64,000 nt of DNA from contig VLTN01000002.1 of assembly GCA_008330645.1 (NCBI GenBank), forward strand, positions 1,116,001 through 1,180,000, in the 5' to 3' direction. Shown here piece by piece: positions 1-64,000 of the stretch. The notes beneath the pieces were generated by a model that saw only the letters and a program-made list of their open reading frames with translations, was not told the DNA's origin and did no database searches. Position numbers and translations under genes: made by a program. This stretch comes from Cafeteria roenbergensis. Taxonomy: Eukaryota > Sar > Bigyra > Bicosoecida > Cafeteriaceae. Within the stretch, counting starts at the first letter, position 1. Every line of letters starts with the position of its first letter.

Positions 1-3000
1 GCATCGAACGCCTCGGTGGCAACCGGCGCCGACGCCAGCGAGGGCGGCCGCCGCAAGGGCGGTGCCGTGACCGCTTCGGGCTCGGGCGGCTCGGCAATCG
101 GCGACCCCAAGGGGAGGCGAGGCAGCGTGGCCAGCTCCATCGCGTCCCGAAGGACGCCCCGCATCAACTCGGGCAAGGCATTCACCGCGCTGCGCATCGA
201 GGAGGGGGCGGCGGAGGACGACCAGTCCGTGCAGATGCAGAGCCCCGCTGGTGACGGCGAGATGCCGCTGCCCGTGGCGCAGGGCGCGGCCGCGGACCTC
301 CCCGGGCGCACCGGGTCCGGGCGGTCGGGGTCTGTCGGTGCGAGCCGGAGCAGCAGCACCCCCGCGGCGCAGGGCGAGAGGGACGACGAGGACGGGGAAG
401 GAAGCGAGGGCGGGCCCGAGGGCACGGACGCCGGCTCGGGCACGCTGGCCGGCAGGCAGACGGCGACGCCGCTGCACGACGACGGCAACGACGAGACCAA
501 CCTCATGGCCCTGGGGCGGCGGCTGGTGCGGGACGCGCTCACGCTGCTCGAGTGCTCGCGGCACGGCCTGTCGGAGTCGGAGCTCCTGGAGCTGCTGGCC
601 CCTCCCGGGCGGGAGCGCCTGCCCCCCGTGGCGTGGGCGCGGCTGTACCGCACGCTGGAGGTGTACCTGCGGCCGCAGGACGAGGGAGGCGAGGGCATCA
701 TCGGCTTCTTCCACCAGCAGATCCGCTTCGCCGTGCGGCGCCGCTACCTCTCGCACTCGCGGGACGCGGAGCCCCGCGTGATGGAGCGGCTGGCGCACTA
801 CTGCGAGGCCAAGGCCGATCCGACGGGCGACGGGAGGTGGCTTGGCAAGTCCCAGCGCCACTTCGACGACTTGGTGTTCTACCAGCTGGGCGCGCACGAC
901 TACCTCGGCCTCCAGCGGACTCTGGGCAACATTCGCTTCATCGAGGCCAAGGTGGCCTTCGGCGGCGCCACGGCCGAGCACCTGCTCCGGGACTACTTCC
1001 AGGCGCAGGACTGCCTTCGCACGGTCAAGTTTTCGCTGCTGCGCGACCGCCTGGCCGGGGCGCCGCTGCGGCAGCGCAAGTCTGCGACCTCCAGCCCGCG
1101 CGCCTCGCGAAGCAGTCCGGTCGCGACCTCGGCGCGCGGCGGCGGCGGCGGCACCTCCGGCGGCTTCTCCGTCGCATCGGGCCCCACGAGCGTCGCAGGC
1201 ACCGCGTCGGCGACTCTGAGCCTGGTCCCGAGCTCGCCGGGCTCGCGCCAGGTCACGCGCTCCGGGAACCAGGCCAGTCCCCGGACCCCTTCCAGCTCGG
1301 GCAGCGGCAAGCAGCTTGTTGCTGCCGCGTCCGACGGCTCTGCGAGCGGGCAGGGGGGCCCGCCCGTCGTTCGGCTCTCCCGCACAGGCGTGGTCTCCCA
1401 CTACGACTCGTTCCGCGTCTTCGTGAGCGGCCACCAGGCCCTCCTGGCCGCGTTCGCGAGGCTCACGCTGCAGTTTGCCCTCTCCCAGCCGGACGACACC
1501 GCACCGCACGTGGCGGCGGCGGCCGTGGTCGAGAGCCACCTGCGCTCCCTGACTCTGGAGATGGAGACGCGCGAGAAGAGTGCCCGCGACAGAGCCGCCT
1601 TCGAGGTGCGCCGGCTCAGAAAGGCTGAGTGGCTCGCCCAGCGCATCGCGCTGCACGTTCGCGACGACTTGCGGGCCTGGGCCGCGGCTGGCTTCGCCCC
1701 CGCGCAGGTGTCGGCCATGGCGTCGGCGGACGCAATCGCCGCCGACGAGCTGGGACAGGGCCTCGAGGGCTGGGAGGCGCTGGGCGCCGTGCGCAAGCCC
1801 GACGCCGGTTCCTCAGGCTCGCCATTCTCGCCGGCGCCTCTCGCGGCCGCTGCCGCCGAGGCCGACCCCTGGGTGGTCGCCGCTGCCGCGGCTCGCGTTG
1901 CCAGGCTGGCACAGCAGGCTCGCAGTCGGGATAGCGCACCCAGCCGGCCGCCCAAGCTCGGTCACGCCTCCGCCTCGGCGGGCGGGCCTTCATCGAGGCG
2001 CTTCTCGTCCAGAACCGGGTCCGCCACGCCGCGCAGCTCGTCCTCGTCGGCGTCCAAGCGCGCGACGTCGGGCGGCTCGACGCCCTCCGCGAGGTCTCGG
2101 CGCCGTAACACCGCGGTGCTGCCTGGCGCGGTGGCCGTGAGCCGCGCCGCTGCCGCGGGCATGCTGGCTGCCGGACTTCACCCCTGCTGGCCGGTCACCG
2201 CAGGCACGGCGGCGGCCTTGGAGCTCATGCCCGTGGCCGTGGCCAACCTGGAGCAGGCGCTGTGCCGCCTGCGGTGGGAGCTGAGCCGGGCGAGCGACGG
2301 CCTGACGATGCGGAACATGCCTCGGCGCTACTGCGAGTTCGTGAACAAGCCGCGGCACAACCGCATCGTGGCCGACTTTGCGGGCTTCTCCTCGGAAATC
2401 ACGACTCTGGCCATGCCAAGCCTGGGCAGCGTGACGCGCTCAGGCGCCGCGCCGCCCTCCACCCCCACTGCCGACGGCGAGGCCGGCGCAAACACGGGCA
2501 TGATCATCGCGATCGGCTTCAAGGACGGCGCGGTGCAGCTCGTCGATGCGGCCACGGGCGAGACAAAGTCGGAGCTGCGCGTCGGGGGCCACTCGGGCCC
2601 CGTGTCGGCGCTTGTGTTTGCCGGGGACGGACAGCGCCTGGCGAGCGGCGGCAACGACTCGCGGGTGGTCATCTGGGACGTGGGGGGGCAGTCCAAGCTT
2701 GCCGACGTGTCCGAGCACACGGCAGCGGTCACCTCGGCGCTGTGGATCGAGACGCGAGGCCACCGGCCAGCAGCCGGCCACGCCAGGCACGGCTCAAGCC
2801 GGCACAGCGTGCGCAGCGGGGCCGGTCGCCGCGGGCCTCGTGGCACGTCCCGCCGGAAGCGCAGCACAGCCGTCGGGCGCGGCAGCCGCATCCTGCTCAC
2901 AGCGTCGATGGACCGCTCGCTCTGCCTGTCGCAGGAGCTGGCGGGGTCTCGGTCCATGGCTGCGTCCAAGGCGGGGCCGGAGACGCGGTACGAGCTGCTG

Positions 3001-6000
3001 CGTCGCATTAAGATGAGCAGCAACCCGGTTCTGAGCCTCGCCTTCGCCCAGGCCACGCTGACTGTGGCGGCGGGACACATGGACGGCCGGGTCAGCATTT
3101 TCGACGCCTCGGCCCCGACGCTGGGGCTGGTTCCCCTCCAGTCGTGGTCGGCGAACCGGCTGGCAGGGGTCGTCCGCCTGCAGTACTCGACCGACGGGAC
3201 AGTGCTCGCCACGGGAGGGCTGGACGGCAAGATTCGGCTCTTCTCGTCCCGGGGGGAGGGCGAGGGCTCGTCCAGCGGCGACGAGGCGTCCCCCGCGGAC
3301 GGGCGCGGCCACGCTCGCAGCTCCACGTCGGGCGCCGCTCTCGCCCGCGGGGCTGCGGGTCGGGCGGCCGCCGCGGCGATGCTGCGCGCCCCCTCGGACG
3401 CCGACGAGGAGGAGGACGCCGCCGCGGACGTGGTGTGGCACGAGCGGCCCATGAAGTGGCAGGCGCCCTCCTCGCTCTCCGGCCTGCACTTCAGCGAGGA
3501 CGGGAAGCGCCTCGCTGTCAGCTGCCTGGAGCGCAAGGCCACGGTGCTGCGGGTGAGCGACGGCGCCGAGGAGCTGGCGCTGACGGGCCACGCGTCGGCA
3601 GTCACCGCGGCAATGTTCTGGCCGGGCTCCAACGACAGGCTGGTGACAGCCTCCAAGGACAAGACGGTCAAGTGCTGGGACGCGGGGGGCGTCACCTCGC
3701 TCGGGGTGGGCCAGCTGGCGGTTCGCAAGGCGCTGCCGGAGACGATTGCGCTGGACACGATGCGCGCCATTGCAGCGGCCCACGTCAACGCCATGTCGCC
3801 AGAGCGCCAGGAGACTGGCAGAGGCTCGCCGCGCCGGGCTCGCCGCTTCGTGCTGCCCGACAGCCACTCGGACGAGTCGGGCTCGGCTGGCATCGGGGCG
3901 GGCAGCGGCTCGGCGCCGCGAGTGGGACCCGCGCCCACGGCCGGCTCACCCGTGACATCCACTCCCGGGTCCGTGGTTCCCATGTCGGTGGCGGCGGCAG
4001 CGGCGACGGTGACCTCCTCCCGCACGGCCACCCGCGCTCCTCGAGGCGGGCACGCCGTGCGCGTGACGGCGGCGTGCGTCTGCCCGGACGGGTCGCTCCG
4101 CGCCGTCACCGGCGATGCGGACGGCGACATCAAGGTGTGGGACGGCGCGTCCGGCGACGAGCTGGCCGTGCTCCTCGGGCACGCCGCTGCCATCTCCGTG
4201 CTCCACTGGACGCGAAACGGCGCGATCCTGGTGTCGGCCGACGCCGGCGGGACGTGCTTCGTCTGGGACGGGCTCCGGCTGACGCACAAGGTCATCGTGC
4301 CCGTCGCGATCGGGGTGGCCATCACCTCCGTCACGACGTCGACGTTTCCCACCTCGCTGGTGGAGGGCCGCCCGCACCCCTTGCCGTCCCGCCGCGCAGA
4401 GCGCGAGCGGAACCGCCAGAGAGAGCTCGCGCGGAGGGAGCGAGCCCGCGCTGCGGGCGCCTCGAGCGGCTCCGACTCTGCCAGCAGCGTGAGCACCGGG
4501 GACGAGGGCAAGGGCGCGGCGAAGAAGGGCGGCAGGCACGGCCACCACCGGAGCTTCAAGCTGACGGGCGCCGCGGCGGCCGTGCTGTCGCTGACGGGGC
4601 CGATTCCGGGCGCGGCCAAGACCAGGGACCAGGAGCGCGCAGACGCGCGCGCGGCCCGGCGGCACAGGCGGGAGGAGCGCAGCCGCCTGCGCGAGCGCAA
4701 GGTGATGGTCATCGTGGGGCTGGCGGACGGCCGCGTTGTCGGCTTCGACCCCAGCAACGGGATGCCCTGGACCAGGCTCATCGACGCCGTGGGCGTGCTG
4801 CAGGCGCCGGATTTCGGGGCCGGCGACGGCGTGCGCGACTCCCCCATGCGCGGGGCATCGCGGCGAACGGGTCGGCGCGCCTCCACCGGCATGGCCCAGA
4901 CCTCGCCCGAGGCCAGCACAGCTGTGTGCGCGCTGCGCATCGTCGGGCCCTCGCGCGGCGCGGTGCCCAGCTCGTCCGCCCCGGCGCCCCTCTGCTCGGG
5001 CACCATCGGCCCGCCGGTGCCGCCCCCGCCGGGAATGGCCGAGGACCCCTCCGCCTCGAGCGGGCCGCACGGCAGCAAGGTGCCGTCCGGCGTCGGGGGG
5101 CGGGGGGGGCTCGGCACGGGCGCGACCAGCAGCGTGTCGGCACTTGGCGCGGCGCCGCTCGGCCGGGGCACCTCGTCCAGGGCCTCGATGGCATCCGTGC
5201 GCTCGGGAAGCGGAGGGGGGGGCGCGAAGCGGCGCGGAGGGCCCCGGGCGTCCGACGCCGACGACGCCGACGGTCCCGCCTCCGGCGGCGGCCGGAGCGT
5301 CTCTGCCGACGCCGGCGGCGCAAGGCGGTCGTCGGATGCGGAGCGGCGAGCCGCTGCCGGGCCCACGAGCTGGCTCGAGTACACTTCGACCGAGGACCCG
5401 CCCGAGCAGGTGCGCGGCATTACGCCCATGAACCGGGTCAGCCGGCTCTTCATCCTGACGCGCAGCGGGTCGCTGGCGGTGCTGCAGCTGTCGAGCATGG
5501 AGGTGGTCCACAGGGAGACCATGTCCGAGGACGCGGGTCCTTTGGGCAAGGCAGTGGCGAGCCTCGCCGACGCGGACATCGCCCCAGACGCCTCCCGCGT
5601 CGCCATGGCGCCGAACAACCCGCTCGGAGACTCCGTCGGGCTCGGAGACCGGTCCGGCACGGAGGTGCCGAGGCTGGTCGTGGGACCTGCCGCCTCGCTG
5701 TTCCGCTCTGAACGGGCGCCGGTCCGCCCTCTCGTGGGGCAGCTCGACGAGGACGACCTGGCGGGCGCACGCGCTGCAGCAGAGGCAGACGAGCTGGCAG
5801 GCCGAAGGCCGGTGGCAGGCAAGCGCCTGTCGACCGCCACGGGCGCGGGCACCGGGTCCGTGCTTGGCGCGGGCGTGGGAGGCACTTCGGCGGCACCGGG
5901 GGCGGCAGCAGCGGCCAAGGGCGCGGCGGCGTCAGGCGCCGGCCAGCTGGCATCCTCCGCAGTTGAGGACGTGACTGCCCAGGCGGGGGAGGCCGAGAGC

Positions 6001-9000
6001 AAGGGCGACGACGCCAGCGAAGCGCGGCCGGCAGAGCCGTGGGTCAGCCGGATCTCCTTCTCGCTGGACGGCACGCTGCTCGCCGCTGGCCTCAAGTCGC
6101 GTGAGGTGGTCGTGGTGGACCCGTCCCGGCCGGGAATGGGCCCGGTCTTTGAGTTCGTAACGGTTGGCGCCGTGTCTGCAGTGGCAGCTGGGCACGGCGT
6201 GATGCCTTGGCCGGACCCGGAGTCTGGGGACGACGACGACGAAGGGGGCGGCGGCGGTGCCGACGCGGCGGGCGGCGAGGTCGGGGACGAGGAGGACAGG
6301 GCGGTCGTGATGCGCCGGCTGCGGGCGAAGCACCAGCGGAGGGCCAGCATCGGCTCGACGGGTGCTGGCGGGCCTGGCGGGGACAGGGCCGAGCTGCGGC
6401 CCACGCGGGGCCGGCGAGGGAGCGGCCTGGCGCTGGTGGAAAGCGGGTCTTCCCAGGGCGGGCGGGGTCACCCGAGCGCGCCTCTGCACCGCATGGGCGT
6501 GAGCGGCAGGATCAGCGGGCCCGAGGACACGGGCACCCTCGTGAACCTGGAGGCTGTGGCGGCGGCGGCGGAGGAGCCTCCTCAGTCCGATGACGAGACG
6601 CCGGAGGACATCGCGCGGGACATGGCCGCGGCAGACGTCGCGATGGCCGCAACCGCTGGCCCGGACGGCGCGATGGGTGGGGACGGCGGGGCCGGCGGGC
6701 GGCGCGCGCATCGCAAGAAGAGCTCCAAGGGCCTTCTCCGGGACGCAGAGCAGGAGCACCGCCTCCGCGACCTGGAGCTGAGCGGTGTGGGCCTCAGCGA
6801 GCAGCGACTGCTCGCCGGCGACGGGGAGGGCCGGATGGGCATCGTGGTGGCCGGCGACGCCACCGGCCAGGTGTTCATCATCGCCCTCGTCGACGTCCTT
6901 CGAGTGGCGGAGGCGCGGCGTCTCAAGGACGCAGTGGCCTCCCAGCAGGAGGCCAGGCGCAAGGCGCGAGAGCAGCGGGCGGAGGCGGAGACGCGCCGCC
7001 GGGACGCCGAGGAGGCCGAGCGGCGGCGTCGCCTCGAGAGCATCCGGCACGCGCCGCCGGCCGAGGCGCTCCGCTTCGCCGCGGACCGCGTCGCCTGCGC
7101 CATCCTGCCGCCCCGGAGGCTGCGCCCGAGCGAGGCGCGCGACCGCCAGCTCTTCGCTGAGTGCATGGCGATGCTGGGCATGGACGCGGGGCTGCTGCCG
7201 CCGCACGAGGTGGCCAGAGTGCGGGAGGCCTTGCCGGAGGGCGGCGACGTGGCGGGGTGCTGGGCGCTGCTGCGGGCGGCCGAGCGGCGCGCCATTGCTC
7301 TGGTCGCATTCCGGGCGCAGGAGCGGGCGGAGGCGTCTGGGGAGGGCGCGGCGGACCCGGGTGCGGGAGTCCTGGCGCTGGCGACGTCAGACCTTGCGAC
7401 GAGGGTCAGCGCAGAGGCGGTCGGCGGCCCCCTGACGGTGTGCGAGGTTCCCGCGCTGCAGGGCCTGGAGGCGCAAGACTGCCTTGTCGAGCGGCTGGCC
7501 GCGTCGCCAGTGTCCTTCGCAGGCGCGAAGCGGCCTGGCAAGCGCGGCTCCTCGGGCGGGCGCACCGGCCGGCTCTCGGGCACAAGGCTGGGCGCGCTGG
7601 TGCCGGGCAGCGCGGGCAGCCGCTTCGTCGTCGCCGCCGGAGCCAGCGGGGGCGGAGGCGGGCCGGGCTCCAAGCGCCAGCACACGCCGTCCCGCCCTCC
7701 AGCTGGCCCGCCCCCGGACGCCAGCGGCGGCGGCGGCGGCGATGGCGCCGCCTCCTTCGACGAGGCGACCCAGTCGGCGCTTGCAGTCATCTCCCGGGGC
7801 ATGTCTCCGGTCGACGTTGCCGCCGTTGCGCTGGAGGTGGTCGCCACCGGGCAAGAGGGGCCCATGCCCCCGCTCACTGTGTGGGAGGCCGCCGCTGCCG
7901 CCGAGTGCTTCGGCGTCCCGCTGGGCGACATGGGCGTGTCCCTCCGCAGCGCAGTTGCCCTGGCCGGTCAGTGGCGCAGCGCGGCCGAGGCGGTCCTGGG
8001 CTTCGAGTGCCCGGCCCGAGACTGGAGCTCGCCAATCGACAATGGCGACATGCCGGCAGAGCTGGCGACCACACGGAGACAGGCTTCATCGGCGCCCGGG
8101 GCTGCCGGGAGCAGCAGCCCGGCAGCGGCTCTGCCCGAGCACGTCTTCGTGCCCTCGCTTCTGCGCGGCGCCCCGCCGCTTCCGAGCCCCTTTTCTGTGG
8201 AGAGCTGCGTGGCCCTGGCAGCCCACTTCGGCGACCTGCCGGACGAGCCACCGTCCGCCGCCGCCGCTGCCGCCGCTGGTTCTTCTGGCGCTGCCGCCGC
8301 CGGCAGCAAGGAGAGGCTTCGCCCCGAGTCCCCTGCGACCGCCCTGTCCGCGAAGCGGGGAGGCAGGAAGGCGAGCTCGCGGTACGCGCCCCACCCGCCC
8401 ATCGTGGCCAAGCCGCGGACCAAGGTGGTGGTGGCGTTTGGCCGGGTCATATCGTCTCCCAGCGGTCGCCCTCCCACGGCAGGAAGCGCCGCCATCGGGC
8501 CCGGCAGCCCGGCCGCCGGCCAGCGGGCCGCCGCGGGCCCACCCCGGCCCGTGGTCGATCCGCGCCAGCTCGCGCTTGCGCGCCAGGCGCTGTTCCGCTC
8601 CCGCTTCTTCGCGCGGCCACGGGCGCTGCTGTGCGTGTTTGGAGGCGCGGGCGGCCTGCACGACCTGCTGGTCCCGGAGCTACGGTCCATCATCCGGCGC
8701 GGGGCGGTCACGGCCGCCATCGCCACGGGGGCCATGCTGCTGGACGGCGGGACCAAGGCGGGCGTCATGGATATGGTCGGCCAGGCCATGATCGGGAGGC
8801 CCGCCGGGTGCCTCCGGGCCCTGGGCGTCGCGCCGGACGGCGTCGTCGACAAGCCGCAGGTGGTGGGGAGCACGGAGGCGGAGGCGGCCAAGGCGGAGGA
8901 GGAGTCCAAGGCCGCCGCGGCTGCGGCCGCTGCGGCCAAGGCGGCCGCTGCAGGCGAGATCAAGAGCGACGCGGACCGCAAGGCCATGGAGGAGCGCTCC

Positions 9001-10122
9001 ATCCTGGAGCGGCTGCTGGGCGAGCGGCGGAGGAAGAAGAAGGTGGAGGAGGAGGCGGCGGCCAAGGCAGCGAGAGCCCCCACGCTGTGGAAGTGCGACC
9101 TGGAGCCCAACCACCCGAGCTTCCTGCTGACGCCGAGCTCCGAGTGGGGGTCGGAGACGTCGACCATGGCGACTGGGATCGCGGTGCTTCGGCACAAGCT
9201 CCCCACGGTGGCCGTGCTGGCCAACGGCGGGCTCATCGCCAAGCAGGAGGCGCTCACCGTGGTGCGCTCCCGGGTGCCGCTGGTCGTGCTGGCCGGGTCG
9301 GGGCGCCTGGCCGACACCATCGCGAAGCACGCCATCGCGCGGGCGCAAGCTGAGGGCCACACGCTCTGCTCGCTGGCCGACGCGACGCAGGACGCGAGCC
9401 GCGTGGCGGCGCAGGCGGAAGGGGCGGCCGCGGGGGGAGCCAGCGACAGGGACGCTGCGGCCGCGCCCGACCCGGGGTCCCTGGTGAAGAAGGTCAAGGC
9501 TTGGAGGGACACCCCCGAGGGCCAGCGCCTGGCGGAGGAGGACCCCCCCCTGGCGGAGGTGGCTGCGTACGGGGACCTTCACGTGCTGTCCATTTCCGAG
9601 CCGCCGCACGTGCTGCAGGACCTGATTGTGGCTCTTGTGGACCGGGAGCGGCGGCGGGAGCTCGCCGCCGTGGGGCGGTGGCGGGAGTCGGGGCTCAGGG
9701 GGTCGGGCAGAGACACGGAGGTCGCGAGGCGGGTCGCGTGGCAGTCGCTGCCGGTGCCGCTGCTGGTGTGCGCGGGGGCGGCGAGCGGGTCGGGATCGGG
9801 GGCGTCGCGCCTGGGAGGCATGGACCAGTGGCGCGTCCACGACCGCTACGGCAGCCTGGCAAGATCAGGCGGGTCGCAGGCTGGAGAGGCGAGGGCCGGC
9901 GCGGCAGCAGGGGCAAGCGGCGACGAGGAGGACGCGAACGAGGGCGACCACGGTGGCGACGACGAGGAGGACGACGACGGGGATGGCGACGCGGATGATG
10001 ACGAGGAGAGCGACGGCGAGGACGAGGACGAGGACGCCGAGGAAGGCGACGAGGTCGGTGACGAGGCCCAGGGCGAGAAGGACGAGGTGCTTGTTCACCG
10101 GTCAGGCAGCGATGAAGCCTGA
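1..10122 (+). CDS. Giant NACHT-type WD40 protein with C-terminal TRPM-like SLOG domain (5' partial)
   Basis: The reading frame is open from base 1, so the true start and any P-loop ATPase lie upstream; 3373 residues are visible, in one exon. Numbering from base 1: residues about 169-340 look like the helical/winged-helix part that follows NACHT modules in TEP1/NWD1-type proteins (GLSESELLELL, then FFHQQIRFAVRRRYL). Residues about 834-2300 hold a degenerate WD40 array broken by Ser/Gly/Ala linkers (for example LASGGNDSRVVIWDV, KTVKCWD, GDIKVWDG). A charged coil follows (2301-2348). Residues about 2872-3220 match the SLOG/LSDAT fold of TRPM channels (LLDGGTKAGVM, then EPNHPSFLL and WGSETSTMATGIAVL), without any channel segments after it. 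The last 65 residues are mostly Asp and Glu. Likely a cytosolic scaffold or sensor; the ligand is unknown. Confidence is good for WD40, fair for SLOG, moderate for NACHT ancestry. Confidence 0.8.
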   Translation, partial: ASNASVATGADASEGGRRKGGAVTASGSGGSAIGDPKGRRGSVASSIASRRTPRINSGKAFTALRIEEGAAEDDQSVQMQSPAGDGEMPLPVAQGAAADLPGRTGSGRSGSVGASRSSSTPAAQGERDDEDGEGSEGGPEGTDAGSGTLAGRQTATPLHDDGNDETNLMALGRRLVRDALTLLECSRHGLSESELLELLAPPGRERLPPVAWARLYRTLEVYLRPQDEGGEGIIGFFHQQIRFAVRRRYLSHSRDAEPRVMERLAHYCEAKADPTGDGRWLGKSQRHFDDLVFYQLGAHDYLGLQRTLGNIRFIEAKVAFGGATAEHLLRDYFQAQDCLRTVKFSLLRDRLAGAPLRQRKSATSSPRASRSSPVATSARGGGGGTSGGFSVASGPTSVAGTASATLSLVPSSPGSRQVTRSGNQASPRTPSSSGSGKQLVAAASDGSASGQGGPPVVRLSRTGVVSHYDSFRVFVSGHQALLAAFARLTLQFALSQPDDTAPHVAAAAVVESHLRSLTLEMETREKSARDRAAFEVRRLRKAEWLAQRIALHVRDDLRAWAAAGFAPAQVSAMASADAIAADELGQGLEGWEALGAVRKPDAGSSGSPFSPAPLAAAAAEADPWVVAAAAARVARLAQQARSRDSAPSRPPKLGHASASAGGPSSRRFSSRTGSATPRSSSSSASKRATSGGSTPSARSRRRNTAVLPGAVAVSRAAAAGMLAAGLHPCWPVTAGTAAALELMPVAVANLEQALCRLRWELSRASDGLTMRNMPRRYCEFVNKPRHNRIVADFAGFSSEITTLAMPSLGSVTRSGAAPPSTPTADGEAGANTGMIIAIGFKDGAVQLVDAATGETKSELRVGGHSGPVSALVFAGDGQRLASGGNDSRVVIWDVGGQSKLADVSEHTAAVTSALWIETRGHRPAAGHARHGSSRHSVRSGAGRRGPRGTSRRKRSTAVGRGSRILLTASMDRSLCLSQELAGSRSMAASKAGPETRYELLRRIKMSSNPVLSLAFAQATLTVAAGHMDGRVSIFDASAPTLGLVPLQSWSANRLAGVVRLQYSTDGTVLATGGLDGKIRLFSSRGEGEGSSSGDEASPADGRGHARSSTSGAALARGAAGRAAAAAMLRAPSDADEEEDAAADVVWHERPMKWQAPSSLSGLHFSEDGKRLAVSCLERKATVLRVSDGAEELALTGHASAVTAAMFWPGSNDRLVTASKDKTVKCWDAGGVTSLGVGQLAVRKALPETIALDTMRAIAAAHVNAMSPERQETGRGSPRRARRFVLPDSHSDESGSAGIGAGSGSAPRVGPAPTAGSPVTSTPGSVVPMSVAAAAATVTSSRTATRAPRGGHAVRVTAACVCPDGSLRAVTGDADGDIKVWDGASGDELAVLLGHAAAISVLHWTRNGAILVSADAGGTCFVWDGLRLTHKVIVPVAIGVAITSVTTSTFPTSLVEGRPHPLPSRRAERERNRQRELARRERARAAGASSGSDSASSVSTGDEGKGAAKKGGRHGHHRSFKLTGAAAAVLSLTGPIPGAAKTRDQERADARAARRHRREERSRLRERKVMVIVGLADGRVVGFDPSNGMPWTRLIDAVGVLQAPDFGAGDGVRDSPMRGASRRTGRRASTGMAQTSPEASTAVCALRIVGPSRGAVPSSSAPAPLCSGTIGPPVPPPPGMAEDPSASSGPHGSKVPSGVGGRGGLGTGATSSVSALGAAPLGRGTSSRASMASVRSGSGGGGAKRRGGPRASDADDADGPASGGGRSVSADAGGARRSSDAERRAAAGPTSWLEYTSTEDPPEQVRGITPMNRVSRLFILTRSGSLAVLQLSSMEVVHRETMSEDAGPLGKAVASLADADIAPDASRVAMAPNNPLGDSVGLGDRSGTEVPRLVVGPAASLFRSERAPVRPLVGQLDEDDLAGARAAAEADELAGRRPVAGKRLSTATGAGTGSVLGAGVGGTSAAPGAAAAAKGAAASGAGQLASSAVEDVTAQAGEAESKGDDASEARPAEPWVSRISFSLDGTLLAAGLKSREVVVVDPSRPGMGPVFEFVTVGAVSAVAAGHGVMPWPDPESGDDDDEGGGGGADAAGGEVGDEEDRAVVMRRLRAKHQRRASIGSTGAGGPGGDRAELRPTRGRRGSGLALVESGSSQGGRGHPSAPLHRMGVSGRISGPEDTGTLVNLEAVAAAAEEPPQSDDETPEDIARDMAAADVAMAATAGPDGAMGGDGGAGGRRAHRKKSSKGLLRDAEQEHRLRDLELSGVGLSEQRLLAGDGEGRMGIVVAGDATGQVFIIALVDVLRVAEARRLKDAVASQQEARRKAREQRAEAETRRRDAEEAERRRRLESIRHAPPAEALRFAADRVACAILPPRRLRPSEARDRQLFAECMAMLGMDAGLLPPHEVARVREALPEGGDVAGCWALLRAAERRAIALVAFRAQERAEASGEGAADPGAGVLALATSDLATRVSAEAVGGPLTVCEVPALQGLEAQDCLVERLAASPVSFAGAKRPGKRGSSGGRTGRLSGTRLGALVPGSAGSRFVVAAGASGGGGGPGSKRQHTPSRPPAGPPPDASGGGGGDGAASFDEATQSALAVISRGMSPVDVAAVALEVVATGQEGPMPPLTVWEAAAAAECFGVPLGDMGVSLRSAVALAGQWRSAAEAVLGFECPARDWSSPIDNGDMPAELATTRRQASSAPGAAGSSSPAAALPEHVFVPSLLRGAPPLPSPFSVESCVALAAHFGDLPDEPPSAAAAAAAGSSGAAAAGSKERLRPESPATALSAKRGGRKASSRYAPHPPIVAKPRTKVVVAFGRVISSPSGRPPTAGSAAIGPGSPAAGQRAAAGPPRPVVDPRQLALARQALFRSRFFARPRALLCVFGGAGGLHDLLVPELRSIIRRGAVTAAIATGAMLLDGGTKAGVMDMVGQAMIGRPAGCLRALGVAPDGVVDKPQVVGSTEAEAAKAEEESKAAAAAAAAAKAAAAGEIKSDADRKAMEERSILERLLGERRRKKKVEEEAAAKAARAPTLWKCDLEPNHPSFLLTPSSEWGSETSTMATGIAVLRHKLPTVAVLANGGLIAKQEALTVVRSRVPLVVLAGSGRLADTIAKHAIARAQAEGHTLCSLADATQDASRVAAQAEGAAAGGASDRDAAAAPDPGSLVKKVKAWRDTPEGQRLAEEDPPLAEVAAYGDLHVLSISEPPHVLQDLIVALVDRERRRELAAVGRWRESGLRGSGRDTEVARRVAWQSLPVPLLVCAGAASGSGSGASRLGGMDQWRVHDRYGSLARSGGSQAGEARAGAAAGASGDEEDANEGDHGGDDEEDDDGDGDADDDEESDGEDEDEDAEEGDEVGDEAQGEKDEVLVHRSGSDEA

Positions 10123-10312
10123 ACGTTCTTGGCGTTGCCAAGCGGTTTCTGGTTGCGGCTGGCGGTGAAGCGCAGTTGTGAGTGAGTTGAACTTGAAGCT
10201 TGTTTGCGCTTGCAATGACTCTGCGCGGACAGTTTTTGCTTGCCACGGGGTCTCGCATGCGACCGCACTCAGCCAGGCTCGCGCGAGCCCTTGCAGCACC
10301 GCGGCGAGAGTC

Positions 10313-11803
10313 ATGGCGGCAGCGCCCGCGGTCACGGTCCCCACGCTCCCTCAGCTGGACGGAGCCGGCGAAGTTGCCAAGCGAAGGAGCGAGCGAGAAG
10401 CCAGCCTGAAGCCGCTGCCTCCTCGGCCGCCAGGGCTCGTGTTGTGGAAGCAGACCATCCTGGTTGTGGCGAGCGTGTGCTCCATGCTGCTTCCCCTATC
10501 GGCTGGCGGCGTCCTGCGGGACATGGGCGAGGCGGGGCTGTCGTTTCCCAGCATTGCGTTTATTTTGCTGCCGGTCGTTGTTGCCATCATATTTTACTTC
10601 CTGTTTCCGGTGCTTATGATCGTGACCTGCGGCTGGGCTGCTCGTCCAGACTGCCCCCGGACAAGGGCCGAGCCTTGCCGGTTCCTGGAGGACGGCTGCT
10701 GCCCTTGCCGCGTGCCGCGCGTGGCGCCGGCCTCGCATGCCGCCGCTTACTCTGCGGCCAGGGCGCACAACACCATCCAGCAGGTGCACACAAGGGTGCG
10801 CGGCATCGAGGCCGACGTCGCCGCCGTTGCGATGGTCGCAGAAGCGTCGGCCGGGGGCAGACCCCGCGCATGCTCTGGGAGCAGGTCGGGTCGCGCTGCC
10901 CAGACCGTCAGCCGGCGCTCGACTGCGCGCACTGCAGCGTCATCGGCCCAAGGCGAGACGACAGAGTTGGGAGACACTGACGACGCGGCAATTAATTCCG
11001 CCGTGAGCACGGCAGATGGCGCGGCCGAAGGTGGCGCCGCAGCAGCAGACTTGGGAGGCAGCGGCGGGTCACCCGCTGCGGCGGCGCCCGCGAGCAGCGG
11101 GGGAGACACGGAGGGCGGGTGCCCCGTCGCGGACGACAGCCCCTTCCGCCCGGCGCTTGTGCTCGAAATCGTCGGCCCCGCCTGCGGCTGCGTTGCGGAG
11201 GCGGTGGCGGCTGCCCGGACTGGGACGGACGCCGAGGATGCCGTGTACAGGCTGGATGTGCTGGCGCCGGCGGACGGCAAGAGCGCGGTCGTCACAGTGC
11301 GCGCTGGCTGCGTGGCGGCCCTGGCCAAGTGGCGAGCAGCGCTGCTGCCTGAGGTGGCGGCGGCGGCCACCAAGGCAGGGGCGGAGGTGTCCGCCCGCCT
11401 CCGCGTGGACGCCGCATCGGCCCCGCTGCTCGAAGCCGCAGCGCAGGGCGACCAAGTAGCGGTGCCCGCGGCCTGGCCCTCGCCGTCGGGCCCGCCGCAC
11501 GTGTACAAGCTGGTAGTCGCCACGTTCATGGGGCTCTACCCGTGCCTGGTGCTGGCCGGCTCGCCCGCCAGCGCCACCGTGGCGCGAGCCGGCGCCAGTC
11601 CCGTCCTGGTGACCCTGACGGCCGTGCTTACGGCAGTGCCAATGGTAGTGTTCCTGGCCGCTCCGCTCATGTCGCTTATCATGCAGCCGTGGATGCGCGA
11701 CGAGAACTCGGGGGAGTTCGCGTGGCTGCCCCGGCGCGCGCGCTTCTGTGTCGAGCGCGGCTGCATCACGCGCGAGCGGCTTCCGCCCCTCGCGGAAGAG
11801 TGA
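10313..11803 (+). CDS. Membrane protein with ABM-like domain and four predicted TM segments
   Basis: Single-exon frame of 496 residues from the first in-frame ATG; the frame is open further upstream but has no earlier ATG. Hydrophobic segments lie near residues 48-64 and 79-108, then a Ser/Ala-rich linker, a soluble region of about 85 residues (about 285-370), and two more segments near 399-418 and 430-460. The last part (KLVVATFMGLYPCLVL, then VLVTLTAVLTAVPMVVFLAAPLMSLIMQPW) resembles the C-terminal membrane hairpin of bacterial antibiotic-biosynthesis-monooxygenase (dimeric alpha-beta barrel) membrane proteins, and the soluble region has a matching W-R-P-rich helix pattern (LAKWRAALLPEV). 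The stretch of Cys residues after the second segment (CPRTRAEPCRFLEDGCCPC) could bind metal or form a palmitoylation site. Function is not known; the family assignment is inference. Confidence 0.65.
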   Translation: MAAAPAVTVPTLPQLDGAGEVAKRRSEREASLKPLPPRPPGLVLWKQTILVVASVCSMLLPLSAGGVLRDMGEAGLSFPSIAFILLPVVVAIIFYFLFPVLMIVTCGWAARPDCPRTRAEPCRFLEDGCCPCRVPRVAPASHAAAYSAARAHNTIQQVHTRVRGIEADVAAVAMVAEASAGGRPRACSGSRSGRAAQTVSRRSTARTAASSAQGETTELGDTDDAAINSAVSTADGAAEGGAAAADLGGSGGSPAAAAPASSGGDTEGGCPVADDSPFRPALVLEIVGPACGCVAEAVAAARTGTDAEDAVYRLDVLAPADGKSAVVTVRAGCVAALAKWRAALLPEVAAAATKAGAEVSARLRVDAASAPLLEAAAQGDQVAVPAAWPSPSGPPHVYKLVVATFMGLYPCLVLAGSPASATVARAGASPVLVTLTAVLTAVPMVVFLAAPLMSLIMQPWMRDENSGEFAWLPRRARFCVERGCITRERLPPLAEE

Positions 11804-12069
11804 TGCGCCCGCCCCGAGTGAGGCTGGCCCCCGAACATCGTGATTATTGGGCAGCCCCCCCCGGGGACTCGGCCCGTGCGTCGGTCGCGGCGGGCAGCAT
11901 TGGTCTTCTACTTCAACAAAGCAAACACGATTGTGCCAGCGCGGAGGCCGTGCCAGTTCGCATCGCGCCTCGGCCACGAACTTACGCGTGCGCCGGCAGA
12001 GCTGCCTGGTTCACCCGATGGCAGAGTGCACTGCGCGGCCCGCTCGGCGCGGCGAGTGCACACAGCACA

Positions 12070-13614
12070 ATGCGTCTCGTGGTGCAGGAAGACGCGGAGA
12101 GCGTGGGCGAGTGGGTTGCGCACTATGTGCAGGAGCGGATCCGCCGCTTCAAGCCCACTGCGGAGCGCCCGTTCGTTTTGGGTGAGGGCGGTCGTGTGTT
12201 GCAGTCGTGCCGCTGCAGCGCCAGGGTCGGGTGCCTCGCCCAGCCAGCGCGCGCTTGCTCTGGTTCGTGACGACCGAGCCGCAGGCCTTCCCACTGGCAG
12301 CTCCCCTCTCCCCACGTACCGGGTGAGACGCCGAACGCCTGCCCCTCGACGTCTTTTGCGCAAGCGGCTGGGTGCTGCGAGGATGCTGCCAAGGCCAGCG
12401 CCCGCGTCCATGAGCGCCCCCCGGAGGAAGCGCGCCTGACCTGACCGCTCGCAGAAGCTCGTGGAGCTGCACAAGTCCGGCCAGCTTTCGTTCGAGCACG
12501 TGGTCACTGTGAACATGGACGAGTACGTGGGCCTCTCGCCCACGCACGAGCAGTCGTACCACGCGTTCATGTGGACGAACCTGTTCGAGCACATTGACAT
12601 CCGTCCCGAAAACGTCCACATTCTGGACGGCATGGCGGAGGACTTGCAGGCCGAGTGCGACAAGGTGAGCGGGGCAGCGTGTCGGGCGCTCGCCGATTGT
12701 TTGCTCGCCCCCCCAGCCGCAAGCTCCGAGCTCCGTCGCGCACACAGCCCTGGCAACGGGCGCGTGGTTCTGCCAAGTCCCTGTGAATGGTGGCGCGCCG
12801 CGCGCAGTACGAGGCGATGATCGAGGACCTGGGCGGCATCGAGCTCTTCCTCGGCGGCATCGGCCCCGACGGGCACATTGCTTTCAACGAGCCCGGCAGC
12901 TCCCTCTGCTCTCGCACCCGCGTGAAGACGCTGGCCTACGACACCATCGTTGCCAACTCCCGTTTCTTCGGCGGCGACATCGCCAAAGTCCCCACCATGG
13001 CGCTGACTGTGGGCGTGGGCACCGTCATGGACGCGCGCGAGGTCCTGGTGATCATCACCGGCGTCTCCAAGGCCCTGGCACTGCATAAGTGCATCGAGGA
13101 GGGGGTGTCCCACATGTGGACGGTCAGCTGCCTGCAGCAGCACCCTCGCGCCTGCATCGCCTGCGACGAGGACGCCACCCTCGAGTGCAAGGTCAAGACC
13201 ATCCGCTACTTCAAGGGCCTGCAGGACACGCAGCTCAAGCTCCTCCAGCTGCCCATGGAGGGGTACGGTGGCACGTCCCTCACCCGCGGCAGCAGCACCG
13301 GCTCGGCCGCCGCGGCCCCCGCCCCTTTGTCCAGCACGGCGCGAATGGCCGTGCAAGAGGCGCGGAAGGACCGGCTCAGCGCGTCCTCGGTCATGGCGGC
13401 GATGAGCAGGGCCGCAGAGCGCCTTTCGGACGACCGCAGCGTGTCAAGCGTGGACGGCGCCAACGCGTTCCGCGAGCTGGCAACCGTGGCGGCGCGAGGC
13501 AAGCCTGCTGCGGCGGCTGCTGCTGCTTCTGCTGGCGCATCGTCCGGCCGGGCGCCGAAGCGCGGCGCCGATGACGCGTCCCGCTCTGCCGCCAAGCGCG
13601 CGCGCGATGTGTGA
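12070..13614 (+). CDS. GNPDA: Glucosamine-6-phosphate deaminase (isomerase)
   Basis: Converts glucosamine-6-phosphate to fructose-6-phosphate and ammonia in the cytosol. Four exons: 12070-12181, 12285-12322, 12455-12664 and 12808-13614, all with GTGAG donors and CGCAG acceptors, which restore a continuous match to animal GNPDA1. Visible motifs: [11 protein letters not shown] (phosphate loop), VNMDEYVGL with the catalytic Asp, [17 protein letters not shown] with the catalytic His and Glu, SRTRVKTLA, and [13 protein letters not shown]. The 38-bp second exon codes only the phosphate loop. After the normal end ([10 protein letters not shown]) there is an extra tail of roughly 130 residues rich in Ala and Ser, ending in KR, ten residues, then KRAR, a bipartite nuclear-localisation pattern not usual in this enzyme. 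The family call is firm; the role of the tail is open. Confidence 0.95.
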
Positions 13615-13990
13615 GTCGCCCCCGCAGCCTCTTTCAGCCCGATGGCCCCTGCAAATGCCGCACGCAACGCTTTGAGCTTCGCCGGGCAGAGCGCAACCAA
13701 GCGCCTCGCCGCCCTCCAGGGACTACACCCGGCGTGAGAGTGCGGGGACGGGAGCCAAGCAGCGCGAAGCCACGAACCAGACGGCCCGCGCGCCTCGCTG
13801 CGGCCCCGCCGTGGGGCGAGGCACGGTGCCACGCTGAGACGGCGGCCGAGAGGCCGGCCCTGTCGACGGCGATGTTTGTGGAGCCGAGGATCTGCGCGGC
13901 AGAGCGCCCGACGTCGGCCCCAGTGCCGGCATGGCTGCTCCGGAAGCCCCGTCACCCCCAGGCAGCTGCAGCCGCCCCACAACCACCAGC
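13615..13990. other. Spacer before the eS17 gene
   Basis: 376 bp between the GNPDA stop and the eS17 start codon. It must contain the 3' end of the first gene and the promoter and leader of the ribosomal protein gene. I see no TATA box and no long repeat; the last 40 bases before the ATG are pyrimidine- and CA-rich (cccccaggcag, ccccacaaccaccagc). Confidence 0.5.
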
Positions 13991-14772
13991 ATGGTGAGCA
14001 CGCATCAGGGGAAAGGCCGTTTGCGCCCGGGCAGGGCGATTCGCGACTGCGGGGCCGCCGGCGGCTGGGCCGCCAGTGACCGACAGGCGCGCCGCTTGGG
14101 CTGGTCCTTTGGGTGCCGGATGCGCTGGGCCAGGGCGGCAGGGGACTGCGAGGCCGGCGCCCAGCGAAGCGACGGCGCTTTTTGACTCGATCGGGACGCA
14201 CGGACGCGCGGGCGCGGGCGCACAGCGAGCCGAGGGGGGCGGCGCGCTCTCGCGCTCTGCTTGCGCCGCGGGCGCCCGCTGCTGGCGCCGGGCCGAGGCC
14301 GACGGAGGCCCGAGACCGCTGTTCCAAGCCCTCAACGTTGTGCACATTTCCTCGCTCTTCGCTTTGACCGCAGGGCCGCGTGCGCACCAAGACCGTGAAG
14401 CGCTCGGCGCGTCTCATTGTGGAGCGCTACTATGCCAAGCTCACGAGCGACTTCCACCTTAACAAGCGCCTTTGCGACGAGGTGTCCGTGACCCCGTCCA
14501 AGCGCATGCGCAACAAGATTGCCGGCTTCGTGACCCACCTGATCCGCCGCATCGAGCGCGGCGACAACGTGCGCGGCATCTCCCTCAAGCTGCAGGAGGA
14601 GGAGCGCGAGCGCCGCATGGACTACGTCCCCGACGTGTCCGCCCTCAAGGCCATCGAGGATGTGGCCGTGGACAAGGACACCAAGGCCATGCTCATGGAG
14701 CTCGACCTCTCCTTCGCGCCCGCCCTCAAGCTGGACTCTGGCGCCAAGGCCCGCCGGCCTCGCCGTGACTGA
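13991..14772 (+). CDS. RPS17: 40S ribosomal protein S17 (eS17)
   Basis: Structural protein of the small ribosomal subunit. Two exons: 13991-13993 holds only the ATG, followed at once by a GTGAGC donor; exon 2 (14374-14772) starts after a CGCAG acceptor with GGC CGC GTG, giving the normal [12 protein letters not shown]-terminus. The product is 133 residues against about 135 in animals. Conserved blocks are complete: [48 protein letters not shown] and DYVPDVSAL. An exon that codes only the start Met is also found in other eukaryotic ribosomal protein genes, including human RPS17, so the intron position is probably old. The 380-bp intron is among the longest in the window; I looked for box C/D snoRNA motifs in it and saw none. 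Confidence 0.96.
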
Positions 14773-15105
14773 AAGAGCACTGCGCCTGGGCGCTCGATCC
14801 CGGTGGCGTTGGTGCCAGGGTGACCGCGCTTAGGTTTTGCGTGCGGCGGCGACGTAGCCGCCCGTGCGGTACTCGAACAGCAGCTCTGGGGTGGTTCCAC
14901 CGCGTGTGCTCCACTCGCAAATTTCAATCAGCACGCAACAGCTTTGTTTGGGCGCCCTCTCTGCCGCCTGGCCGCGAAGCAAGCGACTGCGGCTTGGCAG
15001 ACGCACCGTGCACGGCCTTGGCACACAGTCGTGCACTCTCAAAAACTCGGGCACGCGCGAGCGGCGAAAAGCTGCAGTCCGTTGCGCTGGCCCTGGGCGG
15101 CTGCC
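14773..15105. other. Convergent 3' spacer eS17 / CPSF160
   Basis: 333 bp between two stop codons facing each other. It holds both 3' ends. It includes a T-rich patch after eS17 (ttaggttttgcgtg) and, for the minus-strand gene, a TGTGTGCC and TTTTTGAG pair at about 15019-15047 on the minus strand. No gene or repeat seen. Confidence 0.4.
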
Positions 15106-18100
15106 TCAAAGAACGGCAGCCGCTCGTTCCAGGGCGCCCGCCGCAGCCAAGCAACCCTGCGCCTCCTGACCAGCCGCAAGCGCCGCGTCGCGCAGCAGGC
15201 GGCGGTCGCCGGCACACACGAGCCGCCCAAAGTCCCCCCCGAAATGGAGCACGTGCCGAGAGGCCGCGCCAGAGGCCAGGTCCGCAAGCGCCCCGCCCGG
15301 CCGCCGGGCCAGCCGCGCAGCGCCAGCCCGCAGAGGGTCGAGGCCAGCCCCCGAGGGGAGCGCACTGGCCGCCACAGCAGCCACGGCGTGCGCCGCCACC
15401 TGGGACTTGGGGTCCGTCGCCGCCAGGACGCTCACACCTCCGTCCGTGTTGCAACAGATGAGCCCGAACCGCGGGGGCGCCTTGGTAGCGGGCGGCAGGG
15501 CCGCTCCGGTCGCGTCGTCCGTCATGTGGAGCTTGATGCGCACGAGAGCCGGCACCGGGGCGGAGTGGCGCAGGCCGGCGCAAGCGGCGAGCCGGTCCGT
15601 CGGCTTGCTCATCATCTCAAAGACGACCATGTCTCCGTCCACGGTGGACGCCACGATGCCAGAGCGGCCCGCCCCCGTGATGGCGGCGGTGGAGAGGACG
15701 GGCAGCTGCCTCCCGTCCGATGCCATCGACTCGATGTTGGGCGGCTGCTCCCGCCACTGCAGCAGCCGCACCGACTGGGACACGTCCCCGACCGCAATGA
15801 CCGGCCCCGCGACGGACAAGGACGTCGTCCAGAATCGCAGGTCGTAAAAGGCCCGCTCCTCGAAGTCGCCCGCCGTCCAGTGGAACACGAGCAGACGCAC
15901 GCCCGTGCTCACCACGGCGAAGTTTCCCGTCGGCGTGATGAGCGGAGCCACCGCGGTCACGCCTCTGGTGCGGAAGAGGCGCGGCTTCATGTCGATGGGC
16001 TTGACACTGCCGTTGGGGATGCCCTCCACGCCCAGGTCGCGGCCCAGGCGCAACATCACCATGCGCGACTGCGCAAGCTCGTCCTCGCCGCGGGGGAAGA
16101 CGAAGCCTGTGCCGAGCACCAGCACGGAGTCGCGGCGGGCGCGGGTGTCTCCAGGCAGAGCCATCTCTGACATGCAGAGCACCCGCTCGGAGGGGTCGAG
16201 GCTCAGCTCCTTGACCACCACTCCGGTGCGGCGCTCGTACACCCGCAGGACGTGCCTCACGGTGTCGACGGGGGGCGCGTACTCGTCGGGCGGCGAGCAG
16301 AGGTCGCGGTGCGGGCCCAGGTCAACCTGCTCGCTCTCCTGCCCCTTGAAGCGCATCCGCGCGGCCTCCTCGGCGGCCTCCACGTGCGCGGGGCGGGGCG
16401 TGCGGAACTCGAGCACGACGGCCAAGACGGGGTCGATAAGCGGCTTGCTGGAGCCGGGCGGGAGGGGCGCCGGGGCGGCGGGGGGCGCTCCGGGCCGGCC
16501 TGTGGGCGGCGCCCTCACAACGCGCGGCACCGCTGACACGGCGCGGCAGTACACGACCGCTCGCGGGGTCGCGCCGAGGCCCTGCCGGGTGATGAGCGCC
16601 TCCCCCGCGATCCACGTGTTGGGGTCGGGGCTGGTCACGTCGCTGATGGCGAGGAGGCCGCGGTGGGGGAGGAGGGCCACGACGCTGCGCTGGCCGGAAG
16701 GCACGTGGAGGGGGCAGAGGGAGGCCACGGCAAATGGCGCGAGCGATGCCATGCCGGCAGACGCGCTCGTGACACCGAGGGGCTCCGCCGCAGCAGCCGC
16801 AGCCTTTGCGAGCGGAGTGCCGGCCGCCGATGCAGCAGCAGCCGAGTGCGACGGAGCGCCGGGGCGGGGCGGGCGTCCGGGGGCGTCGGGCACCACTAGC
16901 GGAACCACGTGAGGGCGGCCGCGGCGCGCCACCACCCAGACCGGCTGAGAGGAGAGCACTGCCACCGCTGCGCCCCACCCGCTGAGGTCGGGCACGCAGA
17001 CGATGGACGGCGCACGGGAGAATCGGGCGCACTGGGGGTCCAGTTGGTGCAGAGCGGGGTGGCCGGCGGTGGCATGCGGCGTCGCCTCCGCTCCCGTGGC
17101 GGCGCCGTCCCCTTCCGTCGCGAGCCCCTCTGCCTGGGGCGCCTCCACGGCAGCGGCGGCGGCTTCCGAGGAGGAGGGCGTGCCAGCAGCTGCGGCGGCA
17201 GTGGCGGCAGCGGCGGCCTCAGCAGCTGCCGACGCTGCGGCGGCGGCGAGCGTGGACGGCGGCCGGGTGACCACGCTGTGGTCGACGCGGACCCAGCGGA
17301 GCGCCGTTGCCCTTCGCGGGTCGAGGGGAGGGGTGCGGCCAGAGGCCGTCGCCCCCGGCGGAGGCGCAGCGGCGCCGCCTGTGGGGGCGCCGTCTGCCGA
17401 GGCCAGCTGGTAGACGGACACGTCGCCGGTTGCCATTGCGAGCACGAGGCACGGTCTGCCGGCAATGACAGCCATCGCCACATCGGCCGCTCGCATGTGT
17501 TCATCGCCAGGCAGCAGCCCTCCCACCGGAACAGCGGCCTGCGCCTCGCGCACGCCAAGCGCGCGTCGGGCCATGGCAGCGTCGTCGTTGGCGATGACCT
17601 CCGGGCTCGCGCCGGCGTCAAGGCAGTCGAAGACCACATTGCAGTTCGGCAGGCTCAGCACCTGAATGCGCCCAGATTGGCGGCACACGACCAAGAACTC
17701 GCCCCCCGCTTCCGTCGATACCTCCTCCTCCTCCTCCTCGTCATCATCGTCGTCACCATCACTGTTGTCGTCATCGGCCTCCTCCTCTTCCCCCTTCTTG
17801 GCGTTGCCCCCTCCGCTGCCCAGAGTATCCTGGTTGCCGCTATCAGCGGCTGGCACGGCCAGCTGGGGGGCATGCCCCTCCCCTGCGCCGTCATCACCAG
17901 GCGCGCCAGCGGCCTCCTCCGCCCCCGGCGCGTCGCCGTCCTCGCCGTCAGACCTGGGACGCTTGCGGGAGCCGCTTGCCGCTCCAACACCTGAGACGTC
18001 GGACGCAACTGGGTCCTGCTCAGGATCAGCGGCAGCGGCTGCCGCATCGGATCCGCCAGCAGCACCGCCGTCCTCCTTGGGGTCGTCGTCGTCCTCCAAG

Positions 18101-18893
18101 CCAGGAACGCCCCCGTCATCTGCGACGGCGTCGTCGTCGTCGTCTTCAAAGCCCGGAATGGCCTCCTCCTCTTCTGCAGGGTCGTCCTCGAAGCCCGGGA
18201 GTGCCTCTTCCTCCTCCGCCTCTTCCTCTTCCTGCGCATGCCCGGCGCCGGCGCCGGCAGTGGCTCCCCCGCTGCCGCTAGGGTCCTCGGAGCCAATGCC
18301 CGGGCTCGCCTCGCCCTTGGCCGTCCACGCCGTCCTCCCCCCCGCGAAGATTGCCTCCAACGCGTCGTCAGCACCAGACCCAGTCGATGGCTGCGCCAGG
18401 CCCGGTGTCCTGAGCTGGGTCGGCTCAACGCTGCCGGCGCCGTCGACCTCCCCTCCCGCGATCGGTGCGAGCTCTTGCCGCTGGCCCGAGCGAGGCAGCC
18501 ACGGGTCGGGCTGGGCCACGGGGACCGCTGCGGCGCAGCTCGGGACCACAGCGACATCCATGCCCGGGGTGGCAAGCAAGGTCGGGTTGGCCTCGGCGAG
18601 CTCTGCCTGCGCCGCCCTGCGGCGACGACGGGCGTCTCGAGCTGCAGCGCGGGCAAGGTGTCCCGTCGAGTCCACAAACACGCACACCGCTGTGATGACG
18701 TCCCCCCGCGCCGCGATACGGGCCCCGGCCGCAACCATCAGCTGGCCAACCCGCACACCCGCGTCCTCTGCCTCCTCCGCGTCCTCTGCCTCCTCCGCGT
18801 CCTCCGCGCCCTCCTCCGCTTCGGCCTCGTCTTGGGCATCGCCGGCTCTGCCGGCGTCGGCGGCAGCGGTCTCTCCAGCTCCGCTAGACTCGC

Positions 18894-18930
<37 letters not shown>

Positions 18931-21540
18931 CTGGTCGGCCGCCTGCGGAGCGCGAGATTCGCCGCCCTCGTCCCCCGCCGCAGCGTCATCCTCATCGGCC
19001 GCCCACACTTCGGCCAACGTCACAGACCCGTCGCTCAGCCGCAGCGCGAGCCAGCTTCCCACGGCGCTCGCACCCTCCACCACGGGCGGCGTGGCGTCCT
19101 CAGAGTCCACCTCCAGGTCCACGACAGCCACCTTCCCGCCGTCGGCTGTCGTGCCCGAGTGACCTGCAGAGCCGGGGATGACGAGGTCGAGCCTCTCGAG
19201 GTCCGGCGTGATGACGCGAGCGCCCACGTCGGTAACCTGCACCGCTGCCGCCCCCCCGAAGATGCCCGCTGCGAAGAGGGTCTGCCTGTCGGCGACGAAG
19301 GGGGAGGCCGGCGGGAGCACCTCCTTCAAGTGCTCGGAGCTGGCCAGGGCGCGCGTCGCCCCCTCCCTGGAGATGAGCATGAACCGGTCGAATGGCCTGC
19401 CGGCGTCGTCCAGGGCCGTGCCGGCGGTACCCGGCGCGAAGGCCACCGAAAAGACGCCAACGTAGCCGGAGAGGTTGAGCGGGTTGGAGCGGGGCTTGAG
19501 GCGAAGGCCGCGCTTGATGCTGAGCAGCGCGCCGGTGCGGCCCTCCCCGGCGCAGGCGAGCAGCTCGAGGTCGAGGACCATGTCTGGGCGCTTGTCCTGC
19601 ACGGCCAGCTTGGTGCTCTCGTGAATCAGGCAGGCGTCGACGATCGGCGCCGCAGACGGCAGCCGGGCGTGGCGAACGAGAGACAGCGGTGCCTGGGGCT
19701 TGGCGTCCGCAGGGCGGGGCCGCTTGGCCAGCGACCCCTCTGCCGCGCCGGCCCTGCCTTCACCGCCGGCTGCGCCGCCGTCGCCGTCTCCGGCGAGTGA
19801 ATACGAGAGAAGCACGCTGTCCCCGGTGCGGGACCCCATGAACAGCCAGGCGCCCCCCATGGAGGCCAGGGAGGACGTGGGCGTGGGCGTGGGCCCGGCC
19901 AGCGTCGCGTCCAGCGCGGCCACCTCCGTCCCCCCCGCGCTGGGAATCAGCGTGAGCACGATCGCCTGGCCTGCCCGGGGAACCAGCAGCATGCGGTTGG
20001 GCCGGAGCCACGCCCAGCGGCAGCCTTCCAGCGAGGCCCTGCGCGGGGGCCTGTCCGTGGGCTGCGCGACCTCGGCCGCCCTGCCAGCGCGCGCCTCCAT
20101 GGCCGCGGCCAGCGTCGGCACTGCCTGCCCCAGCGGCTGCGCGATGCGCACGGTGGCCGGGTTGAGGCTCTGTGAGGCGAAGCCGTTCAGCGGGCAGCCA
20201 AGGGCGCGCCCCTGTGTGGCGTACACGATGGCGCTGGGCGAGAGCACCACCACTCCGCCCAGTGGCGACGCGACCGGAATGACTGCGAAGCTGTCGTGGG
20301 GGAGCGCGTCCGCAGTCCATGCCAGCTGCGTGCGGCCGCCAGCGCCAGCGTCCTCCTCCTCCTCCTCGTCCTCGTCGTCCTCGCCGACGTCCCCGTCGTC
20401 GGCCGCACGGCCAGCCTGGCCGGCGTCAGCGTCCTGGTGGCCGGCGCCGGAGTGACCTCGGATGGCTGCAGACGTGGCTGCGAGACGACTGCTTTGGGGG
20501 GGGTCGGTCGGTCCCGCTCCAGCTGCACCACCGCCGGCTGCCGCCTGCGGATCGGCTTCGCCAGCTCCGGCCGCTGCTGCCGGGCCGGACTGCCCCGCTG
20601 ATCTGGCCGACAGCGCTCTGCGGGCTGCCTTGCTTGCCTCGCCGAACGCGCCCGTGCGGAGCGGCCTGGCCTCCGACGGGTCGCGCACCGCGAAGGCCGC
20701 CAGCACGCACGAGTGCCTCACGTAGCCGAGGCGGGCGGCGCATGTCGGGGTCACCTCCACCAGCACCGCAAGCGTGGGCTTCACGTAGCCGGGAAGGAAC
20801 CCCGCGTCGCGCACCACACCAGCCAGCCCCGCTGGGCCCACGTCGGCCAAAGAGGCGATGAAGGGCTGCCCGTGGATGGCGGATGCGGTGGCGAGAACCG
20901 AGTCGGCAGAGCCGCCGAGCGAGTGGCCGGGCGTGCCGGCAGCGGCGGCCACGGCCGCTGCCGCCGCTGCCCCGGTAGGAGGCAGCGACGGAGCGGAGGC
21001 CTGCCGCAGGGGCATGATCGCAACAGACTCGCTGGTGACAATCTGCGCGATGCAGCGGTGCGCCGGGTCCACGATGACCCGGCCGACCGCCTGAGCCGGG
21101 GACGCGTTGCCCGTGGGCGCGAAGGCCGGCACGTTGACGCACGCTGACCGCGACACAACCTCCTCGAAGCTGATCAGCGAGAGGGTCACGAGACGCAGCG
21201 AGGTCGGGTCCAGGCCCAGGATGGCCACCCGGGACGCCTCGAACGAGACTGCCAGCACGTCGCAGGTGGATAGCCCGGACACCGAGCGCGCTGCGCCTCC
21301 CTGGAGCACCACGCGTCGCACCGACGTAGGCCGCTCCGCGAGCTGCAGCGTCGTTACGTGGTCAAGCCGGGCGAAGCCGGTCTCCTCGCCGGCCGCGTTG
21401 GTTCGCGGACGGATTGCAAACACGTCAATTCCGCTCGGTGTGGCAGCCACGAGGTTCCGAGACCCAGGCCCGGCCAGGTCCGCGAAGCACGACGATTCCA
21501 CGCCCGAAGGCGGGATCATGCTCCGGTGGGCCAGGTGCAT
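15106..21540 (-). CDS. CPSF1: CPSF160: cleavage and polyadenylation specificity factor subunit 1
   Basis: Large beta-propeller subunit of the pre-mRNA 3'-end processing complex in the nucleus. One uninterrupted frame of 2144 residues, against about 1440 in animals. The N-terminus (PPSGVESSCFADLAG, RNLVAATPSGIDVF) matches the CPSF160/DDB1/SF3B3 family start. The C-terminal CPSF-A region, about residues 1713-2144, is well conserved: GVVVKELSL, LGTGFVFPRGE, FDLRFWTTSLSV-like block with VIAVGDVSQSVRLLQW, GIVASTVDGDMVVFEM, and SGAGLDPLR equivalent to the GLNPRAFR of animal CPSF160. The extra length is low-complexity insertion: poly-Ser coded by an AGC run (about 871-882), Glu/Asp-rich stretches between about 880 and 1280, and Ala-rich linkers. 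No intron is needed. Divergent from the kinesin-14 gene with a 328-bp spacer. Confidence 0.88.
18895..18927. repeat. (GCT)11 run coding poly-Ser in CPSF160
   Basis: Eleven GCT units on the + strand, read as AGC (Ser) on the coding strand. A pure trinucleotide run, so length differences between strains are likely. Confidence 0.9.
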
Positions 21541-21868
21541 GGCTGCGCAGGCCGGCGCCTCTCGTCAGCGGCGGCTCGCCCAAGTCTGTGATGGGAGGCG
21601 CGCACGCGCCCCTGTCCCCCCGGCTGCGGCGATCAAGGAGGCCGAGGGCCGAGGCAGAAGCGAGCTTGCCTGCCGCTGGCGGTGCCTGTTCGCGAGAGGC
21701 CCTCGAGCCAGGCAGACGCTGTCTCATCAAACCTGCCGCGCGGAGCTCTGCCGGCCTAGCAGAGCCGCGGTTGGCACCCGTTGCTGCCGGCCAGATCCCC
21801 GTTGCACGCCCGCCCGGTCTCCGGAAGCGAGCGATTCGGCCCTCGCGCAGCTGAGAGGCGGAGCTGTC
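21541..21868. promoter_or_regulatory. Divergent promoter spacer CPSF160 / kinesin-14
   Basis: 328 bp between two start codons pointing away from each other; it must contain both promoters and both leaders. No TATA box or strong repeat is visible. Boundaries are the start codons, not mapped transcription starts. Confidence 0.5.
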
Positions 21869-24800
21869 ATGCATGGGACCTCCTCGTCCCGAGGTGGCAC
21901 CTCGCGAACGGCCGAGGGCAAAGAAAACGTCGGGCGCTCGAGAGATAAGACCGGCATTCCGCGCCTAGGCGGCCCCGCGTCTGCGACTGCAGCGCTCTCG
22001 AGCACCGGGGAGAGAAGCACCCAGAGCCGCAAGCGGCCAGCAGCCGACAGCTCGCTGGCGGCGAAGCGTGCCCGCGGGCCAGCCGGCAGGGATGCGTCAG
22101 CAACTCGCGGGACGCCGAGCTCCGTGCGGTCCGGCAGGTCTGCCACGAGCAGGAGGGCAGGCAAGCGCGCCGCGCGCGGCGACGACGGTGACGACGATGA
22201 CGACGACGACGGCTCGTCTGGGGCCGACTACTCTGCTGCGGCGCTGCCCTTCCTGCACCCGGTGGCGGAGCGCCTGCTCGAGGGGCCCGATTTCACCAAG
22301 GTCTTGGCCAGCAACCCGGCCCCAAAGCTCACGGACATTGGGATCAAGCGGCACGCCAACTACGCCACTGCTCTGAAGAAGCTGGTCGGCGAGCTCAAGT
22401 CCTCCGTCGTTGCCATGTGCGACCGCAGGGACGCCGCGCTCGGCGAGCTGGCTTCCATCGAGGGGCAGCTCCGCCGGGACAAGGACGACATGGCGGCCAA
22501 GAGGGTCGCGTTCGAGCGCCAGCAGGCAGAGCTCGACGCCGCCCGCAGCCACCAGCAGGCCCAGATCGACTCCCTCAAGGCCTCGCTCGGAGCCGAGCAG
22601 GCCGAGAACAAGGTCAAGTCGGAGGCCCTGTTCAACGCCACGGCCAGGGTGGAGGAGCTCGAGGGCCGCATGGAGGAGTCGGACGAGGCCATGGCGAACC
22701 TCCACGACAGCCTCGAGCGCAGCACATCCCGGGTCACTGCCTTGGAGGCAGAGCTGGCCGACATCAAGGCAGAGCTTGCGGAGCAGGTCGAGGCCCTCTC
22801 CGAGTCGGACCAGCGCATCAAGGAGATGAAGGCGGAGGCGGAGGCCCAGGCGGCCGAGGCGGAGGCCCGCCTCAGCGCGCTCCGCAGCAAGAGCGCCAGC
22901 GCCGCCGCGGAGCAGGAGCAGCGCACGGCAGAGCTGGTCGAGCAAGCCCAGGTGAGTCAGGCGACGTTCAGGACAAGCTTCGCAGGCGCCGGCTGGACGC
23001 CTGTGGCAAGCGCCTTGGCCCTGAAAACGCCGCCGCTGCAGCGCAGCGGCGGGGGGGAGGGGGGGGCGCATCGGTAGCAGCAAACCCGCACGCCGCAGCC
23101 CTTGTCACCAGCAGCTCCGCTCCCGCCCCTCGAGTCCCCGTCCGTGGCTTTGCCCGTGGGCATGATCGACTGCCAGTGTCCGCCTTGCTCCCCCCGCCGT
23201 CCCCACCCCCCGACCATCCGTTGGCACGCAGGAGGAGGCGTCAGCCGCCCGAGCGGAGGCGGCCACGCTCGAGGCCAGCCTGTCCCAGCTTCGCACGGTT
23301 CACTCAGAGGTGGAAGCCAGGCTGGCGGAGGAGGCTGCTGGGCGTCGCGATGCCGAGGCCAAGGCGACCCGCTTCGAGGAGAGGGCTGGCTACCTGCAGG
23401 AGCAAATCGGTGAGCGCGCCCCGCCCTCGCAGCGCACAACGCCGGCCCACCGGCCCGTCTTCCCGCCAACACGCCGGCCCACTGGCCGGCACGCGTCAGT
23501 TCTGTGCACGATAGCGGTTCGAGCGGCTCTCGTGCCGCGGCGAACGGGGGAGAGCGGTTGGGGCGTGTGCCAGCGCGAGCGCACACCGCCCCTGTTGGGC
23601 CCGCGTTGCCCCCCTCCCCCGCTCCCAGCCGCGCCCCAACCCCCCCCCACCCACCCAAATGGCCTCGCGCTTGGTTCTGTCGCGCCGCACCGCGCTGCCC
23701 GCAGGCCGGATGGAGCACTCGAACAAGGAGGTCCTCGACACGCTGCGCGAGAGCAAGGCTGACGCGGACACGCGCGCGAAGGAGGCCATGGACAAGTCCG
23801 AGCGCCTCCAGGGCGAGGCCAACGACGCCAAGGGCCGCCTGGCAGAGCTCCAGACGGCCAGCGTGCGCATGGAGGGCGAGCTGTCGGCGGTCAAGGGCGA
23901 GGAGGCCCGCCTGCGCAGCCAGCTGAGCACCACCGACGCGGCCCTGCAGGCGGCGACGAAGGACCTGGAGGAGGCCAGGGCGTCGGTGCACCGCCTGGAG
24001 GGGGAGGTCAAGTCCGCCGCGGAGGCCCTGGACAAGGCCTCGAGCGAGGCCGCGGCGCGGACCGCGTCCCTTGAGGAGCGCCTCGACGAGGCGCAGGGCC
24101 AGGCGGCCAGCGCGGAGGAGAACGTGGAGCGACTGACCAAGGAGCTGGAGGCCGCCAAGGCGGCCCTTGCGCAGCTGAAGGAGGAGAAGGAGGCGGCCAG
24201 CGCCCTTGCGCGCTCCGAGGCCGCGAGGGCAGACTCTCTCGGCGGCCAGCTTGCCGCGCTGCGGGACGCGGTGGGGCAGACTCAGGAGCAGCAGGCGTCG
24301 GCGCTCGTGACCGTGACGGCGGACAGGGACGGCCTGCGCTGCCGCCTCGCACGCATGGAGGACATGGAGCGGCGGCTCAACGAGGCCGAGGCCGAGGCCG
24401 CGGCGCTGCGGGACGACGTCTACGAGCTGCAGATGACCAGGCGCGGCCTCCACAACAAGATCCAGGACATGCGCGGCGCCATCCGGGTCTACGTCAGGGT
24501 GCGACCGGTGCTCTCTGGGGACCTGGAGGCAGAGGAGAAGGCCTCCCTCAAGGGCGACGGCGAGGCGCTCCGGATGGCCATGGACGACGTCCCCACCGCG
24601 GTGCGCTGCAGCGTGGACGGGGAGACGCTGGAGCTGTGCGCCAACACCACCCGGCTCACCAAGGCCGCCGTCGCCGCCGAGAACGCCAAGGCCGAGCGCC
24701 GCGCGTTCAAGTTCGACACCGTGTTCGGGCCCTCGGCCACGCAGCAGGACGTCTTCGATGACGTCAGCATGTTCGTGCAGTCGGCCCTCGACGGCTTCCA

Positions 24801-26190
24801 GGTGTGCCTCTTCAGCTACGGCCAGACCGGCTCGGGCAAGACCCACACGATGCAGGGCGGCGCGGGCGACGGCCGCGGCCTCATCCCCCGCAGCGTGGAA
24901 CAGATCCTCAAGACCACGCGGGAGATGCGGCGCCAGGGGTGGGTCTACACGCTGGAGGCGAGCTTCCTCGAGATCTACAACGAGACCGTGAGGGACCTCC
25001 TCGACCCCGCGGCGGGCTCCGCGGCCAAGGCCTCATTCAGCTCTGCTGGGTCCTCCTCGTCCTCCTCGTCGAGCTCTGGCCGGTCCCTCCCCATCCACTT
25101 CGACGCCAAGACTGGCCAGGCTGATGTGCCGGGCCTCACCAAGCGGCCCGTCGACTGCACCTCGGCCATCGACGATGTGCTCTCCACGGCGGCGGCGAGC
25201 CGCTCCGTCGCGTCCACGTCCATGAACGCCGTTTCCTCTCGCTCCCACAGCGTGTTCACGCTGCACATTCGAGGCGAGAACTCCCACAAGGGGGTGGTCG
25301 TCCGCGGCAAGCTCAACCTCTGCGACCTGGCCGGGTCCGAGCGCCTGGCCCGCTCCCAGGCCGAGGGAAGCCGCCTCCGGGAGACGCAGTCGATCAACAA
25401 GAGCCTCTCCAACCTCGCCGACGTCTTCACCTCCCTGGCCAAGAACTCAAGCCACGTCCCCTTCCGCAACAGCAAGCTCACCCACCTGCTGCAGCCCTGC
25501 TTCCGCGGGGACGGCAAGACCCTCATGCTCGTGAGCCTCTCGCCGACCACGGCATCCGCCCACGAGTCCCTCTGCTCGCTCCGCTTCGCAAGCCAGGTGG
25601 CTACCGTGCAGTCGGGTCAGGCCAAGAAGCAAATCTCCGCCTCGCAGCCTGGGGCCGCGGCCGCCGGTGCCGCGGCCGGCGCAGAGACGGCGGGCGACCT
25701 CGAGGCTGCGCCTGCGCCCGCCTCCTCGGCGTCCGTCTCCGCCACACCCGTGCGCCCCGCCGCGCCGCCCTCCGCGCCGTCGTCCGTCGCCTCCTCTGCC
25801 TCCACCGCTGCCTCGGCGAGAGCCGCACGCTCGGCCCGGGCGGGCGGGGTGCGGCCGCGCCCCGCCCTCGGAGCCTCCTCCTCCTCCTCCTCCTCCTCCC
25901 TCGCGCGGTCCCGCCTGGCTGCCGGGACGTCCTCCTCCAGCAGCTCGGCCACGCGCCGCGCCCGCCCGGGCACTGCCGGGCCGTCCTCTTCCAGCAGCTC
26001 GTCAACCTCGCGCGCTGGTTCGTCCACATCGCGCACTGGTTCGTCCACATCGCGTGCTGGCTCGTCCACTTCGCGCACCGGCTCTGCAGCGCGTTCGACA
26101 GTGCGCGGGCGCACCGCCGCGGCTGGCGCTGGCGCTGGCAGCTCCACCTTGCGAGGGATCCGCCTGAACAGCAGCATGTCTCGCCGCTGA
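21869..26190 (+). CDS. Kinesin-14, C-terminal motor (KIFC1/Ncd-like)
   Basis: Minus-end-directed microtubule motor, likely for spindle organisation. Exons 21869-22951, 23232-23409 and 23705-26190 give 1248 residues. The N-terminal tail is basic and Ser-rich, with a KEN box (residues 18-20) and a bipartite nuclear signal (RKRP...AAKRAR). A long coiled coil spans about 165-666. The neck RRGLHNKIQDMRGAIRVYVRVRP leads straight into the motor at about 680, the order that defines kinesin-14. Motor motifs: GQTGSGKTHTM (P-loop, about 794), NAVSSRSHSVF (switch I), LCDLAGSERL (switch II), and FRNSKLTHLLQPC. Past the motor (about 1060 on) comes a Ser/Ala/Arg tail with short repeats of TSRAGSS and TSRTGSS. 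The tail after the motor is longer than in animal KIFC1. Intron 2 contains an in-frame ATG (23659) that could mislead gene callers. Confidence 0.93.
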
Positions 26191-26350
26191 GCCCTGCACG
26201 CTGGCTGCACCGCTGGCGAGCGCGCGGGCCTGGCCAGCGACCGCGCCGCGGCCGGCATGGCTCGCGAGACCGAGGGCGGCGGCGGCGGCGCTTCACTTCG
26301 CCTTCATGCATGCGTTGGTCTGCACGCCCCTGCTGGAGGGCCTAGCGTGA

Positions 26351-26370
26351 GGGGGGGGGGTGGGGGGGGG
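26351..26370 (+). repeat. G-tract pair (G10-T-G9)
   Basis: Two homopolymer G runs split by one T, downstream of the kinesin gene. It could form a G-quadruplex or act as a polymerase pause site; that is inference. Confidence 0.8.
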
Positions 26371-26520
26371 CGATTGCTGCACTCCCTCGAGCCTGGGCCC
26401 CGATTGCCTGCGTGACACTCAGCTCTGCTTGGATAATGCCGATGCGTTTGTGGCGCTCACGGCAGCCGGCTCACGCGCAGGCACCAGACGGCCCACTGGC
26501 AGCTTGAAACCACACGCATA

Positions 26521-26561
26521 GACACACAAACACAGACACACACACACAGAGCGACAGACAC
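26521..26561. repeat. CA/TG tract with CACAAACAC core
   Basis: About 40 bp of near-perfect CA repeat on the + strand (GT-rich on the minus strand). It shares 21 consecutive bases with the tract at 31036-31068. Its GT strand lies downstream of the minus-strand gene ending at 26730. Confidence 0.85.
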
Positions 26562-26729
26562 GCGAAGAACAAAACACCTCATGGCAGCTGTGGGATCCGA
26601 GCGGCAGGGCACGGCGCGGCGCGCAGTCGCCGGAGGGACCGGAAGCCTTGCCCCCTGCCCACCCCATCGCTCGTAGCAGAGGGGGCCTGGCACGGCGCCC
26701 GACGGGCTGCGCCTGAAAGGCGGCGCCTC

Positions 26730-27556
26730 TCAGATGTCCAGCCCCTGGCGCCGGGCCTCGGCAAGGACCTCTGCCGGGTCGCCGTGGATGGAGCCGGCGG
26801 TGCGGTGGGTCATGCCCCTGTTGACCGCCTCGTTGCGCTTCATCGTGTCCTTGTGCATCTCGGAGCACTTGCGCATGAGCTCGGTCTCCCACGCGGGGGC
26901 GGCATCAGCGTGGACGCCCTCCACGAGCTCGTGCGGGTCTGAGTCGGGCGCCAAGCCCGCCCTGTCGGCCAGGGCCGCGCTCTCTAGCTGCTCGGGTGTC
27001 ATGTTGGACGGAAGGATGCCGAGCGGGGCCAGCCCCCGCGCGCGGCGCCGGTCGTTGAGGAGCGCGAGCGCGCCGTGCCCCTCGTCGCTGGAGACCTGCG
27101 CCACGTCCGTGCCCACGCGGAGGGCGGCCCTCTCCTTCTCCCGCGAGCCCACTACGGCGTTGAACCCCATGGGCACTCCCACTCCGACCAGCGTGAGGTT
27201 GATCGCAATGGACAGCTGCGGGGCGCCCGGCAAAGAAACAGCTGACGTGGTTCGACGATGCCGCAAAGGAGCCCCCGGGCGCCTGGAGCTCGCGCGTTCC
27301 ACGTTCCCATGCGCAGAAACGCGGGGCGGCGCAGGCACGCCGGGGAACGGGCATGCTAGAGGGGTAGGCGTTTCGCCAGCCGGGGTCGGTTTGGTCGGTC
27401 GCTCACCTGCGCGCCCGTGGCAGCTGAGTCCGGCCGCTGCCACCAGGGCTTGTTCTGCCGCAGGCCGAGCCGAGCCCGGACCTTGCTGCGCCAGACCACA
27501 TAGCGGTCAAGTCCCCTGGCAAGGACTGGGTCGACAACCCGTCGGACGAAGGCCAT
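26730..27556 (-). CDS. Unknown small membrane protein
   Basis: Two exons, 27407-27556 and 26730-27215, with a GTGAGC donor and CGCAG acceptor, give 211 residues. I do not recognise the family. Residues 1-50 are basic (RRVVDPVLARGL, WRSKVRARLGLRQNKPWW), as in a mitochondrial presequence or the cytosolic face of a membrane protein. A single hydrophobic stretch (LSIAINLTLVGVGVPMGFNAVV) begins exactly at the exon junction, residues 51-72. The rest is hydrophilic, mostly helical, and ends in DPAEVLAEARRQGLDI. The gene follows the SAL1 gene on the same strand with only 123 bp between them. The splice model is supported by the open frame and by the fit to the window's intron consensus, not by homology. 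Confidence 0.6.
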
Positions 27557-27679
27557 GGCCGCGCGGTTTGGGGGCTCCGAGTGCGCCGCCGCCGGGGGTT
27601 GCGATTGCGGCAGAGGCGGCGCAGGCGCAGCGGCGAGCTTCGATTGCCGCGGTCCAACGCCGCGAAGCTTCTCGGCGGG

Positions 27680-28972
27680 TCACTCAGAGCACTGCTTCAC
27701 AATCTCGATAATCGTCGCATGCGCGTCCGGACGGCACGCCGACGCCACAATGCCGGTCACCCCGCTGAGCAGGGCAGACTTGCCGAACGGCAACGCGCCG
27801 CCGAGCTCGTCAGTCACGGTGCCCCCCGCCGCCTGCAGCACCGCTGCCCCAGCGGCGTGGTCCCACACCTTCTCTTCGTATCCCGCCTGCGGAAAGCGCA
27901 GGTACAGGTGCGCGTCCCCTCGGGCAAGCAGCGCGTACTTGACCATGGAGTCCACCCGCAGCGGCTCGCCGCCCACGGCGGCGCGCTCCAGGATGTCCGA
28001 GGACCTGCGGTCCGCAGCGCCACACACGGTCACAGCCACACGCGCGAGATTGCCCGCGGGCAGCGGCGCGCGCTCGCGCGATTCCCGACACCGGCCCAGC
28101 TACGAGCGCGCGCGCGCCTGCGCTGACTCGGTGCGGAACCACTCGCTTGCGGCGGGCAAGGCTTACCGGGTCCTGTTGGAGTGCCCTGCCTCGTAGCTCT
28201 CGCACGCGCGCCACGACGAGGGCCGCGCCCGCGACTGAGACTCAACGCGCCGCCCGCCTGGCAGGAGCCCCCCGAGGCTGTCGGCCGCGCTGTCCACCAG
28301 CGCAGCAGCGGCGGCCGCGGACCTGGCGAGGTCCTCCGGGATAGGGAACTGCCAGCACCCGTGGCCCCGCAGGCCGACCAGGACGACGCCCCGCGCCCCG
28401 GGGGTGTCAGCTGGGTCGCCAATCACGGCCGCCTGGGGGAGGTTCGGGCAGGCCAGCACGCCCAACGACGGGTCCCCCGCCTCATCCAGGAGGCCAAGCC
28501 CGATCGCATACTGGTGCTTCGGCCCGCGCAGGAAGCCCTTGGTGCCGTCGATGGGGTCCAGCACCCACGCGCCCACGCCGGTCGTGCTCGACCGGTGCGC
28601 CGCGCGGAGGGCCTCAATGACGCCCTCTGGCCCCAGCTCCAGCAGGCCCTCGAGGCCCATGTTGGATGCCTCCACGATTGCCGAGAGCGTTGCGGCCTTG
28701 GAGGGGTCCGCGAGGCCGTCGGCGGCCTCCTCGCTGACCATGCGGACTTCAGACGCGCCCAACGCCGCCTGCAGCGTAGAGATCACGACCACCTCCGAGG
28801 CGAAATCTGCCACAGTCACCGGCGACGCGTCCGCCTTGGAACTGGCGGCCCCGGCGCGCGCAATGCTTGCCTGCAGACTTGTGGTGACTTTGGACGCGCG
28901 CAGCACGGCTTGGAGCGCGCTGGCCGCGACTCGGACGGACGCCGTCGACGCAGAGCGTGCCGCGCTTGCCAT
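27680..28972 (-). CDS. SAL1: 3'(2'),5'-bisphosphate nucleotidase (SAL1/HAL2 type)
   Basis: Li-sensitive Mg-dependent phosphatase that removes 3'-phosphate from PAP and PAPS, protecting sulfur metabolism and RNA exonucleases. Exons 28167-28972 and 27680-28004 give 376 residues (family about 355). Motifs: SPVTVADFASE near the N-terminus, MVSEEAAD with metal-binding Glu residues, DPIDGTKGFLRG (about 139) with the two Asp metal ligands, LGVLACPNLP, LRVDSMVKYALLARGDAHLYLRF and YEEKVWDHAAGAAVLQAAGG (about 316) with the third Asp. The donor is GTAAGC, the only GTAAG donor found in the window. The chosen ATG gives the normal family start; the frame stays open upstream but there runs into the SURF1 side of the shared promoter. 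Confidence 0.93.
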
Positions 28973-29153
28973 GGCCTCTCCCCGCTGGCTGGGCCCAGCG
29001 GCACCGGCGAGTGGGATGAAGCCGCAACGCTCGCGTGGCGGCACACGCTCGGCAACACTCGCCGCAGGCGCTCTGCCAGCCGGCTTGCAGCTGCGATGGC
29101 GGGTGCGGCACCTGTGTGGCGCCCGGCCGCCGACGCAGGAACCAAGCGCTCGC
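28973..29153. promoter_or_regulatory. Compact divergent promoter SAL1 / SURF1
   Basis: Only 181 bp separate the two start codons, so both promoters and 5' leaders must fit here or overlap. It is GC-rich, without a TATA box. Limits are the start codons. Confidence 0.55.
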
Positions 29154-30819
29154 ATGCTCGGACCAAGCGTGGTAGGCCGCGGAGCTCGCGGGCTCGCAAC
29201 GGCGGCCAAAGCGGCAGGCGGCGGCGCTGGCCGAGCGACTGGGCTCGCCGCCTTCGGCTCGCTGTGCGCGGCGACCTTTGGCCTGGGCGTGTGGCAGACC
29301 CTTCGGTACTTTGAGAAGTACGAGATGACTGAGAAGCGTGTGGAGCAGCTGGAGGACGAGCCGGTCGCGCTGTGGGACTTGGTGGGCTCGCTGCCGGCTC
29401 AGCTGAAAAGCGGCGACGTTCCCGCTCGCCGCGTGACGGTGTCCGGCAAGTTCGATACGGACCGAACGTTGCTCATCGGGCCCCGGCCTCCCCCCAAGGA
29501 CTTTCCCCGCGAGATGATGGGCGCCGACACCGCGGGCTTCCTCGTCGTGACCGTGTTTGTGGATGACGACGGGTGAGCTGCGCGTTCCGCGCCTGACGTG
29601 GAGGCGCCCTTGCCAGCCGCGCGTCTGACCGCGGTGCCACCGCCCCGTCCTGCAATGCACCATGAGCAATCCCCGTTCTCCAGCGGAGGCGGGGGGGGCG
29701 GCAGTGAGACGGGAGCGGGTATCGTGCGTTTCAACTCTTGCCGCGGCGCGACCCGATAACTGTTCGTCTGCGCTTGTCGCTGTTGGAGTTTGCCGCAGCC
29801 GCGAGGTCCTGGTCCACCGCGGGTGGGTGCCCCGGTCCAAGGCGTCGGGGGCGCCGTACGACTCCATGCAGGCCCGCGCGCGGGGCCACCGCAGCGTGGA
29901 GGGCGTGCTTCGAGGCTCTGAGCGCGTGAGACCTCGGCACCGCGCCGCCATGCCTTGCACATCACGCGGCGCGCGCGCAGTGGCAGCTCCCAGCAGCCTC
30001 AGCTCGGATGCGCTGCATTCGTAAAACACTGTGGGGGCGTGTGCCCGCTCCTCGCGCCCGCAACCGCGCGCTTGCACGCCCGCCCGAGGGCCGCCAACGC
30101 CTCGCTCCGCAGATGGGCAACTCCATCGGCGCGTCCGCCTCCTCAGACCAGATCCTCATGCTCGACATCCAGGCGGTGGGCGACGCGCTCTCGCTCAAGG
30201 ACAGCGCGGACGTCGACGCCCGTGCAGCAATGGTGGAGCAAATTCGTGAGTCGCCGCAGCAGACGGGGCCAACGCCGTCCGTCGCGCGCCGCCCCGCCGA
30301 CGCTTGCGCCCCGCCACGCCACATCGCCCGCGACCGAGACACGCCCCCTTCCCGCGGCTCTGCTGCTCCGCTGCCGCGGCTCCTCGCGTCACAACCCGCT
30401 TCGCAGGCCCTCTCGACCGCTCGGACCTGCCCTTCACGAAGCAGCTCGACGCCTTTCGCAACTTCTTCACGACGCCTACCACCCACATCACGTATGCGGC
30501 GACATGGTACACCCTGGCCATCATCGGAGCCATCCTCACCCGCCGCATGTTCGCCCCGTCGCGCAGCTCGCGCGTGCACGACGCCGTGTCGGACTACATG
30601 GTTCGCCAGGACAACGCCAGGCACACCAGGAAGGCCGGATCCGTGCTCATGGCCGTCCTGGGGGCGGGGACCTACGCGGGTGCGCGTGCGCCCGCCCCTC
30701 GCCAGCGGGAGCCGCTGACGGGCCCAGCATTGACCGCGTCTGTTCTCGTGCCTTGCCGCCCGACTGCCGAGGCGGGCACGCACGCCGCCCCGGCTGATGC
30801 ACCGACCGCTCGCGCCTGA
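29154..30819 (+). CDS. SURF1: SURF1-type cytochrome c oxidase assembly protein
   Basis: Inner mitochondrial membrane factor for cytochrome c oxidase assembly. Exons 29154-29572, 29799-29925, 30113-30245 and 30407-30819 give 363 residues. The N-terminus is a likely mitochondrial presequence (MLGPSVVGRGARGLATAAKAA), followed by TM1 with the family motif GLGVWQTLRY (about 44-53). Then come RRVTVSGKF, LLIGPRPPP, GFLVVTVF and VLVHRGWVPRSK. Exon 3 starts with an ATG that could be mistaken for a gene start, but the junction reads LRGSER then MGNSIGAS in frame and aligns with the region before the SURF1 C-terminus. TM2 is THITYAATWYTLAIIGAIL (about 250-268), equivalent to the HLxYxxTWY motif. About 100 extra residues follow TM2; an unseen last intron or a lineage-specific tail are both possible. 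Confidence 0.88.
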
Positions 30820-30959
30820 GCGCACCAAGCTGGTGATTGGGGCAAACTCGTTTGCCTCCCCCATCTTGTGGCAAGATCGCAATTGCGCGCTGTGCCGAGC
30901 CTTGCCGTAAGCGCCACTCAACACTCGGATGCAGGCGCTCACGCTTTGGCGGCAGCGGC

Positions 30960-30976
30960 GGGGGGGGGGGGGGGGG
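30960..30976 (+). repeat. G17 homopolymer
   Basis: Seventeen consecutive G about 140 bp past the SURF1 stop codon. The length may be uncertain in any assembly because such runs are hard to sequence. Confidence 0.85.
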
Positions 30977-31035
30977 CATTTGCAATCTGGCACGTCGTCG
31001 CACGGATCGCCAGAGTCAAGCACTGCTGCGCCCCC

Positions 31036-31068
31036 GCACACACAAACACAGACACACAGACACGCACC
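31036..31068. repeat. CA/TG tract with CACAAACAC core
   Basis: CA-rich tract, almost the same sequence as 26521-26561 (21 identical bases). Its GT-rich strand is the minus strand, 60-92 bp past the stop codon of the minus-strand gene that ends at 31128. Confidence 0.85.
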
Positions 31069-31127
31069 ACGCAGGAGCTATTGCTGCCGAATGGGCTCGG
31101 CACGCGCATGCGCCGCGACGAGCAGGG

Positions 31128-34100
31128 TCACTCGCAGGCAAACCCGACGCTGTCGGCGAGGCCCAGGCAATCGGCGGCCGCCACCGCCTCGCCGACAGCG
31201 CAGGCGGCAACCCTCGCAGCGGCATCCAAGCCAGCGCGAAGGCACTCCACAGCCCCCGCTGCGTCGCTGGCTGGCAGGTGTGAGCAGAAGTGAGGGGCTC
31301 TTCCGCCGACGACCTGGCAGGCCGCCGGCCATCCTGGAAGGATCATCGCTACGGTTGCTGGCAGTGCCGGCTCCGAGGCGGGGGCGCCGGCGCTCAGCCC
31401 AGCAGCCTGGAGAAGCAGGCTTGCGTCAGCTGAGGACGCCGCTCTGAGGGCGGAGCGGCGCTCCCACGCGGAGGCGAGCCAGGCCAGCTGCTCGGGCGCG
31501 AGCCCGGTCCGCTGCAGCGCCGCCAGCGGGCTGGAGAGGAACCTGGGAGCCAGCCGCGCCTGAGGCGGCGCCGGCAGCTCTGGAAAGTGGAGGATTGGCG
31601 CGAGGCGGACGGCGTCACGCCCACAGGCAGAGCCCGAGCCGGCAGGCACGCCTGCGGCACCGGCGGGCGCGGCTGGCGGCAGCGTGATGGTGGCCCGATG
31701 CGCGGGAGCTTCGCTGCCGTCCGCTGTTCCCCTCACCGACCAGCGACGCGGCCAGGCGCTGTGCAGAGCCCTCCACTCGCCGTCTCCGCCTGCCGCGAGC
31801 TGATCCGCCGATGCCGACGGCGACGGCGACGACGGCGGGGGCAGGCCGAGGCCGGCCGCGGCGGCAAGCTCTGCCGCGCGCCTGCCGGACCCGCCGCAGG
31901 CTCGCACCAGGGCGCCCCAGCGAAACAGCGGCACCGTGCAACTGAGAAGCGCCAGGGCCTGGGCGCTGGAAGCGATTGTGACGAGCGCAAGCGAGCCACC
32001 GTTCGCAGCGAGCCGCGCCTTGGCCGCCCGCGAGTCGAGCACGATGGAGAGGCTGGTCGACGCAGCGAGGAAGCGGGCTCGCTGGGCGAGCGACGTGGCT
32101 GCGGCGAGGGACGCGGGGTGCAGTCTTCCCGCAACGAGCGACGCGCCGCGCGCCCCCGACACGTCGAGCGCCGGGAGCGGGACGCGGAGCACCACGGCCC
32201 TGCGCCGGAGAGCCGCTGCCCTGGCCATCGACCCCAGCTGCACCCAGGCTGCGCACTGCAGCCTGAGCCAGAAGGCAGGGGACGCGGCCTCACGGGCGGT
32301 CAGCGCGCCCGTGGCCCGCACAGCCGCGATGAACACCCGCACGGCCTGGCGAAACCGCGCGACGCCCCGGAGGGCAGACGTGGTCGATGAGGCTTCCGCT
32401 TGCCCGGCGAGCGCGACGGCCGCCCTGGCGCCCTTGGCCACGTGCTGGCGGCCGGAAGAGGGGGAGGGGGGCACCTGGGGCGTGGCGCTCAGACCGGCGG
32501 CAGCAGCTGGGGAGGGGGCGGAGGCGGCGCCGGCGCCTCCCGCGGTGGCTGGCGCGGAGGGCCGCCCGTGCAGCCGATCAGCAGCCGGGCTGGCTGCGAT
32601 GGCACGGGACGCTGCCTGAGACATGCTCATAGCGGATAGCTTGACGGCGGGCAGCGAGTCGTCCTCGTCGGCCTCTGCGCTCGCCGTCCACGCCAGCGCT
32701 GCGGCCGCCTCCGCCGCGGATCCGGCCGGGTCTGATGCGGCAGAGGCGTCCCCGGTCGCGATGCGGTGGGCGCGGAAAGTCGCTAGCGCGGCATCGATCG
32801 CGAGCGCTCGCCGGCGCTGAAACGCCCTCGCCTTTCGCTCGGCCCAGGCGGCCGCCCACTCGGCACCCCGCCGCCACGCCCCTGCCTCGGGGTCGGCGTT
32901 GAGCCAGCGGGTTCCCACCCCGGCTTCGCCGAAGAGCTGCTCGGCGTACGACCACCAGCGCCTGGCCGCGAGCCGACGGGCGGACTCCCGCGCCGCCTGG
33001 GCCGGGCCTGCTCGCCAGCCTGACGCCGCGGAGCGCCCGCCTGACAGGGCTCCCCCCGAGGACGGCACGGCCGCTGCCTCTGACGCCTGCTGGGCCGACT
33101 GGCAGCCCCTGCGGAGGCCAGGGGGGACCGCCCCTCTACGCAGGTGGCGCGCCGCAGAGCTGCACACGGCGTCGATGCTCACGAGGTGCGGCTGCAGAGC
33201 CATCCCGAAGGAAGGGTCGAACAGGCCGTGGCCAGGCAGAGCCCACTGGAATCCGTTGCCGGCGGCGCAGGGGCAGGCGAGCTCCAGGGCGGAGGGCGGC
33301 GGGTCGTCTCCGGCACGCTCTGCGGCCGTCCGCGGTTCGTGCCCCGTCGGGGCAAACCCGCCGTCGCCGCCGCCGCCGCCAGCGGGGGCCGAGAGCGACG
33401 GGGCCATGCCCGGTGCGGTCGAGGAAGCGCCGTTGCGGCCCGGGGTGGAGCCGGAGGGCGCCGCGCGGCGGCCGATGGGGGAGTCACGCGCTGCCGGGGA
33501 GGCGCGGCCGCCGCCCACGGAGCGGCGCGGCTGCTTGGAGGCCACCCCGTCGATGGCTCGACGAGCAGCGGGGGAGAGAACGCTGGGCGGAGACAGCGGG
33601 GCCAAGTCTGAGGCAGGTGGCTGCGACACGGGTCGCTCCGCGGCCAGGGTCGGGGACGCCGGCGGGGTCGGCAGCGGCGCGGAGAGCGCCCAGGAGGCGG
33701 AGGACGAGGCCGTCGACAGCACGGCGGGCCCGAGCGAGCTGCCCTGGGCGTGGGCGGCAGCAGGCCGCGGGGGGCTGGAGGACACGCTGGAGGACGCGAG
33801 CTGGTCGTGGAGGACCTTGGCGGCGCGGGCTGTGGGGAGCGACGTCTCGACCAGGACCGTGGCCTGCGGAGGGGGGCGGGCGCGGGCGCCTGGGCCGCAG
33901 ACGATGCCCGCGTCCACCATCACGGGCCAGCCTGGAAGAGTCATGGTCCCAGTCATCACAACGGCGGACACGTGGCAGGGGGCCGGTGCAAAGAGAGCCC
34001 CTCCAGAGTCCATCTCGGCGCCATCACCGCCGTCGTCGACGCCCTCTCCCGCTGCGCCACGGCTTGCAGCGCCGCCGCTGCTGGCCATGGAGTCTGCGCC

Positions 34101-35468
34101 GCTTTGGCCGACCCCGTCCTCGTCGCTGTCCTCGCTGTCGCGCCCCACGAGGCTGTCGCTGTCGGCGATGGAGCCCGACGCCAGCGAGCCGCTGATGGCA
34201 GAGTGGAGGCTGCTCGCCGCCGAGAAGACAGATCCGCCGGCGCTGCTGCCCCGCGTGTACTCCGACGAAGCCAAGGGCTGGTGTGGCGACGCCATGGCAG
34301 CGGCGGCGGCGGCGGCAGCGGCGGCAGCAGCGGCGGCAGCGGCGGGGGAGGAGGAGCCGGCGGGCAGGCCCTCAGCCTCGGCGTCCTGGCCAAGGGCCGC
34401 GCTGCCGGGGCTTGTGATCGAGAGGCGGCGACCCCACCGGGTGCGGGCGGCGAGGATGACGCTGTCCGGCGAGCCGGGCGTGGCCTCGGTGCGGGAAGGG
34501 GCCGCTCCCCCCGTTGCTGCAGCAGCAGCGGGGGCGGGGGCGCGCTGGCCGACTGCCGCAAGCGCTGATGGCGCCCTCTCTGGCGGCCCGATGTTGGTCG
34601 CGAAGGAAAGTGCCATGGAGACGCCAACTGCGCCCAGCGCGCCGCCTGGCATCAGCGCAGCGGCGGGAGAGCCGCTGCCAGCCGCGCCGCCCCCCGCCCC
34701 GCGGGCAAGCCACTCCCCGCTGCGGCGCTTGGGCCTCGCTGCGACGAAGTCCTCCGTGAACCTCACGGAGCTGGCAACGGAGCCACTCGGGGCCGCGTCC
34801 GGCGCGCGGCAAAGCTGCAACTCCCAGACCGCCTGTGCGCCCTCCGCTGCCGGAAGGACGAGCGCGGCTACGCTGCTCCCGTCTGCAACGCGCTGGGCAG
34901 TTGCCCAGCGCTGCGCGCCTCGCTTTGGAGTGCCCGCGCCGGTCACGACGACCTGGAGCCGCAGCCAAGTGTCGTCCGGCAGGCAAACGGGAAGCGCCCG
35001 CACCACAATCAGAGACGATGCCCCCGGCCGTTCTGGCGGCTGGGGTCCTGCAATGGGCGCGTCCATTGGCCAGAGCGTGCCCAGGGTGCGGGGAGGAATG
35101 GCGAGCATCAAATCTGCCTGCGGACCGTGCTCCCGCAAGACGCAAGTGATCTCCTCCATCCCCTCCCCCACCTCGAAGCGGGTCATCGCGTGCTGCCCAG
35201 GCCAGGCCGCCCCGATCTCGCGACAGAGCGCGACTTCGAGCCAATCCCCGCGGTCCGGAACACCGTCGAGTCGAGCGCAAGTCGAGCCATCCGCTGCGGT
35301 CTCAGCCGCGACCCAGCCCTGTCCGGGAGGAAGCGCCTGGGGGTCTGCCCGATGGTCCACCTTGCTCTTTGGAAAGTTAGCGCGGAGGCGGCAAGCAACT
35401 CTTGCTGCTCGCAGCGGCCGCACCCGTCCGTCACGGCCGTGACCAAGCAGCCGTACGGCAATGGGCAT
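31128..35468 (-). CDS. Large unknown protein with internal repeats
   Basis: One open frame; from the first in-frame ATG (35468) it codes 1446 residues. The frame is open for another 107 codons upstream without an ATG, so a 5' exon is possible. I do not recognise the family. Visible structure: two N-terminal copies of a unit with W-x-A-x-x-x-x-A-D-G-S followed by a W-x-x-x-L-C-R block and a Phe (WVAAETAADGSTCARL ... WLEVALCRE, and WATAQRVADGSSVAAL ... WELQLCRA), suggesting duplicated beta-sandwich domains. Two far-apart copies of LPGWP follow (MTLPGWPVMVDAG near 33925 and MILPGWPAACQVVGG near 31345). The middle is Ala/Ser/Pro-rich and low-complexity, including a poly-Ala run. The C-terminal third is Ala-rich and probably helical. 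No signal peptide or clear TM segment. Confidence 0.7.
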   Translation of the reverse strand: MPIAVRLLGHGRDGRVRPLRAARVACRLRANFPKSKVDHRADPQALPPGQGWVAAETAADGSTCARLDGVPDRGDWLEVALCREIGAAWPGQHAMTRFEVGEGMEEITCVLREHGPQADLMLAIPPRTLGTLWPMDAPIAGPQPPERPGASSLIVVRALPVCLPDDTWLRLQVVVTGAGTPKRGAQRWATAQRVADGSSVAALVLPAAEGAQAVWELQLCRAPDAAPSGSVASSVRFTEDFVAARPKRRSGEWLARGAGGGAAGSGSPAAALMPGGALGAVGVSMALSFATNIGPPERAPSALAAVGQRAPAPAAAAATGGAAPSRTEATPGSPDSVILAARTRWGRRLSITSPGSAALGQDAEAEGLPAGSSSPAAAAAAAAAAAAAAAAMASPHQPLASSEYTRGSSAGGSVFSAASSLHSAISGSLASGSIADSDSLVGRDSEDSDEDGVGQSGADSMASSGGAASRGAAGEGVDDGGDGAEMDSGGALFAPAPCHVSAVVMTGTMTLPGWPVMVDAGIVCGPGARARPPPQATVLVETSLPTARAAKVLHDQLASSSVSSSPPRPAAAHAQGSSLGPAVLSTASSSASWALSAPLPTPPASPTLAAERPVSQPPASDLAPLSPPSVLSPAARRAIDGVASKQPRRSVGGGRASPAARDSPIGRRAAPSGSTPGRNGASSTAPGMAPSLSAPAGGGGGDGGFAPTGHEPRTAAERAGDDPPPSALELACPCAAGNGFQWALPGHGLFDPSFGMALQPHLVSIDAVCSSAARHLRRGAVPPGLRRGCQSAQQASEAAAVPSSGGALSGGRSAASGWRAGPAQAARESARRLAARRWWSYAEQLFGEAGVGTRWLNADPEAGAWRRGAEWAAAWAERKARAFQRRRALAIDAALATFRAHRIATGDASAASDPAGSAAEAAAALAWTASAEADEDDSLPAVKLSAMSMSQAASRAIAASPAADRLHGRPSAPATAGGAGAASAPSPAAAAGLSATPQVPPSPSSGRQHVAKGARAAVALAGQAEASSTTSALRGVARFRQAVRVFIAAVRATGALTAREAASPAFWLRLQCAAWVQLGSMARAAALRRRAVVLRVPLPALDVSGARGASLVAGRLHPASLAAATSLAQRARFLAASTSLSIVLDSRAAKARLAANGGSLALVTIASSAQALALLSCTVPLFRWGALVRACGGSGRRAAELAAAAGLGLPPPSSPSPSASADQLAAGGDGEWRALHSAWPRRWSVRGTADGSEAPAHRATITLPPAAPAGAAGVPAGSGSACGRDAVRLAPILHFPELPAPPQARLAPRFLSSPLAALQRTGLAPEQLAWLASAWERRSALRAASSADASLLLQAAGLSAGAPASEPALPATVAMILPGWPAACQVVGGRAPHFCSHLPASDAAGAVECLRAGLDAAARVAACAVGEAVAAADCLGLADSVGFACE

Positions 35469-36669
35469 TGTCGGCTGCCCAGCTGCTCGCGGAGCAAAAC
35501 ACAGACCCTGCCCGCTCGCAACGACAATGAGCAGCACTGGGGCGGCCCAGGGCGAGTCCTGCACCTTGTGGGCCTGTGACTCGTTGTCGCACGGCCGCAG
35601 TCGCGGAGCAGTCACCACTCCCCAGCGCGGGCGGTAGAGCAAAGCTTGCCTGGCTGCCGCAATGGCCGCTGCAGGCGCACACCAGTGACGCCCTGGGTGC
35701 CGACGCGCACAGCAAAGGTATATGTTCCGAGCGAGGTGAGAGCGCTTGCCGCTTGCCCTCGGGAGATTGGCCGCCAGGTCTTGCCTCACGGACGTTGCAC
35801 TTTCCGTTTCGATTCTTCACCAGCCACACTCGTGCTGCCTTGCAAGTGCAACGAAGCGAAACCGAAGCTCGCGGTGCGGTGCATGCTACAACAACGCGCT
35901 ATCCCGTGTGTGCAGCTCGTGGAGCGTCGTATGGAACGCACATTGGGTTTTGTTATTGTTACTCCTGGACTCAGAAAACAAAAAAAAATACTTGTGTTCG
36001 TGAAAAGCCAACCAGTGTCTCCCTTCACCAATGACCGTCTTGTACCTATAATTGTCGTGGCTATTCTTGTGCTACGTGTCGCCTTTCGCCTGTTGAAAGG
36101 TCAGACCAGACGTTAGTTTGCCAGCATCGACGGACTCACAAGGGTACAAGATATTGTGATGCGACAGTTTGTCACATCGATGCATCCTAAACGCCCGGCG
36201 AAACGTTTGGCATGAGACCACAACCGCATCGATCTGCGCAACGGGCGATAGAGAAGCGTGGTCCCGTCAACCGTTGTGCTTTTCACGCTAAACACATGTT
36301 CACTGTTGCGCTTTGGTTGGTGTCTGCTCCAGCAGAAGTTTCGCTTGTACCACGGCTCTCGCGACCCGCAGATGCGGCCAGGTGCTTCCTTGTTGCACCT
36401 CAGATTGGCCGCAGCCCAGTCACCAAACGTGAAACGAGTCACGGGAGCAGGTCGCAAGAAACTGGGGTGCCTGGCCCGGAGCCCGTTTGAGCGGGCTGCG
36501 GCAGAGCCGCGCCGGCCTGTGAAGCGCGGAGCGCAGCTTGCGCCCAAGCGCCCCGCCGGCGGCCACAGGCCCACCCGTGGTGGAAAGGCGCGCGGCAGGC
36601 GTGCCCCCGACCTTCACCGACCGCCGCCGGTCCAGTCGAATCCCGCCGAGCGGCGAGCGCGGGCTTGCC
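35469..36669. promoter_or_regulatory. Long divergent spacer with AT-richer island
   Basis: 1201 bp between divergent start codons of the large unknown gene and the Nup88 gene, by far the longest gene-free stretch. From about 35800 to 36450 base composition drops to roughly half GC, unlike the rest of the window, with an A9 run (35980-35988), a T-rich patch before it (ggttttgttattgttactcc) and a hairpin (36158-36178). Short ORFs cross it on both strands but show no family. It could hold promoters, an origin, a non-coding RNA or the remains of an insertion; I cannot tell which. Confidence 0.5.
36158..36178. other. Near-perfect hairpin (9-bp arms, 3-base loop)
   Basis: GATGCGACA, loop GTT, TGTCACATC: the arms pair except for one central C/A mismatch. 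It lies in the AT-richer island. Role unknown. Confidence 0.7.
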
Positions 36670-37910
36670 ATGCCTTTCGTGATGCCCCAGCCTCGGGCCA
36701 CGGAAACGCGCCGCGCAGCTCCTCTGCGGCTGCTGACCCGGGCCACGTTCGAGTCCGAGGGCAGCTCTGTGGACGTTGTGGTGGGCGTGGTCGGCGACGG
36801 GTCGGGCCGCTGGGAGCTGGCGGCAGGGCTGGCGGCATCTTTGGGCGAAGGCGACGGTTCGCTCGCGCTGCCGCTGCGCCTGGCCCTCAGCGACGGCACT
36901 GACGTGCCCGACAGCACCCACACCGTCCAGTTGAACGACAGCGGGGACAAGCTCCTCATTGCGTGCCACACATCAGTGCTCGTGGTGGAAATCCCGGCCG
37001 ACGAGCTGCTCAAGGCCCTGCTCGACAGCCCAGGCCGAGCCTCGGGCGCCCCGAGTGTCATCTACAGCGGCAGGTGCGCCGTGGTGGGAGCGGGGTCCCT
37101 ACGGGCGGGCGCCCAGGTCCGTCGCGCCCTGTGGCACCCGCATGCTCCGGAGGCGATCGCCTTGCTCACAGACTCCTCCCTCCTCGTCTTCGACGTCACG
37201 GCCTCGCTTGCGTCGCCTGCCGTCAGCTGCTCCCTGCGCGGTGCGCTGCCCCCCGGCGGCGCCGCCGTGTCTGTGGCCTTTGGGGAGCCGCGGTCGGCCA
37301 TGGAGGCCCTGTCGGCCTTTGTGCTGATCGACTCGGGGGCGGTGTTCTGTCTCTGCCCCGTGGTGGTGCCGGGCACGGTTCTCCACAAGGACCAAATTGC
37401 GGCCATGAAGGCCGACCTGGAGGCGAGCGGCTTGCCCGGAGAGCAGGTGCAGGAGACCGAGCGATGGATCGACACCATCGCTGCCCCAGCCGGCGCCTCG
37501 GCGGAGGGAGGCGCCGGCGGAGGCGCGAGCATGCGCGCGGCAGCAGCGGCGTCGCTGGGCCACCACGCTACCGTCAAGGGCGAGGAGGAGGGCTGGGTGG
37601 CGCTGTGGCCTCGCGACGACACCCGGCCGCGCGAGCCCCGGCCGCAAGGACCCATCTCGACGGCTAGCATCGCCAACGGCGTGCTGGGCGTGCCGGGAGC
37701 ACGCGCAACGGACATTGCCGTTGTGCCTGCTCACGCCTGCGCCCACACGGCGCTGCTCGTCGCCGGCCTGGACCGCGTCGGCGCCTGCCCACTGCTCTCA
37801 GCCGCCTTCACCCTCGAGCCGATCCTTCCAGTTGACCGCCTCGCAGGCGCCAGAGGCCCTGCCGCGCGGGCTGTTCCCTTCCTTACTGCCGCGACAACGG
37901 CCCCCGGCAC

Positions 37911-37943
<33 letters not shown>

Positions 37944-40590
37944 CGCGGCCCCGGCTGCGTCGTCGACGGCGTGGGAGGTGCTGCCGGCGTTTTCCAGAGC
38001 CAGCGCCGCCGTGGCCACTGGTGGCGGGCAGGCCACGCAGACGCGCGGGCCGTGCCTCGCCGCCTGCCCGCAGCCGGAGCTGGCCGGCCAGCCCCGCCTC
38101 GTCGACCGCTTCCCCCCCCCGGTGGTGAGCGTGTCCCAGTCCGGAGCGGGCACTGGCGACCACGCCCTGCTGGCGTGGGGCGGCGGCGCGGCCGTCCTTC
38201 CCATGCCGTGGCTCGCGGCCCTTGCCGCAGCCGCCGACGGCAGGCCGCCCCCAGCCGGCGTGTCTCTCGCCACCCCGTTCGGAAGGGCGGAGGACGCCCG
38301 CACTGTTGCCCGGGCACGCACTGAGTCCGAGGACGCGGCGGCCCAGCCGGCGTCCTCCTCCTCCACGTCCATGGTCCGGTTTGCCCCCCGCGCTGTGGTG
38401 CACGGCTGCGTGCAAGGGGCAGCCTCGTCGTCGTCCTCCTCCTCCATTCTGGCGGAGGTCCTGGTGCTGGCTGGGGCGCCGGCCGCCAGGGGCTCCACGC
38501 TCCTCGCGCGTGCTTCCACCGTGGCCATCGGCGGCAGCGCGCTCTCCGCTCTCTCCGCCTCCTCCGCGGCGGACGAGCCTGCCGCGCTGAGCAGGGCCGA
38601 GCAGGTGCTGGCGCAGAAGCTGCAGGAGCTGGCCGACGCCCGCGCCCGCGACGCGGCAGTCCTCCTCCCGCTCTCTTCCCGCGTCATGTCCGTTGCAGCC
38701 GACGCCATGGGGGTGGACGAGGCCGAGGCCGAGGCCGCGCTGTTCGAGCCGCCCTCCGTTGACGAGGTCCTGGGCTCCCCGCAGCAACAAGACCCGGCCG
38801 CAGACAGCGTGCCGGCCTTCGTCGCGGCGATGGACCGCGCGTTCCACCACTTCCACCGCGCTGTGCGAGGGGTCACCGCTGTGCGCGCCACGGTAGGCGC
38901 CCGCATGGCGCGGCTCGTGGCGCAGGTGGAGACGCTCTCCGCCCGCGCTGCCATCGTCCAGGCAGCCACAGAGCAGGACATTGCCGACATCACGGGCGAG
39001 AACGCTGCCGACGACGCCGGCCCCTCCCTCCTCGACCTCATGGACCAGTGCCACGAAACCGCGCTGGAGCAGTGCGAGCGAGCGGAGGAGCTCGCGCGTC
39101 GAGCGGCCCAGCAGCTGACCGAGGTCGGCCCCGAGGAGAGGACGATTCACAAGGCCGTGGGCGACGTGGGCGCGGAGGCGCGCACTCTCGCCGCCACCGT
39201 GGCCAGCATCAGGGCAGAGCTCGACGCGTCCATCGTGAGGGCCCTCCGCGAGCGCCTGGCCTCGCCCCAGGCGTCCAAGACGGCGGGAAGCATGGTGGCG
39301 CGGGCGCTTCGCTCTAGGGGCGGAGGCGCGGCGTTGGGCTCTGCCGACGCCCTTCGCGCCCTTCGCTCGCCCCAGGCGAAGCGGCCGGGCCGCAGCCGGC
39401 TCACCGCTGGCGCGCGAGCCGCTGGGCCGGACGGCATGTCCGTTGTGTCGGGGGCTTCGGCCAAGCGCCTTTCCACGTCGCTGGCCGTGAGCGGGGCCGG
39501 GGGCCAGGCGGTCACGGAGGGGGACGCCAGGCGCGCGTCCAACCACGGGATCCAGATGCGCGCCCGCGTGCGCGCCCTCTGGGCCCAGCTGCAGCAGCTG
39601 GAGGCCGAGGCCGACGCGCAGGTGGAGCGGCTTGCGCTCCGAGGCGTTCCCCGCGACGACGGCGACACGGAGGCGAGCGCTCTGGCTGACCTGATGCGCT
39701 CCAGACTCACGCTGGGAGCGGGCACCCCTCGGGCGCGGAGCGGTGTGATGTCGCCCGCGGGACGGCTCCCCGCGTTCCTCTCCCCGCAGGGCCGCGCAGC
39801 GCCCGGCAGGGTGCTCTTCAGCGTCTCCCAGTCGCCCGGCGGCGCGAGCGAGTGGGCCGCGTCCGGGATGCGCAGCGGCCCTGGGCGCCCCCTCGGCGGC
39901 AACGCGGGCAGCGCGAGCAGGGGCGAACGGGGAGCTGGCGGCGCCCAGTCTGGGCCGGGCGCTGCGGCAGGCTCGGCTGCGCCCGAGGCCACAGCAGCGG
40001 CAGCAGGGGCAGCGGCAGCGCCGGCCGCAGCCTCCGTCACCGGTGAAGGAGGCGCAGCGGCAGGCTGGGACGAGGCCTCTGGCGGGAGCAACAGCCCGGA
40101 CTCCGATGCCGACAAGACATCCTTCTCGCCGGCCCTCGGCGCCAGCCGCGCCCCTATGGCCAGCCCGGCGGGTACGGGTTTCGCCGCTCCGACGCCCTTC
40201 TCCCACCGCTTCGGCGTGGACGCGCCCGCAGCCGCTCGCGGCCCGGCGGACGCTGGGTCCATGGCCAGCACGCCCGCAGGCTTGGCCTGGGGAACGCCCC
40301 GCGTGGGCGCGTCGGCTCTCTTTGGGGCTACACCAGGGTATCCCGGGGGGCAGCAGTCGAGCCTGCACACCGGCCAGCTGCAGGCCACCCCCTTCCTCCC
40401 GCGCAACGCCACTCCGTCGGCTCAGTCGTTGGTGGGGCGCACGCCCGCCGGGGCGGCGGGCAACGTCGCGTGGGGGCCCGTGGACGAGACACCCGGCATC
40501 GGGCCAAGCTACAGCCGAGACAGCGAGGGAAGCGCCGTCGTCGGGTCCGTGCCGCGGGCGGAGCAGGCGTCCTTCACGCAGTTTGGCTGA
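36670..40590 (+). CDS. NUP88: Nup88/Nup82-like nucleoporin
   Basis: Probable cytoplasmic-side nuclear pore protein that anchors mRNA export factors. Single exon, 1306 residues from the first in-frame ATG; animal Nup88 has about 740. The N-terminal half fits the Nup88 propeller: VQLNDSGDKLLIACHTSVLVVEIP, then VRRALWHPHAPEAIALLTDSSLLVFDV, then FVLIDSGAVFCLCPVVVPG and a conserved-like TALLVAGLDRVGAC block. A long heptad-rich region (about 640-1010) matches the C-terminal coiled coil (LMDQCHETALEQCERAEELARRAAQQL). A poly-Gln run (415-424) and Ala/Ser inserts add length, and the C-terminal 250 residues are disordered with Gly, Pro and scattered Phe (FAAPTPFSHRFG) but without regular FG repeats. 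The family call rests on the order and spacing of blocks rather than one signature motif. Confidence 0.7.
37912..37941 (+). repeat. (CAG)10 run coding poly-Gln in the Nup88-like gene
   Basis: Ten pure CAG codons in frame (residues 415-424), between the propeller and a Ser-rich linker. Confidence 0.9.
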
Positions 40591-40840
40591 CTCATGTCAT
40601 TGTCCCAGCGTGTGGCGCTGCTCGGCAGGAGCAGGCGCTGCACTTCCCGGGTTTGACAGGAGCGCGTGGCGGTCGGTTGAGGGGCCCTTCGGGCGGGTTG
40701 TGCGCATGAGCGTGGCCGGGAGCGGGGAGGAACACTCGCTCGCAAGCATTGAATCCGATTTCCACAGGCACTCGCGAAGCTCGCTTGCACACACAGCACG
40801 GCCCCAACCGCAAGGGAGCCACGCAGCGCGAGCACGCGGC

Positions 40841-41696
40841 CTACTCCGACTTGGGGTCCACTTCCAGAGCGGGCGCGTCAGTCACGCCGAGCGCCTCGCG
40901 CAGGAAGGTGCCGGCGTCCGACTTGGTGAAGCCGCCAGTGGGCTCCACGAAGGCCCAGGTGATCTTCCCGTCCTCGATGAGCATGCTGCTGCGGCGGGCA
41001 CGCATGTTGCCCAGCGCAGGGGTCGCGTCGAACAGGGTTCCGAGCTCGGCGTTGAACTTGCCGGTTGTGTCGGCAAGGAAGCGGATCTTGCCCGCGGCGC
41101 CCGAGGCCTCGCCAAAGGCCTTCATCACGAACCTGCGGGTCGCGCGGGGCAAGAGGGACGCACGCGGGCAATCGCAGGGGAGGCGGTGGCGTGGGGGAGC
41201 TGCGCCTCAGCGCCGAGGGACCTTTGCGCGAGAGCCGGAACTGGACCTCGCCAAGCATCTCACGGGTCGTTCACGCTTGCGCAGACAACAGCATCCACGC
41301 CCGCAGCCTTGATCCGGTCGAAGTGGGCGATGAAGCCGGGAAGGTGCGACACCGAGCACGTGGGGGTGAATGCGCCCGGGATGAAGAACAGCGCCACCTT
41401 CTTGCCAAGGTCGGCGATGCGGATCTGCGGCGGCGCGGGGGCAAGGCGTCGGCCGAGCAGCCCAGTGTGGCAATGGCCGGCCCCGGGTGTAGGTTGGGAA
41501 TCGGCCCCGCGGCGGAAAAACAAACCAAAACAAAGTCGGGGGCACGGACAGCTTGTCCAGGTCCCGTCATCGTCGTGACGTGGCGGGCGATGCAGCTTTT
41601 GCTCACAGGGTTGGCGGGGCTGTCCTCGAAGAGCGGCTCTTCGGGCGCGGCGGTGCCGACGAGGTCCGAGACAATCGTGATGGTTGCGCCAGCCAT
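40841..41696 (-). CDS. Type II peroxiredoxin (PrxII / PRDX5 family)
   Basis: Thiol peroxidase that reduces hydrogen peroxide and alkyl peroxides. Exons 41607-41696, 41264-41424 and 40841-41132 give 180 residues, the normal family size. The peroxidatic Cys is Cys53 in PGAFTPTCS; a second Cys lies 25 residues later (Cys78, in VVCASVNDPF), the spacing of the resolving Cys of plant and fungal PrxII, while the C-terminal Cys used by animal PRDX5 is absent. The junction of exons 2 and 3 rebuilds the conserved VNDPFVMKAFGE. Further blocks: KIRFLADTTGKFNAELG, RSSMLIEDGKI and VEPTGGFTKSDA. No obvious targeting peptide, so probably cytosolic. Convergent with the Nup88 gene (250-bp spacer). Confidence 0.94.
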
Positions 41697-41932
41697 GTTC
41701 TCGATTGGAGCTGTGGAGTGCGCCGGAGCGGGCGCGGGCAGCGCGGGTTGCAGAGCAGGGCCGCGTTGCTCGTGGATGAGGTGGCCGGTCTCGGGCGAGT
41801 TCTTCCGCGAGCCGGCTGGCCGGCCACAGCAATGGGCCACCGCAGCGCAAGCCATGCCGCCACTGCACCACGCGCGACTTTGAGTCTTTCTCAATCTCGG
41901 CAATCATGCGCGCACACAAGAGCCCGAAACGC

Positions 41933-43273
41933 TCACGACACCGTCAGGCCTGGTTTGGCCCGCAGCCTCACGGATTCGGGGCCAGCTGCCGCAATCAGCT
42001 TGCGCTCCGTGGCGAGCGCCTCGTCGCAGACCAGGAGCACAAGGTTGGGAAGGCCTGACACGAGCTTGGCGGCGTCGTCCCAGCGCAAGCGCCGGTTGCC
42101 CCGCACATCGACGCGTTGCAGGTTGCGGCCGTGCTTGACGAGTTCGTCAACGACGCGGAACGAGAGGGCGTTGCAGCCCTGCAGGTCCAGCTCCTGCAGG
42201 AAGGGCGCGGCCTCGAGCAGCGCGCCCAGCGTGGCGTCGGACACTCCAGTCATTGCCAGCCCAAGGTGCGACAGGCCTGCGACCGGCGATTCCGGCCCAG
42301 CTCCAAGCCCCGACGCGGCCGCGGCCGACGCGACCGTCCTTGCTTTGCCTCCATGGTCCCCGATGATGGCAGCCAGTCCGGCGTCGGAGGCCCGGGGGGG
42401 CAGCCGTAGCGAGCTCAGCTTGGGCAGCACCGCCTTCGCGGCGGCCAGGTCGGCGCACACTCCGTCGTCCAGCATGGAGCACATCGCCAGGTCGAGCGAG
42501 CGCAGGAGCGGGGCGGCGCTCACCACGGCCATCACGCCCGCCCTGCTGATCCGCGGGCAGGAGGCGAAGGACAGGTCCCGGAGCGCCGCAGGCGGCGCCG
42601 CCGCGATGACCCGAGCCGCGAGGTCGTCAATGCCAGCGCAGATGTTGAAGCTGAGCCCCTGGAGCTCGCTCACGCGCGCTGCTAGCGGCTCGAGCTCGTT
42701 GGCGTCGATGTCGGGGCAGCCCAGCACGTCCAGGCTTCGCAGCGCCGGCATGTGCTCAAGCAGCGCACTCAGGCCGTACAGCTGCGGGCAGCGCGCTATC
42801 TCCAGTCGCTGCAGGTTCGGAGCAAGCGGGGCCTCGCCAGCAGCGGGGGCAGGCACCTTGGCCCAATTCACCACCGTGGTCGAGCTCAGGCTCAGGTGCA
42901 GCAGCCGCGGACACAACCGCAGCGCCTCCAGCAGGAACGACTCCGTCACCGCCCCAAACAGGGTGAGCGACACCGGCGAGCCGTCGCCGCGCGCAATGCG
43001 AGCCAGGCCCTCCTCTGCGGTGGAGCGCAGGCTGCCGTCTGGGTGCGTTGCTGGTGCGTCGTCGCCGTCTACGCGCACGGCCATGTGCGGCAGTCGCCGC
43101 ACCACCTTGGCAGTCAGCTTGTTCACACACGCAAAGGCTCGCACATCCGCGTCCATCGCCGTGGTGCCAAGGTAGATGACCATCTTGGCGATTGCCCGGC
43201 TGGACAGATCCGCGAACTGGACTTTCCTGGATCCTGCCGCTGCGTCGCTGCCCGCGCCGGCGGCAGCTGCCAT
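41933..43273 (-). CDS. F-box-like leucine-rich repeat protein (FBXL/AMN1 type)
   Basis: 446 residues from the first in-frame ATG; the frame is open upstream without another ATG. The N-terminal region (VQFADLSSRAIAKMVIYLG ... ADVRAFACVNKLTAKVVRRLP) looks like a divergent F-box. It is followed by cysteine-containing LRRs of the FBXL class: LRSLDVLGCPDID, LRDLSFASCPRIS, LRSLDLAMCSMLD, LQELDLQGCNALS, LQRVDVRGNRRL. Such proteins select substrates for SCF ubiquitin ligases or, like AMN1, act without an F-box. No intron is needed. Divergent from the NIPA-type transporter gene with a 254-bp spacer. The substrate cannot be predicted. Confidence 0.8.
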   Translation of the reverse strand: MAAAAGAGSDAAAGSRKVQFADLSSRAIAKMVIYLGTTAMDADVRAFACVNKLTAKVVRRLPHMAVRVDGDDAPATHPDGSLRSTAEEGLARIARGDGSPVSLTLFGAVTESFLLEALRLCPRLLHLSLSSTTVVNWAKVPAPAAGEAPLAPNLQRLEIARCPQLYGLSALLEHMPALRSLDVLGCPDIDANELEPLAARVSELQGLSFNICAGIDDLAARVIAAAPPAALRDLSFASCPRISRAGVMAVVSAAPLLRSLDLAMCSMLDDGVCADLAAAKAVLPKLSSLRLPPRASDAGLAAIIGDHGGKARTVASAAAASGLGAGPESPVAGLSHLGLAMTGVSDATLGALLEAAPFLQELDLQGCNALSFRVVDELVKHGRNLQRVDVRGNRRLRWDDAAKLVSGLPNLVLLVCDEALATERKLIAAAGPESVRLRAKPGLTVS

Positions 43274-43527
43274 GCCGAGAGTTTGCAAGGGGTGCTCTGT
43301 GGTCCGGCTGGGCGCTCCCAGGTCCCGCCTTTTGGCGTCCGGAGTGAATCGCGGCCGGGGCAAACGCGGCGCTGCGTCATCCGCGATATTTGCCAGGCGC
43401 GCAACAACGGTGCAGAGCCCCGCGTCTCAGCGCATGCCGCACCCGCGGGGCGACACCGCTTCCGGCGCGCGGTGCGCGCGCCCAGACCGGGAGGGGACAG
43501 GTCCAGTCGTCGCCGAGGTGGCCCGCC
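43274..43527. promoter_or_regulatory. Divergent promoter spacer F-box/LRR / NIPA
   Basis: 254 bp between divergent start codons. No TATA box seen; the stretch catccgcgatatttgcc (about 43379-43395) is its only AT-rich patch. Confidence 0.5.
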
Positions 43528-45156
43528 ATGGTCAACCTGTCCGCGCCCACAATGGTGTCCAGTGATGTGGGTTGGGCAATCGGGACCTCGCTGGCAGTGG
43601 CGGCGCAGTTTGTCGGCAACCTGGGCACCGTGCTGCAGCGGCGGTCTCACATCGAAAGCGGCTCCAAGCCCGTGCTGTCCAGGCCGCTGTGGATCTTTGG
43701 CCTTTCGCTGATCATTCTGGCCTCTGTTTCCGACTTTGTCGCCCTCAACTTTACGAGTGAGTGGCTCGGCCGCTTGCGGCGCCTGGGCAGCAACCCCAGG
43801 GCGCGCAGTGGCCGGCCCCGGGCCGTGGCTTCAAGGGGGGTATCTATGAATCGCGCGGCAGCGGGGCCAGGGGGAGCAGGGCGCCTTGTGTGAGTCACGT
43901 CCACCCCCCCCCCCCCTCCGCTCGGCTCACCTCCCCAACACTGTCATCGCGCAGCGCAAAGTATGCTGGGCGGGCTGGGCTCTCTTACCCTGGTGGCCAA
44001 CACCATCTTCGCCCCCCTCATCGCGTGGGAGGTGCTCACGTTCACGCACATCTGGGCAACGGTGCTCATCGTCATCGGCTGCTCCGTCGTGGTGGCCTAC
44101 GGCCCTCACTCCTCCGACCTGTACAGCCCGAAGCAGCTCTTTCGCCTGCTCGCGGCCCCTGGCTTCATCCTCTTCAGCGTGATCATGGTCGCCGCGGGCG
44201 TGGCCCTTCACTTCTCCCTGGACGGAATCTCCAAGAAGGTCGAGACCCGGCTGACCGACGAGCGCGACAGGGCCGACGCTCTTGCCCGCGCCGCGGCTCG
44301 CCGGCGCCAAGCCCGCCGCAGGCCCCGTCGCTCCCAGCCACCCTTCGTCCTCACGGAGTCCGGCATCTCGCTGGACTACTCGCGCGTGGACCGGCCCTGG
44401 ATGAGCTACCACCTGCACCGTTCTGGCTTTGCTGTCATGTCCGCCATCTTCGGCGCCGCCAACGTCCTCTTCGGCAAGATCCTCTCTCAGATCATGTCCA
44501 GCGCCGTCTTCTCCTCCTCCACGGCCTTTTACGTGGACACCACGCTCTCCTCCGCCCTCTCAGTCGTGGCTCTCTTCTGCATCATCCTCATCGTGGTGGG
44601 CGCCGTGGGCCAGATGAAGTACATCAACGACGCGACGCAGCGCTTCGAGGCCCTGCTGGTGCAGCCCATCTACCAGGCCAGCTGGACGCTCCTGTCGGTG
44701 GCGGGAGGCATGGTGGTGCAGCGCGAGTGGACGCTGTTTGCGGACGTCAGCCGCGCGTCGCTCTTCTTCCTGGGCATCCTGCTGACGGTCAGCGGCGCCT
44801 TCGTTCTCTCGCAGGTGCGTGCCTCCAGCAGCGACTCCGCCCGCGCGCACAAGGAGCGCAGCGCCTCTGCCAGGGGGGACGCAGCCCAAAGGCTGCGCGA
44901 GGCCGGGGGCAAGGGGACGACGGACGGCGCAGCCCTGCGGGGCGGGGGCGAGGGCTCCGAGGCGGACGACGGGTCGCCGATGCTGGACGGCCACGAGCGG
45001 CACAAGGCGCGGCCGGAGTCGGGCCGGGCGCTGTGCGATCGTCTGGACGCTGCGTGCGCCGTCGACATGGACGAGGACGACGAGGAGGGAATCGTGCTGC
45101 TGGACAACTCGTCGCTTGCGGGATCGCGGCGCAGCGGAACGGGGTCCACTTCGTAA
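43528..45156 (+). CDS. NIPA-family magnesium transporter (DMT superfamily)
   Basis: Multi-pass membrane protein. Exons 43528-43756 and 43955-45156 (GTGAGT donor, CGCAG acceptor) give 476 residues. Family pattern: GWAIGTSLAVAAQFVGNLGTVLQRRSH in the first helix, WIFGLSLIILASVSDFVALNF in the second, then after the intron QSMLGGLGSLTLVANTIFAP, the A-P-x-G-x-x-x-L-V/N-A position of NIPA proteins. Further helices are ATVLIVIGCSVVVAYG, GFILFSVIMVAAGVALHF, SAIFGAANVLFGKIL, SVVALFCIILIVVGAVGQ, PIYQASWTLLSVAGGMVV and LFFLGILLTVSGAFVLS, nine in all. A basic cytosolic loop (about 180-215) and a charged tail of about 110 residues are extra. Ion specificity is inferred from the family only; related members may carry other solutes. 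Confidence 0.85.
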
Positions 45157-45486
45157 TCGTGCCGCGTGGCTGGCGGTGCATTGGGGGGAGAGGCGCCGCC
45201 GCTGCGGCCGCCGCAGCGGCGGCGGGAGGAGGTGTTTGTGTGTGTCAGCGTTGCGACCAATAATTCAAGCTGCGCACTCGCACATCACTCACAGGGCGTG
45301 CGCTGCCGGAGTTGGCTGCCAGCAAGCGCGCAAACCCGCGAGTCTGTTCATCGCAGCGCCGGCGTTGGGCCGGTTCTGGCGCGTGCGGCAGACAGGCCTG
45401 CCGCAGCGGCCAGAGGGCGCGCGTCAGTCGCGGACACTGCGCGCGCCGCCTCGGGCAGCAGTTGCAAGCGAGGGCTGCAGGGCGCC
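45157..45486. other. Convergent 3' spacer NIPA / CLC with GT tract
   Basis: 330 bp between facing stop codons. A GT tract (ggtgtttgtgtgtgtcag, 45230-45247) lies 74-91 bp past the NIPA stop on the coding strand; its complement carries the same CACAAACAC core as the CA tracts elsewhere. The rest shows nothing notable. Confidence 0.5.
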
Positions 45487-48400
45487 TCACCGGCGCCGCT
45501 CCAAGCAGTTGTGGAGGTGCTCCTCAAGCAGGTCACGCCGCGTGAGGATGCCCACCACGTCGTGGGCATCGTTCACGGCGATGAGGTGGCGCAGGCCCAT
45601 CGAGCGAAAGAGCCGGTATCCGCGCATGAGCGGTGCTCTTGCGTGCACGGTGTAGGGCGTGGCGTTCATGTACGGCCGCAGGTCAAGCCAGCAGCTCAGG
45701 TCCTCCTCGCTGAGGCCGGCGCGCGCCTCCTCCGCGGTTGGGTAACGCGGGTACCCCCGCTCCATGGCGGACCACGGGAGGAGCGGCTGGCCCTCGTAGT
45801 CGAGGCCGAACATGGCGGCGCCCGCGGCCTGCGGAGACACGCCGGCCGGCCGGATCGCGGCGCTGCTGGTGGCCGATGCCAGCCTTCCGTGGCCCGCGCC
45901 TGCTGGGCGCGGCGACAGGGCGCCGCTGCCGACGTTGAGCGAGGAGGCCGAGCTCGTTCGGCGGATGCGTTGCTCCGCCGCGCTGATGCGGTCCACGATG
46001 GCGGTGGCGATGGCGACCGGGGGCGAGGCCGCGCCGTCGTGGTCCTCAGCCGCGTCGGGGTCGTCGAGCGGGCTGCGCGCGGGGCCAGCGGGCGCGGCTG
46101 CGGAGCGGAAGGCCCTGCCCGGCATGCTGTGCTGCGACAGCCGCCGCTGCTTCTCCTCCTCGGCGTCCGCGCCAGCAGCAGCGGCGCCATGGGGCGCACC
46201 ACCGCGCCCAGAGAGGCCCGGCGTGGGGAGCACCGCAGCCGAGCCGCCTCTGGACAGGATCGCCGCCAGGATGGGCTTCACGTCCTGGTCCGTCGGCACG
46301 TACGCCCCCTGGCGGACCAGCTCCCACGGCGCCAGGGAGCTCTGCGAGCTTCCCACAGTTCGGCTGGGGCCGTGGCCGCGCTGGCGAGACCGCGGGCGGG
46401 AGCCCCTGCTGGAAGACCCGGCGCGAGCGGCGGCGGGCTGCGCAGACGGCACTGCCTTGGCCGCGCCGTCGGCGCTCGTGGCAAGCGTCCCCGAGTGCAC
46501 TTCCCGGGAGAGGGGGGAGGGCGCGTCGTCCCGGCTCCAGGCGGCGCCCGCGCGCGCGCCCGAGGAACGCCCGAGGCCCGCGCCCTCCACGTCGTCCGAG
46601 CCCGCCCCGTCGGTGCTGGTGCCGTCGTTGGGCAGGGCTGTGGGCGGGCGCTCCGCGTGGAAGGCTTTGTTGGCGATGAGGCTCGTGATGTGCTTGCGGT
46701 TAATGATGCCGGCGAGGTTACCGAAGCGGGGGAAGCGCTCCATCGCCTCGGCAGAAAACGTCACCGGGAAGCCGTTGTGCGAGCAGGCGTCCAACACCGC
46801 GAGGGCGTCTCTCACTGTAACGACCTCGCAGAGCTGCACGACGGGGGTGACCATGACGTCGCAGACGCGGAGCTTGCTGGCAACGCTCTTGCTGGGCTTC
46901 TCCTCGAGCAGGGGCCAGTGCCGCAGGTGGATGTGGATGTCGTAGAGCCCCTCGTTGAAGACGTTGCCGGTCCAACGGGCGGCGAGCAGGGTGAGCATGA
47001 GGGGCAGGCCGTACTGGAGGTCACCCGTGCATTCGATGAGGATGACGGCGAGGCTGATGGTCATCCGGGCCATTCCGCCCAGCATGGCGGCCGCGCCGAT
47101 GAGGCTGTAGGTGCCGGCGTCGACGCTGCCCGCGCCGAGGACCAGGTTGATGAGCTCGCCCACAGCGCGGCCCATGGCGGCGCCCGTGAGCAGCGAGGGA
47201 ACGAAGAGGCCCGAGGGGACCGCGACGCCGTAGGTGAGGCAGGTGACTGCGGCGTAGATGACCCACCCGACCAGCAGGCCAAGCCAGCCGAAGGCTGGGG
47301 CGTCAGGGTTGCCCGTCTCGAAGTGGAAGAGCATGCGAATGGCCTCCTCTGCCGGTGCGAAGAAGAAGGTGGCCATGTCGTTGTACTGGCCCTTGGCGCA
47401 GTAGAAGCGGACCACGGCCTCGGCGTAGACGGCGTCGTCAGGCACCAGGCGGCACTTTCCCATAAAGAGGGGCACGAAGAACGCCACGCAGGCCATGAAG
47501 GAGGTGACGAACACCACCTCGGTGATGCGCGCGGCGGGGGAGGTCACGTGCAGCATGCGAAACCGCGTGAGGCGCTCGTTGAGGAAGTTGAAGACGGCCC
47601 CAGCCAGGCCCCCCAGGCAGCCGATGCTGACGAAGGCGATGAGCTCAGCGATCACGTAGGGCCGGGCGTTCTGCCCGGTGGAGTTGAAGTCCCCAAAGGA
47701 GAACATGCCCAGAGTGCTGAGCTTCCCCCAGTGGCCGTCCAGGCCAGAGAGGAAGATGTTGATGGTGTAGGCGCTCACCATGGCGCACGCGAAGGCCCGC
47801 CAGGTGAGGGCCTGCGACCAGAAGGATGAGCCCTCCTCGAGGGCGAAGAGCGTGCCGCCCACAGGGGCGTTGAACGCCGCGGCTACGCCGGCTGCCGCGC
47901 CGCAGCTGATGAAATCGCGCTTCTCCTGGTCGTTCCGGAAGTCAGGCACGCGCGTAAAGTCGGTGGAAACGCCGAACGTCCGCGACTTGCCTTGCGAGAG
48001 CCCTGCCGCAACAACCGCGCCGCTGTGAATCATGGGGCCTGCGCAACAGGGAACGAACGCGCGCTTCGAGGGCGAGGGGCAGTGGCGACCGGGGGCTCGT
48101 GGCAGGGTGTGGTGCCGGGGGGGGGGATCGGAAGGGGGCGCATGGCGGCTCCGCTGATGGGGGGACCAAGGCTGGCGGGGAGCTGGGGCGAATGGAGACA
48201 CTGCCGGCGCCAGGCGGGGCAGCGACGCTGTAGGCGTGCTGCGCGAGCAAACGACCAGCCTCACCTTCCTTGCCGACTGGCAAGCCGCTTGCTACCGAGA
48301 GTCCAACTCCCACTGCCTTGACAAGCAGCGTCTTGAAGCGCACGACGCGGGGCAGCTTCACCCCGTTGAGCACGCACTTGATCTCGCTGATGCCCGAGCC

Positions 48401-49042
48401 TGCCGCCACGGGCTCGACAAGGGACACGAGGGTTGCCGATACAGTTGCGCATGCCACGCCGATGCCCAGGAAGGCCGCAAACGCCATGCCCGACTCGACG
48501 GTGCCGTCCATCTCGGCAAGCAGCAAGTCGCCCACCGCCTCGAAGCGCAGCTTGGTGAGAGCTCGGCTCAAAGCCGTGATCCCCACCGCAACGAGCGCTG
48601 TGATGACTGCTGTCAGGAAGTTGAGGCCCCAGCGAAGGCACGCGCGCCGCTTGAAGTATCCGCACACGCCCCCGAACCTGGTCAGCCCGCTCTCGCGCCT
48701 CGGGCAGCACCGCCCTTCCCGTCCCGACAAGATGTTTGCAATGTGTACGCGCCAGATGAGAGAGTCCCAGGGGTCAAAGTCGAAGCTCTCCAGGCGCTTG
48801 GACGTTTCCTTGCCGCCCTTGTCCCTGCCCAGCCGCACCGTTGCGAGCTGCGACACGTCAGGCCCAATGCTGCGCTCCGGGGTGGGATAGTAGTCCGGGT
48901 CAAACATGTCCGCCTGGTGGTGGGTGCCTGCGCGCATGTGAAGCCCCTGGCGGCCGTCCATGCCGGACTCGGCATCAATATCGCGCTCCTCGGGAGACAG
49001 TAGCGCCTGCGACTTGCCCGCATCTGCGGCTCGGCGGGACAT
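45487..49042 (-). CDS. CLC-7-like chloride/proton exchanger
   Basis: Exons 48265-49042 and 45487-48038 give 1109 residues (human CLC-7: about 805). The intron splits the GKEGP motif exactly (GLPVGKE|GPMIHSG). Conserved: GSGISEIKCVLNGV (215 on) with Ser at the anion-selectivity position, favouring chloride over nitrate; the gating Glu in GKEGP; the proton-path Glu in NAPVGGTLFALEEG (about 323); and VPSGLFVPSLLTGAAMGR. Both key Glu residues are present, so an exchanger of lysosome or vacuole membranes is expected rather than a channel. Two CBS domains follow (about 649-740 and 1040-1105; the second contains MNATPYTVHARAPL and GLRHLIAVNDAHDVVGILTRRDL), separated by about 300 residues of Ser/Ala/Pro-rich insert. 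Human CLC-7 works with OSTM1; no such partner is in the window. Confidence 0.93.
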
Positions 49043-49262
49043 GGCCGCCTGGTTGGCGCCCCGGGCGCAAACGATCCGAGCGCCGCCGCAAGCGCCGGGC
49101 GGCGAGGCCGCTCGTGGCGAGCCTGCTCGAGTGTTCGGCGCGGCGGCTTGGCACGCGCTGGTTTGGTGCGCAGGCAGAGGCGCTCCGCGCACGCCTAGTT
49201 GAACTTGCCCTCCTGCCTCGCGCGGCACAAGCGGCGTTCGCGACGGGTCAGATGCGCCGCAC

Positions 49263-50939
49263 TCACTCAACCAAGGCCACGAAATCAGCCGGCGCAAATG
49301 CCAGCATGGGCCGACAGGGGATGCGGGACTCCCTCACAACAGCCGCGCCCAGCTCGGTCTCTGCCGCGCTGCGCGACCCCACCCAGCAGCCGGCCGCGGC
49401 CTCAGCCGACTCGCGGGCTGCAGGCGCCGCTGCCCCCACAACCGGGCCAGCGGCACCCGCGCCATCCCGCGCGGGCCGCTTCGCCGCCGGCTCGCCATCC
49501 TCCGCCAGCGCTGCGCCCTCGTGGTCCCCTTCCGAGGCCGCGGAGCTCTTCCGCCCCCCAACGCTTGCCGGCCGGTGCCGCAGCCGACCAACGAGCCGGC
49601 GCACGATCTTGCCTCGGCGCCCCGCCTTCCCGGCGCGGTGAAGTGGCAGGGCAAGCGCCCATGCGTGCAGGCACACCCGAGGCGCGTGGGCGGAAGTGCA
49701 GCCGTACGCGGCGTCCCCGTCTGCGGCAGAGGCTCGTTCACGCGGCGGGGTGGGGAGTCGGTGATCAAAAGGCGGGAAGCAGAAAACAAGGGGTGGGGGA
49801 GCGCAGCTCTTGCGCCAACGCGGCACTCCCCGCCCGCGGCCCTCCCCAACCCACGCGCCCGCGCATCCACGTCCTCACCCCCTCCCTCCCCCCCTGAGGG
49901 GAGGGAAGGCGGAGGGGCGCCCAGTCTCACAGAGATGGTGACCCAGCGCAGCCATGTGAACCCGCAGCTGGTGCCGCCGCCCCGTGAGCGGCAGCAGCAG
50001 CACCAGCGTCGACTTCTCCCCTGCAGCCGTCACACCCCGCCGCAGCTCTACCACCGCGGTGCGGCCGCTGCGGCCTGCAACGGCTCTGTCCGCTCCTTCC
50101 CAGGGGAGCTGGGAGTGCCCGGCCGCGTCGGCGCCGGCCTTGGCCGTGCCCCTCTGAGGGGCCGGGCCAGTGCCGCTGCCCTCCGCTGCTGCTGCGCCAG
50201 CTGCGGTTCCTGGTTCCGCCTCTGCCGCCTCTGCCGCCGCCGCCGCCGCCGCCGCCGTCGCCGCCGGTGCCGCGAGCCATCCCAGGCTCATTCTGAAGTC
50301 ATCCGAGTGGGGCATTGCCACGTTACCCTCCACATCGAAGCGGCGAAGCCGCGCCTCGGCGGCCACCCCCACGGAGGCGCTCGCGCACTCGCACAGAGCT
50401 TTGGTCTGGTCATCAGGCGCGCCGACTGCCGCACACAGCTCTGCCAGCTCGTCGGCAAGAGACGTGGTGCCGTCCTTGCGGCCGCTGGCGCTGCAGCGGA
50501 ACGGCAGGTCGGCCTCGGCACCGCCCACTGCACGTGCGAGCGCCACGGGCACGGAGCCCGGGTCCAGGCCAGGGCTGTCGGCGATCCACCCGTGCACCAC
50601 GGCCAAGTATGCTTTGCGCGCGAGCCGGTGCTGGAACAGGCTCGAGGCCGCCGCAGAGGCTGTCGGGTCCTCAGAAAAGGCAACACACCCGCTCGTCGCG
50701 GCGTCAAGCTGGTGGCAGCAGTGCGAGCCGGCTGCAAGGGCCGGGTTGGAGGCGACAATGGTGGCCAGCGTGAGCGGCAGGTCGCCGGACATGCAGACGT
50801 CACTGGGCTTGTCTACCACGAAGACGCCATCCCCACGGCAAAGCACTGGTGCAGACTCCCGCGGTCGCCGCTTTGCCGTTGCTGCCCCCGAAGCGCCCTC
50901 GCCGAGGCGCATGGCACCCAGCTCGAGCTGCGCTGCCAT
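49263..50939 (-). CDS. RluA-family pseudouridine synthase (RPUSD1-like)
   Basis: Isomerises uridine to pseudouridine in RNA. Exons 49931-50939 and 49263-49720 give 488 residues. Motifs: VFVVDKPSDVCMSGD near the N-terminus; CCHQLDAATSGC (about 74-83) with the catalytic Asp, and Gln instead of the usual Arg, as in animal RPUSD1; RKAYLAVVHGW; and LLPLTGRRHQLRVHMAALGH (about 320-340). The intron interrupts the next block and splicing restores GHHLYGDAAYG, then APRVCLHAWALALPL, both typical of the family. About 130 residues between the catalytic and C-terminal blocks are Ala-rich insertion, and the last 110 residues are low-complexity. The start is the first in-frame ATG; a short Arg/Ala N-terminus could be a weak mitochondrial signal. 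The RNA target is unknown. Confidence 0.9.
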
Positions 50940-51227
50940 TTTGCGCGCCGCAGACCGTAGCCACGCCTGCGCGCCGCTCGCCCCCGCACGCGGCTCCAAG
51001 CCTCAGCGGGATGGACGCGGCCCTCAGGCCGACCCTGCGCGCTGCTCCGGGGCTCCGAGGCGGTGGCGCAGTCGCTCGCGGGGTTGCGGTGGAATTCGGC
51101 TCTGCTTAAAGTGCGGCGACGAGCTTGCGGGCAGTCGCGGCCAGGGCGCACCCCTGGAGGCCGTGGCTAAGCGGACCGCAGGAACGGGCTGCTTGTGGCG
51201 CATTTGTTGAGTGAAGACACTGCGGCC
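50940..51227. promoter_or_regulatory. Divergent promoter spacer RPUSD1-like / RPB5
   Basis: 288 bp between divergent start codons. GC-rich; no TATA box or clear element recognised. Confidence 0.5.
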
Positions 51228-52493
51228 ATGGCTGCTTCCGCTGCTGCTGCCGGTGCCGGTGGCTCCTCGTCCTCCTCTGCCGCCGAGAGCGCCGGCCTGA
51301 GCCGCGAGGCGTCCATCATCTACCGCGTCCGCAAGACGGTGTGCCAGATGCTTCACAAGCGGTGAGCTCCAGGCCGAGTCTGGCCGGCGAGCGGCCCTGG
51401 GGTGGCGCGCGAGCTGCCATCCAACTGCCTTGCCGACCGCGCCAGTGCAAAGACGTTCCCGCCCATCCCCGGTGTGCGCTTCGCTCCCCCTCGTCTCGGC
51501 TATCCCTTCTCATGCAGCGGGTACACGATTCCCGAGGACGACCTGCGCATGGAGGCAGCGGCGTTTGGCAGCAAGGTGCGCACGCTGGCAACAGCATCTG
51601 CTTTGTTGCCCCGCAGCGCGGACTCGATCACCCCCACCCCGCCCCCTCCCCCCGCAGCGCGCCGCGCCGCCATGCACGCGTGCCACGGTCACTCGCTGGC
51701 CGCAAGCCGCTCTCTTTCCATGCTTGCGCGTGCCTGCGGCCGCAGTTCGGCAACGAGATGGTGCACCGCGAGGCGCTCACCGTCGTGGTGAGCTTTGCCG
51801 GCCTGGGCCAACAGCGCGCGCTGCTGCGTGAACCCGGGAGAGCCGACGCGCACGCCGAGCGCCTTTGGCGCTGCGTTGCTCCCTCCATTGCGCTGCTGGC
51901 CACGGCTCTCAGGCGGCCCAGTCCTTGCACAACTCCGCGCCCGCCTCGCCGACCGCCTCCGAGTCAACGGTTCACCGTTCCTGGCGCCGCGCGCGCTACG
52001 ACACCGTCCCCCCGCCCCGCCCCCTTGCACCCGTGCCTTCTCGCAGGCGGCGCGCACGACAGACAGCACCGACCGCATCGTCGTCTTCTTCCCCTCGGGC
52101 GCCGTGGTGGCCAAGACTTGCAAGGCCTACGCCGACACTATGCAGACTATGGAGATTCGTCGCGGCATCCTCGTCGTGTCAGGAAAGTTCTCGTCCTTCG
52201 CCAGGTCTGCGATCGACGAGCTCGCGCCCCAGATCGTGCTTGAGACGTTCCGGGAGGAGGAGCTGCGAGTGGACATTACCGAGCACGAGCTGGTGCCGGA
52301 GCACCAGGTGCTCTCCGACGGGGAGAAGGACGCCCTGCTCAAGCGGTACAAGCTGAGCGAGACCAAGCTGCCCCGCATCCAGCTCACCGACCCCGTCGCC
52401 CGCTTCTACGGCATGCAGCGCGGGGAGGTCGTCAAGATCATCCGCCCCTCCGAGACGGCCGGACGCTACGTCACCTACCGCATCGTGATGTGA
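51228..52493 (+). CDS. POLR2E: RNA polymerase I/II/III shared subunit RPB5 (RPABC1)
   Basis: Shared subunit of the three nuclear RNA polymerases. Exons 51228-51361, 51518-51575, 51746-51787 and 52047-52493 give 226 residues (human 210). After an Ala/Ser-rich start, IIYRVRKTVCQMLHKRGYTIPEDDL matches the N-terminal jaw domain across the first junction. Exon 3 codes just 14 residues. The C-terminal assembly domain is nearly invariant: ITEHELVPEHQVLSDGEKDALLKRYKL, LPRIQLTDPVARFYGMQRGEVVKIIRPSETAGRYVTYRIVM. The second intron has the donor GTGCGC, the only one here without G[TA]GAG or GTAAG form; the first has an ATGCAG acceptor. The start context gcggccATGg is a good Kozak match. Confidence 0.96.
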
Positions 52494-53165
52494 CCGAGCC
52501 ACTCGGCCCGCCCAGCGCTGCGGCAAGACGCCCTCGCAGCCGCCTCATCGCTGTCGCCTTCGCCGCAGTGTCTCACCTCCCCCCCCCCGCCCCCTCCCTC
52601 CCTCTTCCCCACACCCTGCCTTGCCGCTCCTGCCGGCTCGCGCCTTGCTTGCAATCGTGCGCGATTTTGCGTTTGATGGGTCGATGCTGTCCCCGGCCCG
52701 TCGCCCCAACGTCAACGACCCGACTGCTCGCCCCCGCCCGCCGAACCCGGCGGCGATGCCGGCCCCACTCGTCGAACCCGCCTCCACAACGCCGTAGGAC
52801 GAGGCTATGCACAGGGCAGCGCGGCGGTGCGCTGCTGGCAGTTGGTCGTTCCGCTGCGATGGCTGGCAGGCCGAAGACACATTGGTGGCCGGACAAGGAG
52901 GCGCCGGTTGCCCCCAGTACACACAGCCACACACGCACACGCTGCCACAGGGCAGCGCCTTACGTCACAGAAGCGCGCGGCGCAAGCCGCATCGAGGCGC
53001 AAAGCCCCCCCCTCCCCCCCTCACCTCTCCTACACCCGCAATGGCGCTCAGCCTGAGCCTGGCTGGGGCAAGGAGGAGGATGCGGAGGCGGAGGAGGAGC
53101 AGAGACGAGCCAGTGCCCGTTTATACGTTGCCCCGCGCGAGGGCGGGCGCACGAGGCGCGGCCGC
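52494..53165. other. Convergent 3' spacer RPB5 / UBE2S
   Basis: 672 bp between facing stop codons, the longest convergent spacer. It has C-rich runs (52575-52600, 53007-53020), a CA tract (52919-52946) about 220-247 bp past the UBE2S stop with the GT strand on the UBE2S coding strand, and no ORF with family support. Several long overlapping frames cross it but look like GC-driven noise. Confidence 0.45.
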
Positions 53166-54319
53166 TCACAGCCTCTTGAGGGCCTTGCGATCCTTCTTCT
53201 TCTTGTCCGCCGCCTTCTTGGAGGCCTTGTCCGAGGCTGACTTGTCGAGGCGGCTCTTCTTGTTCTCGTTGCCGGCGGTGGACGCGCCGCGGCCCTCGTC
53301 GTGGGTGGACTTGCGCGACGGCTTCTCGGCGGCGGGCGCAGCCGCTGCCCCAGAGGCGGCAGCAACCGCAGTGGCGGCGGCAGCGGCGGCGGAGGCGGCG
53401 GACGACGGCGTCGCCGAGCCGGCGCCCTCAGCGTCAGGGCCCGAAGCAGCGGCCGTAGCGGCGGCGGCCGCGGCAGCTGGGGGCGCAGCCGCAGCCCCTC
53501 CAGCAGCAGAGGCAGCCTTGGCGCTTGCCTTCTTGGCGCCGGCCGGCTTGGCTGCCGGCTTGGCGTGAATGCCCGTCATCAGCTTCGCGCGGCGAGCGAA
53601 CTCGTCGTAGCTCTCCATAAACAGCCGCCCCGCGTCGTCGTTGAGCGACGACTCCGGGAAGGGAACGATGAGGAGGCAGCGCACCACCTGCAGCACGTGA
53701 GCAAGGCCAATCTCCGGCTTCCAGTCGCGCTTGAGAGTGTTCACGCAAATGTCACCGGCGGTGCTGATGTTCGGGTGGTAGATCTTCGTCAGGAAGACGC
53801 CTGCGGGGTAGAGGGGGAAGGTGCAGGGCCGACTTGGAACATCAGGGCAAGGGCTCACGGGTGTGCGCGCTCCCTCGTGGCAAACTCAGCAGAGTTGCAG
53901 TCGACGGCCGCAAGGCGTTGCCATCCACGCGCCGAGCGCTTGCATGCATCCGCGCACGATTGAACCTCACCCTTTGGGGGAGCAGACGGGTAGTCTGCGC
54001 CCAGCATGAGCTTGACCCGGAACTCGCCGCCCTCGTACGGTGTCCTCTCTGCGATGGCCAAGGCAGCACAAACAGCCCGTGTGCGGCAGTCGCGTTTCCG
54101 CTCACGCCGGGGCCCACACCCCGGTCGAGCGAAGTGGGGCTCCGCCACGCACGAATGACACCGCGAGGGCGTCTGCCGCGGGTGGCGAGTGTGGGGCTGC
54201 TCACCGGGACCTTGGATGATGGCATGCACCTCGGTCAAGGAGCCGTGGTCCGGCACGTACCGGACGCCGTCCAAGGGGCGCTTCACGAGCGCCTTGATCT
54301 GCTTGGCGATGATGGACAT
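53166..54319 (-). CDS. UBE2S: Ubiquitin-conjugating enzyme E2 S
   Basis: E2 that extends Lys11-linked ubiquitin chains on APC/C substrates. Exons 54205-54319, 53971-54048 and 53801 boundary to 53166 (53166-53800) give 275 residues. The E2 fold is complete: GVRYVPDHGSLTEVHAIIQGPERTPYEGG, then YPSAPPKGVFLTKIYHPN (HPN at 73-75) and GDICVNTLKRDW with catalytic Cys83. This block and ESSLNDDAGRLFMESYDEF are specific to UBE2S rather than other E2s. The C-terminus is KKKKDRKALKRL, matching the human basic tail ending in LRRL that docks on the APC/C. Between core and tail lies about 75 residues of Ala-rich spacer. The tail and the core together make this identification strong. Confidence 0.95.
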
Positions 54320-54914
54320 AGTCGACGCCGAAAGGTCTGCCTGCGGTGCGCGCGGGGGGCGGTCGCCAAATGGCGGAATGCGCCGGACGAGTGCGTGGAA
54401 TGTGGCGCCATGGTCGCGCGCGCGGCGCCTGAGCTGCCGCGGCTCGCTTCGCGTCTCGGCCTCCTTGCCCCGCTCTGAGGCTCGAACAAGGCTGCAAAGC
54501 AGCGCCTCACCATTGCTGGTGCTCGGTGCGGGCCTCGCCACGAGGGGACGCCTGGAGTGTGCCACGGACGCCTAGGTGGCTGCCTCCCTGCTACTGTCGG
54601 CGGCTCTGCAGCTCGGCGGACGATGGCGCAGCAGGCGGCCGCGCGAGCCATGCGATCCCGTTTTGGGGCTGCCGCCCGCGGGCTGATGCATCCAAAGGTT
54701 GGGCCTTCGGCCAGGGTGGCGCTCAACACAAAAGCCCTGTGGTTAGCGGGCGCTGCGCTCTCAACCGCGCTGTTGCAGAGCACACACGCAAAAGCCCCCT
54801 GATGGCCGGCTTCAGTTGCACCCCCGGGGTCAGCGAGCCTGCCATTGGGGGAGGGGCGTTACAGCAGCACGCGTTGTGGCATTGCGAGCGAGCCGGGGCG
54901 CAGGGCGTGGGGCC
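54320..54914. promoter_or_regulatory. Divergent spacer UBE2S / phosphopantetheinyl transferase
   Basis: 595 bp between divergent start codons. Most of it could be promoter, but it also holds a small ORF (54623-54802) with a mitochondrial-type N-terminus, listed separately at low confidence. Confidence 0.4.
54623..54802 (+). CDS. Possible small mitochondrial membrane protein
   Basis: 59 codons starting at an ATG in fair context. The N-terminus is Arg/Ala-rich without acidic residues (MAQQAAARAMRSRFGAAARG), as in mitochondrial presequences, and one hydrophobic stretch (ALWLAGAALSTALLQ) ends near the C-terminus. No acidic residue occurs in the whole product, which is unusual for a random frame here. 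I recognise no family, and the next gene begins 113 bp after its stop, leaving little room for its own 3' end and the next promoter. It may be noise. Confidence 0.3.
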   Translation: MAQQAAARAMRSRFGAAARGLMHPKVGPSARVALNTKALWLAGAALSTALLQSTHAKAP

Positions 54915-56472
54915 ATGGCAGATGCGGCAAGTCCGCCGGGTGTGGAGTTGCGCCTCGCCCTTTGCGCGGCGTCGTCGGACGAGGCGCTGCTGGGTGCCCT
55001 TTCGGTGAGCGGGGCGGTGCGCGTGCGCTCAGTGGCACGCGCGGCCAGGGCCTAGCTTGCGGCCGGCGACTGAGTCCGCTTGCGACCAGACTTGGCGACG
55101 CTCGCAGGCAAGCGACCGGGCGTGGATCGGCAGGCTGCTGCGCCCAGAAGACCGCGCTGTGAGACGCCCGGCAAGATGTTCCGCCCGTGCCGTTCCTGGC
55201 TTTTGCGTATGCCGGGCGGAAGGGATTCTCGTTCGACTTGCGTGCCCAGGCGCCCCCGCGGAGCCTTGACCGGCGCAGCATACCGCCGTCAGCCGGACGC
55301 TGGTGCGGCGCGGCCTGGCGTCCGCAATGAAGGACGAGCCCGACCGGCTCTCAGCAGTGCCCGTGGGCCGCACGGACTCGAGGAAGCCCTTCCTCGTGAG
55401 CAGGCGCCATGCCCGCTGGCGCCCGCCCCGCTCGGCGTCTTGGTGGGGAGGCGTCGCTCTGCCGCGCGCCGAGCTTCTCGACTGGGTGGTGGTGGCGCGA
55501 CCGCTCTGGCGTGCTGGATCGCTGTCTGCCTCCCCCCCCCCTGCAGGCAGGCCCGCGAGCGCTCGGCATGGAGGCCTTCAACGTCAACGCCTCTCACCAC
55601 GGCGGGGTCGTCGGCTGCGCGTCGTGCAGCCACGCGTGAGTTGAGCGCCGGTGCACGGGCCTGAGGGCTGCGTGGGGTGTCTGCGTTGCCGGCCCAGCGA
55701 GGGCGCCCGGGCGGCGCGCGACCCCCGCCGCCCCGCTCCCAGCGGCTGCTGCGCTGCCCGCAGGCTCGCTGGCTTCGACGTGATGCGCTTCGAGCCAAGG
55801 CCGGGCGTGGCGAGCGACGAGGCCTTCTTCTCCATCATGGACGAGTACTTCACCGCGGCAGAGTTCGAGGCGATCCGAGCCGGCGTTGAGCCCAGCGCCC
55901 TGGAGGTGAGCGTGGACGGCGTTGGTCGCCCGACGCCAGACTGCAGCCCGGCGCTCCGCAGCTTCTACTGGCACTGGGTGGCCAAGGAGGCTTTTGTCAA
56001 GTGCATGGGCTTGGGAATCGTCGTCCCGCTGGGGAGAATCCGGGTGCGGTTCGACGGGCCGCGCATATGCGACGTCGCCGTGGAGGCGGAGGGCGCCGGC
56101 GTGGCGACAAAGGCCCCCGCTGACATGGCAGCAACCGTGGTGGAGGTGGACGGAGAGCCGGTGGCGGGGTGGAGGGCGGTGCCTCTGCTTATCAACGGCG
56201 CATTTCCGGCGGCGGTCGCGGCGGCAGCGCTCGAGGCAGCAGCGGCGCCTCTGGCCGACGAGGAGGTGTGGCCGCGCCGCCCGCCCCGGCCACGTGAGGC
56301 GGAGGGCGCCGGCGCCGGGGCAAGCGCGGCGGCTGGGTCTGCGGGGGCCCTGCTTGGCCTGGCGAGCCGCTGGCCTCGGGTTGAGCTTGCCAGGGTCGTC
56401 GTGGAAGCGCCTGTACTCAGGGAGTGGGCTGCTACGGGGGGGGTGCCGGGCCCAAGGGCCCCACCAGCATGA
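54915..56472 (+). CDS. AASDHPPT: 4'-phosphopantetheinyl transferase (AASDHPPT/Sfp type)
   Basis: Transfers the phosphopantetheine arm of CoA to acyl-carrier domains. Five exons: 54915-55004, 55108-55158, 55279-55395, 55547-55635, 55764-56472; 351 residues. The gene model follows the family: AWIGRLLRPEDRA|HTAVSRTLVRRGLA (the R-rich block before the CoA site), then VGRTDSRKPFL, then FNVNASHHGGVVGCA (the N-x-S-H motif), then GFDVMRFEP with the Mg-binding Asp, and FYWHWVAKEAFVKCMGLG (W-x-x-K-E-A-x-x-K, about 186-194). The last 120 residues are Ala-rich, without known function. Four introns in about 1 kb of coding sequence make it the most interrupted gene here; exon 2 is only 51 bp. Exons 1-2 are the least certain part because their conservation is low. 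Confidence 0.88.
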
Positions 56473-56616
56473 CGTGCCGGCGTATGAGGCTGGCGCGCGA
56501 CAAGCGCGGCGGCTGCACAAGCACTGCTAGTGAACAATCCGCCTTGGCGGGCACGGGCGGCGGGTGCAAACCGAAACGCACGATAATTCCCACCCACAAA
56601 CACGCTCAGACAGACA

Positions 56617-56654
<38 letters not shown>

Positions 56655-56865
56655 AGCTGACGCACGGACACGCATGTGCTCTCATACGCCAGAGGCAGCA
56701 GGGGGCAGACGCCGGAGCTGGGGACGGCAGCAACAGCGAGGCCGCGCGCGTCCGGGCGAGGCGGCGCCGCTTCCCCCGTCTCAGCTCAGCGGAGGTAGCG
56801 CGACGCGAGGCCGCGCGCGTCCCACGGCCCGGCAACGGTGCCGCTGCTGCCGCACTCCGCCCATG
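56473..56865. other. Convergent 3' spacer phosphopantetheinyl transferase / PAXX-like
   Basis: 393 bp between facing stop codons with a long CA microsatellite (listed separately). No gene seen. Confidence 0.5.
56591..56652. repeat. (CA)n microsatellite with CACAAACAC start
   Basis: About 60 bp: cacccacaaacac, a short CAGA run, then about 16 pure CA units. The GT-rich strand is the coding strand of the minus-strand gene ending at 56866, 214-275 bp past its stop. Confidence 0.9.
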
Positions 56866-57684
56866 TCAGCCCAGCGCGCCGGGCTTTCGCTTCCGCCTGC
56901 CCATGCCCACTCCGGGGTTGAGAGCGAGGGCGCTGCGCAGGCGGCGCGGCCGGGGCGGGGCAGGGCGGCCCGGCCCCGGTGGAGGGGCGTCGTCTCCAGC
57001 CGCCACCACGGCGTCGACGGGGGTGTCCCCCGAGGAAGCCCCCGCCTCTGCGACCGAAAGGCCCAAGGAGCTCGCCTCGCGGGGGCGCTTGGCCGGGCGG
57101 CCCACGCCGCTCGGCGACGCGTTGGTCGACAAGGAGCCCGAGCGCACGGACGCCCCGCCCTGCGATCCCCGCGCAGTGCTCCCCGGGATCGACGCCGCCA
57201 GCGGCAGGCTGTCTGGCGCGACGGGCGCGGCTGCCAGGCCGGCAACGACGCTCAGCAGCCGGTCGCCCACGCGGTCGCGCTCGTCCACGCCGAGCCTCCA
57301 GGCCACATCGCCGATCGTGAGCCCGTAGTCGGCATGGATGATGACGCTGTCGTCATCCTGCGAGACCTCGACGCTGAACCGGCCGGCAGCCAACGAGTGG
57401 CGGAGCAGCACATCGCAGTCCGCGGCCGCCAGACCCTTCCTGTCTGCAACCGCCTCCACTGCGTCCGGGGTGAGGGCGACCCAGGCGTGCAAGCCCCCCG
57501 TGCTTGACGGGTGCGGCATGACCACGGAGAGCACGGGGACGGTGTCGGGCGAGTTTCGCGGGCGGCGGCTGCCACTTGGCCAGCGGCCCTGCGCTAAAAC
57601 CACCACCGCGGCTCCGCGCCGCCACGCCGCGAAGTCCGGGTGCGCTGCTGCTGGCGGGGCGGCTGGCGGCTCCGCAGCTGCCAT
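56866..57684 (-). CDS. PAXX-like non-homologous end-joining factor (tentative)
   Basis: Single-exon frame, 272 residues from the first in-frame ATG. It resembles human PAXX (204 residues), a member of the XRCC4 superfamily that binds Ku at DNA breaks. A head-like region reads GGLHAWVALTPDAVEAVADRKGLAAAD, matching in order the GGFNLYVT...TPDSLAALKARFGLSAAED region of PAXX, then alternating beta strands (RFSVEVSQDDDSVIIHADYG) and an amphipathic helix (DRVGDRLLSVVAGLAAA) in place of the PAXX stalk start. The middle is a disordered Ser/Ala/Pro region. The end, LNPGVGMGRRKRKPGALG, recalls the Ku-binding tail NPGFKSKKPAGG of PAXX. Similarity is weak outside these points; another small head-domain protein is possible. 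Divergent from the SANT-like gene (352 bp). Confidence 0.5.
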   Translation of the reverse strand: MAAAEPPAAPPAAAHPDFAAWRRGAAVVVLAQGRWPSGSRRPRNSPDTVPVLSVVMPHPSSTGGLHAWVALTPDAVEAVADRKGLAAADCDVLLRHSLAAGRFSVEVSQDDDSVIIHADYGLTIGDVAWRLGVDERDRVGDRLLSVVAGLAAAPVAPDSLPLAASIPGSTARGSQGGASVRSGSLSTNASPSGVGRPAKRPREASSLGLSVAEAGASSGDTPVDAVVAAGDDAPPPGPGRPAPPRPRRLRSALALNPGVGMGRRKRKPGALG

Positions 57685-58036
57685 CCCCGCCGCCGGCGCC
57701 CGCGGGCCGGGGCGAGTGCGGGCCGGGGCGGCGGGGCGCAGAGGACACGTTGTCGGGCGGGAAAAACCGGCACAGCAATCGAGCAGCCCTGCCGCTGCTG
57801 CACCTGCGCCCTTCCTGACTGCGAACTCGAGCCGCACTCGCCGGGGCCTCCACTCGCCCCTCTCGTGCGCTGCAAGCTTGCTTGGTCAGGCGCTGCCTGC
57901 CCGCGTGCACAGCAGGAACGGGTGCTTCTTGCCCGTAGGGAGCGCCACTCGGCTGTTGCGGACGGACCTGCGCAACAGCATCAAATTGCACTTCTCCGTG
58001 GCGTCCCCGGTTCCCAGCGGCCCAGCCATTTCGGCC
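57685..58036. promoter_or_regulatory. Divergent promoter spacer PAXX-like / SANT-like
   Basis: 352 bp between divergent start codons; GC-rich with no TATA box. The minus-strand frame stays open through part of it without an ATG. Confidence 0.45.
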
Positions 58037-60188
58037 ATGGCTGCGGCGGCTTCCACCCCGACGTCGGTGTCCTCGCGCAAGCGCAGCAAGGGCAAGACAG
58101 CTGCTTCGCTTGCGCTCTTTCCCATTGCTGACGAGACTTTCGTCGGACTGCTGCCTCGCTACCCGGCGGCGGCGGCCATGTTGCGGGACCCGGCCCCGCT
58201 CCGCAAGGGCAAGTGGTCCAAGGAGGAGGACGAACTGGCCACCACGTGCATCTCGCACTTCATGGAGGGCCTGATCCCGCTGACTGGAATCGGTGACGAT
58301 ACCTTGCGCGGCTTGCTCTCGTACATGTTGCACTCCGACGGAATGCGCGTCACCAAGAAGTTCGCGGGCGAGCTGTCCATCCGCAAGGTGAGGCCAACGC
58401 CGAGCTGCACCGACGCGCGCTGCGCGGGCCACAGCGCGCGGACTCGGCGGTTGCGTTTGAGGAGCAGTCAGCACCCTCCGCTCACGGTTTGGATGAGGTT
58501 GCCCTCTCGTCGAGCAGTTGCGACTTCGCGCGGCGCCGCGCCCCCGGGACCGCGCCACCGCCACTGTCACCGCCCCCTTCCGGCGCAAGCCGCTGTGTCC
58601 CGGCCGCCGGGCGCGGGGATGGGGGCGCGGGCCCAGCGGCCGGCTCGCGCGCGCGCGCGCTTGCACTGCTGCTCCTCGCGGAGGCAACTGTGCCTGGCAG
58701 CCAGCGTCGCTGATCTGCATGGCAACACCGGCGCCCTGCGCCCGCCACCGCCCCGTTTCGCGCTCCGCCCCCCCCCCTCGTCGTCCGCAGCAACAGTATG
58801 TGGCGCTGGCCAAGCAGGCACGGGCCAACAGGGGCGGCCCCCGCGCCCTGCAGGCCCAGGAGGTTCGCACTCAACTGGCGGAGCGTTTCCTGCAAAGTTT
58901 GGAATCAAGGGGGCCAGCTCGCCGCCGTCCTGCATCCGCAACCAAGGGCCGCGCCCCCGCCAAGCGCAAGCGCTCCGAGCCCCCCGCCAAGCCCGGCAAG
59001 GTGCTCAAGTCGTCCAAGGACGACTCGCCCATGGCTCTGGAACTGATGGAGGCTTCGGCAGCTGCGCTTGCGAGCTTGCACCGCGTGGTGCCTGCTGCCA
59101 CAAGCGTCCCCTACGGCTTCCACCCCCAGGGCGCTGCCCCCGGGTGCTATCCCGGGTACATGGGCGGGCCCGTGGCCACGGGGATCACGTCGGCGGGCTC
59201 CCCCGGGCAGTACATGACCCACCCTTCGCAAATGGCGTATCCCTTTGCCGGCGCGCCCCACCACTACATGATGCCCGCGCACGTGCCGCCCGTCTCCATG
59301 GGTGCCGGCGACGATGGGAGCAGCGACCCTGCCAGGCGCGCGCTGCCTGGCGCTGTCGTGCCCATGATGCCCGCGCACTCCGTGGACCTGACCAGCCGGT
59401 CCGCCATGTTCGCCCAGACCCCCCCGCCCGGCGCGTTCATGGGCGGGGTCCAGGTGTCCGCCCCCCACCTCTTCGCGCACGACTCCTCGGGCGTGATGAG
59501 GCCTGTCTCCGGCAGGCCCATGAACCTGCCAACCGTGTACAGCGGCGGCCAGCTCGCCCCGTTCCACAGCGGCTACCCCTCCACGTCGGCCATGCAAATC
59601 AGGTCGAGCCCCGACGCAGCGTCGATGCTGCCGGGCGCCCGGCTGGACATGGGCGGCATGGCAACCTCCTCCCCGCCCCCCCAGTCGATGGGCCCACCGC
59701 CGCAGAGCGGAGTCTCCCTCGCCATGCCCTCCATCTCGGCGGCAGCGGCCGGGGCGAGCGCCGCTGCGAGGACGCCCCTGGCCCCCGGGTCCAGCATTCG
59801 CATCCCCACGATGGCCATTCAGCACCGCTCCTCCCCGCCCAGCGGCATGGACACCCTCGGCGCCTTCGCGGACGAGGCCCTCAAGGGCTACGACAGCGGC
59901 GCAGGCGGGCGGGCCGCAGTCGCGGCTGCCATCGGCGCTGCGTCCTCCTCCTCCCTCGCCGCCAGCCCCACGCCCTCCCACCTCGCGGCCGCGAGCGCCA
60001 CCACCGCTGTGACCACGTCAAACGGCCAGGTCGCGAGGGCCTCGCCCCCACCCGGCACCAGCTCTGCGCAGAGCCCGTTCACCTTCGTGCCCTCTCGGGG
60101 TGCGGCGGAGCGCCCCTCGTCCTCTCAGAACGACAAGGAATCGGACTCCATGACCGAGTGGGCTGACTCCCGGGCAGAGCCCGAGTGA
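58037..60188 (+). CDS. SANT/Myb-like protein with stramenopile-type domain
   Basis: Exons 58037-58387 and 58791-60188 give 582 residues. The N-terminal Ser/Lys stretch (RKRSKGK) is a likely nuclear signal. Residues about 55-125 form a conserved domain: LRKGKWSKEEDELATTCISHFMEG, LIPLTGIGDDTLRGLLSYMLHSDGMRVTKKFAGE, continued across the intron by QQYVALAK. I know this order (K-G-x-W-x-x-E-E, LPLxxGxTLRxxLxxxLxxxxMRxxKKFxG) from many uncharacterised diatom and oomycete proteins; the first part looks like a SANT/Myb helix. The rest is disordered, rich in Pro, Ser, Gly, Met and His (AGSPGQYMTHPSQMAYPFAG), like a transcription-factor activation region. Probably a nuclear regulator; no target can be named. 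The intron (403 bp) is the longest in the window. Confidence 0.75.
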
Positions 60189-60827
60189 GCGGGGGGGCAG
60201 CCAGCCGCTCCGTCCTCCCTGTGTTCCGCGATAGCTAGCCACCGCGCCCCCTGCCCGGCCGTTTCTCGGACGGCGCCGCTTGTGCCACTGCTCGCGCACG
60301 CTCCCTGCCGTCGCCGGCCAGATCCCCTCCTGTGTCCACCGCGACCAACTGCTCTTGCTGTTTGGGGGGGAGTGGGTGCTGCGGATGGGCGCCAGCCGTT
60401 GCCTTGCTCCATCCCGACTTCTCCCAAGCCCCCCCTGTCAGGGCAAGCGCGCGCACCTCGCCGCGGTGTTGCTCTGCCACTGGACCTGCTGCCCTCAGCA
60501 CCGCTGGGAGTATCGCGCGCACTTTGGGCCGTTTCGGTTGCTATATGTGCTATCGTGCGCGGGTCTGAGTGGCCTTTGCCTGGGAGCCTGTGTGCGCTGT
60601 GAGGGTGCGGCGGGGACTCTGTGTGTCTCCCAATGTGATACGGTCACTTTCCCGCGCGCGGCAACCGACCACTCGCGCGACGCACCGGCTCCCGAACACG
60701 AAGTGCTCGCCAGCTGCCACCGCGCCAGGCGCTGCCTCGGCGAACTCGCCAAGCGCCCAGGCGCTCAAGCAGCACCATCATCCCCCAACGATGCTCATTC
60801 ATCACCAGCAGCACCAGCTCTGCCGCC
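60189..60827. other. Convergent 3' spacer SANT-like / ABCG
   Basis: 639 bp between facing stop codons. It contains short G runs (60190-60196, 60363-60370) and a mixed-composition stretch from about 60480 to 60640 with TG-rich pieces (ttgctatatgtgctatcgtg, ctgtgtgtctcccaatgtg) on the + strand. A 226-codon frame crosses it into the antisense of the ABCG gene, without family support. Confidence 0.4.
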
Positions 60828-63365
60828 CTACCACTCGAACGCGGCCCGCCAGCGCTCGCCAAGGGTCTGCTTCGTGAACAGGAAGTGGAGGCCTCCGAGG
60901 CTGATGACGCGGAAGATGACTCCCTGGAGCACGATCCAGCCCATGGCGGGCCAGATGTAGTCCAGGTCCGTGTTGAAGCTGTTGCGCTCCAGCAGCTGCG
61001 CGCCCGTGGTCACGCATCCCAGGGCGGCCTCCTGCGGCGTGCAGCTCACGGACAGGCCAGTCAGCTCCGAGGTCGCGGCCGCCTCCACGCCGAAGCGGAG
61101 GTAGGAGATGTCTCCAATCCAGCGGAACACGACTGGGGTGTTCTCTTGCGCTGCGGGGGCCAGAGGGAGAGACGCGGGGCGCGGGCACAACGATAGGGCA
61201 GGTCGGCTGCGATCGCGGGACGAGTTGGCTGCGCTCTGAGGCGCGCACGGGCTTGCAAGGCGCGCAGACCCGCGAGGGGGCAAAGCAGGCCTCACCGACG
61301 AAGATACCCGAAAAGAGCATTGCCAGGAGCAGGACGATGGACACGATGCCGTTGGCCGTGGCGACGTTGGGCGAGAGCGAGCCCACTGCCATGAACAGCG
61401 ACGTGGTCCCAAACATGAGGATGACGGTGAGGAGGACGAAGATACCGCACTTGGCAGCGTCGGCCTGGAAGCCAGCCATCCAGTAGGCGATGACGGCACC
61501 CACGGCAGAGAAGCCGACGTGAAACGGGATGTCGGCGAGCGTGCGGCCGACGTAGAAGGCGAGAGTGCCGTAGAGGTTCGCGTTGGTGTCGCGGAGGAAG
61601 ACGCTCCGCTCCCGCGGGATGAGGAGGACGAGGTCCAGAGGGGAGAAGGCAATAGAGATGAGGAAGAGGGAGAGGAAGCCGAGGCGGTCCTGCAGCCCGC
61701 TGGTGGTGAGCGGGAGCTGCCAGTACACCATGCCCACGATGACCGACATCATGAGCACAGAGGCCGCGAGGGAGGCCACGGCCTCGGGCTCCCGCAGCTT
61801 GAAGAGGAACACGCGGCGAAGCACGACGCCGACCTGCGTGCAGAACCCGGTCGGGAAGCGGGACCGGTGGCCGTCGTCGCCCGCTGCAGCGAGCGGGTCG
61901 GCGGGCAGCTCGTCCGGCGTGAGCGCGGTGCGACCCTCCTCGGACAGCCTCGAGGCGCTAAACTGCGCGGCCAGCCACTCGATGAACTCGGCGCGGGACC
62001 GGGCCGCGCGAATGGCCGCGGCCTCGGCGATGCGGTCGGAGGGAGCCAGGGCGCTAAGCCTCGCGGCCTCGCTCTCCGCCTGCCACCCCGTCACGTCCAA
62101 GCCGTCAGCCGTCTCCTGCGCGGCCTCCTTGGCGGCGTGGACAGCAGCGCGCAGCGACGCAGCCTGCTCGGCCTCGTCCGCGTCGCTCCGGCCAGCCTCG
62201 GCGCTGTGCTCCGCGGCCTTGCCGTCGGTCCCGGCCGCGGGCGAGCCTGCGTCCTTGTCCGCAGCAGCCACGGCTCGGTCCTCCTCCGCGGAGCTGTTCA
62301 CGAGGTCCACGACAAAGTCGGCCGGGTTCTCGAACGACGGGCTCGGGAACCCGAGCGCGGCCAGGTACCCCAGCATGCCGTCGCGACGGCCGTCCGTCCA
62401 GGTTGGCCCTGCGTACACCTGCCTGCCGTCCGCGAGGAGCAGCAGCTGGTCCGCGAGGGGCATCAGGGACGCCCTCGGCTGGTGGATGGTGCAGATGATG
62501 GTGCGGTTCTGCTCGTGCGCCAGCCGGCGCAAGATGGTCATCACGTTGAGCGCGGAGGCGCCGTCAAGCCCGCTCGTTGGCTCGTCGAGAAAAATGAGCG
62601 AAGGCTCGCCCAGGAGCTCGGCCGCTACGGCCAGGCGCCGCTTCTCGCCGCCGCTGCACTTGCCGACCTGGGTGTCCACGCACTTGGAGATGTCGAGTGC
62701 GTCGACGACCTTGTTCACACGCTCCTCGAGCTCCTGGGCTCCAACGCGCTCTGGCAGCTTCAGCCGCGCCGTAGAGCTGAGAATCTCTCTGACGGTCAGG
62801 GTGTCGAACATCGCAACTGCGGGGGCGGAGGGGACGGGGGGGGCGCGGCCATTGCAACAGCGCAGTCGCGATGGACGACTTGCTGCAGAGTTGCGGAACG
62901 GTCCGGATGCGCATTCGTGCCAGGCCGGACGCCTCACCCTCTTGCTCAACGAAGCCGTGGACGCGGCGGAAGCGGTAGTCCGGAGCGTGGCCGTTGAGGA
63001 GGATCGTGCCCTCGGTGGGCGTCACGCGCCGGGAGAGCAGGCGGAGGAGCGAGGTCTTCCTGCGCGCGGCAAGAAGCTCTGACTCAGGAGCGGGAAAAGC
63101 GCTGGTCGGGAGCGGGAAAGGCGCCGGCGAGCCGCTCGGACTCGAGAGGCCAGCGCCCGCCCAGCGGCCGCCACACTCACCCTGCGCCTGACGGCCCCAT
63201 CAACAAGGTCAGAGTGCCGGCCTTCGCTTTGCCCGAAATGGAGGACAAAATGCGCTTCGTGAACGTCTTCCCGGTCTTGGGGTCCTTGGCGGGCACTTCG
63301 AAGCCCAGCCCCCTCCACTCGAGGGCCGCGCCCGCCTTCTTTGACGGCGGTGCTGGCGATGCCAT
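60828..63365 (-). CDS. ABCG (White/WBC) half-transporter
   Basis: ATP-driven membrane transporter, half-size with the ATPase domain first; works as a dimer. Exons 63181-63365, 62938-63059, 61296-62816 and 60828-61150 give 716 residues. The first intron splits the Walker A motif: GPSGAG|KTSLL (57-64). Others: Q-loop region GFVEQE|VAMFDTLTVREIL (second junction), signature CSGGEKRRLAVAAELLG (about 155), Walker B LIFLDEPTSGLD and H-loop CTIHQPRASL. Between ATPase and membrane parts is an acidic, Ala-rich linker of roughly 170 residues. Six TM segments follow (for example LAASVLMMSVIVGMVYW, GTTSLFMAVGSLSPNVA, IVSIVLLLAMLFSGIFV), then exon 4 codes the extracellular loop with three Cys and the last TM. 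The substrate cannot be read from sequence; sterols, lipids or drugs are typical of ABCG. Confidence 0.95.
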
Positions 63366-63680
63366 CCTGGCTGGAGGCGGCGGCGATCGGCAGGCGCAGT
63401 CCGCGTTGCCGCAAGAGTGACAAGCCAAGGCGCAGGTTGCATGTTTGCTGCTCTGCCAGCGAGCCGTGGGACTTGCCGTCGCGCCGCGGAGGGCGGCCGC
63501 GAGTCGTTTGCCGTGACGGAGGCACTCCTGGCATCGTGCACAAGCCGCCAATCACGAGCACCGGCGGTGCCTCCAACAAATTCGGTCAGCGCCGCTGGTT
63601 GCGCAGCAATTGTGCCACTCACGACTTCCCACCAAGACACAAGACTCAGAGCTTGCGCGCAAGCGCAGGCACGGAACAGT
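63366..63680. promoter_or_regulatory. Spacer upstream of the ABCG gene
   Basis: 315 bp between the ABCG start codon and the stop codon of the next minus-strand gene. It must hold that gene's 3' end and the ABCG promoter. No TATA box, CA tract or repeat stands out. Confidence 0.4.
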
Positions 63681-64000
63681 TCACTCTTTGCGGCGATCGG
63701 CGACAAGCGCATCCACTTGCTCCTGGAGGTCGCGAATGCGCGCCGCGTGCCGCGCATGACATGCGGCGGAAAATACAAGCAGCAGCGAAATGACCCCCGC
63801 GGCCAGGATTTGCGAATTGACAATCTCCTGGCTGAGCTGGTCCACGGCCGACCCCGACACGGCCTCCCTCGCTGACAAGGCGCTTGCAGATGCAGCCTGC
63901 GCTGCCAGCACGCTGACTGTCTTGGTGAGGTTCTGCGCCACCTGCTTGATGCGACGCCGAAGGTCAGCGATGACCGGCGACGACGTGTGGATCGGGATGG
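63681..64000 (-). CDS. Unknown membrane-anchored coiled-coil protein (5' partial)
   Basis: The frame is open to the window end, so the start lies outside; the last 105 residues are visible. Order: a basic stretch (IADLRRRIKQVAQNL), an Ala/Ser-rich helical region, one strong hydrophobic segment (ILAAGVISLLLVFSAA), then a short charged helix with heptad character (RIRDLQEQVDALVADRRKE) at the C-terminus. The arrangement is that of a single-pass protein with a short coiled-coil tail on one side. I do not recognise a family. Confidence 0.55.
   Translation of the reverse strand, partial: IPIHTSSPVIADLRRRIKQVAQNLTKTVSVLAAQAASASALSAREAVSGSAVDQLSQEIVNSQILAAGVISLLLVFSAACHARHAARIRDLQEQVDALVADRRKE

What the first reader, a model, noticed from the sequence alone, without database searches (positions are those of the whole stretch)
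1..10122. NACHT-like, WD40 and TRPM-type SLOG domains fused in one giant protein
SLOG/LSDAT domains bind nucleotide-like ligands. In animals they sit on TRPM channels, in bacteria some SLOG proteins act in signalling and anti-phage defence. Here the domain (residues about 2872-3220) ends a protein with a NACHT-type helical region and a long WD40 array and no channel segments. This combination suggests a ligand-sensing STAND-like receptor or scaffold, and I know of no described system with this order. The ATPase itself would lie upstream of the window.
Basis: partly seen in the sequence, partly recalled or inferred. Interest (0 to 1): 0.75.

Follow-up and report, generated by a model that had tools for sequence, protein, structure and literature searches.

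The report
NADase-like immune-type receptor with nucleotide-sensing tail
A marine single-celled predator appears to carry one giant protein that joins a predicted NAD+-splitting domain, an ATP-driven switch, a WD40 platform and, at its tail, a predicted nucleotide-sensing domain, so that maker and reader of a stress signal may sit in one molecule; this is predicted from sequence and not yet tested.

Summary
The frame at window 1-10122(+) is the 3' part of a 4658-codon stop-free frame that starts 1285 codons upstream. Upstream lie DUF4062 (Pfam 2.2e-8; human TEP1 DUF4062 structure 1.3e-32) and a NACHT ATPase with Walker A (4.4e-9), then a weak NWD1-type winged helix, WD40 repeats and a C-terminal SLOG/LSDAT domain (LSDAT_prok 1.1e-30). 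The SLOG model has a confident core and matches TRPM MHR1/2. Best reading: a TEP1/NWD1-like STAND protein that hydrolyses NAD+ and carries its own nucleotide sensor. Against certainty: one of three TEP1 active-site Arg is kept, human NWD1, NWD2 and NPHP3 were inactive, and the SLOG pocket lacks one TRPM2 ADPR arginine, as bacterial LSDATs do. The assembly fits Cafeteria roenbergensis strain BVI. New variant of a known kind: I found no such domain order in print or in 1181 sampled bacterial genomes; eukaryotic proteomes could not be searched.

The parts
1..10122 (+). window part of the coding frame, to the TGA stop. The gene begins upstream of the window: stop-free frame from C2:1112146, likely start Met201 at C2:1112746 (about 4458 aa). 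Upstream parts that cannot be given in window coordinates: DUF4062, TEP1-type TIR-like NADase domain, C2:1114288-1114941 (frame residues 715-932, predicted catalytic Glu830 at C2:1114633-1114635); NACHT ATPase, C2:1115110-1115631 (frame residues 989-1162, Walker A GAPGSGKTS at 993, Walker-B-like VLVVMDAINQ at 1088). Window 1 = C2:1116001
   Evidence: stop-free frame, GC3 0.83-0.94 in all blocks from codon 301 on, start inferred from the GC3 jump. DUF4062: PF13271 2.2e-8, PDB 11gz TEP1 1.3e-32, Glu invariant in 4 of 4. NACHT: PF05729 4.4e-9, only match at E <= 0.001 in the genome
511..765 (+).
   Evidence: PF25469 E 0.0038 and 2.4e-4 on a shorter piece, below curated cut-off
2494..4344 (+). WD40 repeats interrupted by low-complexity inserts
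   Evidence: Pfam PF00400 9e-33; slice scan
4345..8409 (+). long region, low-complexity in much of its length, with some beta-propeller-looking stretches but no Pfam match
   Evidence: 5 of 5 slices from window 4321 to 8400 without a family at E <= 0.01; propeller-looking stretches by eye
8410..9672 (+). C-terminal SLOG/LSDAT domain with low-complexity inserts (motifs DGGTKAGVM 8743, LEPNH 9100, WGSETS 9145, GSGRLAD 9295)
   Evidence: LSDAT_prok 1.1e-30; alignment A3 with 25 bacterial LSDATs; AlphaFold2 model; Foldseek to TRPM2, E 5.8e-10
9673..10122 (+). tail, acidic and low-complexity in its second half, and stop codon
   Evidence: translation

Best explanation
A STAND-type NAD+ signalling or executioner protein of the TEP1/NWD1 kind with a fused nucleotide sensor. 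Proposed working: a signal (a partner seen by the WD40 region, or a nucleotide in the SLOG pocket) releases autoinhibition; the NACHT ATPase oligomerises; [quoted passage not shown] the C-terminal SLOG binds a nucleotide, most likely an NAD+-derived one, and feeds back on activity or switches it on. Shown here: domain order in one open frame, NACHT motifs, conserved catalytic Glu, SLOG fold and most of its conserved residues. Taken from the literature for relatives: NADase chemistry of DUF4062 (TEP1, bacterial Swarozyc) and ADPR binding by TRPM2 SLOG. Inferred: catalysis here, ligand identity, coupling, and a defence or cell-death role.
For: DUF4062 aligns with the human TEP1 DUF4062 structure at 1.3e-32. 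Under an offset of 893, which puts all four published TEP1 residues on the right letters (worked out by hand), the catalytic E1008 falls on Glu830 here; the Glu and TEP1 R976 are invariant in 4 of 4 sequences. TEP1 and KpSwz DUF4062 hydrolyse NAD+ to ADPR through that Glu (PMC13174449). NACHT and Walker A present. SLOG: LSDAT_prok 1.1e-30, confident core fold, TRPM MHR1/2 match. Bacterial relatives of the SLOG are stand-alone (4 of 10 scanned) or fused to SLATT_1 (6 of 10), a domain that others predict to be a nucleotide-responsive membrane effector (passages of PMC7159879 and PMC9503650). TIR and SLOG are described as one clade of Rossmannoid domains, with TIR-SLOG antiviral systems (passages of PMC9503650). 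It is the only NACHT and the only DUF4062 match in this genome.
Against: Of the three TEP1 active-site arginines only R976 is kept; R908 and R954 align with Gly. Human NWD1, NWD2 and NPHP3, also DUF4062-NACHT proteins, were inactive in vitro (PMC13174449). The SLOG lacks the arginine that binds the ADPR ribose in TRPM2 (hsR302, srR275), with Met there, as in 12 of 25 bacterial LSDATs, none of which has Arg; in srTRPM2 that Arg and the aromatic are essential, so ADPR itself may not be the ligand. No PADLOC model matched the first 1785 codons or the SLOG. Nothing is known of expression or activity. No link to defence from neighbours was found; only some neighbouring frames were scanned.
Confidence: 0.5

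Rival explanations
1. A scaffold without NADase activity, like human NWD1, NWD2 or NPHP3: DUF4062 is a structural module and the protein assembles a complex through NACHT and WD40, with SLOG as a metabolite sensor.
For: NWD1, NWD2 and NPHP3 showed no activity in the assay that found TEP1 active (PMC13174449); two of three TEP1 active-site arginines are Gly here; the weak winged-helix match is to NWD1.
Against: Catalytic Glu and R976 kept, and the only strong PDB match is the active TEP1 domain at 1.3e-32; the R908 site also varies in the Chloroflexota DUF4062 protein (Asn) and the R954 site in both bacterial ones (Gln, Asn), though their activity is unknown too.
Confidence: 0.27
2. The SLOG is an enzyme rather than a sensor: it cleaves a nucleotide (LOG-like N-glycosidic cleavage) and so removes or edits the product of the DUF4062 domain.
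For: LOG-clade SLOGs cleave the base-ribose bond of AMP-like substrates, and viral SLOGs are proposed to act on ADPR derivatives (passages of PMC9503650). An enzyme that consumes ADPR next to an ADPR sensor exists in the TRPM2 chanzyme (passages of PMC11479946).
Against: The LSDAT clade is known as a ligand-binding sensor in TRPM2; 6 of 10 scanned bacterial relatives are fused to a membrane effector domain, which fits sensing. No catalytic motif was tested.
Confidence: 0.12
3. Not one protein: spliced transcripts, a hidden frameshift or a misjoined contig bring two genes into one frame.
For: About 1350 residues without a family match, low-complexity in much of their length, lie between the WD40 part and SLOG; a paper on the likely species gives 1.67-1.89 introns per gene on average; no reads or transcripts could be seen.
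Against: 4658 codons without a stop, p about 10^-37; GC3 stays coding-like right through; known domains before, in the middle and after lie in one frame.
Confidence: 0.08

Closest known systems
Human TEP1 (vault-associated NADase, DUF4062-NACHT-WD40; PMC13174449)
   Same: DUF4062 (1.3e-32), NACHT and WD40 in the same order, catalytic Glu and R976 kept
   Different: a SLOG tail that TEP1 is not described to have; no TROVE match in this genome; no vault protein match found (without a working control); 2 of 3 active-site Arg not kept
Bacterial DUF4062-NACHT-WD40 protein on a Chloroflexota plasmid (L068, 1648 aa)
   Same: DUF4062 1.1e-13, NACHT 4.3e-7 and 11 WD40 stretches, in the same order; same catalytic Glu
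   Different: no SLOG match among the families of its first 880 or last 149 residues; for the WD40 part only the 25 best of 62 families were shown
NWD1 / NWD2 / NPHP3
   Same: DUF4062 next to NACHT; weak winged-helix match to NWD1
   Different: those human proteins were inactive as NADases (PMC13174449); no SLOG described in them
Swarozyc (bacterial DUF4062 anti-phage NADase, PMC13174449)
   Same: DUF4062 with a catalytic Glu
   Different: there with a short HTH/winged auxiliary domain that binds the phage portal; here NACHT, WD40 and SLOG
TRPM2 channels (LSDAT/SLOG = MHR1/2)
   Same: the SLOG domain itself (PDB 2.4e-10; Foldseek 5.8e-10)
   Different: no channel segments here; pocket Arg302 replaced by Met
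Bacterial LSDAT and LSDAT-SLATT proteins
   Same: higher profile score than the TRPM model, shared WG-E-T-S and GSGRLAD motifs
   Different: 27 of 27 reading frames looked at are 223-744 aa; of 10 scanned, 4 stand-alone and 6 with a 2TM SLATT effector, none with NACHT or WD40
Thoeris (TIR plus ThsA with a SLOG)
   Same: works like: a TIR makes an ADPR derivative that a SLOG reads (recall, and passages of PMC9503650)
   Different: there separate proteins (recall); here TIR-like and SLOG are in one STAND protein; its SLOG is of another clade, YpsA-like (recall, for the clade)

Membership tests
LSDAT (SLOG in TRPM, PF18171/PF18139) | profile match above the curated cut-off | tested here: met
   106.8 bits against 25.4 and 53.3 against 25.7
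LSDAT (SLOG in TRPM, PF18171/PF18139) | conserved motifs GGA, DGGT-GVM, NH--F-L, GSGR-AD and a Rossmann-like fold | tested here: met
   alignment A3 with 25 bacterial members; model core pLDDT about 90-97 and TRPM fold match
TRPM2 channel | transmembrane channel domain | tested here: not met
   no hydrophobic window >= 1.9 in 4658 residues, against 5 in the TRPM-like C68 gene
TRPM2 channel | ADPR pocket: aromatic (Y295), R302 and R358 | tested here: not met
   aromatic kept as Trp, R358 kept, R302 is Met
STAND/NACHT ATPase | NACHT domain with Walker A and Walker B | tested here: met
   PF05729 4.4e-9 over cut-off; GAPGSGKTS and VLVVMDAINQ (the Walker B call is by eye)
DUF4062 TIR-like NADase | DUF4062 domain with the catalytic Glu | tested here: met
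   PF13271 2.2e-8 over cut-off; Glu invariant in 4 of 4
DUF4062 TIR-like NADase | TEP1 active-site arginines R908, R954, R976 | tested here: not met
   1 of 3 kept; how essential they are outside TEP1 is unknown
DUF4062 TIR-like NADase | NAD+ hydrolysis | not testable with these tools
   needs purified protein
TEP1 (vault protein) | TROVE and vWA parts (their place before DUF4062 is recalled) | tested here: not met
   no TROVE match in the genome, control rang in Deinobacterium; neither TROVE nor vWA among the 8 families of the frame's first 1785 codons at E <= 0.05
TEP1 (vault protein) | major vault protein in the same genome | tested here: inconclusive
   no match for PF11978 or PF01505, but nothing rang in any control
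NWD1-like | NWD1 winged-helix domain (PF25469) | tested here: inconclusive
   E 2.4e-4 on a piece, 21.4 bits against a cut-off of 27
Thoeris-like signalling | TIR-made nucleotide that activates a SLOG effector | not testable with these tools
   resemblance only

The most novel reading that the evidence does not exclude
Writer and reader in one chain: the DUF4062 end turns NAD+ into ADP-ribose (or a derivative) and the SLOG end of the same STAND protein reads that product, making a self-amplifying or self-limiting NAD+ switch; the released product may also open the TRPM-like SLOG channel encoded elsewhere in the genome (C68), which by a hand-read alignment keeps an aromatic and both arginines of the ADPR pocket, linking NAD+ loss to cation entry, possibly during giant-virus infection.
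Probability: 0.27. Interest if true: 0.87.

Novelty: new variant of a known kind. Interest (0 to 1): 0.64.

Why it matters
[quoted passage not shown] A natural fusion of the same core to a SLOG domain proposes a signal class, nucleotides, that can be tested directly. It would also be a one-protein version of the TIR-to-SLOG signalling that bacteria split over two proteins, in a protist that is a cultured host of a giant virus and a virophage, if the species inference is right. It is the only NACHT and the only DUF4062 match found in that genome, so removing one gene could test this class of protein there.

Tried and rejected
Rejected: that the gene starts near the window edge (frame goes on for 1285 codons). 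That the protein is a channel (no transmembrane-like windows). That it is TEP1 itself: no TROVE match. That the SLOG is plainly TRPM2-like: the pocket is bacterial in kind and the prokaryote model scores higher. But the separate-origin claim stays open: the tree puts C2 with bacteria and C68 with TRPM2 (100/98), while the AU test does not reject one group of C2, C68 and TRPM2 (p 0.248), C2 sits on a very long branch, only two (close) TRPMs were used, and the bacterial rows were fetched with a query that contained C2. That bacteria have the same fusion: in three phylum samples (386, 400 and 395 genomes) no match over the cut-off lies in a frame longer than 761 aa; the one 1348-aa frame (L063) is below the cut-off, and the 780 residues that I could read look like a hybrid histidine kinase by eye.

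Led nowhere: SLOG against viral contigs (26 pattern matches, 0 relatives) and phages (no match); PADLOC (0 families for 4 of 4 pieces); NCBIfam (nothing near a cut-off); AlphaFold2 of the first WD40 part without an alignment (mean pLDDT 34.6, unusable); MVP searches without a ringing control. The first two-row SLOG alignment (A1) looked misaligned in its second half and was not used. The part between WD40 and SLOG was not folded.

Full report
What was checked first. The finding covers window 1-10122(+). That frame is open at the window's left edge. The window lies at C2:1116001-1180000 of a genome of 36,303,456 bases in 167 contigs. Upstream DNA was fetched and the frame runs on for 1285 codons, 4658 stop-free codons in all. 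With independent bases at the local composition (about 71% G+C) the chance of such a run is about 10^-37. GC3 is 0.83-0.94 in all blocks from codon 301 onward and rises from 0.70 to 0.90 at Met201, so the protein is probably about 4458 aa.

Domains. In the first 1785 codons (P0002): DUF4062 at 719-805 (2.2e-8, over cut-off), NACHT at 989-1162 (4.4e-9, over cut-off), HTH_NWD1 at 1456-1540 (0.0038; 2.4e-4 on a piece; below cut-off). Walker A GAPGSGKTS at 993, a Walker-B-like VLVVMDAINQ at 1088. In the window part (P0001): WD40 repeats (PF00400, 9e-33) and LSDAT_prok 1.1e-30, LSDAT_euk 3.5e-14, both over cut-off. Slices put WD40 repeats between about 832 and 1424; the five slices from window 4321 to 8400 had no family at E <= 0.01. 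No hydrophobic stretch looks like a membrane segment. In the genome this is the only match at E <= 0.001 to NACHT (45 candidates scored) and to DUF4062 (1 candidate), and one of two LSDAT frames. Those searches go exon by exon and may miss split genes.

The N-terminal domain. phmmer finds human TEP1's DUF4062 structure 11gz at 1.3e-32. A 2026 preprint (PMC13174449; I read the summary, introduction, results, discussion and figure legends, not the supplement) reports that DUF4062 is a TIR-like family, that bacterial members (Swarozyc) deplete NAD+ in phage defence, and that TEP1 hydrolyses NAD+ and NADP+ through E1008, with R908, R954 and R976 in the active site; purified NWD1, NWD2 and NPHP3 were inactive. 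Numbering of 11gz was inferred by hand: an offset of 893 puts R908, R954, R976 and E1008 all on the right letters. E1008 then aligns with Glu830 of this frame, in SITDLEV. R976 is kept; R908 and R954 align with Gly. In a four-sequence alignment (this protein, TEP1, a Rhodococcus and a Chloroflexota plasmid protein) the Glu and the R976 site are invariant; the R908 site is G, R, R, N and the R954 site G, R, Q, N. So the enzyme is plausible but not certain.

The C-terminal domain. The SLOG segment (window 8410-9702) was aligned with 25 bacterial relatives found in one scan of genome contigs (alignment A3). AlphaFold2 gives mean pLDDT 79.1, pTM 0.74, with core blocks about 90-97, while the first 48 residues and parts of inserts are poor. 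Foldseek against PDB: 164 matches at E <= 0.001; the 50 rows shown are all TRPM channels or TRPM fragments, the best at 5.8e-10 with probability 1.00. TM-scores by query length are only 0.36-0.48 and rmsd is 6-15, as may be expected with long inserts but no proof of a close match. The profile A3 finds TRPM2 chains at 4.4e-31.

Pocket. In human TRPM2 ADPR is held by Y295, R302 and R358 (passages of PMC6759353); the R278/R334 pair of zebrafish and the R271/R329 pair of sea anemone are needed for ADPR gating, while for the human R302/R358 pair results conflict (passages of PMC6914804); in the choanoflagellate channel F268 and R275 are essential (passages of PMC11479946). Here the aromatic is Trp3049 (Trp in 24 of 25 bacterial rows), R358 is kept as Arg3102 (Arg in 19 of 25) and the R302 site is Met3056 (Met in 12 of 25, Arg in 0 of 25). 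The pocket is thus of the bacterial kind. ADPR remains the natural guess because of the partner domain, but the residues alone do not single it out.

Relatives. tblastn with the SLOG: 2 of 72,556 plasmid records, none in phages, none in viral contigs. The 27 bacterial reading frames (25 loci and 2 plasmids) are 223-744 aa. Ten of 27 were scanned with Pfam: 6 carry SLATT_1 (with DUF4231), 4 are LSDAT alone. SLATT is predicted by others to be a nucleotide-responsive membrane effector (passages of PMC7159879 and PMC9503650). In three phylum samples PF18171 matched 29 of 386, 17 of 400 (15 over cut-off) and 5 of 395 genomes (3 over cut-off); no match over the cut-off was in a frame longer than 761 aa. 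I saw no bacterial NACHT- or WD40-LSDAT fusion. The core without SLOG does exist in bacteria: the Chloroflexota plasmid protein L068 (1648 aa) has DUF4062 (1.1e-13), NACHT (4.3e-7) and 11 WD40 stretches in that order, and no SLOG match in its first 880 or last 149 residues. So the SLOG tail is what sets this protein apart from the known core.

Second SLOG gene. C68 carries a 2637-codon frame with LSDAT in its N-terminal part and a C-terminal part that matches TRP channels (TRPC4, 7.2e-8; TRPM matches weaker, 0.001 and up) with 5 hydrophobic windows: a TRPM-like channel. Read by hand from the printed alignment (short stretches with weak scores of their own), its pocket has Trp for the aromatic and keeps the Arg278 and Arg334 sites of zebrafish TRPM2. 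A tree puts C68 with TRPM2 (100/98) and this protein's SLOG on the bacterial side; without C68 it is still apart from TRPM2, with weak support (65/82), TRPM2 then falling beside one Beggiatoa row. The AU test does not reject one group of this SLOG, C68 and TRPM2 (p 0.248), and the branch is very long. Separate origins are favoured, not shown.

Organism. No name is given. Size, contig number and G+C fit strain BVI of Cafeteria roenbergensis (170 contigs, 36,327,047 bp, 70.1% GC; passages of PMC6972860). That is an inference. [quoted passage not shown]

Mechanism. By position DUF4062 takes the place of the effector domain in APAF-1-like STAND proteins, as the TEP1 authors note. The simplest model is that WD40 or SLOG hold the protein inactive, a trigger lets NACHT assemble, and clustered DUF4062 domains split NAD+. 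The added SLOG suggests nucleotide control: activation by a nucleotide made elsewhere, positive feedback by the product, or shut-off. Nothing here tells these apart.

Known or new. The core order DUF4062-NACHT-WD40 is that of a known kind (TEP1, NWD1, and the bacterial L068). The LSDAT domain is known. Their fusion I did not find in print: no paper of the library holds SLOG, NACHT, WD40 and TRPM together or LSDAT with STAND as whole words; titles and abstract starts in the listings (16 of 16 papers; 20 of 142; 15 of 5,235; 11 of 11; 12 of 996) show none on such a fusion; the DUF4062 preprint's main text does not mention SLOG, LSDAT or TRPM2. The library holds only open-licence papers and I could not search eukaryotic proteomes, so rarity among eukaryotes is unknown. 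I file it as a new variant of a known kind.

Noticed in passing
L007:5968-9900 continuing in L013:1-4080 (C68:71967-79880, +): TRPM-like channel gene with an N-terminal LSDAT domain and a TRP-like C-terminal channel part; by a hand-read, weakly scoring alignment its pocket has an aromatic and both arginines of the TRPM2 ADPR site.
   Followed up: partly
L068 (CP069395.1 59224-64170): Chloroflexota plasmid protein of 1648 aa with DUF4062, NACHT and 11 WD40 stretches: a bacterial protein with the core order of TEP1.
   Followed up: partly
window 15106-21540 (-): 2144-aa open frame that matches CPSF_A and, below cut-off, the RSE1/DDB1/CPSF1 propellers (CPSF1/DDB1-like).
   Followed up: no
window 45487-48264 (-): 925-aa open frame with a voltage-gated chloride channel match (PF00654, 6.1e-62) and a CBS domain.
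   Followed up: no
window 43963-45156 (+): open frame with a NIPA magnesium-transporter match, 1.4e-15.
   Followed up: no
PDB 9nw3 chain 6A: a 346-aa 'Cation channel family protein' in a solved structure matches the LSDAT profile at 7.5e-15 over nearly the whole domain; short for a channel, so perhaps a stand-alone LSDAT protein.
   Followed up: no
window 31128-35789 (-), 36538-40590 (+), 57338-60166 (+): long open frames (1553, 1350 and 942 aa) without a Pfam match; in DNA this rich in G+C long frames without a gene are common.
   Followed up: no
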